A stretch of 64,000 nt of DNA from Klebsiella electrica (lineage in GTDB: Bacteria > Pseudomonadota > Gammaproteobacteria > Enterobacterales > Enterobacteriaceae). A program made the translations under genes and the position numbers. Below the pieces are notes generated by a model, which was not told the origin of the DNA, searched no databases, and was given only the letters and a program-made list of their open reading frames with translations. Position 1 is the first letter of the stretch. Every line of letters starts with the position of its first letter. This document shows, piece after piece, positions 1-64,000 of the stretch. The stretch covers positions 62,001 to 126,000 of the forward strand of contig NZ_CP041248.1 in the NCBI RefSeq assembly GCF_006711645.1. Direction: 5' to 3'.

Positions 1-139
1 TTCGCTGACGTTTACTGCGGCAGCGATGCAATTCTTGCTGAAACAAGGATTCGTTTTCCGCACTGCTTTTTTCATGCAGAGCATCCCATAACTGGTTGAA
101 CCGTGTTTCAGTACAATTTCTGGCCGTTACCATCGTCAT
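1..139 (-). CDS. Hypothetical protein, 5' part only (runs off the window)
   Basis: An open frame starts at an ATG at 139 with a good ribosome binding site (AAGGA six bases upstream) and reads 46 codons to the window edge. The N-terminus begins MTMVTARNCTETRF and is hydrophilic. It is the third gene of a minus-strand run after the 107-residue protein and the PAPS-reductase-like protein, about 110 bases downstream of the latter, so it probably shares their transcript. I do not recognise the family from this fragment. Confidence 0.6.
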   Translation of the reverse strand, partial: MTMVTARNCTETRFNQLWDALHEKSSAENESLFQQELHRCRSKRQR

Positions 140-248
140 AATATTTCCTTCAGAGGCGGTTAAGCCTGTATCAATGTTGCTATTTGATATCTATTTTCCA
201 CGTAATATTCAGGTGACGAAATCTCAGCTATAAATCGCTGATGGCTAA

Positions 249-1319
249 TTAGTCTGACCCGCATTTCTCCCGGTTGTACGCCCCACCAGGTAGCACCCAT
301 TCTTTTGACATGTTAATGACGGGCAATGTATAGACCGGATTTACCGCTTGCAGCAGCGCTTCCTCATCCGTGATATTAATAGGAGAAATATTCTGGCTTA
401 GATCCAGAACATTTATTCGTTTACGACTGATAGTGACCCCAAAGCGGTTTTCATAGTTGGCCATTGCGTGAATACGCTCGGGGAAATAATGTTTGATGGT
501 TGCCCATATGCGAGCACTGTTGTATATACACGTTAAGCATGAACTGCGACCCCATCCAAGACGATACGGTACTGGGGCTGTAACACGATGTTTTGCTAAA
601 ATCTCCCAGACTTGTTCTTCAGACCATTCAAGTACTGGCCTCCAGGCATCAACTTGTCTTTTTTTGCAACTGCTGGTATGTGGCTCCAGTTGTAAGTAAT
701 TGAATCTATTAGAGCTTTCCGCTCTCCTTTCCCCCGTAATAAAAAGCACCTTTTTTCCGTCAAAGCGTCTCTGATTTGTGAGTGCTCGCCGACCAACATC
801 AATTTTTAGTGCTGATGAGCACCAACGTGTTTTAAGGCTTGGTGATTGCTGAGGGAACCGAAGTCGCGTGGCGGGAGTGCTTCGCTGGATATCACGTTCC
901 GCGATTATTAATCCATCTGGGGTTTCGATACATTGCGGGCGACTGTAGCCATTCTCTTTCAGCATCTCACCTTCCATTCCTCCCTGAAGCCAGGAGAACA
1001 TCAACGGTATCTGAAATGTTGAAGCTATTTTGCGGTTGTAGTCGGCCATAAATGGCCAGTCCATTAAAGTACTTCCCTCGCGGCCATCAACATCGTGATG
1101 CCAGAGTTCCACCCTGGACAGATCGACCCCGATGTCAATTAAGTGGAGAAGGCAGGCTATGGAGTCTTTTCCGCCGCTAAGGCAAATGATTATCACGTCA
1201 TAGCAAGATATGTCGATATCTGGAGCGTTCCTGTACGTTTGTCCTGATAGTGGCGTGGTGATGCCTGCTATGCTACTCAGTGCAGGAATAATAAAGTTAT
1301 CGTCGATTAAATCACTCAC
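249..1319 (-). CDS. PAPS reductase/DndC-like superfamily protein
   Basis: A 356-residue protein of the adenine-nucleotide alpha-hydrolase fold. The PP-loop SGGKDS is at residues 48-53, followed by a typical HHD segment near 74-76. A later cluster (RWCSSALK near 165-172, then SSCLTCIYN near 260-268) resembles the cysteine arrangement of DndC and IbrA-type members. Family members activate a sulfate- or phosphate-containing substrate with ATP or act in sulfur transfer; the substrate here is unknown. It overlaps the upstream 107-residue gene by eight bases. It is not a housekeeping CysH, being longer and lacking the usual CysH C-terminal motif. Members on mobile DNA are often tied to phage defence or DNA modification, but no Dnd partner is visible here. 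Confidence 0.8.
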   Translation of the reverse strand: MSDLIDDNFIIPALSSIAGITTPLSGQTYRNAPDIDISCYDVIIICLSGGKDSIACLLHLIDIGVDLSRVELWHHDVDGREGSTLMDWPFMADYNRKIASTFQIPLMFSWLQGGMEGEMLKENGYSRPQCIETPDGLIIAERDIQRSTPATRLRFPQQSPSLKTRWCSSALKIDVGRRALTNQRRFDGKKVLFITGERRAESSNRFNYLQLEPHTSSCKKRQVDAWRPVLEWSEEQVWEILAKHRVTAPVPYRLGWGRSSCLTCIYNSARIWATIKHYFPERIHAMANYENRFGVTISRKRINVLDLSQNISPINITDEEALLQAVNPVYTLPVINMSKEWVLPGGAYNREKCGSD

Positions 1320-1635
1320 TTGCCGCGCTCCTGCTCTGAAGTGAATTTGTCAGAATCGCAGCAAGTCTAGTCTCGCCTAATGATGAGGCCAGATCTGATA
1401 GCGCTAGTTTACCTGCTGCTTCCATACCAAGTGCCTTTACTCGACTGGTATCAAGAACTGCAATTCTTTGGCCTGTTGCCTTACAGACAAGCGCATATCG
1501 ACATACGCTTAATGTGCGATGGATGATGAATGAGAACATTTGATTGTCGATTTGTGCGCTGAATTTGCAGATCACATTTACTTTATGCGTCAACCCATTC
1601 TGGATTATGATTGTTGCAACATCGTCTTTAGGCAT
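1312..1635 (-). CDS. Hypothetical protein, translationally coupled to the PAPS-reductase-like gene
   Basis: A 107-residue protein whose stop overlaps the start of the downstream PAPS-reductase-family gene by eight bases, which implies translational coupling and a joint role. The N-terminal half looks beta-rich; the C-terminal half is alanine/leucine-rich and helical. No domain is recognised. The start ATG at 1635 is preceded by a GGAGGT-like sequence. Confidence 0.65.
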   Translation of the reverse strand: MPKDDVATIIIQNGLTHKVNVICKFSAQIDNQMFSFIIHRTLSVCRYALVCKATGQRIAVLDTSRVKALGMEAAGKLALSDLASSLGETRLAAILTNSLQSRSAASE

Positions 1636-1757
1636 ATCTACCTCCGGCTTTTTACTAAGCCTAATACGACGCTAACAGCTGACGAAATTTGCTTACAGAT
1701 ATAACTTTCACTGCAAATATCGTGTTATGAGTGACTGATTACTGCTTTGGAGACAGA

Positions 1758-2747
1758 ATGGATTTTTCTAAAACTACTGTAGTGAAACCCGGTTTAATTG
1801 GTGATAACAACGCGTATTGGGCGATGCACTTTTGCTCAATTATTGAAACCCTTTATGATAATAACCGGATGAAGGTACGTTTTAATTCCCCTCTCATGGG
1901 GAAACATACACCAACAATGAGAAACCTAGTTTCATTAGCTGGTGAAGGATATTTTTCTTTAATTAAAGATCAGTTCAGAAACTTCGGTCTACAAAATTTG
2001 CTCTGCCACTATCTGATGAGTTATGAAGGTAGAGAAGTCTTAAATACTATACTTATTAATTTGTCTGATTATCGCAATGTCGATATCCTCGCTAATATGA
2101 GCCAGTTTGGTGTATTCATTAGCTGCCGTGACTTTAGAAGTGGCACTAATTTTGCGGTAGAGCATAATCCTTATCTACTTGGCCATGAGAATGTCTTTTA
2201 TAATTCAGTTTATAATAGCTTAAAGTTTGCAGATCTATGCATTCTTTTCCGTATGAGAACGAATCCTAACCAAGAATCAGCTACTTTGTTTGGCATTCTT
2301 GGAGAGGTCGAAGGAAACAATGGTCAGGACTTGAAGAGACCGGCCTTCTGGGGAAGGAAAGGTTTGTATTTGTCTTTTGGTATTGGAGTCAATCCTAAAC
2401 CCAAGGGGGAAAAACGTTCTAATCAATTTCAGCTTAATGACTGTACTTGCCAGTGGGTAAACGCTGCTGATGGTTATAAATTTGTCGCTATTTTTGAGTC
2501 AGAACACCATCTTGTTACAGATTATCTCGATGCAATAGGTACTATTGAACACCTTAATAAATTTGGCCCCAACCATCCTTTTCTAACACATTATCCAGCT
2601 CGGCACATTCTAAACATTGTGAGAGATGGCTGGGATAAATCAGTTGATATATTGATTACTGAACTGCGACGTTATCTTGCGCCTAACGAATTAGCTTCGC
2701 TAGGAACAAATCCAGTAATACCCTTTATACCCTCATTCAAACATTAA
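1758..2747 (+). CDS. Hypothetical protein, 329 aa
   Basis: A long protein of unknown function. I place the start at ATG 1758 because TTGGAG lies seven bases upstream; an in-frame GTG at 1731 has no such signal. The sequence is globular with no signal peptide or transmembrane segment. AT content is higher than in its neighbours, which suggests separate acquisition. It is divergent from the PAPS-reductase operon and closed by a strong hairpin terminator. No family recognised. Confidence 0.7.
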   Translation: MDFSKTTVVKPGLIGDNNAYWAMHFCSIIETLYDNNRMKVRFNSPLMGKHTPTMRNLVSLAGEGYFSLIKDQFRNFGLQNLLCHYLMSYEGREVLNTILINLSDYRNVDILANMSQFGVFISCRDFRSGTNFAVEHNPYLLGHENVFYNSVYNSLKFADLCILFRMRTNPNQESATLFGILGEVEGNNGQDLKRPAFWGRKGLYLSFGIGVNPKPKGEKRSNQFQLNDCTCQWVNAADGYKFVAIFESEHHLVTDYLDAIGTIEHLNKFGPNHPFLTHYPARHILNIVRDGWDKSVDILITELRRYLAPNELASLGTNPVIPFIPSFKH

Positions 2748-2750
2748 AAT

Positions 2751-2775
2751 AAATGGGGCTACGGCCCCATTTTTT
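2751..2775. terminator. Bidirectional intrinsic terminator
   Basis: A nine-base-pair stem (AAATGGGGC / GCCCCATTT) with a TACG loop followed by a T-run. It sits between two convergent genes, the 329-aa protein on plus and the secreted protein on minus, and can serve both. Confidence 0.85.
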
Positions 2776-3178
2776 ACTCACGATATAAGATGTAATAACA
2801 TTTTCTGACCTGCATACTGTTGTTCAGGTAACCACAAAGTGCTTCACGACCATCCTGACTACGACCTATCCATAGGCCAGCCAAGCGTTTATCTGGTTGC
2901 TCAGACAGTATGAAAATTTTGCTGTTAATAAGACCAATGAATGGGCGTTCTACTCCCTGGGGGACTACAAAATTCCCCAGCGGTTTGTAACTTTCCAGGT
3001 TCAATACGATCGCAGCTGTCTGGTCACTGGAATTGTCAGCATCGTCCTGTTGCTCGCTGGCAGCAGGTTGTTGGTAGTTTTGAGAAGGCTGCTGAGCATA
3101 GAAATCGTTCGGATCGATCGATTCTGCGCTGGTTATGAAGGGCAATAGTGCTAAAAGGCCAAAAACAGCTTTTTTCAT
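2774..3178 (-). CDS. Small exported hypothetical protein
   Basis: A 134-residue protein with a clear Sec signal peptide: MKK, a hydrophobic core, then SAE near residue 20. A low-complexity Gln/Pro/Asp-rich linker (about residues 27-52) follows, then a compact C-terminal domain with two cysteines (LCGY, KCYY) that could form a disulfide. The start has GGTGGA six bases upstream. Periplasmic or surface location is likely; its role, perhaps in conjugation, is not determinable. Confidence 0.7.
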   Translation of the reverse strand: MKKAVFGLLALLPFITSAESIDPNDFYAQQPSQNYQQPAASEQQDDADNSSDQTAAIVLNLESYKPLGNFVVPQGVERPFIGLINSKIFILSEQPDKRLAGLWIGRSQDGREALCGYLNNSMQVRKCYYILYRE

Positions 3179-3286
3179 ATGTCCACCATAGGGTTATGCG
3201 TTTAAATATGATTAGGCTATCAGTACCAATGCTGTCAGGCTAAAAACAATGGGGACAAATTGAGGGCTTTTATGTTGTGTTTATTG

Positions 3287-3502
3287 CTATTTTTGTCCTG
3301 CAATAGCATCTATTTCACACAATACACAGTGACATTTAGCTGGTGGCTCAAGTCGTTCGAATTGCGTCAGATTATGCAGACGTAATCGAGGTATACGTCT
3401 GACAGCATGATGGCCACACGAAAGTTCAAGAAACCAGATTCGTCCGTTACGGCTCCCGTCCTGAACCTTTACGTTTACAACTTCTCTCCATATGCGAATC
3501 AT
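3287..3502 (-). CDS. Small protein with paired cysteines
   Basis: A 71-residue basic protein with a CGHH segment and a later CHCVLC segment, which together could form a zinc site. Its ATG lies just after the stop of the upstream winged-helix gene, and its ribosome binding site AGAAGG overlaps that gene's end, so the two are co-translated. Function unknown; a small zinc-binding accessory protein is the simplest reading. Confidence 0.6.
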   Translation of the reverse strand: MIRIWREVVNVKVQDGSRNGRIWFLELSCGHHAVRRIPRLRLHNLTQFERLEPPAKCHCVLCEIDAIAGQK

Positions 3503-3504
3503 GG

Positions 3505-4056
3505 CTAACCTTCTGCCGGGCTCGGTGGTTCATCGTTGTCCTGGGTAATTTTAACGTAATCACCCTGATTGATAACGATTACTTCATTAAGATGAGGGCT
3601 GTAACGTACCCTCTCTACTTCGTCGAGATAGTCCACATGTCTACGCGCCTTGTTATTCGAGAAGCCGAGCGCTTTCCCTATTGCGTGAACTGATGGCCCA
3701 CGGCCACCATTTCTGTTCATGTATTTTTTGACATACGTGATGATTGCTTTCCTGTCACTGGTCATGTCCGGGAGTTCGGCAATGTCATCATGACCTTGTC
3801 CTTTCGCTACGCGCAGCGTCATAGACTTTCTTTCACCATCGATAATGATTCGTCCCTGGTCATGCAACTGCCGGATACGCCGGGAAACGAGCCCTTTTGA
3901 ATACCCCAGAGAAGAACAGATCTGCTCGTAAGACGGTGCTGCACCCTGCTCTTTGATTTCTGTCACAATGAAATCAAAGAGCCTGTCCAGGTGGGCATTT
4001 GCTTTTGGGGCGTTCTGTGCTTTTCCAGAAACACTACCGGCGTTGTCTTCAGTCAT
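3505..4056 (-). CDS. Double winged-helix DNA-binding regulator
   Basis: A 183-residue protein with two tandem helix-turn-helix units. The first (about 24-85) resembles the LexA N-terminal domain, with PSYEQICSSLGYSKGLVSRRI as its helix-turn-helix. The second (about 100-155) repeats the pattern with GPSVHAIGKALGFSNNKARR. There is no protease domain, so it is not LexA. GGAAGGGAT precedes the ATG. It heads a compact minus-strand unit with the 71-aa protein and is probably a plasmid transcription regulator. Confidence 0.75.
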   Translation of the reverse strand: MTEDNAGSVSGKAQNAPKANAHLDRLFDFIVTEIKEQGAAPSYEQICSSLGYSKGLVSRRIRQLHDQGRIIIDGERKSMTLRVAKGQGHDDIAELPDMTSDRKAIITYVKKYMNRNGGRGPSVHAIGKALGFSNNKARRHVDYLDEVERVRYSPHLNEVIVINQGDYVKITQDNDEPPSPAEG

Positions 4057-4085
4057 ATCCCTTCCGTCCAGTTGGTGGTTGTTAA

Positions 4086-4322
4086 TTAATGCGGGCTATC
4101 GACGTTCTTCGTCGAACTGAGACTAAAAGGCACGACGTCCGCTTTTACATCAGTTAAGGAGTGATTACCGCAGAGTTGCCCTTTAACTTTAGTCAGGCCC
4201 ACCAGCGCATCCTCAAGCAGTTCTGATTCCTGAGATGTCACATTACTACCCAGTTCCATACCGATTTTTTCGCCCGCGTCCTTGAGGATACTGATAGCAC
4301 GATCGATAGATTCACTGTACAT
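4086..4322 (-). CDS. Hypothetical small protein
   Basis: A 78-residue protein when started at ATG 4322, which has AAGGTGG at the right distance; a GTG three codons earlier is the alternative. The first 55 residues look like two amphipathic helices. It lies 30 bases upstream of the double winged-helix gene on the same strand. No family recognised. Confidence 0.5.
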   Translation of the reverse strand: MYSESIDRAISILKDAGEKIGMELGSNVTSQESELLEDALVGLTKVKGQLCGNHSLTDVKADVVPFSLSSTKNVDSPH

Positions 4323-4399
4323 AATCGCCACCTTGTTCGTTTTGTTAACATAGCCAATTAGTGCGTGTTCAGCTATAGCTGAGTTGTTTTATCACCTGT

Positions 4400-4690
4400 T
4401 TATGCGGCCCTTTTTCTTGCCAGGCAGCGAGCTAAAACCCGTTCCCTGGCTTCATGCTGCTCATCGATACAAAGCTGAATTCCCAACCCCAGGATGTAAC
4501 GCTCCTGAAGTTCTGCCGGATGGAGGAAATTGAGCGCGGTGAAACCAGCTGGCACGGAACCATATTTGGCCAGGCTGTCTTCGTAACGTCGCTGGGCTAT
4601 TTCACAAATTAAGTTATATTGAGCAATAGCTGCCTCACGTCCAACTTGATTGAATATTTCAACCGCCAGGACTTCCGAACATGTCTGCAT
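4400..4690 (-). CDS. Hypothetical helical protein
   Basis: A 96-residue protein, predicted almost wholly helical, with an arginine-rich C-terminus (ARERVLARCLARKRAA). It belongs to the series of small minus-strand backbone genes. No conserved domain recognised; the basic tail might contact nucleic acid. Confidence 0.55.
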   Translation of the reverse strand: MQTCSEVLAVEIFNQVGREAAIAQYNLICEIAQRRYEDSLAKYGSVPAGFTALNFLHPAELQERYILGLGIQLCIDEQHEARERVLARCLARKRAA

Positions 4691-4875
4691 TTTTGCATCC
4701 GTTTTGTTTACCTGACATCAGTATCACCCCGATGTGCTGGCTAACGAAATTTACGGATAGATGAATGTAATGAGGGGAATAGAACGTAATGGAATGTTTA
4801 TACTGAACCCAAATTATGGGGAGCTTGATAATCAAATGTGGAAGTCTGTTGAGAAGCAGACTTCCAGACTTGGTA

Positions 4876-5277
4876 TTAACTGGTTTTCTGACTATTAAGC
4901 CAGCTGATTAGCTCATCTTGCGTGTCAAAAGACGCGACAAAGGTCTGCTCCTGATCAGGACGTTGTGCATCCCTTATCGCTCTGAATGGAGCTTCACCGC
5001 TATAGTAGAATATTGGCTCCGCACGGCGTTTGACCCATGCTGATTGCTCGCGCTCTGCGAGCTCGCAGGCTTCTTCGTAATTGTCCGCTACTCCCAGCAC
5101 TGTCGAACGATCCCAAGCTCCTCCATTCAGGCATCGAACAGTGATTTTCCCGTCCGGGCAAGTAATGCCATATGGATGATCCCACCAGGCATCAAGCTGA
5201 GACTTTGAGCGCTTTTCATTAGGTGTATCGTCGAAGTTTTTAGGTAATACCGGATTAAGGGGTATGCAGTTTGGCAC
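4876..5277 (-). CDS. Hypothetical protein, 133 aa
   Basis: A soluble acidic protein starting at GTG 5277 with GGGAGA nine bases upstream. Tryptophan-rich segments (AWWDHPYGI and SAWVKRR) and a C-terminal ISWLNSQ helix are visible. No family recognised. The gene is isolated, with about 190 bases on its 3' side and 270 bases on its 5' side free of genes. Confidence 0.6.
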   Translation of the reverse strand: MPNCIPLNPVLPKNFDDTPNEKRSKSQLDAWWDHPYGITCPDGKITVRCLNGGAWDRSTVLGVADNYEEACELAEREQSAWVKRRAEPIFYYSGEAPFRAIRDAQRPDQEQTFVASFDTQDELISWLNSQKTS

Positions 5278-5546
5278 TTGGATTCTCCCTGTAGCCTGAA
5301 TCTACAAATAGGCAGTAAGCAATGTTCGTCAGGTTAACATGTACCTCCTGTTAGGTAATTAAGTACTTCGTTCCATTTTCGATATTCGCGTTATCTGACT
5401 CATTTTCTCCGACTTCAGGAGATCTCCATGCTGCTACGTAAGCCATGTGAATCAGGCTTGTTTTTCGCCCCGCTTTGACCCCATTTCCATGATGTTCTCA
5501 AACCTCGCGCTGTTACAGTAGGACAACTGCTACTGACGAGGTGAAT
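5278..5546. other. Intergenic region between divergent genes
   Basis: This 269-base stretch separates the divergent 133-aa and exported-protein genes and must hold both promoters. I see AT-rich segments around 5340-5400 but no convincing operator, RNA gene or repeat. Confidence 0.4.
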
Positions 5547-6317
5547 ATGACCAGATACCTTGGATACTGCGCCCTTGCGCTCCTTACCGTCCTGCCGACC
5601 GCTTCGGTATATTCTGCTGTACAGAATGATACAATGGGCCTATACGCTCCCGATCCCAGCTACACACCTGACATCCAAAATTCAGCACCTGTAACGCCTT
5701 CTCCGGGGGATGACAGTCTGTACAGTGATGACGTACCCGATTCATCTACCGCTCCAGAAAGCACCATTACCCCCCTGAATAGCTTTGATGTTATGTCTTT
5801 TTCTATAGGGCCGGTAAGCCTGCGGATGACAGCTTCTGAAGCGATCACTGCTATCACTGACAAACTTGGCCAGTCTGCTGGTGAAGAAATTCAAAAGCGC
5901 TACAGTAACAACTCATTGAATAGTATTTTCTGGGGAGATGCTCACCAGGAGACGGTGGTCTATTTTATCCCCGATACGGCAGTTGACCCCATTGAGCCGG
6001 TGGCTTACAAAATCCGCTTTTCATTCAGCAACCCTGATCTCTTACTGAAGTCGGCGATCGAGAAATATGGAGAGCCTTCAGTCTCTGATGCCCAGAGAGG
6101 TCGTTATATCTGGTGCAAGGCACTGGCGGAGAAAACGAATAAGTGTGATGACAGTAAATCTGAGCTTACGCTGACAACGCGAGAAGTTGAAGACACTGGC
6201 ATCCTGACTCTCAGCGACCCAACGGTCTCATTTGATGCCTCGCGGACTGCAACGGCCACCCCGGATAAAGACCAGGCTGCGACTGAAGATAACCAGGGGC
6301 CATTGCCACAGCTCTGA
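5547..6317 (+). CDS. Exported hypothetical protein
   Basis: A 256-residue protein with a signal peptide (MTRYLGYCALALLTVLPTAS, cleavage after VYSA). A Pro/Ser/Asp-rich linker follows, then a globular domain from about residue 75. I choose ATG 5547 because GAGGTG sits five bases upstream; the GTG at 5541 lies within that ribosome binding site. The domain has one cysteine pair (WCKAL...NKCDD). Probably periplasmic; function unknown. A strong terminator follows. Confidence 0.7.
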   Translation: MTRYLGYCALALLTVLPTASVYSAVQNDTMGLYAPDPSYTPDIQNSAPVTPSPGDDSLYSDDVPDSSTAPESTITPLNSFDVMSFSIGPVSLRMTASEAITAITDKLGQSAGEEIQKRYSNNSLNSIFWGDAHQETVVYFIPDTAVDPIEPVAYKIRFSFSNPDLLLKSAIEKYGEPSVSDAQRGRYIWCKALAEKTNKCDDSKSELTLTTREVEDTGILTLSDPTVSFDASRTATATPDKDQAATEDNQGPLPQL

Positions 6318-6356
6318 AGTCGTCCGTCGCTGTCCAGCATCCTTTTGCAGGATTAC

Positions 6357-6388
6357 TAAACCGACTGAATTCGTCAGCCGGTTTTTTT
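6357..6388 (+). terminator. Intrinsic terminator
   Basis: The stem AACCGACTGA / TCAGCCGGTT (one mismatch) has a short loop and is followed by seven T residues. It closes the exported-protein gene. Confidence 0.85.
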
Positions 6389-6402
6389 ATCTGAATTTTA
6401 CA

Positions 6403-6894
6403 TTAGCGTCTGAAAGTACGCTTTCCAAACGGGCTTATCTCTTTGACGTGAAAACCCGCATTAGTCAGCATCCTGGCCATGACAACTGATGCAGGAAGAC
6501 AGGATGCCTCCACTTTATGGCCGGGAGTAGCATCCAGAATACTTTGCAACATGGAGCGCCCAAATCCTTTTTGTCTTTGACTCCTGGTAACACCAAACAT
6601 CCTGATTTCCAGATGTGAAGCAAGTCCATTTGCACCATTTTTGCCCGTCAGTAGGGCAAAACCTATCGCTGCGCCATTATGTTGAGCATCAAAGACAAAC
6701 AAGAAATCGGCGCAATTCTCTCCCCGTTCCCGCCTGGCAATGGCTTCTGAGATCTGACTTTCGAACTGAGACAGTCCGTCATCATCATCAAAGTTAAAAT
6801 ACCCATCCCGCATACCGTCGCGAATCACCGCTATGATAAAGGGAACATCCTGTTTGGTTCCAAAGCGCATTTCAGGGGCAGATAACACCGTCAT
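6403..6894 (-). CDS. GNAT-family N-acetyltransferase
   Basis: A GCN5-related acetyltransferase: an N-terminal strand (MRFGTKQDVPFI), the beta4/beta5 region (HLEIRMFGV) and the acetyl-CoA loop RSQRQKGFGRSML, which matches the Q/RxxGxG/A signature. The ATG at 6894 has a GAGAG site; an upstream ATG at 6990 would add 32 residues outside the domain and has no site. The substrate is unknown. It is convergent with the exported-protein gene. Confidence 0.75.
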   Translation of the reverse strand: MTVLSAPEMRFGTKQDVPFIIAVIRDGMRDGYFNFDDDDGLSQFESQISEAIARRERGENCADFLFVFDAQHNGAAIGFALLTGKNGANGLASHLEIRMFGVTRSQRQKGFGRSMLQSILDATPGHKVEASCLPASVVMARMLTNAGFHVKEISPFGKRTFRR

Positions 6895-7064
6895 CAGTTT
6901 GTCTCTCGTAACCGTTATTATTCCATCAATTTGATTACATGGAGGTAAAGAGGTCAATAGAAATGAACGGGGTATTTCGCTGATGACCATTTGATCGGTG
7001 TTAGTGGTTTCAGTAGCAGAGCCAGGAGGTATATAAGGCCAGCAAAAATGCCAGCCTTTTTCAT

Positions 7065-7316
7065 TTAAACCGGTTTTCTTATGATTCTCTTGATCGGCAT
7101 TCCTGCCTTATCAAAATATCGGGTTGGCCATATTTCTTGAGGTTCTTCACCAATTGCATTAGCGATGATGATCTCGCCTCTAGGCCAGTCACGTGTCAGT
7201 GCATTTGCCAGAGTGCTGCTTGAAAGACCGTTAGCCCTACTCAGTGAGGCAAGTGACAAACCTTTCTTATGTAGCGCAGCTATGATGTCTGCCTTATGCC
7301 AGTCCTGTTTTTCCAT
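7065..7316 (-). CDS. Ner/Nlp-type DNA-binding regulator
   Basis: A small protein matching the Ner/Nlp/SfsB family: DWHKADIIAALHKKGLSLASLS, then the recognition segment SSSTLANALTRDWPRGE and the family signature EEPQEIWPTRYFD. Ner of phage Mu represses early transcription; plasmid homologues are poorly studied. The second ATG (7316) has the better ribosome binding site spacing. It is the last gene of a minus-strand series after umuDC, tus and cas6. Confidence 0.85.
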   Translation of the reverse strand: MEKQDWHKADIIAALHKKGLSLASLSRANGLSSSTLANALTRDWPRGEIIIANAIGEEPQEIWPTRYFDKAGMPIKRIIRKPV

Positions 7317-7322
7317 CTCCAT

Positions 7323-7610
7323 TTCCTTTGGTGGTGAATCGGAACATGGTTTGCAGTACCAGCTAATGACGACTGGCGAGCCGTAAGGCTCCCACGCCCC
7401 GACCCACCATTGACAAAAAACAGGCGAGCGAGTGCGAACCGTTCAAGTACATGAACGGCGTGTCATTAGTCGGGGCTGCAAATCCCCACTCTTACGATTT
7501 AGTAAGGGCTACAACAGTTTACAGCATTTAAAGGGTGTATCAGAAGTGTTAATGCCGTAAGTTTGCGAGTCGGTTTGAAATTCAGATAATAACTATGCTT
7601 AATGGCCTGT
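7323..7610. other. Hairpin-rich non-coding stretch
   Basis: No gene is seen here. Four short inverted repeats follow one another: GAGCC/GGCTC at about 7379-7391, CCGTTCA/TGAACGG at about 7439-7458, GGGG/CCCC at about 7477-7492 and CTTAC/GTAAG near 7492-7507. A TGTTGTA heptamer (minus strand, 7510-7516), which matches the core of Tus-binding Ter sites, comes next. The stretch lies between the Cas6e-like gene and the Ner gene and could hold a structured leader or small RNA. Confidence 0.4.
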
Positions 7611-8189
7611 TCAGGAAAGCACTTCGATGCTGTTCATATAGCCAAAGCCGAATATCCGCTTTCTGCCGATCCCGAAAGCGTATGCCTGTTCAAGTGCGCC
7701 GACATCTTCAATCACGCATTCAGCATCGTACTGGCTCATCGGTACAATGATCTTGTGGGATGTACGGCCAACGCTCCCGGGCTTAATAATATGGAACTTG
7801 GTGCTTCGAACGATACGTAACCGTCCACAGATCACTCCGGCCCGTTCCAGGTGATAGTGGATATAATCCGGGAGTTCATGGGCAGGTGGACAAATCTCTC
7901 TTTTCCGGCCTCCAGCTTCCTCGCGTCGAATAGTGGCCAGCGAGCCGCAGATTCGAATTTTCTGGCCAGACACAAACATGATTTCCTTCATGACTTCGCC
8001 AGGGAGCCCGAGTGCAACAGCCGTTCTCAGAACAACCTGGGTGTCGGAGGCACTTTGTTTGCGAGAGTAGAAGGTGTATGGGAGTCGCGACCCAGAACGT
8101 TCCTGGACTACCTTATCCAGTTGCTGGTGGATCCCATACACGTCACCTGGGGCGATTCTGAACCTGAGCGCACATTCAAAGTATTTCAC
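7611..8189 (-). CDS. Orphan Cas6e (CasE/Cse3)-like RNA endonuclease
   Basis: Reads as a Cas6e relative over its whole length. From the GTG at 8189 (AAGGA seven bases upstream) the N-terminal strand MKYFECALRF is followed by DVYGIHQQL, which aligns with DLYQLHQGL of E. coli Cas6e and puts the catalytic His at residue 21. A central VSGQKIRICGSLA strand aligns with the second ferredoxin-like half, and the C-terminus carries the family glycine-rich loop GIGRKRIFGFG. Cas6e cleaves CRISPR repeat hairpins. No other cas gene and no CRISPR array is seen in the window, so this copy acts on a distant array or on some other hairpin RNA. An alternative start is ATG 8210. Confidence 0.75.
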   Translation of the reverse strand: MKYFECALRFRIAPGDVYGIHQQLDKVVQERSGSRLPYTFYSRKQSASDTQVVLRTAVALGLPGEVMKEIMFVSGQKIRICGSLATIRREEAGGRKREICPPAHELPDYIHYHLERAGVICGRLRIVRSTKFHIIKPGSVGRTSHKIIVPMSQYDAECVIEDVGALEQAYAFGIGRKRIFGFGYMNSIEVLS

Positions 8190-8303
8190 GCCACATTCCT
8201 TGCTGAACATAATGAATTTTCAATATTAGTTTCAGGGTATGGCATGGACGGCGAGTGACGAAATTATGAGGGGGGAATACGGCCAGTCCTTTGGCCGGTG
8301 TGG

Positions 8304-9194
8304 TCAGAGAATCATTTCGATACTTTCGCCGTGGAATATACCGATCACATCTGTCTTGAGGCGGTTACTCCTCGGCTTTACTTCATTGGCCACGAACTCT
8401 GGCAATGGCCGAATTTTCACGTGCTCATCCTGAATGATAATGAACGGCATAGATGAAGCGGCAGAAAGACGCAGTATCTGGTCGGGGTGTTCAGGATCAG
8501 CCATCGCGATGTTTGCAGCTGGATGCACTTTAACCGGACGGCGTAAGCGAAGCTTTTCTTCCGGTACACGCGCAATAGCCTTAATCAACGAGTTGAGTCT
8601 GACTGATTTATCTTCATCTTCCTCGATGTCCTTGCCCATCTTCTGGAGCAACTCGATTTTGTTAACCCTGCTAAAAAGCGTCTTTTGCCTCCAGCCGAAA
8701 CTGACCAGATTGACGTTAGCATTATCAAACATACGCAGCTGCCGATAGAGATGCAGGGTCATGACACCAGGGCAGGCGCTATGCAGCGCGTTGAAGCGCA
8801 TGTATTCCGGTCGGCGATCACCACCGTAGTTTTCGATGATGTGGCGTTGAATGCTCTCTTTATGCTGGTTGATGGATGTCACCAAACGGGTAACCAGCTG
8901 AGAGAATTCCGCATCTGTATTGTCGTACCATAATACGCCGGTAGTGCGCCGAGCGGACTTCTGCGAATAGCCATCCCTGATATGCAGGTCAGCGTATGCC
9001 GCGCAGGCAGCATGGACAGCATCGTGTCCCTGTTTCAGCTCAGGCATGATGTGTTCGATGGCCATATCTTCTTCGCCATCAGCAACGGCTGGCAGGACGC
9101 AGACACTCGCCTTGAGCGGAAGCCGGGAACCCAGCACTCCACGAAGTTGTGTGATCTCGCTCTCCAGCGTCTGGAAAGTTGTTGAGATATTCAT
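8304..9194 (-). CDS. tus: Tus-family replication terminus site-binding protein
   Basis: A 296-residue homologue of E. coli Tus. Diagnostic segments are CPGVMTLHLYR (141-151; E. coli LPGLITLNAYR), SFGWRQK (165-171; E. coli RFGWANK) and RLRRPVKVHP (216-225; E. coli KIKRPVKVQP), which contacts Ter DNA. Tus binds Ter sites and blocks the replicative helicase in one orientation. Divergence from the chromosomal protein is strong, so its Ter sequence may differ. The gene lies between umuC and cas6 on the same strand. A LexA-like dyad sits in its upstream region. Confidence 0.85.
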   Translation of the reverse strand: MNISTTFQTLESEITQLRGVLGSRLPLKASVCVLPAVADGEEDMAIEHIMPELKQGHDAVHAACAAYADLHIRDGYSQKSARRTTGVLWYDNTDAEFSQLVTRLVTSINQHKESIQRHIIENYGGDRRPEYMRFNALHSACPGVMTLHLYRQLRMFDNANVNLVSFGWRQKTLFSRVNKIELLQKMGKDIEEDEDKSVRLNSLIKAIARVPEEKLRLRRPVKVHPAANIAMADPEHPDQILRLSAASSMPFIIIQDEHVKIRPLPEFVANEVKPRSNRLKTDVIGIFHGESIEMIL

Positions 9195-9241
9195 TTCTAT
9201 CCCCGAAAAAGGGCTCTAAACTCCCTCCGCTGCACGGAGGA

Positions 9242-9257
9242 CTGTATGTACATACAT
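9242..9257. promoter_or_regulatory. LexA-like dyad upstream of tus
   Basis: CTGT-N8-ACAT with a perfect inner 14-base palindrome (TGTATGTACATACA). It differs from the LexA consensus CTGT-N8-ACAG at one conserved base. It lies about 50 bases upstream of the tus start, a place where a repressor would act. It may be a weak SOS box or the operator of another protein. Confidence 0.4.
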
Positions 9258-9343
9258 ACTCATAACAAGCGAAACCGAGTATATCAAGTTCGTTTTGTTT
9301 ACAGACGAATTTTATCGATGACGAATGAAGTTTTCACTGCTGA

Positions 9344-10609
9344 TTAGCCAATCCTGACGCGAGGGATTTCATTAATGTTAGTGAGATAGGATGGTGACAA
9401 TAACTCCCGCCGCATCGTCCAGTCTTTGTCGATGCCCTGGCCCGCAAACCATAATTTCCCCCGACCTGACCGGTTAATTCTATCCATCACGCCCATCAAC
9501 GCTTCACCATTGGCAAAGAGTCGGTTCTCACCAAACAAATCGAGCTGGCTGGTGGCGCTATCATAAAAGTCAGATAGCATCACTCCGGCTTTATGGTATC
9601 GGTATCCCTCCTGCCAGATATGCCGGAGCCCTGCGACCGCAGCCGCAATGATTTCCCGGGTATCGGCGGTGGGGTTTTCCAGCTTGACTGTCTGCTGGCC
9701 ACTGTAAGGGGCCGTTTTCGAATAGTAACTTGTGCCAATAAAAACCGTTATGCAGCGACAGTATTGCTTCTCTTCGCGCAGCTTCTCGCCTGCACGTTCG
9801 GCATACTCACACACCGCCTGGTGCATTGCTTCGTAGTGCTCTATTTTCTGGCCGAATGAACGCGAGCTGATGATCTGCTGCTTAACCTTCCTCACCTCTT
9901 CCAGGGCTATGCAGGACTCGCCATTCAATTCGCGCTGCGTTCGCTCCAGTACGACTCCAAATGTGTTACGGATAAGCGATGTTGGCGCATTGGCCAGATC
10001 GAGAGCAGTCCTGATGCCCATGCTGTTCAGTCTGGTGGCATATCTCCGGCCCACCCCCCAGACATCGCTTACGTCAATATATGGCAATAATTTACGTTGT
10101 CTTTCTGGACTGCTGAGATCAACCACTCCGCCTGTTTTAGTCCATGTTTTTGCAGCTTTATTTGCTAGTTTTGCCAAAGTTTTAGTTGTCGATATGCCCA
10201 CCCCCACGGGTATATGGGTGCTCTTTAATACGGTTTTCTTTATTTCTCTTCCATAGTCATCAAAATTATAATTTTTCTGCATTCCTTCAAACGAAAGGAA
10301 AACTTCATCAATACTGTAGACCTCAGTATTACTGGAGAATTTAAATAATGTCTCACACACCCTACGGGAGATCTCCGCGTACAAGGCATAGTTAGAACTG
10401 AAAACATGTACACCGTTAGCTTCAAAGAATGCTTTCTTCTGGAAGTACACGTCACCATTCTGGATACCTAATTTTTTAGCTTCCGCTGAACGTGCCACGA
10501 CCATGCCATCATTGTTCGAAAGGCATACAATTGGCTTGTTCACCAGATCGGGCCGAAAGACTCTCTCGCAGGAGGCGTAAAATGAGTTGCAATCCACCAG
10601 GCAGAACAT
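9344..10609 (-). CDS. umuC: UmuC-like catalytic subunit of DNA polymerase V
   Basis: A Y-family translesion polymerase of 421 residues. It begins [21 protein letters not shown], with catalytic Asp6 and the YASCE motif, and has the palm signature YSIDEVF. The C-terminal little-finger region ends with a UmuC-type tail. The ATG overlaps the stop of umuD (TGATG), the usual arrangement in plasmid mucAB, impAB and rumAB pairs. With cleaved UmuD it forms Pol V and causes SOS mutagenesis. Expression should follow the LexA box upstream of umuD. Confidence 0.93.
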
Positions 10610-11025
10610 CACAAGGCCTTGTACACGATGAAGGTCACCACGCCAAAAATGGCCAGTTCTTCGCCTTCTTTCAGATAGATCGGTGACATCCGGCTATTCA
10701 TTGGCAGTAGCGCGGGAGCCGGGCTTAGCTGCAACCGCTTAATGGTGAAATCACCATCAACGGTCGCAATCACAATATCCCCCTCTTTCGCCTCAAGTGA
10801 GCTATCCACGATGACCAGATCGCCTTCGTGAATACGTGCCTCTACCATCGATGAACCTGTTACTCGTAAGAAGTAGGTTGCAGATGGATGTTTGATGAGG
10901 TGAGTATTTAGATCAATAAATTCATCAACATAATCGGAAGCGACTGAAGGGAAACCTGCGCTGACAGGCTCAACGAACAACGGGAATTGGCCTGGTGATT
11001 GTTGTGTCACTGGGATAAGTTTCAT
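10609..11025 (-). CDS. umuD: UmuD-like self-cleaving Pol V accessory protein
   Basis: From the ATG at 11025 the protein has 138 residues, as UmuD does. The cleavage region VSAGFPS contains the Ala23-Gly24 bond. The serine-lysine dyad is Ser59 in TGSSMV and Lys96 in FTIKRL. A longer frame from 11058 would start inside the LexA box and add 11 residues, so I reject it. RecA filaments stimulate autocleavage to UmuD', which joins UmuC. Plasmid homologues include MucA, ImpA and RumA. Confidence 0.92.
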
Positions 11026-11046
11026 AATGCTCTGCTCTTCGTGGTG

Positions 11047-11062
11047 CTGTATATCCATACAG
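11047..11062. promoter_or_regulatory. LexA (SOS) box of the umuDC operon
   Basis: A perfect CTGT-N8-ACAG site (spacer ATATCCAT) lies 22-37 bases upstream of the umuD start. It predicts repression by host LexA and induction by DNA damage. Confidence 0.92.
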
Positions 11063-11278
11063 TATTATAGACAGGAGCCAGGAATTTTCGCACCTCCTTT
11101 TCCGAAAGTTATTTTCCGCTATCACTCTTCAGGTTTTTCTTATCACTTGTCCAGAAGTGGGTAACTGCACATAACAAATTGCAACCATATGATTCCTCAG
11201 TTCATTTTCAGAATTTACTCGTGCTTACTTCGTATACAATTCGGAATTTATCCGTACATTTTATAAGGAGTAATAACG

Positions 11279-11782
11279 ATGAAGCAGTTTACAAATGAAG
11301 CAACTCAACAAATGCTGGCCGACTTTGACAAATCCCCTTTCTCTGACGCTGATCTGGCCGCAATGGATGTGGATGCTCGACAAATTATTGAGCAGAACGC
11401 TGAAAGGGATCGCCAACACCCGGTAACAGCAATCTGGCGTGTTGCGGTCGAGGGAAGCCTGACTGCGCGAGGTGGTGTCGTAACCGCTGTTGATAGCGCC
11501 AGGGTTATGGATCTAGGCAACGGTCAAATGGTCAAAATCGCAGTGGAGGGTGATGCAGTCACTTATACCGATGGTTCATCTGCACGGATTGTTTCAAGCG
11601 CTGGCCAGAAAGCTACACACTTCGAGAAAGGGCTCGCGCTGGTGGGCAGCGTACTGGATAACGGGGATGAAATTGTCTCGACCCCGCAGGACAGATTAGT
11701 GCTGTTATCGCGCAAAGGTATGGCTGAAGCCCCCGACTTTCTGGCAATACCCGGAGGCGTGACTCATGGGGTATCGAACTAA
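11279..11782 (+). CDS. Hypothetical protein upstream of a PAAR gene
   Basis: A 167-residue protein with an N-terminal helical part (about 1-45) and a beta-rich remainder in which glycine-aspartate turns recur (ARGGVVTAV, DNGDEIVST, AIPGGV). AAGGAG lies eight bases before the ATG. Its 3' end overlaps the start of the truncated PAAR reading frame, so the two were an operon. It may be a partner or cargo of the PAAR protein; the family is not recognised. Confidence 0.65.
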   Translation: MKQFTNEATQQMLADFDKSPFSDADLAAMDVDARQIIEQNAERDRQHPVTAIWRVAVEGSLTARGGVVTAVDSARVMDLGNGQMVKIAVEGDAVTYTDGSSARIVSSAGQKATHFEKGLALVGSVLDNGDEIVSTPQDRLVLLSRKGMAEAPDFLAIPGGVTHGVSN

Positions 11783-12038
11783 CAATTATGGCCGGGGCCA
11801 GGCGCTCCACGGAGATAAAACCACCACAGGCGCGACCGTCCTTACTTGGGGTCAGTTTGGATATCGAAAATTATTGTACTATAAGGGCTTCCCCGGCGTG
11901 TCAACGCCGGTGTTTATGGTTTCTGTCTGCTCTTCAGTAAAAATAAAGGGGAGAGACTGCGGTACTATAAACGGCCATGATGAATCGTCATCGATTCGGA
12001 CCCTGATGAAAGACGCGCGTGAGGTTCTTGTTCGTTAA
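11766..12038 (+). pseudogene. PAAR-domain protein, truncated after about 26 codons
   Basis: The frame opens with RTNNYGRGQALHGDKTTTGATVL, the recognisable start of a PAAR protein (the GDKTTTGA turn). From about 11845 the homology stops and the frame runs through foreign sequence of the IS1111-type element to a stop at 12036. The later PAAR repeats and metal-binding residues are lost. PAAR proteins cap type VI secretion spikes; plasmid copies may serve other injection systems. Confidence 0.6.
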
Positions 12039-12138
12039 GCGGATACGTATATCCTGTACAATAGCCAGATAGGCCTCACGGGGTCTAACCCTTTATCATC
12101 AACGAATTGCAGGTCAGATGGTTATTTTGTTTCGTGCT

Positions 12139-13161
12139 TTAGCTGGCTGAGTACAGCCTGAAATCATCACCGTAATGCAATGATGCCCAGCACAGCCTTG
12201 CGTTTTTGGCGGCGATGGCTACAACGGCACGCCAGTATCCTCTGCGATCGACCAGTGAACAGACCCAACGACTGAATAAATCAGTCCTTTTCTCGGCACC
12301 AATCAGAACCGAACGAGCCCCCTGAACCAGTAGCGTTCGCAGATACGAATCGCCAGCTTTAGTTATCCTGCCAAGCTTTGATTTCCCACCACTGCTGTAC
12401 TGCGATGGCGTTAGTCCCAGCCAGGCTGCCAGTTGTCGCCCATTTTTAAAATCGTGTGCATTACCGATACTGGCGACCAGCGCACAGGCCGTTGTGGGAC
12501 CAATCCCTTTCAGTTCCATCAATCGCTGGCTGCGGTGATCTGTTTTTGCCATGCGGGACAAAATCCGGTCATATTCAGTAATATTATCTTCAATACGATC
12601 AATGTGTTCCAGCAGGTCATTAACACATTGTTGAACCTGAAGTGGCAAAGAACTCTTCTGCTCAGAAACCATGTGACGCAGGGCATCTGTACTTTGTGGG
12701 GCGATGACACCGAATTCCGATATCAAACCTCTCAATCGGTTATATGTTGCTGTTTTCTCTTCGATAAAACCCTGTCTGATACGGTGTAGGCATTGCATCG
12801 CCTGCTGGCTCTCATCCTTCACTGGTACAAACCGCATATGCGGGCGACGAACTGCTTCACAGATAGCCTGAGCATCAGCTGCATCATTTTTGCCTGATTT
12901 ACCGGCCATGCGGTAAGGAGATACAAATTTAGCAGCCATCAGCCGTGGTTCATGACCATATTGCCGAAACAACCTTGCCCAGTAGTGAGCCCCGGAGCAT
13001 GCCTCCATCCCGATAACACAGGGAGGTAAACTGGCAATCAGCTCAGGAAGGGCAGCACGCGATACTTTGGGTTTAACCAGAACAGTTTTACCGTGTTGGT
13101 CAACGCAGTGAACAGCGAACACATTTTTAGCAAGATCGATACCGACAGTCGTGATGGTCAT
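12139..13161 (-). CDS. IS110-family (IS1111 subgroup) transposase
   Basis: A 340-residue DEDD recombinase. The N-terminal RuvC-like part has VGIDLAKNVFAVH, MEACSGAHYWAR and KNDAADAQAICEA, which carry the acidic catalytic residues. The C-terminal part has the serine motif region GLTPSQYSSGGKSKLGRIT and the conserved GD.YLRTLLVQGAR segment. The start is ATG 13161 (MTITTVGID); an upstream in-frame start at 13203 overlaps the end of the neighbouring tnpA. It is clearly different from the two IS5075-type copies in this window. Element ends are uncertain: one lies near 11845-11850 in the PAAR gene, the other just beyond 13161. Confidence 0.88.
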   Translation of the reverse strand: MTITTVGIDLAKNVFAVHCVDQHGKTVLVKPKVSRAALPELIASLPPCVIGMEACSGAHYWARLFRQYGHEPRLMAAKFVSPYRMAGKSGKNDAADAQAICEAVRRPHMRFVPVKDESQQAMQCLHRIRQGFIEEKTATYNRLRGLISEFGVIAPQSTDALRHMVSEQKSSLPLQVQQCVNDLLEHIDRIEDNITEYDRILSRMAKTDHRSQRLMELKGIGPTTACALVASIGNAHDFKNGRQLAAWLGLTPSQYSSGGKSKLGRITKAGDSYLRTLLVQGARSVLIGAEKRTDLFSRWVCSLVDRRGYWRAVVAIAAKNARLCWASLHYGDDFRLYSAS

Positions 13162-13184
13162 AACGAATCCCTCCGGGGCTATGT

Positions 13185-16100
13185 TTACCCCATGATTGCA
13201 CAAGAGTTAATCAGGCGCATATCCAGGGGAAGTCCCTTCCATTCGTTAAGGCTATTTTTTGACCTTTCGACTTTAGCGGGTCTCAACCGACGAAACTTAC
13301 CGGAAGCCGGTATCCGGTTGCTTTTCCAGATATAATCGCCTGTCAGATTGATATGCTCCCAGCCTAGCGGGGACAAATGCGACAGCAATTGATCGTTGAT
13401 CTTCACCCCTTTACGCTTCAGGGCATCGACCGCTCTTTCCATATAGACGGTATTCCACAGCGAGATAGCTGCCGTCAGCAGCGTCAGTCCACTGGCGCGA
13501 TAGCTCTGATTTTCCGGTTTACGATCCCTGATTTCACCCAGACGGTGCAGGAATACCGCGCGCGCCAGCGCGTTACGGGCTTCTCCTTTATTCAGTCCCG
13601 CCTGGACCCGCCGACGAAGTGCCGGATCGCGGAACCAGTCGATCATAAACAGCGTTCGTTCAATACGGCCAATTTCTCTCAGTGCTTTGGCAAGTCCATT
13701 TTGCTTTGAGTAGCTGGCAAGCTTTTTCAGCATCAGGGATGCCGTCACTGTTCCCTGCTTTATCGAGGTTGCCAGACGCAACACTTCACGCCAGTGAATT
13801 TCGATCTCTTTCAGGTTCAGGCTGGTCGTTGATATCAGTGACTGAAGCGCCGGGTACTGGTCTGCTTTCCCTTTGATAAACAGCTTCTTGTCATGGAGAT
13901 CCCTGATTCGCGGACAGAACGCAAATCCCAGCAGATGCATCAGGGCAAAGACATGATCGGTGAAACCCGCGGTATCGGTGTAATGCTCCCTGATTTTCAG
14001 GTCACTTTCGTGGTACAGCAAGCCATCGAGAACATGGGTTGAATCCCTGACCCGACTTATTATGCAGGTGTAAAACGGGCTGTATTGATCCGAAATATGG
14101 GTATAAAACTGTCGTCCGGGCTCCTGCCCATATTTCGGGTTAACCTGTCCTGCGTAGCGGCCAGTGCTGCCTGTTCTGAAATTCTGTCCATCTGATGATG
14201 ATGTTGTCCCGTCTCCCCAGAATGCCGCCAGCGGCCTTTTCCCCTGCGCGTTTACCAGTTCTGCAAGGGCGGCTGAATAGGTTTCGTCGCGGATGTACCA
14301 TGCCTGAATATCTTCAAGTGATGATTTGGTACTCCCGGGGCAGGCTTCTGCCATTTTTGTCAGGCCAAGATTGATGCCATCCGCAAGAATGGTGGTGAGA
14401 AGCAGGCGGGTATCGGGACGGGTAATGTCATTTTTTATATGCGAAAAATGTCGGGTAAACGTCGTCCAGCCGTTTACCTCATCGAGAATTTCCGTGATTT
14501 TAGGGCGCGGTAGCATGCTGTAAACCAGCTCTGCCAGCGGTGAAACCTGCGCCGGTACGCAGTTATCCAGCGGAGAGACTTTTACGCCCCTGTCGGAAAT
14601 TTCCACATCGGGCAGTTCACCAAGGGCTGCCATGGCATTGACCTCTTCAAGTCTGGACTGAAGCAGGGTCATACGGCTGGTAATGTACTCATGGTAATCA
14701 GCAGATACGGGCAGTGGCAGCGCCGGAGTGAGTTTGTCAAAGTCCTTTTCGGGAATGAGGTAATCATCAAAATTTTTGTAGCGCCGTGAGCCTTTAACCC
14801 AGATGTCCCCGGAGCGCAACGCTCCCTTAAGCTCGCTGAGCGCACAAAATTCATAATACTGCCGATCAATACCCGCAGGTGTAATCACCACCCTGTGCCA
14901 GCTTTCAGGGACAAACTCAAGCGGCGCAGTCGCCGGAACTTTACGTGAGTGCTTCAGGTACATATCCTTGATCACAACCAGCGCATCAGCCAGAGGTTGC
15001 GCTGCCGGGGTTGCGACTAACTGTAAAGTGGATAACATGCGTGGGGCATATTTCCGTAATATGCTGTATTTCTCGGTAATAATATGCAGCGGGTCAAAAT
15101 TATTTTTTCTGGCGAGATGGCGTGTTTCCTCCAGACTGGCGACAAATTCAGGCCATGGGAGTATATTTTCTATTGCGAGCCATGGATCGTCACCGGAATC
15201 GCGGGCATCAGACAGCGCCTGACCGACATCGATGTACTGCCTCAGTTTTGACTGGATCAGCTTTCCGGTCTGCTGAAGGCGCTCTGCCTGTGTTCTTTTG
15301 GCTTTGCTGAAAAGGCTGTTCAGCATTCGCTCATGCAACTCAATCACTTCGTCTGTCAGTGTGGCTCTGGCTTCTTCCAGCACGCACACCAGGATCGCAT
15401 GACGCCGGGTTGCTGAAAATCGGGTCAAATCACGGCTACTCATCTTCCGGCCTTCCCGCGCCAGTTTCAGCAACCGGTTCTGGTGAATGGTACGATCTAT
15501 ACCTTCCGGTAATGCCAGCGATTCAACGCTGCTGAGCCGATCAAGATGTTGCAGCACGTTCTTACCATTGATTTTACCCGGCGGTTGCAGAAGCCATGTC
15601 AGCCTGGAAGACTGATTATCCGATGACTCAAGTAAACGATCCAGGGCATCCCTGTGAGCCGGAGTTAACGGGGCATTCAGAGTCTGAAATACGATTTTAT
15701 CGCCGCCTGCCATGGCCTCAGCACAGGTACGCTCCACGACATCAATCGCGGGGATTATTACGTTGTTCTGCCGGAGCCAGACCAGCATCTCTTCGGCCAG
15801 GAGAATACCTTTATCAGTACGCGTCGCCATCGACAGCAGGTGTGTAATACAGTCCTGCTGTATTTTGCCGGTAAATGCCTTCACGCCAAGATAGCGGTAC
15901 AGTTCGGTTAAATGCTCGCGCCGGGTCGTATCCCTGCCGGAAAGGTAAGCAGGCCAGAGATCACCGGTAAGATTTAGCCTGCTGGCGATATGTTTCAGCA
16001 GTGCATCAGAGGGTGGGATTTTTTTATCCGGGGCAAAGCCAACATTTTTCAGATAGCAAAGAAGGACGGCAAAACCAAAACGGCTGGCGGGTTTACGGTG

Positions 16101-16223
16101 AGCACAGATAAGCGCCAGATCATGCTCACTGAAATAGGCCATCCGGGTCAGCGTTAACTCATCGTCTGGCAATGCCAGTAATGATTCTCTTTCCGACAGA
16201 GAAAGAATCTGCCTCCTTGCCAT
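13185..16223 (-). CDS. tnpA: Tn3-family transposase
   Basis: A TnpA of about 1012 residues from ATG 16223 (MARRQILSLSERESLL, with GAGGGA upstream). The C-terminal DDE domain is intact by eye: [55 protein letters not shown] and [16 protein letters not shown]. It is clearly diverged from both the Tn21-type and Tn3-type transposases in this window. The last 20 or so codons, after RRLRPAKVERSK, may be read from flanking DNA because the IS1111 element abuts the 3' end. Confidence 0.9.
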   Translation of the reverse strand: MARRQILSLSERESLLALPDDELTLTRMAYFSEHDLALICAHRKPASRFGFAVLLCYLKNVGFAPDKKIPPSDALLKHIASRLNLTGDLWPAYLSGRDTTRREHLTELYRYLGVKAFTGKIQQDCITHLLSMATRTDKGILLAEEMLVWLRQNNVIIPAIDVVERTCAEAMAGGDKIVFQTLNAPLTPAHRDALDRLLESSDNQSSRLTWLLQPPGKINGKNVLQHLDRLSSVESLALPEGIDRTIHQNRLLKLAREGRKMSSRDLTRFSATRRHAILVCVLEEARATLTDEVIELHERMLNSLFSKAKRTQAERLQQTGKLIQSKLRQYIDVGQALSDARDSGDDPWLAIENILPWPEFVASLEETRHLARKNNFDPLHIITEKYSILRKYAPRMLSTLQLVATPAAQPLADALVVIKDMYLKHSRKVPATAPLEFVPESWHRVVITPAGIDRQYYEFCALSELKGALRSGDIWVKGSRRYKNFDDYLIPEKDFDKLTPALPLPVSADYHEYITSRMTLLQSRLEEVNAMAALGELPDVEISDRGVKVSPLDNCVPAQVSPLAELVYSMLPRPKITEILDEVNGWTTFTRHFSHIKNDITRPDTRLLLTTILADGINLGLTKMAEACPGSTKSSLEDIQAWYIRDETYSAALAELVNAQGKRPLAAFWGDGTTSSSDGQNFRTGSTGRYAGQVNPKYGQEPGRQFYTHISDQYSPFYTCIISRVRDSTHVLDGLLYHESDLKIREHYTDTAGFTDHVFALMHLLGFAFCPRIRDLHDKKLFIKGKADQYPALQSLISTTSLNLKEIEIHWREVLRLATSIKQGTVTASLMLKKLASYSKQNGLAKALREIGRIERTLFMIDWFRDPALRRRVQAGLNKGEARNALARAVFLHRLGEIRDRKPENQSYRASGLTLLTAAISLWNTVYMERAVDALKRKGVKINDQLLSHLSPLGWEHINLTGDYIWKSNRIPASGKFRRLRPAKVERSKNSLNEWKGLPLDMRLINSCAIMG

Positions 16224-16390
16224 ATAGTTTCCCTCATAAATTATCCGATGCGGTATTTTTAACAAAAATGGTTATCGCATAAGGGTACACCCTGACGGTA
16301 TAACCAAAACGTGACATCACACGATTTATGCCATAACCTATATGCGATAGATTAAATGCAATAACTTAAATGCGATATTATGGCGGAAAA
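16224..16390. promoter_or_regulatory. Divergent promoters and probable res site
   Basis: The gap between divergent tnpA and resolvase genes, where Tn3-type res sites lie. Repeated ATGCGATA-type words (TATCGCATAA near 16273, TATGCGATAG near 16341, ATGCGATATT near 16370) are plausible resolvase and promoter elements. Confidence 0.5.
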
Positions 16391-17032
16391 ATGTTCATCA
16401 GAGCTTATTTAAGGGCATCGACGGAAGATCAGTTCGCTGACCGGGCAAAAGAGATGCTGGAGCAGTTCGTTCAGCAGCGGGGACATAAAATCGCCAGCTA
16501 CTACCGGGAGAATATCAGCGGCACAAAACTTGATCGCCCTGAGCTGGGGCGCTTACTGATGGACAGTCACCACAATGATATCTTGCTGGTCGAACAGATA
16601 GACCGTCTGACCCGTCTGAGCAACAGCGACTGGATGACGCTGAAAAAGCAGATAGAAAAACATGAGCTGCGGATTGTCAGTCTTGATGTGCCCACCTCAT
16701 GGCAGGCGCTGTCAGATAAAGATCCTTCGCAGGCGGACCCGATTACTCGCGCAGTAATAACCGCCATCAATAACATGCTAATCGACCTGATGGCCGCGAT
16801 GTCGCATAAGGACTGGCTGAGCCGCCGACAGCGGCAAAAACAGGGGATTGAACGGGCTCATACACTAGGTAAATACCAAGGTAAGCAAGCTGATCGGGAG
16901 CGTCACCAGAAAGTACTGTATTATCGGCAGGTTAAGAAATTGAGTATTCGTGAAACCGCAGATGCAACAGGTTACAGTGCTTCGCAGGTATGTCGGATAC
17001 AAGCGCTGTATAAAAATAATGAATTTTCCTGA
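16391..17032 (+). CDS. tnpR: Serine resolvase of the Tn3-family element
   Basis: A serine recombinase beginning MFIRAYLRASTEDQFADRA, where the serine of RAST is the nucleophile. ISGTKLDRPELGRLL, DILLVEQIDRLTRLS and a C-terminal helix-turn-helix (SIRETADATGYSASQVCRI) follow. It has the R-A-Y-x-R-A-S form of non-Tn3/Tn21 transposon resolvases. It resolves cointegrates at res. The start is ATG 16391; a start at 16370 would add seven residues. Confidence 0.85.
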   Translation: MFIRAYLRASTEDQFADRAKEMLEQFVQQRGHKIASYYRENISGTKLDRPELGRLLMDSHHNDILLVEQIDRLTRLSNSDWMTLKKQIEKHELRIVSLDVPTSWQALSDKDPSQADPITRAVITAINNMLIDLMAAMSHKDWLSRRQRQKQGIERAHTLGKYQGKQADRERHQKVLYYRQVKKLSIRETADATGYSASQVCRIQALYKNNEFS

Positions 17033-17147
17033 AAGGCTGGAATAACGGTGTTTATTGCGATCATTGCATAGGCGTCATAGTTAGGGCTTGTTAATGACTA
17101 GCAGCCTGGAAGTACGCTGTGTGCCAAATCCAAAAATAGTCATTCAC

Positions 17148-17177
17148 ACCCTGAATCACTTTAAAGTGATTCAGGGT
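17148..17177. repeat. Perfect 30-bp palindrome
   Basis: ACCCTGAATCACTTT followed by its exact reverse complement with no spacer. Without a loop it is a poor terminator but could be a cruciform or a dimeric protein site. No T-run follows. Confidence 0.8.
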
Positions 17178-17262
17178 ATGCGCTTATAGCTGCCATTCAA
17201 GGCGTTAATAATTTTTGTAGATTTTCTATTCCATATAATATGTTTTCAACGAATCTGGAGAA

Positions 17263-17292
17263 ATGAAGTGCCATGTGTGTATGGCACTTCAT
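17263..17292 (-). repeat. 12-bp inverted repeat, possible 3' end hairpin of the CoA-disulfide reductase gene
   Basis: ATGAAGTGCCAT and its exact complement surround a six-base loop directly after the stop of the minus-strand oxidoreductase gene. It may stabilise or end that transcript, although there is no T-run. Confidence 0.6.
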
Positions 17293-17295
17293 CTC

Positions 17296-18954
17296 TTATT
17301 TACTCATTGACTCCGTTACCGTCTGCCAGGTTATGAAACCACCACTCAGATTATATGTCCGGAAGCCGTGAGCCTGCAGAATACGGTATGCCACATGCCC
17401 GCGCAGGCCACTCTGACATCCTATAAAAATTTCTTTATCTTTAGGCAATTTTCCAAGGTTTTCCCGCAGGGAATCAAGAGGGATGGATAGCGCGTCAGGA
17501 TATTCACCAAATTGTTTCAGTTCGGCAGGAGAGCGAATATCAAGTAAACAATAACTGCCCGGTTCCCGTTGTAACACATCGCTGACATGACATATGACCG
17601 TATCTCCTTTCATTACATTTGTCGCCACCATACCAGCCTGGTTAACGACGTCCCTTGCACTGTTAAAAGGTGGAGCATAAGTCAGCTCAAGATGTTCGAG
17701 ATCGTTGACGGTAAGCCCCGCGCGCTGTGCGACAGACAGGACATCGATGCGTTTATCAACCCCTTTTTTCCCTGATGCCTGAGCCCCGAGAATTTTACCG
17801 GTATCGGGGCTGAACAGCAGTTTCAGACTGATCATCGTTGCCCCCGGGTAGTAACCGGCATGATCAGCGGCATGGACGTAAACCTTCTCGTATCGGGTGC
17901 CATGAACTTTCAGCTGCTTTTCATTCGCACCGACGCTGCCAATACTCAGCGAAAATACCTTACAAATGGATGTCCCCTGACTGCCATGGTAAAGGCTGTG
18001 ACGATCTAGCATGTTATCAGCAGCAATGCGTCCCTGGCGGTTGGCGGGCCCTGCCAGAGGAAAATTAGCGGGTTCCTGAAAGACAAAGTCTGGGGTTTCA
18101 ACGGCATCCCCCACGGCGTAGATGTCAGGGATACTGGTCTGCATACAGGCATTGACGCTTATGCCTCCCCGTTTACCCACTGCGAGCCCGGCTCCTGTGG
18201 CAAGGCTGTTCTCAGGTTTTACCCCGATGGCGAGAATAACCATGTCGGTCTGCAGAAACCCACCCTCAGACAGTGCAACGCGGAATCCCGTCTCTGTCCG
18301 CAGTACCTCGGTGAGCGCCGTTCTGAGACGCAGATCCACGCCATGACTCCGGATTTCCTGATGCAGGGCAGATGCCATTTCAGGATCAACCGGAGCCATA
18401 ACCTGTTCCCCCATCTCCAGCAGGGTCACACTGATCCCCCGTTCGCTCAGAGCCTCCATCACTTCAAGTCCGATAAATCCCCCCCCGACAAGCGTGGTGT
18501 GAGCTACGTGATGTTGCTCAATCCACCCCAGGATAGCATCCATGTCAGTAAGATTTCGCAGCGTAAAGACACCCTCTTCCTGTAGCCCGGGCAAAGGAGG
18601 GACAACCGGAGCGGCGCCGGTACTGAGGAGCAGACGATCCCATTCTTCGCTATAGACCTCCCCTGAGGTCAGATTTTTAACCGTCACCGTTTTATTAACC
18701 GGATCCACTGACGTCACTTCATGACAGATACGGACGTCTATGTTAAAGCGGGATTTAAAATCCTCCGGGGTTTTCAGAATCAGTGACTGCCTTAAAGGAA
18801 TTTTTCCGCCTATATGATAAGGTAATCCACAGTTGGCGAAAGAGACATCGCTTCCCCGTTCAAACACAACAATACTGACATCCTCTGATAACCGACGAGC
18901 TCTGGCTGCAGCGGATGCCCCGCCGGCAACACCACCAACAATCACTATTTTCAT
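17296..18954 (-). CDS. CoA-disulfide reductase fused to a rhodanese domain
   Basis: A 552-residue FAD/NAD(P)H disulfide reductase of the CoADR-rhodanese class. FAD motif: GGVAGGASAAARARR at 7-21. Active-site Cys42 is in SFANCGLPYHIGG. NAD motif: VGGGFIGLEVMEAL. The second FAD motif is IYAVGDAVE, and the C-terminal rhodanese domain has the active loop CQSGLRG. Family members reduce CoA disulfide or CoA persulfide and polysulfide. The ATG at 18954 has AGAGGA upstream. It is divergent from an ArsR-type persulfide sensor, so sulfide or persulfide detoxification is the likely job. Confidence 0.88.
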   Translation of the reverse strand: MKIVIVGGVAGGASAAARARRLSEDVSIVVFERGSDVSFANCGLPYHIGGKIPLRQSLILKTPEDFKSRFNIDVRICHEVTSVDPVNKTVTVKNLTSGEVYSEEWDRLLLSTGAAPVVPPLPGLQEEGVFTLRNLTDMDAILGWIEQHHVAHTTLVGGGFIGLEVMEALSERGISVTLLEMGEQVMAPVDPEMASALHQEIRSHGVDLRLRTALTEVLRTETGFRVALSEGGFLQTDMVILAIGVKPENSLATGAGLAVGKRGGISVNACMQTSIPDIYAVGDAVETPDFVFQEPANFPLAGPANRQGRIAADNMLDRHSLYHGSQGTSICKVFSLSIGSVGANEKQLKVHGTRYEKVYVHAADHAGYYPGATMISLKLLFSPDTGKILGAQASGKKGVDKRIDVLSVAQRAGLTVNDLEHLELTYAPPFNSARDVVNQAGMVATNVMKGDTVICHVSDVLQREPGSYCLLDIRSPAELKQFGEYPDALSIPLDSLRENLGKLPKDKEIFIGCQSGLRGHVAYRILQAHGFRTYNLSGGFITWQTVTESMSK

Positions 18955-19114
18955 TACATCCTCTCTGTTCACCCGGGGCGAAATGCCTGCCAGATATAAT
19001 CGTTTCCCCGGGCCGGCAGGACGCTGCAGACCTGACGAACACGATGGCAAAATTACGATACCGTCAGTATACTAAATTATATTATATAAAAACACATAGT
19101 ATGAGAAATCAGCA
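18955..19114. promoter_or_regulatory. Divergent AT-rich promoter/operator region
   Basis: Lies between the oxidoreductase and the ArsR-type sensor. A very AT-rich core near 19065-19105 (TATACTAAATTATATTATAT, ending CATAGTATG) with an ATACT/AGTAT dyad is a likely operator for the sensor. Confidence 0.45.
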
Positions 19115-19465
19115 ATGCTCATGAATGAAGACACAAAACGTCAGACAGATATGAAGAATGCGGCCCTGAGGGCAGCAGATGTCTTACGGGGACTGGCCAA
19201 CAGCGACCGGTTGCTGTTGATGTGTCAGTTAAGCCTGGGGGAAGCGAATGTGGCCGGGCTGGAAGCGGCGGTCGGTATCACTCAGCCGACCCTGTCCCAG
19301 CAGCTGGGTGTAATGCGCCGCCTGAAGCTGGTCGAGACCCGACGGGCAGGTAAAATGGTATATTACCGTATTGAGGATAACCGTATCATGACGTTGTTAA
19401 ATACCTTATATGATCTCTACTGCCCGCAGGCAGGCACCGGTAAAGGAAGCCATAACAACGAATAA
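19115..19465 (+). CDS. ArsR-family regulator of the BigR/SqrR persulfide-sensor type
   Basis: A 116-residue winged-helix repressor. ANSDRLLLMCQLS carries Cys37, the recognition helix lies in ITQPTLSQQLGVMRRL, the wing is TRRAGKMVYYRI, and a second cysteine (Cys103) sits in LYDLYCPQ. That two-cysteine pattern is the dithiol/tetrasulfide switch of BigR and SqrR rather than the ELCVC metal site of ArsR. It should repress the divergent CoA-disulfide reductase and itself until persulfide accumulates. Confidence 0.8.
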   Translation: MLMNEDTKRQTDMKNAALRAADVLRGLANSDRLLLMCQLSLGEANVAGLEAAVGITQPTLSQQLGVMRRLKLVETRRAGKMVYYRIEDNRIMTLLNTLYDLYCPQAGTGKGSHNNE

Positions 19466-19769
19466 TATGATCCTGCTTTCCCCGTAAACCGTTTTATCCG
19501 TGCATCATTAACCCTGTTCAGGCTGTGAAATGCCAGACCGGAACCTGCGATACCTTAACGGGAAAACAACAGTGGTCCGGATATACCAGCCGATGATGCC
19601 CGTCACGGACAGTATTTCTCGTTCACGCATTCACTGATTAACCCACTGATTCAATGGTGTTTAATACTGTGACGGTCAGAAAAAACAGCCACAGGAACAC
19701 GGATGATTCTGCACTGTCAGTAATAGCCTGTGGCTGACAAACCGTTTTTTCTGCTGCCACGGGGTGACA
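19466..19769. other. Intergenic region between sensor and dps
   Basis: No gene is seen. An inverted repeat CAGCCACAGG (19686-19695) / CCTGTGGCTG (19727-19736) with a 31-base loop, followed by a T-rich run near 19744, could end the plus- or minus-strand transcripts. Confidence 0.45.
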
Positions 19770-20246
19770 TTATTCAAGCAGGCTACGCAACATCCAGGCA
19801 GTTTTCTCATGTAACTGGATACGTTGTGTAAGCAGATCTGCTGTGGCTTCATCATTCGCATTATTAACGAGCGGGAACAGGGAGCGTGCAGTTTTAACCA
19901 CGGTCTCCTGGCCCTGGACAAGATTTTCAATCATGTTTTTTGCTGCCGGAATATCCTTATCTTCATTAACCGCTGTTAGACGTGAAAATTCATGATATGT
20001 GCCGGGCGCGAAGCATCCGAGCGAGCGTATACGTTCAGCGATATCATCAACGGCAGTGGCCAGCTCATTGTATTGATTTTCAAACATTAAATGTAAGCTG
20101 TTAAACATGGGGCCAGTTACATTCCAGTGATAGTAATGTGTTTTTATATACAGGGTATAGGTGTCAGCAAGAAGCCGGGACAGGCCGTCTGCAATCTCCA
20201 CCCGGGATGATTCAGCAATACCAATATCAATGATTTGTTTACTCAT
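19770..20246 (-). CDS. dps: Dps-family ferritin-like protein
   Basis: A 158-residue Dps homologue. The ferroxidase segment [27 protein letters not shown] holds the conserved His, and [11 protein letters not shown] holds the Asp and Glu. Dps oxidises Fe2+ with peroxide and shields DNA. The C-terminus [15 protein letters not shown] is standard. It shares strand with the thioesterase, NifX-like and DUF134 genes and may be the last gene of that unit, after a 114-base gap. Confidence 0.92.
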
Positions 20247-20360
20247 AACTACCTCTTACACGGTTTCAGTGGAATATACGATATGCGATTATTCTTTCCG
20301 GTCTGAGCAAAACACGCCTCAAATTTTTATAATAACCAGGTACACCTGTCGTCTGTCACA

Positions 20361-20798
20361 CTAGCGATGCGCCAGAGCAATATCCTGCGACGGAACAATG
20401 AATTTCGCCGTGGCACGTGCCACTGTCTGCTGTCCTTTTGTCAGCCATGCTTCAAGCAGGTAAATCCCCCTGCGTTGCCCAAGCAGTCTGGCACATACCA
20501 TCAGTTTGTCTCCGGTACAAACGGGTGAAATGAATCTTACCGTCAGTTCAGCCGTCAGGGCTTGCACACCCTGCATGAACAAACAATGAGTCATTGCTGC
20601 ATCCAGCAGGGTACTCGTCATTCCGCCATGTAAAAGACCCGTATACCCCTGATGCCTGTGATTGGCCGTGTAGTCCGCACATACAGAGCCATCCGGGTGC
20701 TCTGAAAACATTAAGTTCACCGTATCAGGGTTGTTGTCGCGGGAACTACAGACCATACAACAGGTATGGGCCTTTCTGGCATCAAGATAACAATTCAT
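20361..20798 (-). CDS. PaaI-type hotdog-fold thioesterase
   Basis: A 145-residue hotdog protein with the family core GYTGLLHGGMTSTLLDAAMTH (the HGG..S..D motif) and the strand TAELTVRFISPV. It has an unusual N-terminal cysteine cluster (HTCCMVCSS) that may bind metal or sense redox state. It should hydrolyse an acyl-CoA; the substrate is unknown. Lies upstream of dps on the same strand. Confidence 0.8.
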   Translation of the reverse strand: MNCYLDARKAHTCCMVCSSRDNNPDTVNLMFSEHPDGSVCADYTANHRHQGYTGLLHGGMTSTLLDAAMTHCLFMQGVQALTAELTVRFISPVCTGDKLMVCARLLGQRRGIYLLEAWLTKGQQTVARATAKFIVPSQDIALAHR

Positions 20799-20958
20799 CT
20801 GTTTCTGCTCAGCGTCCGGTTGTACTGACGGGAGGCATCCGGAATTCAGTCAGCTGAGGGGCTCCCCCGGCATCATTACTGCCTCCTCCACACATTCCGG
20901 CTCCTGGTTTATACACAATACGGGTCTGATAAAAATCACCGCCCGTGATGAAATAAAC
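20799..20958. other. Short intergenic region
   Basis: A 160-base gap between the thioesterase and NifX-like genes. No feature is recognised. A minus-strand open frame runs through it, but it overlaps the NifX gene in another phase and shows no family resemblance. Confidence 0.4.
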
Positions 20959-21420
20959 TCATGAATGGCAACAGCGCCCGTTTCCGTGATGATGCTGACG
21001 CCCACCCTGGCACGCATTTTCTGCTGTGTTCCCGTCAGAGTGACAGCATTTTTTCCCTTTCGCCTCATGATGAAAGGACTGGCGTCCCTGCTCCGGCTTA
21101 TTCAGTTCAGTCAGAACACGGGTATCCGGATCACACAGTTCAGTGAACAAACGACGACCACAGTCAGTCTGGTACACCGCGATCTGATGCCCCAGTAATT
21201 TACCCAGCATCCGTTCCCCGATGTTACGGACCACAACGCGGCTGACTTGCTGTTGAACCAGCAGGTCAACCAGCTTCCGTTTACCTGAACAATCTGCGCC
21301 CAGCGCGGGATTTTCTGTCCGGCTGAGCTCCACACCGCGCTCATCCACCAGGACAAGGTGACTCGCTTTGGTAAAATGATTTGCTACCCGGTCGTCATTC
21401 ACTGGAATGGCTGTGATCAT
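20959..21420 (-). CDS. NifX/NifB-type iron-molybdenum cofactor-binding domain protein
   Basis: A 153-residue protein. Its first 110 residues match the dinitrogenase FeMo-cofactor domain: MITAIPVNDDRVANHFTKAS, then LGADCSGKRKLVDLL, RNIGERMLGKLL and a Y-C ending. The last 35 residues form a Cys/His-rich tail (KKCCHSD, GGRQHHHGNGRCCHS) suited to metal binding. Members with such tails are thought to carry iron-sulfur or metal clusters outside nitrogen fixation. The start overlaps the end of the DUF134 gene by 26 bases. Confidence 0.8.
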   Translation of the reverse strand: MITAIPVNDDRVANHFTKASHLVLVDERGVELSRTENPALGADCSGKRKLVDLLVQQQVSRVVVRNIGERMLGKLLGHQIAVYQTDCGRRLFTELCDPDTRVLTELNKPEQGRQSFHHEAKGKKCCHSDGNTAENACQGGRQHHHGNGRCCHS

Positions 21421-21715
21421 CTTGTGTAACTCCTTCCCTTTCAGAGTGCATTATTAAGGCCTTGCCCTGAGTGAGACAGTCCACAACCTTAAAACGGGCT
21501 GCTTTCAGGACATTGGCCAGTGTCTGCCTTGAAACCCCCATTGCAACAGCCGCTTCCTGCTGTTGCATGCCCAGTAAATCGACCAGCCGTAACGCTTCAA
21601 ACTCATCTTCTTTTAAATGAACATGTTCAAGCTGGCTCATCGGTCGCGCATTGGGCTTAAAACAGGTATCCGCAGGGCGGCCACAGATGTTACGGGGAAT
21701 TCTGGGTCTTGGCAT
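21395..21715 (-). CDS. DUF134 family DNA-binding protein
   Basis: A 106-residue DUF134 protein: MPRPRIPRNICGRPADTCFKP at the N-terminus, LKEDEFEALRLVDLLGMQQQEAA and the sigma-like helix-turn-helix MGVSRQTLANVLKAAR. DUF134 genes are regularly paired with the NifX-like domain, as here. The start has AAGGAG. Two identical decamers upstream look like its operator, so it probably regulates its own operon. Confidence 0.85.
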   Translation of the reverse strand: MPRPRIPRNICGRPADTCFKPNARPMSQLEHVHLKEDEFEALRLVDLLGMQQQEAAVAMGVSRQTLANVLKAARFKVVDCLTQGKALIMHSEREGVTQDDHSHSSE

Positions 21716-21728
21716 GAAGGCTCCTTAT

Positions 21729-21767
21729 TGGCATATGCTATATATACACTCATAAACTGGCATATGC
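21729..21767. promoter_or_regulatory. Paired operator of the DUF134 operon
   Basis: The decamer TGGCATATGC, with the self-complementary core GCATATGC, occurs at 21729-21738 and again at 21758-21767. Start-to-start spacing is 29 bases, close to three helical turns. It lies just upstream of the DUF134 start, in the promoter region. Confidence 0.7.
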
Positions 21768-22035
21768 AATATACTCTGCTCACCGGTGGAGAATTTTTTG
21801 CTTTACCCTGGAGTCTGTAAGTGGGCAGCAGGTCATGAGAGATGAAGAGAAAGAAAACAGATACTGTATGAGACTCAATTTAAAGTGCTGCCATAAGGGG
21901 GTCGTCTCAGAAAACGGAATCTATGGTCACTCCCGTTTTTGCAACACCGATTTTGACGACAAGTTGGCTTGCTTGAATCTATCCGGCGTCTGAATGGGAT
22001 TTTATTCCCGCGCCTCGATGAGTTCCGCGCCTGAT

Positions 22036-22086
22036 GAACCTCCAGAAAATATACGGCTTCAATGAGCCTTTCCGTTTTACAGGTTC
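22036..22086 (-). ncRNA. Candidate seek/bridge RNA core of IS5075-type copy A
   Basis: In the non-coding 3' part of the element, read in the transposase direction, a stem GAACCT/AGGTTC encloses two single-stranded segments around an inner hairpin (GGCT/AGCC). One segment, AAAACGGAAA (minus strand, 22069-22078), equals the target end repeat. The other, TTTTCTG (22043-22049 on minus), equals its opposite strand. IS1111-type elements are known to use a bipartite guide RNA from this region. The transcript itself is inferred. Confidence 0.6.
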
Positions 22087-22174
22087 CTCAACAGGCCGGT
22101 GGGCCGTTAGTATCATCAATATCAGTATTCGCAAAACCAGATGAATGATTGTTTAAACTGGTGTATTTCTGCCT

Positions 22175-23179
22175 TTATGCTTCGTAAGTTTGCTGTCGCG
22201 CCGTCAGTGCCCAGGCTATTCTGGCCAGCTTGTTTGCCAGAGCACAGGTGACGACAAAGTTGCTTTTCCGACACAACAACTCCCTGACCCAGTCGGCCAA
22301 CTTGCCAGACTGGTGTTCCAGTTTTTGTATGAATACCCTGGCACACTGAACCAACAAAGTTCGGATCTTTTTGTTGCCCCGCTTGCTAATCCCTAACAAT
22401 GTCGTCCGACCTCCCGTGCTGTACTGTCGGGGTACCAGCCCTGTTGCCGCCGCAAAGTCACGGCTGCTGGCGTACTGCTTCCCGTCGCCAATCTCAGTTG
22501 AAATAGTACTGGCAGTCAGCGTTCCAACGCAGGGAATACTCAGCAAGCGCTGTCCAACCTCATCTTCGTCCAACTTTCGTTTCAACTGAGATTCCAGATC
22601 TTTAATCTGCTCAACAAGATAGTGATAATGCTGTTGTAATTTCAGCAGTAACTGGCTGAGATAAAGAGGCAAACTACTGTCCTCAAGAAGGGTACTCAGT
22701 CGACTAATAACGGCAGCACCTCGCGGAACGCTGATACCAAATTCCAGCAGAAAAGCATGCATCTGATTAGTTGTTTTCACCTTATCCTGAACCAGGGATT
22801 CACGGACACGATGCAGAGCTCGCATTGCCTGCTGAGATTCGGTTCTGGGCTGCACGAAACGCATAGATGGACGTGATGCTGCTTCACAGATAGCTTCAGC
22901 ATCAACGAAGTCATTTTTGTTGCTTTTAACGAATGGGCGGACAAATTGCGGTGATATCAGCTTTGGAAAATGCCCTAACTCTGCCAGCTTGCGTGCCATA
23001 AAGTGAGAACCGCCACAGGCTTCCATCGCGATGGTTGTTGCCGGGCATGTCGCCAGAAATTCGATTAGCTTTGGTCGGGTGAATTTTTTACGGTAAACGG
23101 CCTTCCCACGATGATCCTGACAATGAATATGGAAAGAGTTCTTACCCAGATCGATACCAATAAGCGCAATGTTTTCCAT
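22175..23179 (-). CDS. IS110-family (IS1111 subgroup) transposase, IS5075/IS4321 type, copy A
   Basis: A 334-residue DEDD recombinase: IALIGIDLGKNSFHIHC at the N-terminus, MEACGGSHFMARKLAELG, KSNKNDFVDAEAICEAA, and a C-terminal GLVPRQYSTGGRTTLLGISKRG with the conserved serine region. It directs site-specific insertion into Tn3-family ends through the guide RNA. It differs from copy B at a handful of residues (for example HCQDH versus HCQDR, and TYEA versus TYVA at the end). Confidence 0.92.
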   Translation of the reverse strand: MENIALIGIDLGKNSFHIHCQDHRGKAVYRKKFTRPKLIEFLATCPATTIAMEACGGSHFMARKLAELGHFPKLISPQFVRPFVKSNKNDFVDAEAICEAASRPSMRFVQPRTESQQAMRALHRVRESLVQDKVKTTNQMHAFLLEFGISVPRGAAVISRLSTLLEDSSLPLYLSQLLLKLQQHYHYLVEQIKDLESQLKRKLDEDEVGQRLLSIPCVGTLTASTISTEIGDGKQYASSRDFAAATGLVPRQYSTGGRTTLLGISKRGNKKIRTLLVQCARVFIQKLEHQSGKLADWVRELLCRKSNFVVTCALANKLARIAWALTARQQTYEA

Positions 23180-23257
23180 GATGGTTCTCCGAATGAAAGC
23201 CTGTCCTCAGCATAGTACTGGGAAGGAGGGAGTGACCATCTCATTAAATAAAGCACG

Positions 23258-24655
23258 CTAAGCCGGTGGCAGCGGTCGCAATGGCCTGAACTTCCCCGCA
23301 CCGACCTTGGCACTGCTGCGCCATAGGTAATCGCCGGTCAGGTTGATATGCTCCCACCCCAGCGGGGACAGATATTGCAGCAACGTGTCGTCCAGCGCCT
23401 TGCCGTGGGCACGCAAAGCACTGGTGGCACGCTCCAGATAGACCGTGTTCCACAACACGATGGCCGCCGTCACCAGATTGAGGCCGCTGGCCCGGTAGCG
23501 CTGCTGCTCAAAACTGCGGTCGCGGATTTCACCCAATCGGTAGAAGAAGACCGCCCTGGCCAGCGCGTTGCGCGCCTCGCCCTTATTCAGCCCCGCATGG
23601 ACGCGGCGGCGCAGCTCCACGCTTTGCAGCCAATCCAGAATGAACAGCGTGCGCTCGATGCGCCCATACATCCGCACCTTGTCGTTGATCGCCTTGCCGG
23701 AAGCCTGGAACTGCTGTTGATGCTTGTTCTTGGCCGCATTGAACAGCTTGCCGATGATACGGTCGTGAAGGTCGATGATTTCATCAGTGACGGTGGCCAT
23801 GCCCTCGATGGCCAGTGCTACCAAGGTGGCGTGACGCCGCTGCGACTCGAACTTGGCCAGGTCGGCGGGCGTCATCTGGCCGCCTTCGCGGGCGATCTTG
23901 AGCAAGCGGTTTTGGTGTACCTGCCGTTCGATGCCAGCAGGTAGGTCAAGCGCCTGCCAGGCTTTGAGGCGTTCGATGTGTTCAAGCATGTGGCGCGAGT
24001 TCGGCTTGGCGGGCGATTGGCGCAGCCACGCTAGCCACGTCATTTTGCTACCATCCTTGCGCTTGAGGAGTTCGTCCAGGCGCTGGCGATGGACAGGTAT
24101 CAAGGAATCGGCCAATGCCGCATGGATGCTTCGGTTGGCACGGGTAATGGCCTCGGCGCTTGCGCGCTCGATGGCATTCATGGCGGGTAGGATGATGCTC
24201 TGCCGCCGCTGGTTTTCAACAAGGGTGCTGGCCAGCACAATGCCTTTGTCTGTTTGCAAGGCCAGTTCGGTCAATGTATGCACGGCTTGCCGGTAATGAC
24301 TCATGGTGAAGGGCTTGAATCCAAACACCGTTTGCAGCTCGACCAAGTGCTCCCGCCGTGTCTGCTCGCGCTGGCCGTAATGGTTCCAGCTTTCCACCGG
24401 CACCTTGAGTTGTGCGGCCACCATGCGCAGCAGGGGCAGAAATGGAGGATCATCGACGCCCAAGAAGATGCCAGGGAATCGCAAGTAGCAAAGCTGCACG
24501 GCGAAGCCCAATCGATTCGCGGCGCCGCGACGCTGACGGATCACCGACAGGTCGGTTTCGTTGAACGTGTAGTGCCGTATCAGTTCGTCTTTGGCATCTG
24601 GCAGTGTCAGCAGACTTTCGCGCTCGGTGGCGGACAGGATTGAGCGGCGTGGCAT
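23258..24655 (-). pseudogene. tnpA: Tn21-type tnpA with a large in-frame internal deletion
   Basis: A 465-residue frame that starts like a Tn21-family TnpA ([16 protein letters not shown]) and ends like one ([14 protein letters not shown]) but lacks about 520 central residues compared with the 988-residue copy at 34752. The junction [14 protein letters not shown] joins the two places where GRI occurs in the full protein, and the DNA shares CGCATCG at both. The first two acidic catalytic positions are gone, so it cannot transpose. The DNA-binding N-terminus remains. Confidence 0.9.
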
Positions 24656-24657
24656 GG

Positions 24658-25215
24658 TCAGTCTTCCCGCAGGTACTGGTACAAGGTTTCGCGGCTGATG
24701 CCGAAGTCACGGGCCACCAAGGTTTTCTGGTCGCCTGCCGCAACTCGCCGTTTCAACTCGGCAATTTGTTCGCTGTTCAGCGATTTCTTTCGTCCCCGGT
24801 AGGCCCCGCGCTGCTTAGCCAGCACGATTCCCTCGCGCTGACGTTCGCGGATCAGAGCGCGCTCGAACTCAGCAAAGGCTCCCATGACCGACAGCATCAG
24901 ATTGGCCATCGGTGAGTCCTCGCCGGTGAACGTTAGCCCTTCTTTGACGAACTCCATGCGCACGCCCCGTTGTGTCAGCCCTTGGACGATGCGGCGCAGG
25001 TCATCAAGGTTGCGTGCCAACCTGTCCATGCTATGCACCACCACGGTGTCGCCCTCGCGGACGAAGGCCAGCAGCCTTTCAAGTTCGGGACGTTGTGTGT
25101 CCTTGCCTGAAGCCTTATCGGTGAATACCTTGCCGACTTCTATTTGTTCCAGTTGTCGATCAGGATTCTGGTCGAAGCTGCTGACGCGAACGTAGCCGAT
25201 ACGTTGACCTTGCAA
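24658..25215 (-). CDS. tnpR: Tn501/Tn1721-type resolvase
   Basis: A 185-residue serine resolvase. It begins LQGQRIGYVRVSSFDQNPDRQ, with Ser nucleophile in RVSS, then HSMDRLARNLDDLRRIV and the C-terminal helix-turn-helix ISRETLYQYL. I use the TTG start at 25215 (GGAGG five bases upstream), as in Tn501-group resolvases. It acts on the res site just upstream and could still resolve cointegrates. Confidence 0.92.
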   Translation of the reverse strand: MQGQRIGYVRVSSFDQNPDRQLEQIEVGKVFTDKASGKDTQRPELERLLAFVREGDTVVVHSMDRLARNLDDLRRIVQGLTQRGVRMEFVKEGLTFTGEDSPMANLMLSVMGAFAEFERALIRERQREGIVLAKQRGAYRGRKKSLNSEQIAELKRRVAAGDQKTLVARDFGISRETLYQYLRED

Positions 25216-25344
25216 GATGCCTCCAAAGGTAAAAATGTCAGGATGAAATCTATTACCCTTGGCTGAATGTATCAATAAATATAAATTAATACCCTACTCT
25301 GACGTTGTTTGTGCTCAACATCTGACATCAGGTTAGGGTATGCC
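25216..25344. other. res site of the mercury transposon
   Basis: The 129-base gap upstream of tnpR, where Tn21/Tn501 elements carry resI-III. TGTCAGG near 25238, TCTGACGTTG near 25299 and ACATCTGACATCAGG near 25319 give the expected imperfect inverted subsites. The tnpR and tnpA promoters also lie here. Confidence 0.7.
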
Positions 25345-25557
25345 TCAATCTGACGGCTGCGAACCGCCAGGGACAGGCGCAATGTCAGATTCTGTCGCGG
25401 CCTTGGCGCGTGCCTGGAAGCGTTCATAGCAATCCAGCCCGCAGAAATGTTCGACGTATTCCGCGCCTTCCGGGGTGAAGGCGGCATCGAGCGGAATTTC
25501 TTTGCAGCATTCGCAGCAGGTGGTGCAACTGGCAGTGTTCGGGGCGTTTGCGTTCAT
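25345..25557 (-). CDS. DUF3330 protein of the mer module
   Basis: A 70-residue protein with two CxxC pairs ([12 protein letters not shown]) and a [11 protein letters not shown] segment, a likely zinc ribbon. It is the usual small gene between merE and tnpR in Tn501-like mercury transposons. Function unknown. It is the last gene of the mer transcript. Confidence 0.8.
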
Positions 25558-25622
25558 GGTGGTACTCCTCCAGATTGGTAGCGAAGCTCAAAGCTGCCCA
25601 CTCTCGGCTGGCTGGGAAGCGG

Positions 25623-25859
25623 TCATGATCTTCCCTTGAAGGCCCGCAGCAGCCGCGTCACAGACAGGACAAACAAGCCGGTCAGCGTGAGGGCTGCAAT
25701 ACCCCAGTGCTCCCCGATGAACGCGCCGGCCGTCGTGCCGGCTAGCACAATGGCGAGAATCGGCAAATGGCAGGGACAGGTGAGCACGGCCAGCGCGCCC
25801 CACAAGTAGCCGGTGATCGGTTTGTGCGTCTCAGACGGCAAGTGCTCTGGGCTGTTCAT
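25623..25859 (-). CDS. merE: MerE, broad mercury transport protein
   Basis: A 78-residue inner-membrane protein with two transmembrane helices and the paired cysteines [10 protein letters not shown]. It takes part in uptake of Hg(II) and methylmercury. It overlaps merD by four bases and follows it in the usual merRTPCADE order. Confidence 0.93.
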
Positions 25860-26221
25860 GGCAGACTCTCCGCGTGCTGTGCCGGTTCGGTTGGCATGGC
25901 GGCCAGTTGCATTTCGAGGCTGGCCAGGGCCTCGCGCCGACGCTCGACGAGTTGCCGCAACACGGCAAGCTGCGCAGACGCACCGTCACCGTCCGCAGCA
26001 TCCAGCGCCCGGCACAGCCGCGCCAGTGCGTCCAGGCCGATACCCGCTTCGAAGGCAGCCCGTACAAAGCGCAGCCGTTGCAACGCGGTGTCATCGAACA
26101 AGCCGTAGCCGCCCGTGGTGTACGCGACCGGCCGTAGCAATCCGCGCAGCAGGTAGTCGCGCACGATATGCACGCTCACCCCGGCATCAAGGGCCAGCCG
26201 GGACACTGTGTAGGCGCTCAT
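25856..26221 (-). CDS. merD: MerD, secondary regulator of the mer operon
   Basis: A 121-residue MerR-family protein ([29 protein letters not shown] helix-turn-helix region). It lacks the three mercury-binding cysteines of MerR. MerD helps displace MerR after mercury is cleared. The start is ATG 26221, leaving 17 bases after merA. Confidence 0.92.
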
Positions 26222-26238
26222 TGAACACCTCCTTTTCC

Positions 26239-28388
<2,150 letters not shown>

Positions 28389-28415
28389 GTGTCGCTCCCG
28401 AGTTCGGTTAACGGA

Positions 28416-28691
28416 TCAGCGTTTGAGGCTGGACGGATAGCCCGCGTCCTCGGTCGCCTTGGTCAACTTCTGGACGTTGGTCTTGGCATCGTCGAAGGTG
28501 ACGACGGCCTGGCGCTTGTCGAAACTTACGTCGGTCTTGCTCACGCCCTCAACCTTGGAAAGCGCGTGCTTGACAGTGATCGGGCAAGAGGCGCAGGTCA
28601 TGCCAGGCACGGACAGCGTGACGGTCTGGGTGGCGGCCCACACGGGGGCAACAACGGCAGCGAGGGCGAGGGCGGCAAACAGTTTTTTCAT
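28416..28691 (-). CDS. merP: MerP, periplasmic mercury-binding protein
   Basis: A 91-residue protein with a signal peptide (MKKLFAALALAAVVAPVWA) and a heavy-metal domain whose GMTCASCPITVKHAL motif binds Hg(II). It hands mercury to MerT. Confidence 0.95.
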   Translation of the reverse strand: MKKLFAALALAAVVAPVWAATQTVTLSVPGMTCASCPITVKHALSKVEGVSKTDVSFDKRQAVVTFDDAKTNVQKLTKATEDAGYPSSLKR

Positions 28692-28706
28692 GATGAACTC
28701 CTGTGA

Positions 28707-29102
28707 TTAATAGAAAAATGGCATGACGTAGGGAAATCCGAGCGAGACCAGGACCAGCGCGGCCACGATCCAGAAAATGAGCTTGTAAGTAGCTCGCACT
28801 TGGGGAATCGCGCAGACCTCACCCGGTTTGCAGGCTTGCGCCGGGCGGTAGATGCGCCGCCAGGCGAAAAACAGCGCGACCAGCGCTGCGCCGATGAAGA
28901 TCGGGCGATAGGGTTCCAGCACCGTCAGGTTGCCGATCCATGCCCCGCTGAACCCCAAGGCGATCAAAACCAGCGGCCCCAGGCAGCAGGCCGACGCAAG
29001 AATGGCGGCCAGCCCACCGGCGAAGAGCGCGCCGCGCCCGTTTTGTGGTTCAGACTTTTGTGGTTCAGACTTTTGTGGTTCAGACTTTTGTGGTTCAGAC
29101 AT
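28707..29102 (-). CDS. merT: MerT, mercury transport protein with an N-terminal repeat expansion
   Basis: A 131-residue inner-membrane protein with three transmembrane helices. It has the ACCLGPLVL cysteine pair in the first helix and KPGEVCAIPQ in the loop that receives mercury. The usual protein has about 116 residues; here the N-terminus reads MSEPQKSEPQKSEPQKSEPQNG because of a fourfold 15-base repeat. The extension is hydrophilic and precedes the first helix, so function is probably kept. Confidence 0.94.
   Translation of the reverse strand: MSEPQKSEPQKSEPQKSEPQNGRGALFAGGLAAILASACCLGPLVLIALGFSGAWIGNLTVLEPYRPIFIGAALVALFFAWRRIYRPAQACKPGEVCAIPQVRATYKLIFWIVAALVLVSLGFPYVMPFFY
29041..29100. 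repeat. Perfect 15-bp tandem repeat, four copies, inside merT
   Basis: Four exact copies of TTTTGTGGTTCAGAC in a row, in frame, adding SEPQK units to the MerT N-terminus. It is a slippage-prone minisatellite. Confidence 0.95.
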
Positions 29103-29142
29103 ACGCTTGTCCTTTCAAATTTGGTTTGGATAGCTTAAGCTT

Positions 29143-29165
29143 ACTTCCGTAGTTATGTACGGAGT
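29143..29165. promoter_or_regulatory. mer operator/promoter (MerR binding site)
   Basis: The dyad ACTTCCGTA-GTTATG-TACGGAGT lies between divergent merR and merT, as in Tn21 and Tn501. MerR bound here holds RNA polymerase on the long-spaced merT promoter until Hg(II) arrives. Confidence 0.85.
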
Positions 29166-29173
29166 CAAGCGAT

Positions 29174-29629
29174 ATGCAAATTAATTTTGAGAATCTGACC
29201 ATTGGCGTTTTTGCCAAGGCGGCCGGGGTCAATGTGGAGACCATCCGGTTCTACCAGCGCAAGGGCCTGCTGCCGGAGCCAGACAAGCCCTATGGCAGCA
29301 TTCGCCGCTATGGCGAGGCGGATGTAACACGAGTGCGGTTCGTGAAATCGGCCCAGCGGCTGGGCTTTAGCCTGGACGAAATCGCCGAGCTACTGCGGCT
29401 GGAGGATGGCACCCATTGCGAGGAAGCCAGCGGCCTGGCCGAGCACAAGCTCAAGGATGTGCGCGAGAAGATGGCCGACTTGGCACGCATGGAGGCCGTG
29501 CTGTCTGAACTGGTGTGCGCCTGCCATGCGCGGAAAGGGAACGTTTCCTGCCCGCTGATTGCGTCACTGCAAGACGGAACGAAGCTCGCTGCATCGGCGC
29601 GGGGGAGTCACGGGGTGACTACGCCTTAG
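29174..29629 (+). CDS. merR: MerR, mercury-responsive regulator
   Basis: A 151-residue MerR protein: helix-turn-helix [25 protein letters not shown] and the mercury ligands in [10 protein letters not shown] (first Cys) and [14 protein letters not shown] (second and third). It activates merTPCADE and represses itself. Its stop lies inside the right terminal repeat. Confidence 0.95.
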
Positions 29630-29662
29630 CGTGCTTTATTTTCCGAATTCTGAGACGACCCC
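29625..29662. repeat. Right terminal inverted repeat of the mercury transposon
   Basis: A 38-base Tn21-family end running CTTAGCGTGCTTTATTTTCC to GAGACGACCCC. Foreign virB9 sequence starts directly after it at 29663. Confidence 0.92.
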
Positions 29663-31247
<1,585 letters not shown>

Positions 31248-31250
31248 AAA

Positions 31251-31275
31251 AGTGGGCGCTTAGCGCCCGCTTTTC
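31251..31275 (+). terminator. Hairpin with T-run between virB10 and virB11
   Basis: A nine-base-pair stem AGTGGGCGC / GCGCCCGCT with a TTA loop followed by TTTTC. It may attenuate rather than end transcription, since virB11 follows in the same direction after its own AGGAG site. Confidence 0.75.
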
Positions 31276-31288
31276 TTCAGGAGTAATC

Positions 31289-32284
31289 ATGACTGATGCA
31301 GCTTTCTATCAACTTGGCCCACTGCGCGAGTATTTAGAAGATCCTACTGTTTTTGAAATTCGCATTAACTGCTTTCAGGAAGTTATCTGTGATACGTTCA
31401 GCGGCCGCAGGGTTGTGCAGAACGCGGCAATTACGGCAGATTTTATTAGGAACCTTGCTAAATCGTTGGTGAGCAGCAACAAGCTGACCATGCAGGCCAT
31501 TAATGACGTGATCCTGCCTGGCGGGATCAGGGGCGTTATCTGTCTGCCCCCTGCGGTGATTGACGGTACAACGGCCGTAGCGTTTCGTAAGGATTTGGCG
31601 GCCGATAAAAATCTGGAGCAGCTGACCCGCGAGGGGATTTTCAGTGACTGCCGGAAGATTACCGGCAGCAAGCAAAGCCTAACGGATGATGATTTTTTCC
31701 TTAAAGAGCTGCACAGCAGCGAAAAATGGCCCGCATTCCTGCAAACCGCCGTTGAGAAGAAACGCACTATCGTGATCTGCGGTGAAACCGGGTCGGGGAA
31801 AACGGTACTCACGCGCGCGCTGTTAAAATCGCTACATAAAGACGAGCGTGTAATTATTTTAGAGGACGTTCACGAAGTCACGGTCGATCACGTTGTAGAA
31901 GCCGTTTATATGATGTACGGCGATGCAGGAAAGATCGGCCGCGTCAGCGCCACTGATGCCCTGCGAGCCTGTATGCGTCTGACACCGGGCCGTATCATCA
32001 TGACTGAGCTTAGGGATGATGCTGCGTGGGATTATCTTAAAGCACTTAATACCGGCCATCCAGGCGGTGTTATGTCAACGCACGCTAACTCTGCGCGCGA
32101 TGCCTTTAACCGTATTGGGCTGCTTATCAAGGCGACCCCTATCGGCCGTATGCTCGATATGAGCGATATTATGCGAATGCTCTACTCCACCATTGACGTT
32201 GTGGTGCATATGGAAAAGCGGAAAATCAAAGAAATTTATTTTGACCCTGAATATAAAATGCAGTGTGTGAACGGGAGCCTGTAA
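31289..32284 (+). CDS. virB11: VirB11-like type IV secretion ATPase (TraG of IncN-like plasmids)
   Basis: A 331-residue hexameric ATPase. Walker A is ICGETGSGKTVLTRALL, the Asp box ILEDVHE, Walker B GRIIMTELRDD, and the His box LNTGHPGGVMSTHAN. It powers pilus assembly and DNA transfer at the cytoplasmic face. The stop overlaps the nuc start region. Confidence 0.93.
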   Translation: MTDAAFYQLGPLREYLEDPTVFEIRINCFQEVICDTFSGRRVVQNAAITADFIRNLAKSLVSSNKLTMQAINDVILPGGIRGVICLPPAVIDGTTAVAFRKDLAADKNLEQLTREGIFSDCRKITGSKQSLTDDDFFLKELHSSEKWPAFLQTAVEKKRTIVICGETGSGKTVLTRALLKSLHKDERVIILEDVHEVTVDHVVEAVYMMYGDAGKIGRVSATDALRACMRLTPGRIIMTELRDDAAWDYLKALNTGHPGGVMSTHANSARDAFNRIGLLIKATPIGRMLDMSDIMRMLYSTIDVVVHMEKRKIKEIYFDPEYKMQCVNGSL

Positions 32285-32817
32285 TGAAAAACTTAGCAAC
32301 CTGGCTTCTGGCCGCAGCATTTACGACAGCCGCCCTGCCCGCCTTTGCGGTGGAACCATCCGTTCAGGTTGGCTACTCGCCTGAAGGAAGCGCCCGCGTT
32401 CTCGTCCTGAGCGCCATTGACTCCGCAAAAACCTCGATACGGATGATGGCTTATTCTTTTACCGCCCCGGATATTATGAAAGCACTGGTAGCAGCCAAAA
32501 AACGGGGAGTTGATGTGAAAATCGTAATTGATGAAAGGGGCAATACGGGGCGCGCCAGCATTGCGGCCATGAACTACATAGCGAACAGCGGCATCCCTTT
32601 GCGTACTGACAGTGATTTCCCTATCCAGCATGACAAGGTGATCATCGTGGATAATGTGACCGTTGAAACTGGCAGCTTTAATTTCACCAAAGCGGCCGAA
32701 ACGAAAAACTCGGAGAATGCGGTGGTGATCTGGAACATGCCTAAGCTCGCTGAATCATTCCTCGAACACTGGCAAGACCGCTGGAATCGGGGGAGAGACT
32801 ACCGTTCCAGCTACTGA
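32284..32817 (+). CDS. nuc: Nuc, periplasmic phospholipase D-family nuclease
   Basis: A 177-residue protein with a signal peptide (LATWLLAAAFTTAALPAFA). It is nearly identical by eye to pKM101 Nuc. The single HKD motif QHDKVIIVDN, followed by TGSFNFTKAAETKNSEN, gives the dimeric active site. It is an EDTA-resistant endonuclease without sequence specificity. Its place after virB11 matches IncN plasmids. Confidence 0.95.
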   Translation: MKNLATWLLAAAFTTAALPAFAVEPSVQVGYSPEGSARVLVLSAIDSAKTSIRMMAYSFTAPDIMKALVAAKKRGVDVKIVIDERGNTGRASIAAMNYIANSGIPLRTDSDFPIQHDKVIIVDNVTVETGSFNFTKAAETKNSENAVVIWNMPKLAESFLEHWQDRWNRGRDYRSSY

Positions 32818-32823
32818 ATACTG

Positions 32824-32845
32824 ACCGCCAAAAGGCGGTTTTTTT
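32824..32845 (+). terminator. Intrinsic terminator of the virB/nuc unit
   Basis: Stem ACCGCC/GGCGGT with an AAAA loop and a run of seven T residues, directly after the nuc stop. Confidence 0.88.
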
Positions 32846-32847
32846 GT

Positions 32848-33000
32848 TCAAAGAAACTGATCTCAGTATCGCGCCCGGGGCAGCTGGCCAACGTCGCCGG
32901 CATCGCGCCGGCAAAAATCGAAAAACAGAAATATCAGCAAGATAGCTTAAACAGGTGTCGGGAAATTTCGTTGAGATATTTTGAAGGAATCACAGTGTAA
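32848..33000 (+). pseudogene. 3' remnant of an unidentified coding sequence
   Basis: A frame with no start, reading SRPGQLANVAGIAPAKIEKQ and ending RYFEGITV before a TAA at 32998. Base composition and residue use look like real coding sequence. It marks a recombination boundary between the virB region and the next transposon remnant. I cannot name the parent gene. Confidence 0.35.
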
Positions 33001-33304
33001 GCAGGCGCTTTTTCAGGGAGGCGCGTTCTTGCGGGTTGCGTCCCTTGTGATTGGCGATGCGATCCGCCGTGGCGGCCTGGCGCTTGACGGGCCAGTAGGA
33101 GCGGCCATCCTTGCCCATCGACCAGACGCTGCTGGCCTGGTTTTCCAGCAGGGGCAGATGGGCGCTCAGGGCTTCGGGCGACGCGCTGGTCAGCGCCGTG
33201 CGCTCACGGGTGCGCCAGCGCTGATGCCAGAGCTTCTTGTCCTCGCGCTCGCTGCCGCAGGTCGTGTGCCCGACGATGGGTGTTTTGCGGCGGCTGCGGC
33301 TCAT
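32990..33304 (-). CDS. Hypothetical basic protein of a transposon module (orf104)
   Basis: A 104-residue arginine/lysine-rich protein, MSRSRRKTPIVGHTTCGSERE at the start, with a conserved-looking DKKLWHQRWRTRER segment. I believe similar small proteins occur with Tn3-family accessory genes, but no function is known to me. Confidence 0.55.
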   Translation of the reverse strand: MSRSRRKTPIVGHTTCGSEREDKKLWHQRWRTRERTALTSASPEALSAHLPLLENQASSVWSMGKDGRSYWPVKRQAATADRIANHKGRNPQERASLKKRLLTL

Positions 33305-33558
33305 AACGTAGTGGTCTCCAAGAACATTCAGGACTGATCCCAGGCGTCGATGGTCAAGACCTGATCGGCAGGACAGGCGGCTACGCGGTCGGGAACTGGA
33401 TGGTGTTCAGTCTCATGCCGACCCCATTCGATTGATCGCGTCGCTTGCGGCACGCTGCGACGCAAGGAGGTTTGCGACCTGGTTTAGCAGCCGTGTCCGC
33501 TGCATGTCTGTTACCTATCTCCCCGACCGCTCATTGGACCAACTCCAGAGATTGGGCT
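33305..33558. other. Stretch without a recognised gene
   Basis: This 254-base GC-rich stretch lies between orf104 and the cupin gene. Only short open frames without recognisable families are seen, and no repeat or tRNA. It may hold the orf104 promoter or a degraded resolution site. Confidence 0.35.
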
Positions 33559-33915
33559 CTATCGCTCAGCCAATACGAAACCGGCATTGGCTGATGCCAC
33601 AACCGAGACTAACACAAATGGCTCGGTACCTGTATTTCGCGCCCCGTGCACTTGGCCCGGTCTTGCCACGGCTATCTCACCTTCCCTGAGGGCACGAACA
33701 ATCCCATTGCCCTGAAAGTAATCAGCCATTCCCGACAAAACAGTCCACGTGTCTTGGCCGTGAGGATGAATGTGAGCCGCAATTTCCTGCCCGGGATGGA
33801 CATGCCAAACCACGATAATTGAGTCTCGGGTTTCAAGCACAACGGAACGAATAGGCTCGCCTTCGGACGGCTGAACATACTCGGCTACAGAAAATATTCT
33901 CGATTCAACAGTCAT
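33559..33915 (-). CDS. Single-domain cupin protein
   Basis: A 118-residue cupin. Motif 1 is VWHVHPGQEIAAHIHPHGQDTWTVLSG (metal-binding His residues and the Gly-rich turn); motif 2 is AVARPGQVHGARNTG. The start ATG 33915 lies within the 3' end of hepT. Substrate unknown. A similar cupin beside HepT/MntA may be a passenger of the same transposon. Confidence 0.75.
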   Translation of the reverse strand: MTVESRIFSVAEYVQPSEGEPIRSVVLETRDSIIVVWHVHPGQEIAAHIHPHGQDTWTVLSGMADYFQGNGIVRALREGEIAVARPGQVHGARNTGTEPFVLVSVVASANAGFVLAER

Positions 33916-34306
33916 CGGAGATCCCTCTTTCACAGTTGTCGTTACGGTCTTCATCGTCGGCATCCTGACGCACGGCGGGCAATTGCTGGAGCAACGCCGG
34001 CAGCCATTCCTGTACCGTCTCCCACACCACATCGAGGTTGATGTCGAAATAGCCGTGAGCCATGCGATTACGCATATTGCGCATGCTGCGCCACGGCACG
34101 TCGGCATGCGCCTGGGTGAACTCGACGTAGCCATCCATCACCTTTGTGGCCGCCTCGCCGATGACGATCAGGCTCATGATGACGGCCTGCTGGGTGCGCT
34201 TGTCGGCCAAGAAGTCGTCCTTGGCCATCCCTTCCACGAAGCTGCGCGCATCGGTTGCGGCCTGCTGAATGTGGTCGAGGTAATCGGGCAGGCGGTTCTC
34301 GCTCAT
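33905..34306 (-). CDS. hepT: HepT-type HEPN toxin
   Basis: A 133-residue helical HEPN protein with the family RNase motif RNRMAHGYF (R-x4-H-x-Y). In HepT/MntA systems the toxin is silenced when MntA adds AMP residues to the tyrosine of this motif. The gene is translationally coupled to mntA upstream by a four-base overlap. Confidence 0.88.
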   Translation of the reverse strand: MSENRLPDYLDHIQQAATDARSFVEGMAKDDFLADKRTQQAVIMSLIVIGEAATKVMDGYVEFTQAHADVPWRSMRNMRNRMAHGYFDINLDVVWETVQEWLPALLQQLPAVRQDADDEDRNDNCERGISDDC

Positions 34307-34593
34307 ATCGGTTGCGCCTCCGCGAGCACCTTGGCCCGGAACTTCGGCGGCAGGTCGCCGGGAGTCAGCAGATCGACGTCAACGCCGAGCAGCGATTTCA
34401 GTTCTTCTTCCAAATCGCCCAAGTCCAACAACGTGGCACCGGGCAGCGCATCGACCAACAGGTCGAGGTCGCTGCCATCCCGGTCGGTGCCATGCAGCAC
34501 CGAGCCGAAGACGCGCGGGTTCGCGGCGCGAAAGCGGCCTACCGCTTCACGCACTGCGCTTCGCTTCATGTCAAGCACAACAGACGGTCGCAT
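34303..34593 (-). CDS. mntA: MntA-type nucleotidyltransferase antitoxin
   Basis: A 96-residue minimal nucleotidyltransferase with the GS-x10-DxD signature (GSVLHGTDRDGSDLD) and a later single Asp in VDVDLLTP. It is expected to polyadenylylate HepT. AAAGG precedes the ATG at 34593. It is the first gene of the pair, as usual for HepT/MntA. Confidence 0.88.
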   Translation of the reverse strand: MRPSVVLDMKRSAVREAVGRFRAANPRVFGSVLHGTDRDGSDLDLLVDALPGATLLDLGDLEEELKSLLGVDVDLLTPGDLPPKFRAKVLAEAQPI

Positions 34594-34599
34594 GCGCAT

Positions 34600-34751
34600 C
34601 CTTTCTTATCGAAACTCGTTGAGATGATATGCAATCAAGAATAGAATTTCAAGAACTATTTTCGAGAATCGCAATGCCTTGATTCCCGTGCCGCGCCGGT
34701 TGCCTTGGCGGGCTTGTCACAAACCTACGTTTTCAAGAAGAAGGAAACCGC
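34600..34751. promoter_or_regulatory. Divergent promoter region of mntA/hepT and tnpA
   Basis: A 152-base gap, AT-rich around 34625-34675 and so a likely promoter zone. No tnpR and no clear res subsite are present, although Tn21-type elements usually have both next to tnpA. Confidence 0.4.
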
Positions 34752-37718
34752 ATGCCCCGCCGTTCGATCCTCTCCGCCGCCGAGCGCGAAAGCCTGCTGG
34801 CGTTGCCGGACACCAAGGATGAGTTGATCCGTCACTACACGTTCAGCGAAAGCGACCTCTCCATCATCCGGCAGCGGCGCGGCCCGGCCAATCGGCTGGG
34901 CTTCGCGGTGCAGCTCTGCTACCTGCGCTTTCCCGGCGTCATCCTTGGCGCTGATGAGCCACCGTTCCCGCCATTGCTGAGACTGGTCGCCAACCAGCTC
35001 AAGGTCGGCATCGAAAGCTGGGACGAGTACGGGCAGCGTGAGCAGACCCGACGCGAGCACCTGGTCGAGCTGCAAACGGTGTTCGGCTTCCAGCCGTTCA
35101 CGATTGGCCACTACCGGCAGGCTGTCCAGTTGCTGACCGAGCTGGCCATGCAAACCGACAAGGGCATCGTGCTGGCCAGAGCCTTGATCGAGCACCTGCG
35201 GCGGCAGTCGGTCATTGTGCCCGCCCTCAACGCCGTCGAGCGGGCGAGCGCCGAAGCGATTACCCGCGCCAACCGGCGTCTCTACGACGCCTTGGCTGAG
35301 CCGCTGACGGACGTGCATCGCCGTCGCCTCGACGATCTGCTCAAGCGCCGCGACAACGGCAAGACGACGTGGCTGGCCTGGCTGCGGCAATCCCCGGTCA
35401 AACCGAACTCGCGGCACATGCTGGAACACATCGAACGCCTCAAGGCGTGGCAGGCGCTCGACCTGCCCTCCGGCATCGAGCGGCTGGTTCACCAGAACCG
35501 GCTGCTCAAGATCGCCCGCGAGGGCGGCCAGATGACGCCCGCCGACCTGGCGAAGTTCGAGCCGCAGCGGCGTTACGCGACCCTGGTGGCGCTCGCCATC
35601 GAGGGCATGGCCACCGTCACCGACGAAATCATCGACCTGCATGACCGCATCCTGGGCAAGCTGTTCAATGCCGCCAAGAACAAGCATCAGCAGCAGTTCC
35701 AGGCATCCGGCAAGGCGATCAATGCCAAGGTGCGGCTGTTCGGGCGCATCGGCCAGGCGCTGATCGAGGCCAAGCAAGCGGGCCGCGATCCGTTCGCCGC
35801 CATCGAGGCCGTCATGTCCTGGGATGCTTTCGCCGAGAGCGTCACCGAAGCGCAGCGGCTCGCGCAACCCGAGGACTTCGATTTCCTGCACCGCATCGGC
35901 GAGAGCTACGCCACGCTGCGCCGCTACGCGCCGGAATTTCTCGACGTGCTCAAGTTGCGGGCCGCGCCCGCCGCCAAGGACGTACTCGACGCCATCGAGG
36001 TGCTGCGCAGCATGAACAGCGACAACGCCCGCAAGGTGCCCACCGACGCGCCGACCGAGTTCATCAAGCCGCGCTGGCAGAAGCTGGTGATGACCGACAC
36101 CGGCATCGACCGGCGCTACTACGAACTGTGCGCGCTGTCGGAGCTGAAGAACGCGCTGCGCTCCGGCGACATCTGGGTGCAAGGCTCGCGCCAGTTCAAG
36201 GACTTCGAGGACTACCTGGTGCCGCCCGCGAAATTCGCCAGCCTCAAGCAGGCCAGCGAATTGCCGCTGGCCGTGGCCACCGATTGCGACCAGTACCTGC
36301 ATGACCGGCTGACGCTGCTGGAAACGCAGCTCGCCACCGTCAACCGCATGGCGCTGGCCAACGAGCTGCCGGACGCCATCATCACGGAGTCGGGCCTGAA
36401 GATCACGCCGCTCGATGCGGCGGTGCCCGATACCGCACAGGCCCTGATCGACCAGACGGCGATGATCCTACCGCACGTCAAGATCACCGAATTGCTGCTG
36501 GAGGTAGACGAATGGACGGGCTTCACCCGGCACTTCGCCCACCTGAAGTCAGGCGACCTGGCCAAGGACAAAAACCTGTTGCTGACCACGATCCTCGCCG
36601 ACGCGATCAACCTGGGCCTGACCAAGATGGCGGAATTGTGCCCCGGCACGACCTACGCCAAGCTGGCCTGGCTGCAAGCCTGGCACATCCGCGACGAAAC
36701 CTACGGGGCGGCACTGGCCGAGCTGGTCAACGCGCAGTTCCGACATCCCTTCGCCGGGCATTGGGGCGACGGCACCACGTCATCGTCGGACGGCCAGAAC
36801 TTCCGCACCGGCAGCAAGGCCGAGAGCACCGGCCACATCAATCCGAAATACGGCAGCAGCCCAGGGCGGACGTTCTACACCCATATCTCCGACCAGTACG
36901 CGCCGTTCCACACCAAGGTCGTGAACGTCGGCGTGCGCGACTCGACCTACGTGCTCGACGGCCTGCTGTATCACGAATCCGACCTGCGGATCGAGGAGCA
37001 CTACACCGACACGGCAGGGTTCACGGACCACGTCTTCGCGTTGATGCACCTGCTGGGCTTCCGCTTCGCCCCGCGCATTCGTGACCTGGGCGACACCAAG
37101 CTCTACATCCCGAAGGGCGATGCCACCTACGAGGCGTTGAAACCGATGATCGGCGGCACGCTCAACATCAAGCACGTCCGCGCCCATTGGGATGAAATCC
37201 TGCGGATGGCCACCTCGATCAAGCAGGGCACGGCGACGGCCTCGCTGATGCTCAGGAAGCTTGGCAGCTACCCGCGCCAGAACGGCCTGGCCGTCGCCCT
37301 GCGTGAGCTGGGACGCATCGAGCGCACACTGTTCATCCTGGACTGGCTGCAAAGCGTCGAGCTGCGCCGCCGCGTGCATGCCGGGCTGAACAAAGGCGAG
37401 GCGCGCAACGCGCTGGCCCGCGCCGTGTTCTTCAACCGCCTGGGGGAAATCCGCGACCGCAGCTTCGAGCAGCAGCGCTACCGGGCCAGCGGCCTCAACC
37501 TGGTGACGGCGGCCATCGTGCTATGGAACACGGTCTATCTGGAGCGGGCCGCGAACGCCTTGCGTGGCCACGGTCAAGCCGTCGATGACGGCCTGTTGCA
37601 GTACCTGTCGCCGCTCGGCTGGGAGCACATCAACCTGACCGGCGATTACCTCTGGCGCAGCAGCGCCAAGATCGGCGCGGGCAAGTTCAGGCCGCTACGG
37701 CCGCTGCAACCGGCTTAG
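34752..37718 (+). CDS. tnpA: Tn21-type transposase, full length
   Basis: 988 residues, the family standard. It starts [20 protein letters not shown] and contains the DDE region intact: [44 protein letters not shown] and [20 protein letters not shown]. It ends [11 protein letters not shown]. Its stop lies in the terminal repeat, which is split by IS5075 copy B. No resolvase accompanies it here. Confidence 0.96.
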
Positions 37719-37730
37719 CGTGCTTTATTT
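37714..37730. repeat. Inner half of a Tn21-type terminal repeat
   Basis: CTTAGCGTGCTTTATTT, separated from the outer 21 bases (39058-39078, TCCGTTTTCTGAGACGACCCC) by the IS5075-type element. The matching left end of this transposon was not found. Confidence 0.88.
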
Positions 37731-37796
37731 AATGAGATGGTCACTCCCTCCTTCCCGGTATTATGCTGAGGACAGGCTTTCATTCGGAGAACTATC

Positions 37797-38801
37797 ATGG
37801 AAAACATTGCGCTCATTGGTATCGATCTGGGTAAAAACTCTTTCCATATTCATTGCCAGGATCGTCGCGGGAAGGCTGTTTACCGTAAAAAATTTACCCG
37901 GCCAAAGTTGATCGAATTTTTGGCGACATGCCCCGCTACAACCATCGCAATGGAAGCCTGTGGCGGTTCTCACTTTATGGCACGCAAGTTGGAAGAGTTG
38001 GGGCATTCCCCAAAGCTGATATCACCACAATTTGTCCGCCCGTTCGTTAAAAGCAATAAAAACGACTTTGTCGACGCCGAAGCTATTTGTGAAGCTGCAT
38101 CGCGTCCGTCTATGCGTTTTGTGCAGCCCAGAACGGAATCTCAGCAGGCAATGCGGGCTCTGCATCGTGTCCGTGAATCCCTGGTTCAGGATAAGGTAAA
38201 AACAACCAATCAAATGCATGCTTTTCTGCTGGAATTTGGCATTAGCGTTCCCCGAGGAGCTGCCGTTATTAGCCGACTGAGTACCCTTCTTGAGGACAAT
38301 AGTTTGCCTCTTTACCTCAGCCAGTTATTGCTGAAATTACAACAGCATTATCACTATCTTGTTGAGCAGATTAAAGATTTGGAATCCCAGTTGAAACGAA
38401 AGTTGGACGAAGATGAGGTTGGACAGCGCTTGCTGAGCATTCCCTGCGTCGGAACACTGACAGCGAGTACTATTTCAACTGAGATTGGCGACGGGAAGCA
38501 GTACGCCAGCAGCCGTGACTTTGCGGCGGCAACAGGGCTTGTACCTCGGCAGTACAGCACGGGAGGTAGGACGACATTGCTGGGAATTAGTAAGCGAGGT
38601 AATAAAAAGATCCGAACTTTGTTGGTTCAATGTGCCAGGGTATTCATACAAAAACTGGAACACCAGTCTGGCAAATTGGCCGATTGGGTCAGGGATTTAC
38701 TGTGCCGGAAAAGCAACTTTGTCGTCACTTGTGCTCTGGCAAACAAGCTGGCCAGAATAGCCTGGGCCCTAACGGCACGACAGCAAACTTATGTAGCATA
38801 A
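37797..38801 (+). CDS. IS110-family (IS1111 subgroup) transposase, IS5075/IS4321 type, copy B
   Basis: 334 residues with the same DEDD and serine motifs as copy A (IGIDLGKNSFHIHCQDRRG, KNDFVDAEAICEAA, RQYSTGGRTTLLGISKRG). It looks intact, with an ATG 19 bases after an AGGAC-type site. It works with the guide RNA encoded downstream. Confidence 0.93.
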   Translation: MENIALIGIDLGKNSFHIHCQDRRGKAVYRKKFTRPKLIEFLATCPATTIAMEACGGSHFMARKLEELGHSPKLISPQFVRPFVKSNKNDFVDAEAICEAASRPSMRFVQPRTESQQAMRALHRVRESLVQDKVKTTNQMHAFLLEFGISVPRGAAVISRLSTLLEDNSLPLYLSQLLLKLQQHYHYLVEQIKDLESQLKRKLDEDEVGQRLLSIPCVGTLTASTISTEIGDGKQYASSRDFAAATGLVPRQYSTGGRTTLLGISKRGNKKIRTLLVQCARVFIQKLEHQSGKLADWVRDLLCRKSNFVVTCALANKLARIAWALTARQQTYVA

Positions 38802-38889
38802 CGGCAGAAATACACCGGTTTAAAGAATTACTGATCTGGTTTTGCGAATACTGATATTGATGATACTAACGGCCCACCGGCCTGTTGAG

Positions 38890-38940
38890 GAACCTGTAAA
38901 ACGGAAAGGCTCATTGAAGCCGTATATTTTCTGGAGGTTC
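38890..38940 (+). ncRNA. Candidate seek/bridge RNA core of IS5075-type copy B
   Basis: Same structure as copy A. The outer stem GAACCT (38890-38895) / AGGTTC (38935-38940) holds guide segment AAAACGGAAA (38898-38907), an inner hairpin GGCT/AGCC (38908-38921) and a second segment TTTTCTG (38927-38933). The two segments match opposite strands of the transposon end into which the element is inserted and overlap at the AAAA. Placement 3' of the transposase fits IS1111-type elements. Confidence 0.62.
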
Positions 38941-39078
38941 ATCAGGCGCGGAACTCATCAAGGCGCGGGAATAAAATCCCATTCAGACGCCGGATAGATT
39001 CAAGCAAGCCAACTTGTCGTCAAAATCGGTGTTGCAAAAACGGGAGTGACCATAGATTCCGTTTTCTGAGACGACCCC

Positions 39079-39399
39079 TGGCTGCGCGCCTACGACTTCA
39101 CGACTGACCGCGGCGCCATGGCGCTCAATGACTACGCCCGCTCCAACGACCCCTTTACACGGGTCGGCCGGCAGCAGGTCGCTGTCGACGTCTCCAGCGT
39201 CATCCGCGCGTCCCCGGACAGCTTCCGCGTCGCCTGGGTCGAGCGCCGATACGAAAATGGCCAGCTCGCCGAGACCACGCGCTGGACCGCGATCCTGACG
39301 ATCGTCGTGCAGATCCCCCGAAACGCCGACCGGCTCAGGGCGAACCCGCTCGGCATCTACGTCAACGCCATCAACTGGTCACGGGAGCTTGGGCAATGA
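39079..39399 (+). pseudogene. trbF: trbF, 5' end lost at the transposon junction
   Basis: The open frame begins directly after the terminal repeat with WLRAYDFTTDRGAMALNDYA, the C-terminal half of TrbF (VirB8-like inner-membrane protein of P-type conjugation systems). It ends NAINWSRELGQ. It marks the left edge of a GC-rich alphaproteobacterial block. The stop overlaps the trbG start. Confidence 0.85.
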
Positions 39400-40445
39400 A
39401 GCCGTATTTCCGTAAAGCCGGAAACCCGGCTTCACACACACACGTACTCCCGGCTCTCCGTAGAGCCGCATTCCCGGTCGTTCTGCTAGCGGCGACCGCG
39501 CTCGCGGGCTGCGCGACCACCAATCCGCCGCCGGAGATTTCCTACGACAATGCGGCTCCGGCGGTGCAGACCGTCGATCCACCCGCGCCGGTCACCGTGG
39601 TCGAGCTGCCCCGGCCGCTGCCGCTGCCTGGCCAATTGCAGCGTGTGGAGGAGACGCGGCGTGCCCCGGAGCCTTCTAATCCGACCGCTCGCGTCAACCA
39701 GGCAAACGAGGCGGCACGAGTCCAGCCGGTGCGCGACGGCTTCATTAACTCGATGCAGGTCTACCCGTGGACTCAAGGGGCGCTTTATCAAGTCTATACC
39801 GCCGTCGGGCAGATCACCGACATCGCGCTCCAACCCGGGGAGCAGCTTGTCGGCGCAGGCCCGGTGGCCGCCGGCGACACAGTGCGCTGGATCATCGGCG
39901 ACACCGAGAGCGGATCGGGGGCAACGCGCCAGATCCACATCCTAGTAAAGCCCACCCGCGCCGACCTGATGACAAACCTCGTCATCAACACCAACATGCG
40001 CACCTATCACATGGAGCTGCGCTCGACAGAGCGCACCTATATGGCGTCGGTCTCATGGCAGTATCCGCAAGACCAGCTCATTGCGCTGCGCCGTCAGAAC
40101 GCCGAGGCGCAGGCGGCCCAGCCGGTGGCGAGCGGCGTCGATCTCGCGAACGTCAACTTCCGCTATGCGATCGAGGGCGACCGTGCGCCGTGGCGGCCGC
40201 TGCGCGCCTTCGACGACGGACGCCAGGTCTTTATCGAGTTTCCGCGCGGCATCGGTCAGGGCGAGATGCCGCCACTCTTCGTCGTCGGCCCCGAGGGCAA
40301 CACCTCTGAGCTCGTGAACTATCGCGTTCGCGGCCACCACATGATCGTTGATCGTCTGTTCGCGGCTGCCGAACTTCGCTTCGGCTCCGGCCGCGAGCAG
40401 AAGCGCGTCAGGATCGTCCGCACAGACGGGAGGCCGACCTCGTGA
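39396..40445 (+). CDS. trbG: TrbG/VirB9-like conjugation protein
   Basis: 349 residues. A hydrophobic signal ends in the lipobox ALAGC (cysteine near residue 38), then a proline-rich linker and the TrbG/VirB9 domain (VYTAVGQITDIALQPGEQL, LVKPTRADLMTNLVI, the C-terminal DDGRQVFIEFP). It is an outer-membrane core-complex subunit. Operon order trbF-trbG-trbI with four-base overlaps. Confidence 0.9.
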   Translation: MKPYFRKAGNPASHTHVLPALRRAAFPVVLLAATALAGCATTNPPPEISYDNAAPAVQTVDPPAPVTVVELPRPLPLPGQLQRVEETRRAPEPSNPTARVNQANEAARVQPVRDGFINSMQVYPWTQGALYQVYTAVGQITDIALQPGEQLVGAGPVAAGDTVRWIIGDTESGSGATRQIHILVKPTRADLMTNLVINTNMRTYHMELRSTERTYMASVSWQYPQDQLIALRRQNAEAQAAQPVASGVDLANVNFRYAIEGDRAPWRPLRAFDDGRQVFIEFPRGIGQGEMPPLFVVGPEGNTSELVNYRVRGHHMIVDRLFAAAELRFGSGREQKRVRIVRTDGRPTS

Positions 40446-41662
40446 GCGAGAACCCGCCCCGGATTGAGGAAGTGCCGGACGACGATGCGCAGCCCCTGAC
40501 CGGCGAGCCGGTCGGGCCTGCGCCGATGCGGCTGCGGGCCGAACCGCCCCGCGTCACCCGGTTGTCGCGGAAGGTTCTCGCCGGCCTCGGTCTTGTCGCC
40601 AGCGTCGGGCTCGGAGGTGCGCTGATCTACGCGCTTCAGACCCGCGACGCCGGTCGGCCGAACGACGAACTCTATTCGACCGAGAACCGCTCGACCGCTG
40701 ACGGACTGGCCGGCCTGCCGCGAGATTACAGTGGCGTGCCACAGCTCGGTCCCCCTCTTCCCGGTGACCTCGGCCGGCCGATCCTTAGTACCCAGGATCG
40801 CGGACAGCCGGTGCCCACACCCGGGACGGCCACGCCCAATCCCGGCATCAGCCCGGAAGAGCAGCGCCGCCTTCAGGAAATCGAGACCGCGCGCACCAGC
40901 CGTCTCTTCTCCGGATCGGAAAGCCGGGGCACACCCGCTGCTGCGGGAGCTGCCCCAGCGCTCGCGCCGGTGCCGGATTTGGCGAGCATTGGCCTCGCTC
41001 CGCCGCCCGCCACGCCCTCGGCGCAGGACCGGCAGAACGCGTTTCTGAACGCCGCGGCCGATCGCAGGACGGTTGCGCCCGATCGCGTCGCTGCGCCAGT
41101 ATCGCCGAACGTCCTTCAGGCGGGAGCAGTGATATCCGCGGCGCTGATCACCGGCATCCGATCCGATCTACCCGGCCAGATCACCGCGCAGGTCACCGAA
41201 AACATCTACGACAGCCCAACCGGCCGTATCTTGCTTGTGCCGCAAGGCACTCGTGTGGTCGGGCAGTACGACAACAACGTGCAGTTCGGCCAGAGCCGAG
41301 TCCTGCTCGTCTGGACTCGGCTCGTCTTCCCGAACGGGCGCTCGATCGTTCTCGAGCGCCAGCCTGGTGCTGACGCTGAAGGGTTCGCCGGGCTGCAGGA
41401 TGGCGTCGATTACCATTGGTGGGATCTGGCCAAGGCTGCGGGATTGTCGACACTGCTGAGCGTCGGCGCCGAACTCGCGGTCGACAACGACGATCAGCTC
41501 GTTCAGGCGATCCGGAACGGTGGGCAGGACACCATCAACGACGCAGGGCAGCAGATTGTGAGGCGTCAGCTCAACGTCGCGCCCACGATCACTATTCGGC
41601 CCGGATTTCCCGTGCGCGTTCTCGTGACGCGAGACTTGGTACTGGAGCCATATGGAGGGTGA
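40442..41662 (+). CDS. trbI: TrbI/VirB10-like conjugation protein
   Basis: 406 residues from GTG 40442, overlapping the trbG stop. One transmembrane helix (about 43-65), a proline-rich linker and the TrbI C-terminal domain from about 220 (QAGAVISAALITGIRSDLPG, RILLVPQGTRVVGQYD, FPVRVLVTRDLVL). It bridges the two membranes in the transfer channel. Upstream trb genes are absent, so the system is inactive here. Confidence 0.92.
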   Translation: MSENPPRIEEVPDDDAQPLTGEPVGPAPMRLRAEPPRVTRLSRKVLAGLGLVASVGLGGALIYALQTRDAGRPNDELYSTENRSTADGLAGLPRDYSGVPQLGPPLPGDLGRPILSTQDRGQPVPTPGTATPNPGISPEEQRRLQEIETARTSRLFSGSESRGTPAAAGAAPALAPVPDLASIGLAPPPATPSAQDRQNAFLNAAADRRTVAPDRVAAPVSPNVLQAGAVISAALITGIRSDLPGQITAQVTENIYDSPTGRILLVPQGTRVVGQYDNNVQFGQSRVLLVWTRLVFPNGRSIVLERQPGADAEGFAGLQDGVDYHWWDLAKAAGLSTLLSVGAELAVDNDDQLVQAIRNGGQDTINDAGQQIVRRQLNVAPTITIRPGFPVRVLVTRDLVLEPYGG

Positions 41663-41901
41663 TGATGTCGAAGCTTAAGCTAGGCCCCATCGCGGACGAC
41701 AAGCCGCTTAAGGTACAGGTCGAGCTACCTGCAGCTCTCCACCAGGACCTTGTTGACTACGCCCACCTATTGGGCCGAGAGCAAGGTCAGTCCGCTGTTG
41801 ACCCAGCTCGGTTAATCGTCCCGATGTTACAACGGTTCATCGCGACAGACCGTGGCTTCGCCAAAGCCAGGCGAACGTTGACGCCGGGGAGCGCCGATTA
41901 A
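41662..41901 (+). CDS. DUF2274 protein
   Basis: A 79-residue protein (MMSKLKLGPIADDKPLKVQV), typical of the DUF2274 gene that follows trbI in alphaproteobacterial and Tn4371-like integrative elements. It looks like a ribbon-helix-helix protein (VELPAALHQDLVDYAHLLGRE). The start overlaps the trbI stop. Confidence 0.85.
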   Translation: MMSKLKLGPIADDKPLKVQVELPAALHQDLVDYAHLLGREQGQSAVDPARLIVPMLQRFIATDRGFAKARRTLTPGSAD

Positions 41902-42794
41902 TCCGTGGTCCCCGCTCTAGAGGGGGTGTCGAAACACTTCAGCAGCAGCGGCAGAGTCGGGTTGTCGTTGTCACTGGAAGAAATTATAGCGGCCGTCGGC
42001 GCCCGCGCCGATGGGAGCGGGATCAACGCGATATCCGGCCGGTAGATCACGCTGGTGATGGTCAAGCCGAAGCCCTGTTCGACCATCGTCAGCAGGGTTT
42101 CTCGGCTGACTTGTTGGATCGAGAGTTGAACCGCTCCGTCTCCGGCGCCCACCATGCGCCGGAGTATGCCAGCGAGCTCACGCCCAGCGCCATCCGAGCG
42201 AACGAGGAAGACTTCGTCACAAACGTCCTCCCACGACAGCTGTGGCCGTGCTGCCAACTCGTGAAGCGGGGACAATGCCACGAACAGATCTGGTTCGCAG
42301 AGACGTCGAACTTGGAACTGAGGGCTCTTGCTCGCACTCAGGCTGATTGCTGCGTCCAGTAATCCGCGCTTCACCCCCAAAGTGTTTTCTTCTGAAGTGC
42401 CTTCCTCAAGCTTTACCTCGATCGTCGGATGTCTATTTCTGAATGCCGAGAGAATGTTGATGATCGGGCACGCCGGGAACGCTTCAAGCATTCCAAACCT
42501 CACGAGCCCGGTCTTGAGTTTCCGCGCGGAGCGGATCTCCGTTGCGGCGTTACGAAGGTAGCGCGCTCCCACCACCGCTTGTTGAAGGAAGCGCTCACCT
42601 TCTGGAGTCAGCCCTGCCCCCGCTCGCGTACGCTTGAAGAGAGAAAAGCCAAGTTGGCGCTCAAACAGCTGCACACGTCGGCTGACGGTGGATTGCGATA
42701 TCGATAGGCGCTCCGCCGCTCGGCGGAAGCTGCCGGCCTCGGCGACCTGAACGGCGTACTTCAGGTATCGGAGATCAAGAGTCAGGTCGGGCAT
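41898..42794 (-). CDS. LysR-family regulator of the trb locus type
   Basis: 298 residues: N-terminal helix-turn-helix AEAGSFRRAAERLSISQSTVSRRVQLFERQLG and an effector domain from about 95. It overlaps the end of the DUF2274 gene convergently. A LysR gene at this place is common in sphingomonad trb clusters, so it belongs to the conjugation block rather than to the stress island. Ligand unknown. Confidence 0.88.
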   Translation of the reverse strand: MPDLTLDLRYLKYAVQVAEAGSFRRAAERLSISQSTVSRRVQLFERQLGFSLFKRTRAGAGLTPEGERFLQQAVVGARYLRNAATEIRSARKLKTGLVRFGMLEAFPACPIINILSAFRNRHPTIEVKLEEGTSEENTLGVKRGLLDAAISLSASKSPQFQVRRLCEPDLFVALSPLHELAARPQLSWEDVCDEVFLVRSDGAGRELAGILRRMVGAGDGAVQLSIQQVSRETLLTMVEQGFGLTITSVIYRPDIALIPLPSARAPTAAIISSSDNDNPTLPLLLKCFDTPSRAGTTD

Positions 42795-43022
42795 GAGACC
42801 CGTCCGATCATACCGGCGGTCTCATCGGCGAACCGCCTGCGCCCGGTGAGCGGCACCCATGCACGTCCACTTTCATCGAGCCCACCCCCGCTAGCGCCTG
42901 GGGAACGAGCACGTCCGTTGATCTCAGATGTGGAATCCGAGCTGAGCCCCTCAATGAGCATGACCATGTCCGAATCTGTCATAGATGCATGCGGCGGTCA
43001 TACATTTTCACACGCTTGAAGT

Positions 43023-43039
43023 CTATGCGCGAAGCATAT
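43023..43039. promoter_or_regulatory. Island operator 1, at the first MarR promoter
   Basis: CTATGCG-CGA-AGCATAT, a near match to the ATATGCG-N3-CGCATAT dyad seen upstream of five transcription units. It overlaps a probable -10 (TATATT, 43037-43042), and the ATG follows 12 bases later, which suggests autoregulation. Confidence 0.6.
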
Positions 43040-43050
43040 ATTCTTGCGGT

Positions 43051-43584
43051 ATGGAGCCTGAGGTCGCCAAGTACCATTTAGGTGCACTCGCGTTGGCCGT
43101 TGCAGACAGCATCGCCAGTGTCTCGGCCTCGTTTTCACCAAGCGGCCCGGGGACCGCCGTGATGGTGTTACTCAGCATGGAGCCCGGACTGCCGATCAGC
43201 GTTTTGGCTACCTCGATCGGGCTTTCTCATGCCGGGACGGTGCGATTGATCGATAGGCTCGAGCGCGAACAGTTGGTGGAACGACGAAGACAAATCACCG
43301 ACAGGCGGGCGCGCTTCATTCACCTCACCAATTCGGGGAAGAAGATAACGGACGCCTTGCTCAAGGCACGGGAGCAGGTGATCTCCGAATGTATTTCGCC
43401 CCTGTCGCCCAATGACCTCGACATTCTAGGCATGCTGTCGGAGCGGCTCCTTGTGGCAAACGGCTTCGACAAAGATGGCTCGGTCAGCCTTTGCCATCTG
43501 TGCGGCTACAGCAGGATCGCGCCTTCCCGTGGTAAAGCTAAGCCGGGGCGCTCGCCACGCTGGAACGTCGCATCAGAAGGCTGA
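43051..43584 (+). CDS. MarR-family regulator 1
   Basis: A 177-residue winged-helix protein: SVLATSIGLSHAGTVRLIDRLEREQLVERR and wing TDRRARFIHLT. I start it at ATG 43051 because that aligns with MarR 2 and follows the operator. A single C-terminal CHLC pair remains of the longer cysteine motif seen in MarR 2. It is 26 bases upstream of the YeeE gene and probably controls the island. Confidence 0.85.
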   Translation: MEPEVAKYHLGALALAVADSIASVSASFSPSGPGTAVMVLLSMEPGLPISVLATSIGLSHAGTVRLIDRLEREQLVERRRQITDRRARFIHLTNSGKKITDALLKAREQVISECISPLSPNDLDILGMLSERLLVANGFDKDGSVSLCHLCGYSRIAPSRGKAKPGRSPRWNVASEG

Positions 43585-43610
43585 CGATATGATCAGGCAG
43601 GCTTGAAATA

Positions 43611-44570
43611 ATGGGATCGTTTGCGCTCGAACTTCTTCTATGCGTACTTGCCTTCGGGTTCGGATATGCGGCGAACCAAGGCGGAACCTGTTTAGTGGTG
43701 GCCGCTCATGAGTTACACAGAAGACAGCCGCCGAAAATGTTCGTCGGATTTCTCGCAGCGTCGGCAGCGGCAGGCCTGGTTGCGGTCCCGATAGTCTGGA
43801 CGGGAACACTGGGCGCAACACTCGCACCCTCGACCAGCATCAATTTCCTCCTGCTCATCGGCGCCATCGCCTTCGGCCTCGGCGCACTCATTAATGACAC
43901 ATGCCTGCTCGGATCGCTGGCGCGGCTTGGGGATGGGGAGATGCGACTTCTAGCTCTACCCTTGGGATTAACGATTGGTATCTTGGCTGCCGACCATGGC
44001 AGGTTCGGCTACGATTCAACATGGCCAAGCTTAATCTCCAAACCGAGCGCAACAGGCCTCGTTACTCTCCTAGCCTTCCTAGTTGTGCTCGTGCTGGCAC
44101 TCGTTTTCGTTTCCACGAAGAGCGTTCTGCGAACAAAGCCGGGTTGGTCGTTCGGCGCTTCGATGATTGGACTCGGTATCACTGGCGGACTTCTATATGC
44201 ACTCTCGCCGGCCTGGACCTTCGCAGACGTGATTCAACGCGCCCTTCCTCTCAGAATGTCCCCGGCCGGCGAGGTCGCGCTCACTGCGGTGATCTCTTCG
44301 ATCGCAGGCGCCCTAACCGCCTCCTTTCGCCAAGGCAATCTGCGTCTCCAACTGCCGACAGCCAATGGCATTCTGCGATCTGTCGTCGGCGGCACATTGA
44401 TGGGTATCGGCATCGCGCTCATACCCGGCGGGAATGATGGGTTGATCCTCGCAGCGGTTCCGACTCTTTCACCTGGTGGGATAGTCGCCTACCTTCTGAT
44501 GACGACGACAATCGTCTTCGGATTTGCAGCGCGTGGTAAGTTATTCCGGCGCTGCCTTTCACGGCCATGA
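43611..44570 (+). CDS. YeeE/YedE-family sulfur-compound transporter
   Basis: A 319-residue membrane protein with about nine hydrophobic helices. Family cysteines sit in NQGGTCLVVAAHE and INDTCLLGSLARLGDGEMR, the thiosulfate path of YeeE/TsuA. It lies in an operon with MarR 1. Import of thiosulfate or a related sulfur anion would feed thiol synthesis; the substrate is inferred. Confidence 0.82.
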   Translation: MGSFALELLLCVLAFGFGYAANQGGTCLVVAAHELHRRQPPKMFVGFLAASAAAGLVAVPIVWTGTLGATLAPSTSINFLLLIGAIAFGLGALINDTCLLGSLARLGDGEMRLLALPLGLTIGILAADHGRFGYDSTWPSLISKPSATGLVTLLAFLVVLVLALVFVSTKSVLRTKPGWSFGASMIGLGITGGLLYALSPAWTFADVIQRALPLRMSPAGEVALTAVISSIAGALTASFRQGNLRLQLPTANGILRSVVGGTLMGIGIALIPGGNDGLILAAVPTLSPGGIVAYLLMTTTIVFGFAARGKLFRRCLSRP

Positions 44571-44608
44571 TAAGGGCAACAGAGGACTTGCCCTCCTGAC
44601 ATGAGCAT

Positions 44609-44995
44609 TTATCCCGACCGGGAATATCGGCTGACTAGCTCGTATGCCTTTGCAGGCCCTTGGACCATGATGACCACTTCAAAGGCCGCCGGCCCCAGAA
44701 TCCTGTAGGTTGCATGGTAGGTGTCGTCTCCGCAGGCATAGACGCCACTCGCTTCCAACCCGGTATCCGTCCGCGAGAAACTCAAGCTGAGGAACTGCGT
44801 CCCGATATGAGGTCCGTCTGCGAACTCGACGACAACACTGTCCTCGCTCAAGCGATAGCGATACTGCCGGCACGCGGAGAATACTCTGCCATCTGCCAGT
44901 GAGAGAATGCCGCTCTCTCGATAAGCGAGCGCGCCTTCGCCGATCGCTGCTACGATTTCGGTGGGCATGGTTATCTCGTCCAGGGCCGCGTCCAT
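44609..44995 (-). CDS. DUF6314 family protein
   Basis: A beta-rich protein that reads like DUF6314: ALAYRESGILSLADGRVFSACRQYRY, then VEFADGPHIGTQFLSL, CGDDTYHATYRI and VQGPAKAYELVSRYSR. Its N-terminal strand is shorter than usual. I take ATG 44995; a TTG at 45019 is possible. It is divergent from the DUF417 gene across operator 2. Function unknown; possibly a lipocalin-like ligand binder. Confidence 0.6.
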   Translation of the reverse strand: MDAALDEITMPTEIVAAIGEGALAYRESGILSLADGRVFSACRQYRYRLSEDSVVVEFADGPHIGTQFLSLSFSRTDTGLEASGVYACGDDTYHATYRILGPAAFEVVIMVQGPAKAYELVSRYSRSG

Positions 44996-45173
44996 CCGTA
45001 CAGGCTGGACGTTTGCCAACGGGCTATAGGCCCACCCGGAGCGCCAGCCCCATCAAGTCAAAATCCCGCAAAGGTCGCGCGTTTGCTGGGTAAAGGCATC
45101 GCCGATGAGGATGGCTTCGTGAGGCAGCGAAGCGCGAGCCAGCCGCTCGACATATCTCGCTTATTAGTATATG

Positions 45174-45194
45174 GTATATGCGTCGCGCATATAC
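45174..45194. promoter_or_regulatory. Island operator 2, perfect dyad
   Basis: Nine-base arms GTATATGCG and CGCATATAC around TCG, with no mismatch. It lies between the divergent DUF6314 and DUF417 genes, 72 bases from the latter's ATG. Confidence 0.75.
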
Positions 45195-45265
45195 TGCAAC
45201 GCCTGCCCGAAGCACGTAGACGACGTTCGTGACGTTCCCACGGGACCACTGTTGAGGAATTTTAG

Positions 45266-45754
45266 ATGAGCATTTTCGACCGTTATGAATTTCTTGTCCC
45301 CGAGCACGGTCGGAGGGATCTTGGCCTGCTTAGATGGGCTCTCGTGATCGTATTTCTGTGGTTCGGCGCGATGAAGTTCACAGCGTACGAGGCCTATGGT
45401 ATCGCCCCGTTTATCGAACACAGCCCGATCATGAATTGGCTCGGCATGTTCGGGACGCAGGGGCAAAGCTATTTCATCGGCGTTATCGAGTTATCGACCG
45501 GTCTCGTTCTGATCCTTGGTGCATTTCGTCCACTCTTCTCTGCGCTAGGCGCACTAATGTCAGCAGCGACCTATCTGATCACGCTGACCTTTTTCATCAC
45601 CACTCCAGGTGTCGCGGAGCAGACTGCCGGCGGCTTTCCTGCGATTTCGGCTGCACCAGGGCAGTTTCTACTGAAGGACGCAGTTCTGCTAGCGGCGTCC
45701 CTCGTGCTGCTGCGTGCTTCGGTCCGCCACAGAGGGGCGCTTGTGCTCTCGTGA
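45266..45754 (+). CDS. DUF417 inner-membrane protein (RclC/YkgB-like)
   Basis: 162 residues with four hydrophobic segments. It follows E. coli RclC closely in pattern: LRWALVIVFLWFGAMKFTAYEA, IAPFIEHSPIMNWL, VIELSTGLVLILG, TLTFFITTPGV and GQFLLKDAVLLAAS. RclC belongs to the reactive-chlorine resistance operon. The perfect operator 2 lies upstream. This gene is the strongest hint that the island answers hypochlorite-like stress. Confidence 0.82.
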   Translation: MSIFDRYEFLVPEHGRRDLGLLRWALVIVFLWFGAMKFTAYEAYGIAPFIEHSPIMNWLGMFGTQGQSYFIGVIELSTGLVLILGAFRPLFSALGALMSAATYLITLTFFITTPGVAEQTAGGFPAISAAPGQFLLKDAVLLAASLVLLRASVRHRGALVLS

Positions 45755-45767
45755 CTGTGGTCCTCTC

Positions 45768-45995
45768 GTGACGGCGGGCGTGCAAATCCTGCAGAACCTC
45801 CGCGGGGCATGGATGCTCCGTCGCGATATCGAGCCCGGAGGCGCTCAGCTGCATGGCGACGCGGTCTTCGCCCGTTTCGCCGCAATCCCCGACGTCGTGG
45901 AGCACGGACTGTTCCTCAATGGGATTGATACAATCGTGATCGCGCGCGGTGACACGATGGAAGTGCGACGCCGGGGGCAAGCTAGGTCTCGCTGA
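45768..45995 (+). pseudogene. DUF6314 fragment (N-terminal half)
   Basis: A GTG-started frame with LRGAWMLRRDIEPGGAQLHGDAVFARF, the DUF6314 N-terminal signature, which then degenerates after about 50 residues. The DUF6314 gene at 44609 lacks precisely this N-terminal strand. The two may be relics of one duplicated gene. Confidence 0.5.
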
Positions 45996-46237
45996 TCTGC
46001 ACCTGCGCGGCCTGGATGACAGCGCTGACGCGGAGTGATTCTCGGGCGCGACCTACGGCGATTCCGAGCGAAAAGGCTTGCCCTATAGCCGCCAGGTATC
46101 AACGGTTCCGCGGCCTTAACGAGCCGGACCCGTTTTTTTCGGCGCGCTCGATCAGTCGAAATCCTCCGAAACCCTTCTAAAACAGGACATTTTCCACAAG
46201 CCGCGCGGAGGAAGAGGACCACGGTATGGCTTGCTGT
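45996..46237. other. Intergenic region before MarR 2
   Basis: No gene is seen. GC-rich, with a T-run near 46133-46139 preceded by GAGCCGGACCC, a weak terminator candidate. The MarR 2 promoter must lie at its right end. Confidence 0.4.
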
Positions 46238-46258
46238 CTATGCTCCGCGCACATATAG
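46238..46258. promoter_or_regulatory. Island operator 3, at the second MarR promoter
   Basis: CTATGCTCC-GCG-CACATATAG, an extended and less regular version of the island dyad. It ends nine bases before the MarR 2 ATG, matching the arrangement at MarR 1. Confidence 0.5.
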
Positions 46259-46266
46259 ATGTGGCA

Positions 46267-46806
46267 ATGGATGGACCTCGAGATCGAAACATTTTCGGGG
46301 CGTTCGCACTCATGATCAGCGACGACATCGTTCGCGCTAGTTCATCGCGGGCGCCGGAAGCTGGACCCGCCGCCTCAGCGCTGGCGTTGCTCGCGCACAA
46401 GCCCGGGCTCTCGATCCGTATGCTTGCGATCGGGGTGGGCCTTTCACATGCTGGAACTGTTCGCCTGGTGGATAGATTGGTAAGCGAGGGATTGATCGAG
46501 CGTAGGGAGCATTCGACAGACGGGCGCGCGCGATCCCTCTATCTTACTCCAACTGGCAAGGTCGCGAGCGACGAGGTCCTGGCCTCGCGCGATCAAGTGA
46601 TTGCCGAAGGGCTATCGATCCTTAATCCAGACGAACTGAAAACCTTATCGGACATCGCTGAACGCGTTCTCCGAAATCGCTTGGAAAACCTCGAGCAGTC
46701 ATACCGCATCTGCCGCTTGTGCTGCTACGAGGGCTGCACGAACTGCCCCGTCGATGCCGAATTGCATGAGCGAGGTGTGGACCGCGAGAAGAACGACGAC
46801 GCGTAG
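46267..46806 (+). CDS. MarR-family regulator 2 with a C-terminal cysteine cluster
   Basis: A 179-residue paralogue of MarR 1 (shared GLSHAGTVRLVDRLVSEGLIERR). After the winged helix the tail reads CRLCCYEGCTNCPVD, five cysteines that could bind metal or form disulfides on oxidation. The ATG at 46267 aligns with MarR 1; a TTG at 46231 would put the operator in the coding region. A redox- or electrophile-sensing repressor is likely. Confidence 0.83.
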   Translation: MDGPRDRNIFGAFALMISDDIVRASSSRAPEAGPAASALALLAHKPGLSIRMLAIGVGLSHAGTVRLVDRLVSEGLIERREHSTDGRARSLYLTPTGKVASDEVLASRDQVIAEGLSILNPDELKTLSDIAERVLRNRLENLEQSYRICRLCCYEGCTNCPVDAELHERGVDREKNDDA

Positions 46807-46814
46807 GAGACTCG

Positions 46815-46937
46815 CAATTGCGGCAGCTCAACGCTGCTCAGATGGCGGGGCTTCATAATGTCAGCGAGCCTACCATCAGCCGCATTCTTTTGGCTACGCG
46901 TCAAGCCGGCCGATCGGGCATGGCGGTCTCATTCTAA
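46815..46937 (+). pseudogene. C-terminal remnant of a serine recombinase
   Basis: A startless frame QLNAAQMAGLHNVSEPTISR followed by ILLATRQAGRSG and a TAA at 46935. The N-V-S-x-P-T-I-S-R-I helix resembles the DNA-binding end of resolvases. It suggests an old insertion boundary inside the island. Confidence 0.4.
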
Positions 46938-47202
46938 TATGTCGGTGATCGCCCCACTTTTAGCCGCTCAATTGATCGGAACGCGGTTTCGGAAGCGGCC
47001 GTTCAAACCACTCGCTGCATTCCCATTTCTCTATGTCCGATAGGTAGTTTCGGGGAAAAGCAGTCGGGAACAGGTTTCGGGAACGCATGCTCCGGCAGGA
47101 GCGCAGCGCGCGTCCCACACGCGTTTTCCCGGTAGAGCTTCCCAATCGGCAAAGTGCGGGCCACCTCAGACTGCGAACGCGAAAAACCGCCTGGCTGGTC
47201 AC
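46938..47202. other. Stretch without a recognised gene
   Basis: This 265-base stretch lies between the recombinase remnant and the oxidoreductase gene. Only shadow frames and a few GGAACG/CGTTCC words are seen. No island dyad is present. Confidence 0.35.
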
Positions 47203-48231
47203 TCAAGGCAGGGTAACGACGATTTTCGCTGCGGATACACCCGCCTTCAGGGCTTCCAAGGCAGCCTGGAGCATTTCAAGGCCCTGGCCCACGATCTTCG
47301 CCGGAGGGGCGGGGACGAACGTGCGCGCCGCGAGAGCCTGCGGCAGGAATTCGCGGTAGATCATTGGACCAACCTCGTCATCCTTGAGGCTCGTCCCGGA
47401 GATGTGCGTCGCCTCGACTCCAAATGAACGCTCGTCGGGCGGGGCCAGCGTCGCTGCCACCCGGCGCGAGCCCTCGCATCTCGCAACTACGGCAAAACAG
47501 TCTTTCATGTGACCGGTCGCGTGAAGCGTTCCAGCGAGACTGCGCCCGCGCATTGCCTCAATCACGTCTTCCACGATGGCTGGACTCGAGTGGTCAAGAA
47601 CCTCGCTTGCACCCAGCTCCTTCAACAGGCCGACGTTGCGCGCCGAAGCGGTGGCGACGCACCTGTAGCCCGACGCCACCGCGAGCTGGATGGCGTTGCA
47701 GCCAACGCTCGACGATCCACCCCAGACCAGAACGACCTCTGGACGCGCGGTCGGCGAGTGTAACGGTGGCGCGAGAGCCAACTGTGTCCGTCCGTAGAGC
47801 CCGCTTGCGGCGGTGCCAAGGCCAAGCGGGAGGACTGCCGCATCAGCGAAGGCAATGTTGTTGGGGATCGGCGCCGCCATGTGGTCCAGCACGATCGTGT
47901 GGTGCTGGAACGCACCCTGCGCAGGTTGATTTACGGTTGTCCCGACCGCCTGTCCGATGACTCGATCGCCGACCTTGAACCGCTCGACCGCGCCACCGAC
48001 CGCCGCGACCTCACCGGAGACGTCGCTGCCGAGAATCGCGGGATAGTCGAGCCATGGCAAAAGCGCGACGTCCTGCAGAATCCAGTCGAGTGGGTTGATC
48101 GCGATGGCCGCGTTGCGGATCAATATCTCGTTCGCCGCCAGATGCGGCAGAGCGGTGACACCGATCCTCAGTGGCTGCCCCGGCGCTTTCTGCCAGGCGG
48201 CCTGATTAGTCACGGTTTCGGTCATCATCAA
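47203..48231 (-). CDS. Zinc-type alcohol dehydrogenase/quinone oxidoreductase family protein
   Basis: A 342-residue medium-chain reductase: N-terminal [32 protein letters not shown], nucleotide motif [16 protein letters not shown] (Rossmann turn) and [11 protein letters not shown]. It lacks the zinc-ligand cysteines of true alcohol dehydrogenases, so it is likely an NADPH-dependent reductase of enals or quinones. Its ATG overlaps the msrA stop. Confidence 0.82.
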
Positions 48232-48791
48232 CTCTTTCTGTCAAGTATTACAGCTGGGCGTTCGTCTGAGCGGTCCAACCGCCAGGTCGGGCGCACGAAG
48301 TGGCAGCTATAGCCCCCAGGATAGCGCACCAGGTATTCTTGGTGCTCTGGCTCCGCCTCCCAAAAGGGTTCTTCTGGGTTGATCTCCGACACGACCGGGC
48401 CAGGCCAGCTTCCTGATGCCTCGATTTCCGCGATGGTTGTGAGGGCGACTTCCTTCTGCACTTCGGTGGTGTAGAAAATCGCCGATCGATAGCTCGGACC
48501 GACATCGCTGCCTTGTTGCTCGTAGGTCGTGGGGTCATGTATCTGGAAGAAGAGTTCCAAGAGCGAGCGATAGGCGAGAACGGAAGGGTCGAAGGTCACT
48601 TCCACTGCTTCCGCATGGCCGTAATGTCTCGCGTAGGTCGGATCAGGCATTTCTCCGCCTGTGTAACCGACACGCGTCGAAATGACTCCCCTGGCTCGGC
48701 GCAGCAAATCCTCCATGCCCCAGAAGCAGCCGCCTGCGAGAATTGCTCGCTCTGTCGCGGCCGCCCTATTGCCGGTAGGCGATTGGCTCAC
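48228..48791 (-). CDS. msrA: Peptide methionine-(S)-sulfoxide reductase, copy 1
   Basis: 187 residues from GTG 48791 (AGGAGG upstream). Catalytic [16 protein letters not shown], then [20 protein letters not shown] and EFF..HDPTT-type segments ([19 protein letters not shown]). It repairs oxidised methionine. Second gene of the operon hydrolase/OsmC-msrA-oxidoreductase, with an operator at the operon head. About two-thirds alike by eye to copy 2. Confidence 0.93.
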
Positions 48792-48823
48792 AGTCCGTTC
48801 GCCCTCCTCCGTGTGCGCCACGG

Positions 48824-50056
48824 TCAAGCCAGCCTCGCGGGATCCGCAGCCTGACTGGCGCTCAAGAGCTCGGTCTGCACGTCCGAACCCCGGATGAGAC
48901 TCAGATCGACGGGACACCGATCAGCGATCGCGAGGATCCGAGCGCGCTGATCATCACTCAGCGGCCCATCGAGGACAATGGTGCGGGTGAACCGGTCGGG
49001 TGGCATCATGTCCGGCACCTTCTCGTGCTGCACGGTCGTGCTCGCCCGTTCGAGCGGAAAGCCCTTGCGGTTCGCATAGAGACGCATCGTCATCACCGTG
49101 CAGGCTGCGAGGCCGGCAGATACGAGTTCGTAGGGAGATAGTCCGGTCCCGAGGCCACCGACCGATGCTGGCTCGTCGGCGAACAGAGTGTGCTCGCCGC
49201 TGCGGACCTTGAGCTGGAACGTCCCTGCAAGAGTTTCGGTGGCGACGACGCCCTCCGCAACCTCGATCTGCGGAAGATCCGCGCTGAGTGGTGGGAGAAA
49301 GCGGCTCGCCCAAACCGCCACCATGGCCGCGGCGTAGTTCGCGTCCGCGACGTCGGTGAGAAGGTGATCCGCGTTGTCGAGCGAGATGAAGCTTTTAGGG
49401 TGCCTGGACGCGACGAAGATGCGCGACGCGTGGTCGATGCCGACCACCTGATCCAGCGGAGAGTGCATGACCAGCACCGGCCGTCGCAGGGAGGCAATGG
49501 CCTTCTCGACGTCGATCCCCTCAACCGCCTCAAGGAACCCTCGGCGAATGAGGAAGGGCCTACCGGCAATCTCCACCGAGGCCTCGCCCTCGCTCGCGAT
49601 GGTGTCCAGATCATTCGGTCCGAAGAGGCGCAAGATATGCTGAAGGTCGGCCGGCGCACCAATCGTCGCTACCGCCGCAATATCAGGCATGTCGGCGGCG
49701 GCTACGATCGCAGCGGTGCCACCCAGGCTGTGCCCGACGAGGAGGGACGGTGACATGCCCGCCGCCGCCATCGCATTTGCGGCGGCCCGAAGGTCCTCGA
49801 CGTCCGACGCGAAGTTCACAGGTTCTCCCGTCCCACCGCCGATCCCGGTCCCGGCGAAATCGAACCTCAAGACCCCGATGCCCGCACGCGACAGCGCGCG
49901 CGAGATGTGAACAGCGGCGCGACTGTCTTTCCCGCACGTGAAGCAGTGGGCGAAGATCGCCCAGCCCCGCGGCGTCCCTTCCGGCGGTTCGAGGTGCCCG
50001 GACAGCGGAGAGCCAGCCCCACTGACAAACGTAAATGATCTTCCTGCCATGTCCAT
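48824..50056 (-). CDS. Alpha/beta hydrolase fused to an OsmC domain
   Basis: 410 residues from ATG 50056 (GGAGG six bases upstream). Residues 1-255 are an alpha/beta hydrolase with nucleophile Ser110 in VGHSLGG and Asp/His in HSPLDQVVG and NADHLLTD. Residues 270-410 are Osm[23 protein letters not shown] with one peroxidatic Cys and [10 protein letters not shown] with the second. Such fusions are known; OsmC reduces organic hydroperoxides. First gene of its operon, under operators 4 and 5. Confidence 0.9.
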
Positions 50057-50157
50057 CAAACCTCCAGCACGCGGCTTGGCGGTTGCGCTCTCAGAACCTT
50101 CGACGGAGCTGAGCGGAGCGCACCGCCAACCGGTAATCGTCATCTCAGGCTATCATT

Positions 50158-50216
50158 TATATGTCTGGCGCATATAGACAAGCCCCTATATCATGATTAT
50201 ATGCGCCAAGCATACT
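50158..50216. promoter_or_regulatory. Island operators 4 and 5, tandem dyads in a divergent promoter
   Basis: ATATGTC-TGG-CGCATAT at 50159-50175 and ATATGCG-CCA-AGCATAC at 50199-50215. Their centres are 40 bases apart, close to four helical turns. They lie between the hydrolase/OsmC operon (minus) and the LysR gene (plus) and can control both. Confidence 0.7.
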
Positions 50217-50284
50217 TCTGCGACCTGCGTTCCAAAGGCGGTCTCACGGAAGAGGTATCAGTCAGGCGCGTGGGCCAAAGGACT

Positions 50285-51160
50285 ATGGAACTCAATCAAG
50301 TCAGCTATTTCATCAACTTGGCCGAGACGCTGAATTTCACAGCGGCCGCTCGCTTGAGCGGTGTGTCACAGCCAAGTCTGACCCGCGCGATCCGCCGCTT
50401 GGAAGATGAGCTTGGCGGGCCGCTGATCTATCGCGACGGGAAGAACAGCCGCCTGACTGGCCTTGGCCATGACGTCGAGGCAGAATTCCGGCGCATGGTG
50501 GTCGCGATGAAGAGCGTTCGCAATCACTCGGAGCACTGGGCGATGGGGGGGCACCGCGTGCTGGATGTCGCCGTCGCGCCCACCGTCGGACCAAAGGAAT
50601 TTACGGCATTCTTCGAGAGCGCATTGGCGGAGATGCCATCCATCGAAATCAAGCTGCACTCGCTCCAGTCGAACGAGGACACATCGGAGGTGCTTTCAGG
50701 AAAATACCACGCGTGCATCATGCCGCGTGAAACAAGACCGGAACGCAAGCTGGATGTGCATCCTCTATTTCGGGAGCGCTTCGTGCTCGGCTGTTCTGCA
50801 AACCATCCCTTGGCTGCCAACGAGATCGTGCGCGGCGAAGACCTGCTCGAGTTTCCTTTCGTCGATCGCCTGAAATGCGAGTTTCGCGATCGGATCCTCG
50901 ATCACTTCGCGCGACGGGACTTGCTCATGCGACCTCGCTTTCGATCAGATCGCGAGGACTGGGTGCAACGGGTCGTCGCTGACGGCCACGCCATATGCAT
51001 TCTTCCGGAACGATCGCCGACCGTGCAAGGCCTCGTCACTCGGCCGATCGACGGATTTGTCTTGGAGCGCGAAGTCGTGATCGCGACAGTATCCGGCTCC
51101 ACGGCAACGGTCGAGATACGGAACATCGCGCAGCTGGCAGCCCGGTATGAGTGGAACTGA
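50285..51160 (+). CDS. LysR-family regulator of the stress island
   Basis: 291 residues from ATG 50285 (MELNQVSYFINLAETLNFTAAARLSGVSQ), classical LysR helix-turn-helix then effector domain. Five cysteines are spread through the effector domain (HACIMPR, LGCSANH, LKCEFRD, AICILPE among them), which leaves room for thiol-based sensing as in OxyR or hypochlorite regulators. It is divergent from the OsmC-msrA operon and upstream of msrB. Confidence 0.88.
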   Translation: MELNQVSYFINLAETLNFTAAARLSGVSQPSLTRAIRRLEDELGGPLIYRDGKNSRLTGLGHDVEAEFRRMVVAMKSVRNHSEHWAMGGHRVLDVAVAPTVGPKEFTAFFESALAEMPSIEIKLHSLQSNEDTSEVLSGKYHACIMPRETRPERKLDVHPLFRERFVLGCSANHPLAANEIVRGEDLLEFPFVDRLKCEFRDRILDHFARRDLLMRPRFRSDREDWVQRVVADGHAICILPERSPTVQGLVTRPIDGFVLEREVVIATVSGSTATVEIRNIAQLAARYEWN

Positions 51161-51193
51161 ATCACGACGTGAAGAGCTTCGGCGCTATGGAAA

Positions 51194-51238
51194 CTATACG
51201 CGCAGCGTATTGGATAAATCTGGGGCGCATGCTATAGT
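51194..51238 (+). promoter_or_regulatory. msrB promoter with island operator 6
   Basis: CTATACG-CGC-AGCGTAT at 51194-51210 overlaps the start of a -35 box TTGGAT (51210-51215). After a 17-base spacer comes -10 TATAGT (51233-51238). A repressor at the dyad would block polymerase. Confidence 0.6.
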
Positions 51239-51305
51239 CGGCGCAATGACTGCAAAGATAAATGACAGTGTGTCGAGCTCTCTAGATTAATTATTGGAGA
51301 CTATC

Positions 51306-51749
51306 ATGAAGTTTGAGAAGTCACAGGCAGCAGTTGACCGCCTGACCCCCGAGCAACGCCGGATTACCCAGGATTCGGGGACCGAAAGGCCCTTCACGGG
51401 TGAGCACAACGACAACAAGGAGCCTGGCATCTACGTCGACATAGTGTCGGGAGAGCCGCTGTTCGCTTCAACGGACAAGTTCGATTCGGGTACTGGCTGG
51501 CCCAGCTTCACCAAGCCGATCGTTCCGGCAAACGTGAACGAGGTGCGGGACAGTGCACACGGCATGGTCCGGACGGAGGTCAGGTCGGTACACGCCGACA
51601 GCCATCTGGGCCACGTTTTCCCGGACGGTCCTTCCGACCGCGGCGGTCTGCGCTACTGCATCAACTCTGCGTCCCTTCGCTTCATCCCGCGCGACGAGAT
51701 GGAGTCCGAGGGATACGGTGAATATCTCGATCAAGTAGAGGAGGCTTAA
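51306..51749 (+). CDS. msrB: Peptide methionine-(R)-sulfoxide reductase
   Basis: 147 residues from ATG 51306 (GGAG eight bases upstream). [12 protein letters not shown] and the catalytic [13 protein letters not shown] are clear, with substrate His residues in [14 protein letters not shown]. The zinc CxxC pairs of many MsrB proteins are replaced ([18 protein letters not shown]), so it is the zinc-free form. It heads msrB-msrA-gst-corA. Confidence 0.94.
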
Positions 51750-51750
51750 C

Positions 51751-52290
51751 ATGCATCAGCGCGCTGTTCTCGCAGGAGGATGTTTCTGGGGCATGCAGGA
51801 TCTGATCCGCAAGCGGCCCGGCATCATCTCGACCCGTGTGGGTTACACGGGCGGCGATATTCCGAACGCCACGTATCGTAATCACGGCACGCATGCCGAG
51901 GGGATCGAGATTGTCTTCGACCCGACAGTGACGAGCTACCGGCACATCCTGGAATTCTTCTTCCAGATCCACGATCCGACGACGCTGAACCGCCAGGGCA
52001 ATGATCGTGGGCTCTCCTACCGGTCGGGCATCTATTATGTCGACGAGGAGCAGAAGCGCGTCGCCGAGGATACGATCGCCGATGTGGATGCCTCGGGGCT
52101 GTGGGATGGCAAAGTGGTGACCGAGGTCCAGCCGGTCGGCGAGTTCTGGGAGGCCGAGCCCGATCACCAGGATTATCTGGAGAAGCGGCCGGGCGGCTAC
52201 ACCTGCCACTTCGTCCGTCCCGACTGGGTTCTTCCAAAGCGGCATGAGGCCGGCGATGTGAGCCCTGCGGCCGGGGCTGCAGCGGAATAG
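51751..52290 (+). CDS. msrA: Peptide methionine-(S)-sulfoxide reductase, copy 2
   Basis: 179 residues, [21 protein letters not shown] at the start with the catalytic Cys, [20 protein letters not shown], and a C-terminal [10 protein letters not shown]. One base separates it from msrB. With MsrB it repairs both sulfoxide forms. A second MsrA lies on the opposite strand nearby. Confidence 0.94.
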
Positions 52291-52422
52291 GCTTCGCTGC
52301 CGTTAGTGCCGCGCCGATCCGGTTCGCAACCTCCGACGACCGCGTCAATCGACGCGGTCGTCGAACCCGGCCTTGAAGCAGATCATTCCATTCAGCCGCC
52401 GTCGCAGTGCCAGGATCCAGAT

Positions 52423-53127
52423 ATGACAGACCTCTCCTCCTTTCCCATCACGCAGCGCTGGCCAGCATCTTATCCGGATCGCTTGCAACTATACGCGGCC
52501 CCCACGCCCAACGGCGTCAAGGTCTCGATGATGCTGGAGGAGACTGGCCTGCCGTATGAGCCCCACTTCGTCGACATCTCGAACAACGAGTCGAAGGATC
52601 CAGCGTTCGTGTCGTTGAATCCCAACGGCCGCATACCCGCGATCATCGATCCGGCTGGCCCTGACGGCCAGCCCATTGGCATATGGGAAACCGGTGCGAT
52701 CCTCATCTATCTGGCCGACAAGACGGGGCAGCTCATCTCAACAACACCCGCCCAGCGGTACGAGACTCTGGCCTGGGTGTTCTTTCAGGTGTCGGGCGTT
52801 GGGCCGACCTTCGGACAGCTAGGCTTTTTCCTGCGATTTGCCGGCAAGGACTATGAGGACAAGCGACCTCGGCAGCGCTTTGTTGATGAATCCAGGCGTC
52901 TTCTCGGGGTCCTGGATCACCGGCTGGAGGGCCGCGAATGGATTGTCGATGATTACTCGATCGCGGACATTGCGACGTTTGGCTGGGTGAATGCGCTGGT
53001 CGAATTCTACGCAGCGGGCGACATCCTCGGCCTAAGCAGCTATTCGAACGTGCAGGCATGGCTCGAACGCGGGCTGGCGCGACCGGCTGTACAGCGTGGC
53101 CTGCGAATTCCTGCGAGGCCTGCATGA
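52423..53127 (+). CDS. Nu-class glutathione S-transferase (YfcG/YghU-like)
   Basis: 234 residues from ATG 52423. The thioredoxin-fold N-terminus has APTPNGVKVSMMLEETGLPYE, as in YfcG, with ISNNESKDPAFVSLNPNGRIPAI; the helical C-terminal half has FGQLGFFLRFAGKDYEDKRP. Such enzymes use two glutathiones as a disulfide reductase or remove electrophiles. It overlaps corA by four bases. Confidence 0.9.
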   Translation: MTDLSSFPITQRWPASYPDRLQLYAAPTPNGVKVSMMLEETGLPYEPHFVDISNNESKDPAFVSLNPNGRIPAIIDPAGPDGQPIGIWETGAILIYLADKTGQLISTTPAQRYETLAWVFFQVSGVGPTFGQLGFFLRFAGKDYEDKRPRQRFVDESRRLLGVLDHRLEGREWIVDDYSIADIATFGWVNALVEFYAAGDILGLSSYSNVQAWLERGLARPAVQRGLRIPARPA

Positions 53128-54092
53128 CCATTATCGCCGCATATTATTACAACGAAGGTAAGCGAGTCCGTGAAATCAGGCTCGATGAGCACGTCGAACT
53201 AAACGAGAATCGCTCGGGCTTCTGCTGGATCGCGCTTAGCGAGCCCACCGCAGACGAACTCAGCGCGATCCAGACGACGTATAACCTCCATCCTTTGGCG
53301 ATCGACAACGCCATGCACCCGCTGTGCCCGCCCAAGCTCGAGGTCTACAACAATGAGTTGTACGTCGTCGCCCAGACCGCCGAGCTGGTCGGCGACCGGA
53401 TCAGCTACGGCAAGATGGCGATCTTCACCGGTCACAATCACCTTATCACCGTGCGGCACGGCAATGCCGGAGCGCTGGGCAAACTTCGGGAGCAACTCGA
53501 GGCATCGCCGACGCAGTTCGGCAAGGGTGTCGACTATGTGCTGCACGCGATCTTGCACCGAGTGGTCGACCAGTATCTGCCCATCTTCGAAATGATCGAG
53601 GACGACGTCCTGGCGATGGAGCGACGGTCGCTGCACGATTTCCTCGGGCCAGAAGAGGTGGCGCGAATCTTCGAACTAAGGTCCGAACTCACGCGGTTCC
53701 AGCGCACGCTCGGGGCTATGGCCGAGCTGGTGCGAAAGCTCGTTCGCGGCCACTTTCCCTGCATCAGCGCCGAAATGACACCATATTTCCACGACGTCGC
53801 GGACCATGTCCACCGCGTGCAGTCCATGGTCGACGGCCTCCTGCTTGTCCTGTCCACGGTCTTCGAGGCCAGCAGCCTTCTGGAAGCGCAAAGGATCGGT
53901 GTGGTCACTCGCCAGCTCGCGGCCTGGGCGGCGATCTTGACGGTCCCGACGGCGATCGCCGGAATATATGGCATGAACTTCAAGCACATGCCGGAACTGG
54001 ACACGCCATATGGCTACTTCGTCGTGCTCGGAGTGATAGCGGTGTTCTGCCTTCTCCTGTTCATGCGCTTCAAGAAGGCCAAGTGGCTATGA
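53124..54092 (+). CDS. corA: CorA-family divalent-cation transporter
   Basis: 322 residues from ATG 53124. A long cytoplasmic alpha/beta region, then two C-terminal transmembrane helices joined by the signature YGMNFKHMPE, and a basic end RFKKAKWL. It forms a pentameric Mg2+/Co2+/Ni2+ channel. The last gene of the island before the ars transposon; its link to oxidant defence is unclear. Confidence 0.93.
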   Translation: MTIIAAYYYNEGKRVREIRLDEHVELNENRSGFCWIALSEPTADELSAIQTTYNLHPLAIDNAMHPLCPPKLEVYNNELYVVAQTAELVGDRISYGKMAIFTGHNHLITVRHGNAGALGKLREQLEASPTQFGKGVDYVLHAILHRVVDQYLPIFEMIEDDVLAMERRSLHDFLGPEEVARIFELRSELTRFQRTLGAMAELVRKLVRGHFPCISAEMTPYFHDVADHVHRVQSMVDGLLLVLSTVFEASSLLEAQRIGVVTRQLAAWAAILTVPTAIAGIYGMNFKHMPELDTPYGYFVVLGVIAVFCLLLFMRFKKAKWL

Positions 54093-54122
54093 GTAACGCA
54101 CTTCGCGAGCTTCTCCGTCCGC

Positions 54123-54160
54123 GGGGTTTGAGAGCCAATGGAACGAAAACGTACGCTAAG
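54123..54160. repeat. Left terminal inverted repeat of the ars transposon
   Basis: Starts GGGGTTTGAGAGCCAATGG and ends GTACGCTAAG. Two mismatches to the right end (positions 6 and 11). The tnpA stop lies at its inner edge. Confidence 0.92.
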
Positions 54161-57100
54161 AAGTTAATTCATTGTTTAAATTGAAATTTAGTTCTCTCAG
54201 TTCCCCCTTCAAAATATCCTCCGGTAGCGTAAACGTATAATGCCCCAGCATATTGATATGCCCGTGCATCAGTGGGGACAACCGGGCGATATCTTCAACC
54301 CCGATTTCTTCTCCATTACTGCGTATCCAGCTCAGGGCTTCCTGCATATAAAGTGTGTTCCACAGTACCACTGCGTTAGTGACCAGGCCCAGTGCCCCCA
54401 GCTGATCTTCCTGACCTTCACGATAGCGCTTTCTGATCTCACCGCGCTGCCCGTAGCAGATCGCCCTCGCCACAGCATGGCGGCCTTCCCCCCGGTTTAG
54501 CTGCGTCAGGATCCGCCGACGATAATCCTCATCATCAATATAATTAAGAAGGTACAGCGTCTTGTTGACGCGCCCCACTTCCATGATCGCCTGTGCCAGC
54601 CCTGATGGGCGCGAGCTTTTCAGCAAAGAGCGAATGAGTTCTGAAGCATGAATGGTGCCCAGTTTCAGCGAACCGGCGGTTCGCATCATCTCATCCCACT
54701 GATCCTCGGCTTTCGACAGATCGGCACAACCACGTGCCAGTTCGTCCAGTGCACCGTAATTTGCCGATTTATCCACTCGCCAGAATACCGCTTCACCGGC
54801 ATCGGCAAGCCGGGGGGAAAACTGGTATCCCAGCAGCCAGAAGAGGCCAAAAATAATGTCGCTGGTACCGGCTGTGTCTGTCATGATCTCAACCGGATTC
54901 AGCCCTGTCTGCTGCTCCAGAAGGCCTTCCAGCACAAAAATGGAATCTCGTAATGTGCCGGGGACAACGATGCCGTGGAATCCAGAGTACTGATCAGAGA
55001 CGAAGTTGTACCAGGTGATGCCACGTCCGGAACCAAAATATTTTCTGTTAGGTCCTGAATTGACGGTTTTCACCGGCGTGACAAAGCGCATGCCATCAGC
55101 TGAAGCCACTTCGCCACCACCCCAGCGGCCAGCAAGCTCCAGTGTGGACTGAAAATCAACCAGGCGGGCATTGGCGCTGACCAGCGTTTCTGCCCGGAGG
55201 TAATTCTGTTTTACCCAGCTAAGCCGGTGGCGCGTCAGCGCCGGTATATTGTGCTTTATCAGCGGTTCCAGCCCGATATTGCAGGCCTCTGCCATCAGGA
55301 CCGCGCACAGGCTGATGTGCAGATCCTGTGCCCGGGCCCCGGATTCACTGACATGCGTAAACTCACGTGTAAATCCCGTTCTGGCATCTATTTCAAGCAA
55401 CAGTTCCGTCAAATCTACTGGCGGGAGTAGCAGCCTTACCCGACTGTTGAGACGATGCAACGATGTTGGCTCCTCCAGTTTCTCCAGGCTGCTGATAGTC
55501 AGGGAAGGATGTTTACCGTCATGGCAAATATGAACCTCCGCATTTCCTTCAAAGCGGGATGCGACGGTTTTCCAGGTTTCATCTAGCTGGACCGCCAACT
55601 GTTGCACGCCTTTATGTCCATCAGTGGGATGTCCCAGCGCCCGGCAAACGGGGACCCGCTGAGCCTGCCATTCTTCCCCCTGCAACAGCTTCTCGCGGGG
55701 ATTTCCCCAGCGATCGCTGTTTTCGAGCCAGATGTCCCTTCGACGTAGTGCATCCTGAAGGCGCTCCAGCAGACAAAGCGAGTAACCGGCACGCTGTATC
55801 CGGCCCTCCGCATCGTATACCAGGCGTTTCCAGGGGCCGGTAATAATATGTTCAGGCGCATTGTCCAGGATGCGCTTTTTCGAGCAGTTCAGTTCGGTCA
55901 GATAATGAATGGCGGACAACGTATGTTCTCCGGCTGGCGCTGCCTGGAAATGCAGGTCGCGCAATACCGCCGGAAGAAAGCGCTTTACCCGCCCGTACTG
56001 CTCCACCATTTCGTCATGGAAATTGTTGTTCTGAGGCCGGGCCAGCTCATTTACCTTGCAGACGGATTCTGCCAGCCTGCTTTTCGGTATGCTGTTGAAT
56101 ATGGTCTCCCTCAGTTCAGCATCGTCAGCCTGTTCATCCAGCAACAATGAACATGCCCGCGCCAATATTAGCGCAGCACGATCAAGATCTTTAAGCGTCC
56201 TGAGCCGTTTTTTCTGCCCCGTTTTCTTCGCCGCACGAGTGATATCCAGTATCAGCATATCGAGCACATCAACGGCCTCATCCAGCGCCGCAGTCTCCTG
56301 CGCTTTAACGAATGCTGTGAGTACGGCCAGTTTTCTCTGCTGTGGCATTCGCGCGATATATTTTACCGACGCCATGCCTGCGTAACGGGCCAAATTACGC
56401 AGTTGTATAGCAGGCAGACCGGTAAAATTCAGTCGGGAAAATTCCAGGTTTCGCAGCCGGATATACCGCTCCAGCGCTTCGGTAAATGCCGGGCCGCTGA
56501 CGGTGACCGGTCCCTTTTTCAGTTGCTCCAGCGGTGAAGTACGCTGCCCCTCAGGAATGTCCAGAAGCTCCGTCACGCGGGCGGTCTGCCAGCTGTCCGG
56601 CAACGCGGCCAGTTTCTTCCACAGCCGCTGATTTGCCCGTTCGCGTATTTCACTGACGAGACGTACAAGTGTGGTTGCTCCGGGCAGCAGGACCTTATTC
56701 TGAAGCAGCCACGCGGTGGCAAAATCAAACATAAGGCCGGGTCGCTCATTACTGAGCCATGCGCGGGTGTACAGCAGGCGCTTCAGGCGGAAAGACCAGG
56801 GGAAATCGCCAAATTCATGGTAACCGTAATATTCCTTAATCAGCGCAGTATGCTCTCTGAGGGTGGTAACCCGTTCTGCGTAGCGGGTAAGGACTTCTGG
56901 ACGGCGAATATTAAGCTGCACCGCGACAAATTGCTGAACACCTGGCAGAACCCGGGTTAAGTCTGTCAGAAAGGTGCCCAGAAAACGGGCGGTGGTGAGC
57001 TGAAGCGCAATTCCCAGCCGGTTATGCCTTCCCCGCCGCTGGTTAATGAAGGCAAGATCCCGCTCATCAAGATGAAAATAGCGCGCCAGCTGCACGTCAT

Positions 57101-57164
57101 TGGGTTCTGCAACATAGCGACCATAATTCAGTTCCTGCTCAGTGGTCAGAAAATCGACGGGCAT
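54156..57164 (-). CDS. tnpA: Tn3-subgroup transposase
   Basis: 1002 residues, the Tn3 length. It starts MPVDFLTTEQELNYGRY like Tn3 TnpA. The catalytic part has SADGMRFVTPVKT, HGIVVPGTLRDSIFVLEGLL, IMTDTAGTSDIIFGLFWLLG and NRGEGRHAVARAICYGQ. It looks complete. It is divergent from tnpR as in Tn3, and distinct from the Tn21-type transposases elsewhere in the window. Confidence 0.95.
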   Translation of the reverse strand: MPVDFLTTEQELNYGRYVAEPNDVQLARYFHLDERDLAFINQRRGRHNRLGIALQLTTARFLGTFLTDLTRVLPGVQQFVAVQLNIRRPEVLTRYAERVTTLREHTALIKEYYGYHEFGDFPWSFRLKRLLYTRAWLSNERPGLMFDFATAWLLQNKVLLPGATTLVRLVSEIRERANQRLWKKLAALPDSWQTARVTELLDIPEGQRTSPLEQLKKGPVTVSGPAFTEALERYIRLRNLEFSRLNFTGLPAIQLRNLARYAGMASVKYIARMPQQRKLAVLTAFVKAQETAALDEAVDVLDMLILDITRAAKKTGQKKRLRTLKDLDRAALILARACSLLLDEQADDAELRETIFNSIPKSRLAESVCKVNELARPQNNNFHDEMVEQYGRVKRFLPAVLRDLHFQAAPAGEHTLSAIHYLTELNCSKKRILDNAPEHIITGPWKRLVYDAEGRIQRAGYSLCLLERLQDALRRRDIWLENSDRWGNPREKLLQGEEWQAQRVPVCRALGHPTDGHKGVQQLAVQLDETWKTVASRFEGNAEVHICHDGKHPSLTISSLEKLEEPTSLHRLNSRVRLLLPPVDLTELLLEIDARTGFTREFTHVSESGARAQDLHISLCAVLMAEACNIGLEPLIKHNIPALTRHRLSWVKQNYLRAETLVSANARLVDFQSTLELAGRWGGGEVASADGMRFVTPVKTVNSGPNRKYFGSGRGITWYNFVSDQYSGFHGIVVPGTLRDSIFVLEGLLEQQTGLNPVEIMTDTAGTSDIIFGLFWLLGYQFSPRLADAGEAVFWRVDKSANYGALDELARGCADLSKAEDQWDEMMRTAGSLKLGTIHASELIRSLLKSSRPSGLAQAIMEVGRVNKTLYLLNYIDDEDYRRRILTQLNRGEGRHAVARAICYGQRGEIRKRYREGQEDQLGALGLVTNAVVLWNTLYMQEALSWIRSNGEEIGVEDIARLSPLMHGHINMLGHYTFTLPEDILKGELRELNFNLNNELTS

Positions 57165-57900
<736 letters not shown>

Positions 57901-57908
57901 GGACGAAC

Positions 57909-58313
57909 ATGAGTGATGTAAAGGCATTCAACAATTGCATGAGTGTGTTCTGGCGACAGCATGAAGCCGAATTCTCTCGCTTTCTGACATCGAAGACAGG
58001 TGATAGCGAAAAAGCAGCAGACCCGGAGAAGACGAAGGTGATTATCGTGACGCTTGCCGAAACGACACCTGTACTGGAAGCCGCTAACCTGCAGCAGGAT
58101 CTACGCCGAGCTGGCATCGAGCCGTGGGCATGGGTCGTTAATAACAGCCTGGCAGCTGCTCAACCGTCTTCGCCTTTCCTGAAGATCAGGGCGAACCGCG
58201 AGCTGCCTCTCATCTCTGATGTGGAAGAGCAGTATGCAAAGCGTATTGCATTAACAGCGCTACAGAGCGAAGAGCCGGTTGGTATTGACCTGCTGGAAGA
58301 AATGGCGAAGTAA
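57909..58313 (+). pseudogene. Orphan ArsA C-terminal fragment fused to foreign sequence
   Basis: A 134-residue frame from ATG 57909. The second half (KVIIVTLAETTPVLEAANLQ to the end) parallels the last 95 residues of the ArsA encoded at 60120, but with many differences. The first 45 residues are unrelated. No P-loop remains. It is a relic of an older ars operon, kept directly downstream of tnpR, and may or may not be expressed. Confidence 0.7.
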
Positions 58314-58317
58314 TAAT

Positions 58318-58345
58318 GAAGGGGGCAAATGCCCCCTTCGTCTTT
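58318..58345. terminator. Bidirectional terminator between the arsA fragment and arsC
   Basis: Nine-base-pair stem GAAGGGGGC / GCCCCCTTC with an AAAT loop. It ends the ars operon on the minus strand and the tnpR/arsA-fragment transcript on plus. Confidence 0.85.
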
Positions 58346-58769
58346 ATTTCAGTCTTTTACCTGAATCATCAACGACTTTTTCACCGTCTTCCTTGGTGAA
58401 AGCCGCTTTCTGGGCATCTGGAAGGATATCGAGAACAACCTCTGAAGGACGGCAAAGTTTAGTTCCCAGTGGCGTCACTACGATCGGACGGTTGATCAGA
58501 ATCGGATGCTGTAGCATAAAGTCGATGAGCTGGTCGTCAGTAAATTTATCTTCTGCAAGACCCAGTTCCTCATACGGCTCGACGTTCTTACGCAGCAAAG
58601 CCCGGACGGAAATGCCCATATCCGCAATGAGTTTGAGCAGCTCATCGCGTGAAGGTGGAGTCTCAAGGTAAAGAATAACGGTCGGCTCGATACCGCTGTT
58701 GCGGATCATCTCCAGCGTATTACGCGACGTGCCGCAGGCTGGGTTGTGATAAATGGTGATGTTGCTCAT
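58344..58769 (-). CDS. arsC: Arsenate reductase (glutaredoxin-dependent)
   Basis: 141 residues. NPACGTSRNTLEMIRNSG carries catalytic Cys12; the arginines of the active site lie in INRPIVVTPLGTKLCRPSE. It reduces As(V) to As(III) with glutathione and glutaredoxin. Last gene of arsRDABC. Confidence 0.95.
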   Translation of the reverse strand: MSNITIYHNPACGTSRNTLEMIRNSGIEPTVILYLETPPSRDELLKLIADMGISVRALLRKNVEPYEELGLAEDKFTDDQLIDFMLQHPILINRPIVVTPLGTKLCRPSEVVLDILPDAQKAAFTKEDGEKVVDDSGKRLK

Positions 58770-58781
58770 ATCAGTATCTCA

Positions 58782-60071
58782 TTACAAAGTGAAAGAGAGA
58801 CGTAGCGCCAGCGCGGCCAGCGTTACAAACAGCACAGGCAGAGTCATGACGATCCCGGTGCGGAAATAGTATCCCCATGTGATGGTCATGTTCTTCTGTG
58901 AAAGGACATGCAGCCAGAGCAACGTTGCCAGGCTACCAATAGGTGTAATTTTCGGTCCAAGATCGCAGCCAATCACGTTGGCAAAAATCATCGCCTCTTT
59001 GATAACGCCTGTTGCAGTGCTGCCATCAATAGAGAGAGCACCAACCAGCACGGTAGGCATATTGTTCATGATGGAAGAGAGGAAAGCCGTCAGGAAGCCA
59101 GTACCAAACGTCGCGGCCCAAAGTCCTTTATCTGCCAGCACGTTCAACACACCGGAGAGGTATTCTGTTAGTCCGGCATTACGCAGACCATAGACCACCA
59201 GATACATTCCCAGAGAGAATATGACGATCTGCCATGGCGCACCGCGAAGCACTTTGCCAGTGTTAATGGCATGGCCTCGCTTCGCCACCGCAAACAGAAT
59301 GACAGCCCCTACAGCAGCAATCGCACTGACCGGGATACCCAACGGCTCAAGGACGAAAAAGCCAACCAGAAGAAGGATCAACACTATCCAGCCGGTTCTG
59401 AAGGTTGCCAGATCTTTAATCGCTTTTGCCGGTGCTTTCAGGAGAGCCAGGTCGTAAGTTGGCGGAATATCTTTGCGGAAGAACAGATGCAGCATCACCA
59501 GCGTGGCGATAATGGCTGCGATATCCACCGGCACCATTACCGACGCATACTCAGTGAAACCCAGCCCAAAGAAGTCTGCAGAAACGATGTTAACCAGGTT
59601 GGACACGATAAGCGGCAGACTGGCCGTATCGGCAATAAACCCGGCGGCCATGACAAATGCCAGCGTAGTGCCTTTGCTGAAACCTAATGCAAGCAGCATG
59701 GCGATAACAATTGGCGTCAGAATCAATGCCGCACCATCGTTGGCAAACAGTGCCGCCACCGCTGCGCCGAGCAAAACGATATAGGTAAACAGCAAACGCC
59801 CGCGACCGTTACCCCAACGTGAAACGTGCAGCGCCGCCCATTCGAAAAAGCCCGATTCATCGAGCAGAAGGCTGATAATAATCACGGCAATAAAGGTCGC
59901 CGTCGCATTCCAGACAATATTCCACACTACAGGGATATCACCAAAATGGACTACGCCAGAGATCAGCGCCAGTACCGCGCCCAGCGTCGCACTCCAGCCG
60001 ATCCCTAATCCCTTCGGTTGCCAGATAACCAAAACGATGGTCAGGACAAAAATAGCGCCTGCCAGTAACAT
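58782..60071 (-). CDS. arsB: Arsenite efflux membrane protein
   Basis: 429 residues from ATG 60071 (GGAGG five bases upstream), the standard length; a start at 60113 would add 14 residues. About twelve transmembrane helices, [21 protein letters not shown] at the N-terminus, family loop [14 protein letters not shown]. It pumps As(III)/Sb(III) alone or as the channel for ArsA. Confidence 0.95.
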
Positions 60072-60119
60072 AAATCCTCCAGACAGGACGGCTTTGCCGC
60101 CCTGTATATACAAAAAAAA

Positions 60120-61871
60120 TTAAACAACCAGCTCTCTGAGTTTCTCGATGCCAGTGGGCTCTGCAGCCATTACCGGTACTAACGCTATGCGGCTTGCATG
60201 CTGGTTTTTCACAACCTCGATTTGAGGACGCTCTTGTAGGGCGCGCTGGCAAAGCAGCGGCGATTGCGTCTGTGCAATCGAAAGGCTGTTATTGATAATC
60301 CAGCCCCAGGGATGAATCCCCGCACGTTCAAGATCGGACTGCAGGTTTGCCGCTTCCAGTACAGGTGTGGTTTCAGGCAGAGTGACCAGCAAAACTTTGG
60401 TACGTTCCTGGTCCTGAAGCTGCATCATCGGAGTGGTAAAATGACCTTTATCCCCCATCTTCCTGGCAATCTCACGGTGATAAGCCCCGGTAGCATCAAG
60501 CAGTAATAGCGTATGCCCGGTAGGTGCCGTATCCATGACCACAAACCGTTTGCCAGCTTCACGAATTACGCGTGAAAACGCCTGGAACACCGCAATCTCT
60601 TCTGTGCAAGGAGAACGTAAATCCTCTTCGAGCAGCCGTTTCCCAGCCTCATCCAGATCCCTGCCTTTCGTCTCAAGAACATGCTGACGATAGCGTTCAG
60701 TTTCATCGTGAGGGTTGATTCGGCTGACCTGCAGATTTTTGAGGCTGCCATTGAGCGTTGTACTGAGATGTGCAGCAGGATCTGAGGTGGTGAGATGCAC
60801 ATCAAAACCCTTATCCGCCAGACTGACGGCGATAGCCGCAGCCATTGTGGTTTTGCCCACACCACCTTTGCCCATCAGCATAATCAAACCGTGTTCACTG
60901 CGGGCGATATCATCAACCAGGACAGACAACGACATATTCTCTGGCTTGTTCTGTGGGCTTTGTTCAGGAAGCGATGTTATCTCAGCGTGTTCGTTGAGCA
61001 GGCCTTTCAATGCGGATACACCAACCATGTTCAGCGGCTGCAGGTATAAGTTGTCTGTCGGCAAATCAGATAACCCGGCAGGAAGATTTGCCAGCGCCTC
61101 TTGCTCCCGTTGCCATATTGCAGCGGCCAGTGCATCACGTTCTGCTTCGCTCGCAGGCAGGACACCGTTAATGACTAAATACTGATTTTTAAGGCCAATA
61201 GCTGATAATTCGTCATGAGTACGAGCGACTTCCTGCAGTGTTGATTTTTGCAATCGCGCGACCAGCACAAGGCGAGTTCGTTCAGGATCGGATAATGCCT
61301 CAACCGCATGAGCATATTGCTCGCGTTGTTTTTCCAGCCCAGCCATTGGACCAAGACAGGAAGCACCATCCGGGTTACTTTCGATGAAGCTGCTCCAGGC
61401 TCCGGGAAGCTGAAGAAGGCGAATAGTGTGGCCAGTTGGGGCAGTATCAAAAATGATGTGATCAAAGCGGGTCAGCAGAGAAGCGTCAGTCAGTAAGCCA
61501 GTAAACTCGTCGAATGCAGCGATCTCTGTCGTACAAGCTCCTGAAAGCTGTTCACTGATGCTGTTAACAACGTCATCAGGCAAAAGACCTTTAATAGGGT
61601 CAACGATTCTGGCGCGGTATTGCTGGGCGGCGTCCTGCGGGTCAATCTCCAGAGCCGAAAGACCAGACACAGCAGTCACGGGCTGGATAGTGTTACCGAT
61701 AGTCTGATCGAATACCTGACCGACATTGGAAGCCGGGTCGGTACTGACAAGCAGAACACGCTTTCCCAGTTCAGCCAGACGTATAGCCGTTGCGCAGGAA
61801 ATCGAAGTTTTGCCTACACCTCCCTTACCGGTGAAAAACAGGTAAGACGGGATATTCTCTAAGAATTTCAT
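60120..61871 (-). CDS. arsA: Arsenite-activated ATPase
   Basis: 583 residues from ATG 61871 (AGGAGG upstream). Two homologous halves, each with a P-loop: FTGKGGVGKTSIS near residue 15 and LMGKGGVGKTTMA near 334. The DTAPTGHT signature occurs in both. Metal-site cysteines appear near 113, 172 and 422 (SGACTTEIAA, GASCLGPM, SPCTEEIAVF). It drives ArsB. Confidence 0.95.
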   Translation of the reverse strand: MKFLENIPSYLFFTGKGGVGKTSISCATAIRLAELGKRVLLVSTDPASNVGQVFDQTIGNTIQPVTAVSGLSALEIDPQDAAQQYRARIVDPIKGLLPDDVVNSISEQLSGACTTEIAAFDEFTGLLTDASLLTRFDHIIFDTAPTGHTIRLLQLPGAWSSFIESNPDGASCLGPMAGLEKQREQYAHAVEALSDPERTRLVLVARLQKSTLQEVARTHDELSAIGLKNQYLVINGVLPASEAERDALAAAIWQREQEALANLPAGLSDLPTDNLYLQPLNMVGVSALKGLLNEHAEITSLPEQSPQNKPENMSLSVLVDDIARSEHGLIMLMGKGGVGKTTMAAAIAVSLADKGFDVHLTTSDPAAHLSTTLNGSLKNLQVSRINPHDETERYRQHVLETKGRDLDEAGKRLLEEDLRSPCTEEIAVFQAFSRVIREAGKRFVVMDTAPTGHTLLLLDATGAYHREIARKMGDKGHFTTPMMQLQDQERTKVLLVTLPETTPVLEAANLQSDLERAGIHPWGWIINNSLSIAQTQSPLLCQRALQERPQIEVVKNQHASRIALVPVMAAEPTGIEKLRELVV

Positions 61872-61888
61872 ATGTCCTCCTGACATAC

Positions 61889-62251
61889 TCAACAACAGGA
61901 AGTTTTACCACCACAGCAACTGGTGGAAGCTAAACCCACCTTTTCCAGCGGTATACCAAACCAGCGAGCCAGTTCAGCGCGTTTTGGGTATCGCCCGGCC
62001 ATCACCGTTTCACCATCAAGCAACAGCAGCGGAAGCCCTTCAGCTCCAGAAGCCTCAAGGAATGCTTTCGCTTTTTCGTTCTCAACGAAGCTCATAGGCT
62101 GCTGCGCCAGGTTATAACGTTCGATCTGAACCCCACGCCCTTTCAGCCATTGCACATCAGCAGAAAAATTGACCAAAACCTGATCGACATCTGAACCACA
62201 AACGCCGGTACTGCAGCACATCGCCGGATCAAACACCGTTAACATTTTCAT
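61889..62251 (-). CDS. arsD: ArsD arsenic metallochaperone
   Basis: 120 residues from ATG 62251. Cys12-Cys13-Cys18 in FDPAMCCSTGVCG take As(III) from glutathione and pass it to ArsA. The C-terminal vicinal pairs SCCGGKTSCC are also present. It weakly represses the operon too. Confidence 0.94.
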   Translation of the reverse strand: MKMLTVFDPAMCCSTGVCGSDVDQVLVNFSADVQWLKGRGVQIERYNLAQQPMSFVENEKAKAFLEASGAEGLPLLLLDGETVMAGRYPKRAELARWFGIPLEKVGLASTSCCGGKTSCC

Positions 62252-62298
62252 CTTTAACACCTCATATTCGTAAAAACATATATGTACAGGCAAAATTT

Positions 62299-62652
62299 TT
62301 AGATACAAACAGCCTTACCGCTGCCAGAGCAGTTGGCCGATGCCAGCTTACGGGCGATGGCCTGTACGTCGTCCTGTTGACTTAACCAGGCCTGCTCAAT
62401 CACCAGGGCAGCCCAGGAAGGAATATGCGGGGATAAGCGATAATGAACCCATTTCCCCTGCTTGCGATCCAGCAACAGGCCACTTTCCCGAAGCATCGCC
62501 AGATGGCGGGAGGTCTTGGGTTGTGATTGTTCCAGCGCTGTGCAGAGATCGCATACGCACAGCTCCCCCATCTCCCTGAGCAGTAGCACGATACCCAGGC
62601 GGGTTTCATCAGATAGTATTTTGAAAAGTTGTAGGGATGCAATTTCTGGCAT
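62299..62652 (-). CDS. arsR: ArsR arsenite-responsive repressor
   Basis: 117 residues with the metal motif ELCVCDLCTAL (three cysteines) in the recognition helix region, helix-turn-helix QSQPKTSRHLAMLRESGLL and wing RKQGKWVHYRL. It releases the operon promoter when As(III) or Sb(III) binds. First gene of arsRDABC. Confidence 0.95.
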   Translation of the reverse strand: MPEIASLQLFKILSDETRLGIVLLLREMGELCVCDLCTALEQSQPKTSRHLAMLRESGLLLDRKQGKWVHYRLSPHIPSWAALVIEQAWLSQQDDVQAIARKLASANCSGSGKAVCI

Positions 62653-62889
62653 TATGTACTCCTGCTATGAATGGGTATTGTCTCTCCACCAAAACAAGAA
62701 GTCAAAATCATATGTGTTTTCTCGCATGTGAGTGCAGGTGTCACTATGCGGTTGAAAAACGACCTGATGTGCGATCGTTACGTTAGTTGGGTAGGTAAAA
62801 AAGTCATTTGAGGCTAAAACATTGCTTAGTGCGGGCTTTCAGTTCATAGAGAAGAATGAATAATATCAATTATAACAATTGGTTATTTC
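62653..62889. promoter_or_regulatory. ars promoter region and transposon end
   Basis: A 237-base AT-rich gap between arsR and the right terminal repeat. The ars promoter and ArsR operator should lie within the first 100 bases; I see a candidate AT-rich dyad (ATCATATGTG / CTCGCATGTGAG region near 62708-62732) but no firm boxes. No gene is seen. Confidence 0.45.
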
Positions 62890-62927
62890 CTTAGCGTACG
62901 TTTTCGTTCCATTGGCCCTCAGACCCC
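62890..62927. repeat. Right terminal inverted repeat of the ars transposon
   Basis: Reads CTTAGCGTACGTTTTCG inward to CAGACCCC at the outer edge. It matches the left end at 36 of 38 positions. Confidence 0.92.
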
Positions 62928-63012
62928 GACTTAGTTTATCAAGGGTATCATCGGGAAAAACCTCACTAACACAGAGGCTTATGTTAATTCATTAAAAACA
63001 GAAAGTTATCGT
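62928..63012. other. Short remnant between two Tn3-type ends
   Basis: Eighty-five AT-rich bases without a recognised gene, enclosed by the ars transposon end and the next terminal repeat. It is probably the last internal sequence of an outer Tn3-family element. Confidence 0.45.
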
Positions 63013-63050
63013 CTTGGCGTGGTTTTTTACATCATTGACCGTCAAACCCC
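63013..63050. repeat. Terminal repeat of a further Tn3-family element
   Basis: A 38-base sequence (CTTGGCGTGG at the inner edge, CATTGACCGTCAAACCCC at the outer) that matches the ars transposon's right end at 26 positions and has the same polarity. The interrupted ISNCY gene starts directly after it. Its partner end was not found in the window. Confidence 0.65.
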
Positions 63051-63052
63051 TA

Positions 63053-64000
63053 CGTAAGCTTATGACCCGGGATGGTTTATGGATCCCTCGTAAGTTACGG
63101 CCACCTCGTGTGCATCAGCCACGCCCACGTCGGGCCTGCACCGGCGAACTCATCCAGATTGATGGCAGTGAACATCGCTGGTTCGAGGACCGTGGTCCGG
63201 CCTGCACGCTGCTCGTTTACGTTGATGATGCAACAAGTCGGTTGATGCAGCTTCTGTTCGTCAGTTCGGAGTCCACGTTCACCTATTTTGAAGCCACCCG
63301 GGGATATCTGGAGCGCTACGGTAAGCCTCTGGCATTCTACAGCGACAAAGCCAGCGTCTTCAGGATCAACAACAAGCAGGCCACCGGCGGAGATGGCCAG
63401 ACTCAGTTTGGTCGTGCCATGAACGAGCTGAATATCACTGGTATCTGTGCCAACACCAGTTCAGCCAAGGGGCGTGTTGAACGGGCTCATCTGACATTAC
63501 AGGACCGCCTGGTCAAGGAACTGCGGCTCCGCGGTATCAGCACACCTGAGGCTGCAAACGCCTTTGCTGATGAGTTCATGGAAGATTACAACCGTCGGTT
63601 TGCAAAGCCGCCACGTCACGATTTTGACGTACATCGCCAGCTGGATAATGGCGAAAACCTGCAGGCGACATTCACCTGGCGCGAGCAGCGTAAGGTCTCG
63701 AAAAACCTGACATTACAGTATGATAAAAAGCTTTATCTGCTTGAAGATAATGAAGAAAACCGGCGTTTTCAGGGGAAGTACATCGAGGTATGGCAATACC
63801 CGGATGGTGACATTGAGCTCCGGGCCAGCGGCACTTCCCTGCCCTTTACCACTTACGACCGACTGGGAGAACTGGACCAGGGCGCCATCATCGACAACAA
63901 GCGTCTGGGACGTGCCCTGGAAATGATAAAGCTGGTTCAGGACAAACGGGACAACACCCGCTCACAGGCCCTGCCATCACTGGACGGCCAGACCTCACGC
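63053..64000 (+). pseudogene. ISNCY-family (IS1202/ISLad group) transposase, 5'-truncated
   Basis: An open frame from 63053 to the window edge. LWIPRKLRPPRVHQPRPRR, then the integrase-like core ELIQIDGSEHRWFEDRG, FYSDKASVFRINNKQATGGD and SSAKGRVERAHLTLQDRLVK give the DDE pattern (D, D, E). The N-terminal helix-turn-helix part is missing because the Tn3-type end at 63050 interrupts it. The 3' end lies outside the window. Confidence 0.82.

Follow-up and report, generated by a model that had tools for sequence, protein, structure and literature searches.

The RclR-RclABC system of E. coli, which is associated with reactive chlorine and HOSCN, is redox-controlled and includes a DUF417 inner-membrane protein. 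RcrARB is governed by RcrR, a TetR-like repressor, and tLST has heat-shock and protease genes as its core. The three-gene RcrARB operon of uropathogenic E. coli (UPEC) joins its repressor to a DUF417 protein, RcrB, which gives HOCl resistance and is described as the principal defence of one UPEC strain against HOCl (PMC9600549), while tLST is described as a mobile island for chlorine resistance in Enterobacteriaceae (PMC8407380). The gene neighbourhoods of chlorite dismutase (Cld), taken as those with Cld within 10 genes, are mobile and contain Msr pairs, GST, LysR regulators, quinone reductase-like oxidoreductases and Tn3 transposases (Barnum and Coates 2022, PMC9751292).

The block described here lies in a window of 64,000 nucleotides, the whole stretch of Klebsiella electrica DNA that was analysed. 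It is probably a mobile, self-contained oxidant-defence regulon, for which reactive chlorine would be the likeliest natural inducer. Between 41.9 and 54.1 kb are two MarR and two LysR regulators, two MsrA, a one-Cys MsrB, an alpha/beta hydrolase-OsmC fusion, a YghU/YfcG-like GST, a YeeE-type transporter, a DUF417 protein and CorA. The features of the region are as follows.

39118..41901, + strand: TrbF-like (VirB8, truncated), TrbG, TrbI and a DUF2274 gene (Pfam VirB8/CagX/TrbI; DUF2274 from annotated plasmid relatives)
41898..42794, - strand: LysR1 regulator (Pfam LysR_substrate and HTH_1; 4 of 26 non-mobile lineages)
43022..43040, no strand: predicted operator 1, TCTATGCGCGAAGCATATA, upstream of MarR1-YeeE (2 mismatches to TATATGCG-N3-CGCATATA)
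43051..43584, + strand: MarR1 (Pfam MarR; only the first CxxC of the Cys tail, C148 and C151)
43611..44570, + strand: YeeE/YedE-type sulfur transporter (PF04143, 73 bits)
44609..45019, - strand: DUF6314 protein (PF19834; rare in relatives, 2 of 26)
45175..45193, no strand: predicted operator 2, TATATGCGTCGCGCATATA, between DUF6314 (-) and DUF417 (+) (perfect; top site of the host genome)
45266..45754, + strand: DUF417 (RclC/RcrB-like) membrane protein, no Cys (PF04224, 102.7 bits)
45864..45983, + strand: rpiA remnant, last 40 codons only (62.5% identity over 40 aa to L040 RpiA, E 1e-10)
46237..46255, no strand: predicted operator 3, TCTATGCTCCGCGCACATA, directly 5' of the MarR2 start (3 mismatches; retained in most relatives)
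46267..46806, + strand: MarR2, with C-terminal CxxCC-x3-CxxCP tail (Pfam MarR_2/MarR)
47203..48231, - strand: zinc-less MDR/quinone-oxidoreductase-like reductase, accessory (profile matches; 1 of 26 non-mobile lineages)
48228..48821, - strand: MsrA1 (TIGR00401, 158.6 bits against a cut-off of 108.1)
48824..50056, - strand: alpha/beta hydrolase-OsmC fusion (Hydrolase_4 and OsmC; Cys 319 and 381 in the OsmC half)
50158..50176, no strand: predicted operator 4, TATATGTCTGGCGCATATA, between the OsmC fusion (-) and LysR2 (+) (palindrome scan)
50198..50216, no strand: predicted operator 5, TATATGCGCCAAGCATACT, 40 bp from operator 4 (palindrome scan)
50285..51160, + strand: LysR2, with C144, C170, C198 and C238 (Pfam)
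51192..51218, no strand: conserved element CTATACGC...GCGTATTGGATAAA upstream of msrB (conserved in a 22-sequence alignment)
51306..51749, + strand: MsrB, single-Cys, no zinc site (TIGR00357, 192.6 bits against 113)
51751..52290, + strand: MsrA2 (TIGR00401, 167.4 bits against 108.1)
52423..53127, + strand: YghU/YfcG-like (nu-class-like) GST, no Cys (profile matches, Cys count)
53124..54092, + strand: CorA-like transporter (PF01544, 184 bits; 23 of 26 non-mobile lineages)
54123..57900, no strand: Tn5403-type Tn3-family transposon (transposase and resolvase; right end taken as the end of the resolvase gene)

As in RclR-RclABC, a DUF417 inner-membrane protein is combined with what would be redox control, but here the regulators are MarR and LysR, the block is mobile, and Msr, OsmC, GST, YeeE and CorA are added. 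Neither the AraC-type RclR nor the flavoprotein RclA family is among the scanned block genes, which excludes the RclR/RclABC regulon label. A repressor with a DUF417 protein is common to the block and RcrARB; RcrARB, unlike the block, is without Msr, OsmC and GST, and its label does not apply since the scanned block genes include no TetR gene. Likewise, they include no heat-shock or protease core genes, therefore the block is not a tLST.

The block region shares the features named above for the Cld-associated neighbourhoods, but the block itself is without Cld, and MarR, OsmC and DUF417 are absent from the main text describing those neighbourhoods (PMC9751292). A search for chlorite dismutase (PF06778) gave no match in the genome to which the window belongs, and Cld is therefore rejected as a part of the system in the window; 6 of 7 plasmid records gave none either, and among 12 further island genomes a single one (Bosea, G009) gives two matches, both scarcely above the cut-off. 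A Pseudomonas plasmid carries a 91%-identical msrB-msrA-GST-CorA set and Cld about 12.5 kb apart, and its two Msr accessions are among the examples given of Cld-linked proteins (PMC9751292). Thirteen annotated genes separate corA from Cld on this plasmid and an integron integrase adjoins Cld, therefore the link may be chance. With this distance, and with no Cld in the block's own genome, the Cld gene neighbourhood label is not applicable. No description of the gene set as a unit was found among the open-licence PMC papers listed, those listed for pFBAOT6 included.

All genes named for the block are open reading frames with Pfam matches, and the inventory of the original prediction (two MarR, a Cys-rich LysR, two MsrA, MsrB, OsmC fusion, GST, reductase, YeeE and DUF417) stands; LysR1, DUF6314, CorA and the rpiA remnant are present in addition. 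The MsrA and MsrB scores exceed the TIGR00401 and TIGR00357 equivalog cut-offs, although the start of MsrA1 is ambiguous and annotated relatives disagree on it. MsrB has a single Cys, therefore the usual zinc CxxC pairs are missing, as had been proposed. The DUF417 protein was rightly called RclC-like: PF04224 is matched, but at 89.2 bits against the NF040476 equivalog cut-off of 275 it is not RclC. The GST, predicted to be nu-class, is closest to YghU (161 bits) and YfcG (146 bits), though under their cut-offs of 325 and 332. For the YeeE-type transporter the TsuA label is rejected at 32 of 400 bits, though Pfam Sulf_transp is matched. An enal/quinone-type reductase is present as predicted, but it is not part of the core, since just one of the 26 non-mobile lineages counts as having it (a second instance, in L034, is truncated by a contig end).

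MarR1 and MarR2 belong to the MarR family, with PF01047/PF12802 scores of 34–41 bits against cut-offs of 24.6/27, and their recognition helices are nearly identical. MarR1 has Cys at 114, 148 and 151, while the five Cys of MarR2 are all within residues 150–161 of 180. In a search independent of the genome scan that used MarR2 as bait, the Cys tail motif was present in 119 of the 120 best homologues out of 315 matches. The thiol MarR proteins of the OhrR/MgrA type have a reactive N-terminal Cys, and this label is ruled out by the Cys positions of MarR1 and MarR2. The LysR with many cysteines is LysR2, whose four are invariant in 23 of 23 aligned sequences. OxyR has a peroxidatic C199 paired with C208. 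LysR2 is not OxyR, scoring 70.8 of 329 bits for the equivalog, with C198 one residue off the C199 position and no Cys at the place of C208 (alignment by eye).

The 19 bp palindrome TATATGCG-N3-CGCATATA occurs at five sites in four promoter regions of the block and is new here. At up to 3 mismatches the window contains only these five sites, all inside the block, and none of 100 shuffles reaches five. Across the 5.8-Mb host genome there are three sites at up to 2 mismatches, and these best three are all inside the block. In nine alphaproteobacterial island genomes, 24 of 33 sites fall within the island loci examined; a reversed control pattern gives 3 sites in total across the host and these nine genomes. 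A looser scan (spacing 0–8) finds 10 matches in the block against 2 in the remaining 51.8 kb at up to 3 mismatches, but the contrast is lost at up to 4 mismatches (18 against 12). The most likely starts of MarR1 and MarR2 are 43051 and 46267, the longer alternatives running through the operator.

The palindrome is present at the same genes in block relatives, including upstream of MarR1 (the counterpart of operator 1), and pairs of the operator 4/5 type are spaced 40 bp apart in 23 of the 26 pairs found and 41 bp apart in the other 3. It frequently adjoins this MarR clade even without the rest of the block. Four relatives without the regulators (L002–L004 and L117) have no operator at up to 3 mismatches in the stretches examined. 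The window scan gives no good site at the msrB promoter; the conserved element at 51192..51218, with 4 mismatches to the palindrome and a different spacing, is a candidate LysR2 site.

In a sample of 397 genomes of one family, scored for LysR2, DUF417 and the operator, the three genomes with LysR2 at ≥79% identity (one being the seed) all have DUF417 and the operator. The operator is present in 5 of 9 genomes with DUF417 and 9 of 388 others (Fisher p 3e-6; 5e-5 without the seed genome). Five further genomes have a LysR of 37–42% identity (E ≤ 1e-60), one with DUF417 and another with the operator; the former, G338 (42%), has no operator in the stretch examined. Among the 14 operator genomes, three are island genomes and G500 was left out; in the ten examined, a MarR relative (34–44%) is near the site in six and a truncated MarR in one, and three have no MarR near the site. 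The distribution of the palindrome is what would be expected as the signature of one MarR-controlled regulon.

In such a regulon, MarR1 and MarR2 would act through the palindrome as repressors of the block and of their own promoters, with the Cys-rich tails (five Cys in MarR2, two in MarR1) as the sensor; oxidation of the tail or loss of metal would release the repressors. LysR2 may be a second redox switch, for msrB-msrA2-gst-corA. MsrA and MsrB would repair methionine sulfoxide, OsmC would reduce hydroperoxides, the GST would use glutathione on disulfides or electrophiles, YeeE would import a sulfur source and DUF417 would protect the membrane. The likeliest natural inducer would be reactive chlorine (HOCl, chloramine or chlorite products).

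Recurrence was assessed with MarR2 as bait (one of the six word patterns falls in the Cys tail), a gene being counted at ≥55% identity over ≥60% of its length. Of 58 loci, 56 were assigned manually to 27 lineages, one made up of the 14 mobile copies and the other 26 non-mobile; L064 (a 38% chance match) and L065 (a fragment matching MarR1) were omitted. In two of the mobile loci, L014 and L016, near-identity is confined to the left part and the last genes differ (GST 82%). The 26 non-mobile lineages contain MsrB in 24, MsrA2 in 24, LysR2 in 23, CorA in 23, the OsmC fusion and GST in 20 each, DUF417 in 10 and YeeE in 9. Some loci stop at contig ends, therefore gene absences are upper bounds, and MsrA1 and MsrA2 can cross-match, therefore the MsrA counts are not independent. 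CorA is a core member. Gene order is mostly conserved, and in L054 the genes are reshuffled yet still together. Where computable, dN/dS is about 0.03–0.31 (pairs below 55% identity were dropped; two MsrA1 pairs have no value). The original prediction of one block holds against the refuting case of no co-occurrence elsewhere, with the same set in mostly the same order in many lineages and a common operator joining the promoters. As judged from these comparisons, the gene set is a real unit, beyond chance.

The ancestors of the block are alphaproteobacterial, and some of them adjoin conjugation genes. A sphingomonad-like donor had been proposed; the alphaproteobacterial part of this stands, but a strictly sphingomonad donor is rejected because Bosea (L024) and Hyphomicrobium (L052) are, in protein identity, as close as or closer than the Sphingomonadales MAG (L034); all three are among the nearest diverged relatives. 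The genes at 39118..41901 would be the tail of an alphaproteobacterial-type conjugation operon brought along with the block. Of the integrase, relaxase and complete trb operon that an ICE with Trb-type transfer would have around the island, only TrbG/TrbI were seen next to it, in 4 of the 26 lineages that are non-mobile. What the window carries is a shortened form derived from a larger module, with distal genes cut off and rpiA reduced to a remnant, of which 25 of 40 residues are identical to the RpiA adjoining the island in L040; RpiA is full-length in relatives. The Tn3-family transposon truncates the block after corA, and plasmid matches to the window break at 54122/54123. In relative L001 a Tn3 element is named Tn5403; in the window, a search from 57.3 to 58.4 kb showed no right-hand repeat of it. 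A search of pFBAOT6 for inverted repeats that would mark the block off as a single transposon was negative; the long repeat pairs there are ISPa38 and a stretch resembling it on the other side. At least 110 of 72,556 plasmid records, pFBAOT6 included, contain a near-identical copy. Identity is ≥99% in 156 of 163 matching records, therefore the spread is recent.

An oxidant role is well supported by the gene content, and defence against thiol- and methionine-oxidising agents is the best reading of the block. It is somewhat unlikely that the inducer is something other than chlorine, such as an organic hydroperoxide, a quinone, an isothiocyanate or another electrophile, in which case Msr and OsmC would repair oxidation that follows secondarily. 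Hydroperoxides or electrophiles would suit OsmC, GST, the reductase and sensors of the MarR type, the relatives include the soil, water and plant genera Sphingomonas, Hyphomicrobium and Mesorhizobium, and a P. aeruginosa study of the response to HOCl and HOSCN names no OsmC, DUF417, GST or YeeE in its main text (PMC7950407). Of the 26 non-mobile lineages only 10 have DUF417, the strongest chlorine marker, and many carriers are environmental-looking by record title. The presence of three Msr genes together with DUF417 nevertheless indicates strong oxidants, DUF417 and RidA, a component in block relatives, have HOCl-linked precedents (PMC9600549, PMC7464077), and related Msr genes are named as Cld-linked (PMC9751292). 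Reactive chlorine is the best single candidate.

That the genes are mere cargo of successful mobile elements, with no joint function in Enterobacterales and abundant through hitch-hiking with IS, Tn3 and resistance regions, is unlikely. The block is surrounded by Trb fragments, ISPa38, IS4321, the Tn3-family transposon and mer, its spread is recent, and many records with it, among the matches listed, derive from a few wastewater projects; co-transfer could explain part of the linkage. The common operator and purifying selection over diverged relatives argue against this, as does retention of the set in lineages where Trb genes were not seen. It is very improbable that the palindrome serves something other than MarR, for instance the control of replication or transfer in a mobile element: three of the ten operator genomes examined lack a nearby MarR, but the sites are at promoters, overlapping or abutting both MarR starts, and outside the island they accompany MarR or DUF417 genes. 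A fuller version of the reactive-chlorine regulon is plausible and is offered tentatively, as a portable, previously undescribed system in which a MarR clade with a five-Cys sensor and its own 19 bp operator control a complete kit. On alphaproteobacterial mobile elements this kit would comprise repair (MsrA/B), detoxification (OsmC, GST and redoxin), membrane defence (DUF417), a chaperone (RidA) and replacement metabolism, with a spare GAPDH and RpiA substituting for oxidant-sensitive originals. One copy would have crossed into the plasmids shared by wastewater and hospital Enterobacterales, among which disinfection would keep it.

Having come from soil and water bacteria, the block is now carried by plasmids in bacteria of the gut, hospitals and sewage, and may aid their survival under bleach-like oxidants. 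If so, plasmids circulating in sinks, sewage and patients would bear a ready-made inducible oxidant-defence programme, and disinfectant use would be linked to plasmid persistence. DUF417, which is important for UPEC HOCl resistance, would gain a second, independent genetic context, and the operator and sensor tail would be directly testable.

The oxidant-defence genes of the original prediction were all found as intact ORFs in the window sequence. They are listed with their flanks and with the sites of a 19-bp palindrome, the predicted MarR operator.

Left of the block: ISPa38 and IS4321 (names from an almost identical plasmid)
39.1–41.9 kb, left of the block: tail end of a trb-type conjugation operon
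Block, left part in order: LysR1 (−), MarR1 (+), YeeE-type transporter (+), DUF6314 (−), DUF417 (+), rpiA remnant, MarR2 (+)
Block, middle, after MarR2: reductase (−), MsrA1 (−), OsmC fusion (−)
Block, right part, after the OsmC fusion: LysR2 (+), MsrB (+), MsrA2 (+), GST (+), CorA (+)
43022: operator site, MarR1–YeeE
45175: operator site, DUF6314/DUF417, perfect match
46237: operator site, MarR2
50158 and 50198: operator sites, OsmC fusion/LysR2
From 54123: Tn3-family transposon, of the type named Tn5403 in annotated relative L001

The contig is 304 kb, the largest listed for the same genome being 5.27 Mb, and this copy of the module is truncated, largely intact and plasmid-borne. Elsewhere in the window, 17296–20246 holds CoA-disulfide reductase-like and Dps-like genes, with a Tn3-family transposase nearby in a near-identical plasmid; these are possibly a second redox cargo of the same plasmid. 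A Cupin protein and a nucleotidyltransferase/DUF86 (MNT/HEPN-like) pair (33559–34599) adjoin ISPa38.

Relatives sought with MarR2 as the query, one genome per species, amounted to 58 loci. Fourteen (L008–L021) are near-identical mobile copies, in Enterobacterales, Thauera, Zoogloea, Brachymonas, Pseudochrobactrum and MAGs. The remainder are diverged (about 79–95% to MarR2) and alphaproteobacterial by record label, except L064 (a chance hit), L065 (a fragment) and L059 (on a contig labelled Myxococcales). Recurrence of the gene set elsewhere, the check proposed originally, was borne out in the 26 non-mobile lineages, at at least 55% identity over at least 60% of length: MsrB and MsrA2 are each present in 24, LysR2 and CorA in 23 each, the OsmC fusion and GST in 20 each, DUF417 in 10, YeeE in 9, MarR1 in 5 and the reductase in 1. 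Where a value was obtained, dN/dS is about 0.03–0.31, over twelve genes with at most six loci per gene.

Downstream of CorA, two conserved genes without a Pfam match (for example L025:18489-19094 and L026:12535-12990) are found in 23 and 19 of all 27 lineages and have been lost in the window; by eye, the second protein resembles the GreA C-terminal domain. Relatives also carry redoxin and MFS genes (13/27 each), GAPDH (9/27), a ZupT-like transporter (8/27), RpiA (5/27) and two kinds of RidA (6/27 each). The rpiA remnant shows the plasmid copy to be descended from a larger form like these.

One version of the island has near-equal identities in Sphingopyxis, Sphingobium, Sandaracinobacter, Roseomonas, Aurantimonas, Mesorhizobium and Aliihoeflea, and is adjoined by TrbG/TrbI wherever the locus extends far enough; a mobile element would be expected to show this pattern. 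Within the class the island is scarce: LysR2 (E ≤ 1e-60) turned up in two of 289 evenly sampled genomes, the seed genome and one whose LysR2 is only 44% identical. The mobile copies L014 and L016 are identical to the others on the left but differ from them in the last genes (GST 82%), and are mosaics of the plasmid type and an alphaproteobacterial type. DUF417 is inverted in L016, L021 and L065 (Hyphomicrobium-type, Methylobacterium MAG; almost identical to the plasmid block), as in most diverged relatives; this arrangement is possibly the pre-plasmid form. Contigs labelled Acidobacteriota (L010) and Myxococcales (the L059 MAG) bear parts of the block, possibly through misbinning.

A search of 72,556 plasmid records with segment 41898–50143 gave 163 matches, of which 110 span at least 80% of the segment and 156 reach at least 99% identity. 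The commonest hosts are Citrobacter (60), Klebsiella (38) and Enterobacter (30); the sources listed, dominated by a few wastewater projects, include wastewater, river water, a sink, a shower and patients. Among 5426 complete E. coli genomes 17 match, four over at least 80%, always on plasmids. Plasmid pFBAOT6 (NC_006143.1) holds it with two uncharacterised genes, RidA and an MFS gene past CorA. Plasmids of further hosts, including Aeromonas, Acinetobacter and Pseudomonas, carry the last four genes, msrB-msrA-gst-corA, without the rest, at 98.6%, 95% and 91% identity. An Aeromonas caviae plasmid has a second msrB/MsrA/glutaredoxin/sulfite-oxidase-like set close to the block (L005:23798-31612), one MsrA of which (WP_001281573.1) is also on an Acinetobacter plasmid (L003).

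Alignment of upstream regions by eye revealed the same palindrome, TATATGCG-N3-CGCATATA, at several promoters. With up to three mismatches it has five sites in the 64 kb, all inside the block, against a mean of 0.24 (maximum 3) in shuffled sequence. With spacing freed (0–8) there are 10 sites in the block versus 2 in the other 51.8 kb, a contrast that drops to 18 versus 12 at up to four mismatches. At up to two mismatches the host genome has only three sites, all among these five.

In all 27 lineages the single representative examined has one or more sites within four mismatches; these mostly stand at the same genes, and some precede GAPDH/RpiA and, once, RidA. The 26 OsmC/LysR2 pairs found are spaced 40 bp (23) or 41 bp (3). 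Of the 33 sites in nine alphaproteobacterial island genomes, 24 are within the fetched island loci; of six inspected among the nine off-island sites, three are at paralogues of MarR, DUF417, MsrA or LysR2 and three elsewhere. With the pattern reversed as a control, these genomes plus the host yielded three sites in total.

A bait-free sample took in 397 genomes from the family to which the seed, Sphingopyxis witflariensis, belongs, with the seed among them. LysR2 (at least 79%) was present in 3, DUF417 (E ≤ 1e-30) in 9 and the operator (up to one mismatch) in 14, with one control match among those listed (G396). All three LysR2 genomes also have DUF417 and the operator. The operator is present in 5 of 9 DUF417 genomes versus 9 of 388 others (Fisher p 3e-6; 5e-5 without the seed), treating genomes as independent regardless of relatedness. 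G338 (DUF417 and a 42% LysR) had no site within the stretch fetched. Ten of the 14 operator genomes were fetched: six have a MarR relative (34–44% identity) near the site, five with the site at its start and one (L107) with an ambiguous reading frame; one has a truncated relative (by eye), and three have no MarR nearby. The operator therefore tends to accompany this MarR clade. A one-mismatch site, perhaps by chance, precedes a G6PD (zwf) gene (L110:3887) in a genome without the island or a nearby MarR.

The recognition helices of the two MarR, LSHAGTVRLVDRL and LSHAGTVRLIDRL, nearly match, so both proteins should, judging by sequence, bind the same operator. The C-terminal tail of MarR2 has five cysteines, four invariant in 24/24 aligned sequences and one in 23/24, and its motif is present in 119 of the best 120 of 315 homologues; MarR1 retains the first CxxC only. 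LysR2 has four cysteines, invariant in 23/23. In an alignment to an OxyR structure, judged by eye, its C198 is one residue off the OxyR C199 position, and no C208 partner was seen. The cysteines of MarR2, MarR1 and LysR2 would sense oxidants.

As to which oxidant, the Msr genes suggest oxidation of methionine. HOSCN, which according to PMC12096828 does not oxidise methionine itself, is therefore a less likely inducer. PMC9600549 describes the DUF417 protein RcrB as the chief protection of a uropathogenic E. coli from HOCl, and reports no difference under H2O2 for a mutant of the repressor in that system. RidA, described in PMC7464077 as an HOCl-specific chaperone, is found in relatives of the block but is absent from the window. 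In section 7 of PMC9751292, a survey of chlorite dismutase (Cld) neighbourhoods, the Msr proteins given as examples include WP_003464967.1 and WP_003464965.1; the 91%-identical plasmid set encodes these two as its MsrA and MsrB. That plasmid also encodes Cld, some 12.5 kb beyond corA; 13 annotated genes separate the two, and an integron integrase adjoins Cld. As a point against reactive chlorine, no Cld was found in the window's own genome. The same survey strongly links one cupin subfamily to Cld; the window cupin is assigned at the level of the family. Within the oxidant reading, the probability of reactive chlorine is put at a little over one half.

No earlier description of the module was found among the papers listed by searches of the open-licence PMC literature. 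Its protective benefit is putative, its inducer a candidate, and its regulatory wiring, operator binding included, is a prediction with good support. The module itself is a real, conserved and mobile oxidant defence, and is probably co-regulated.
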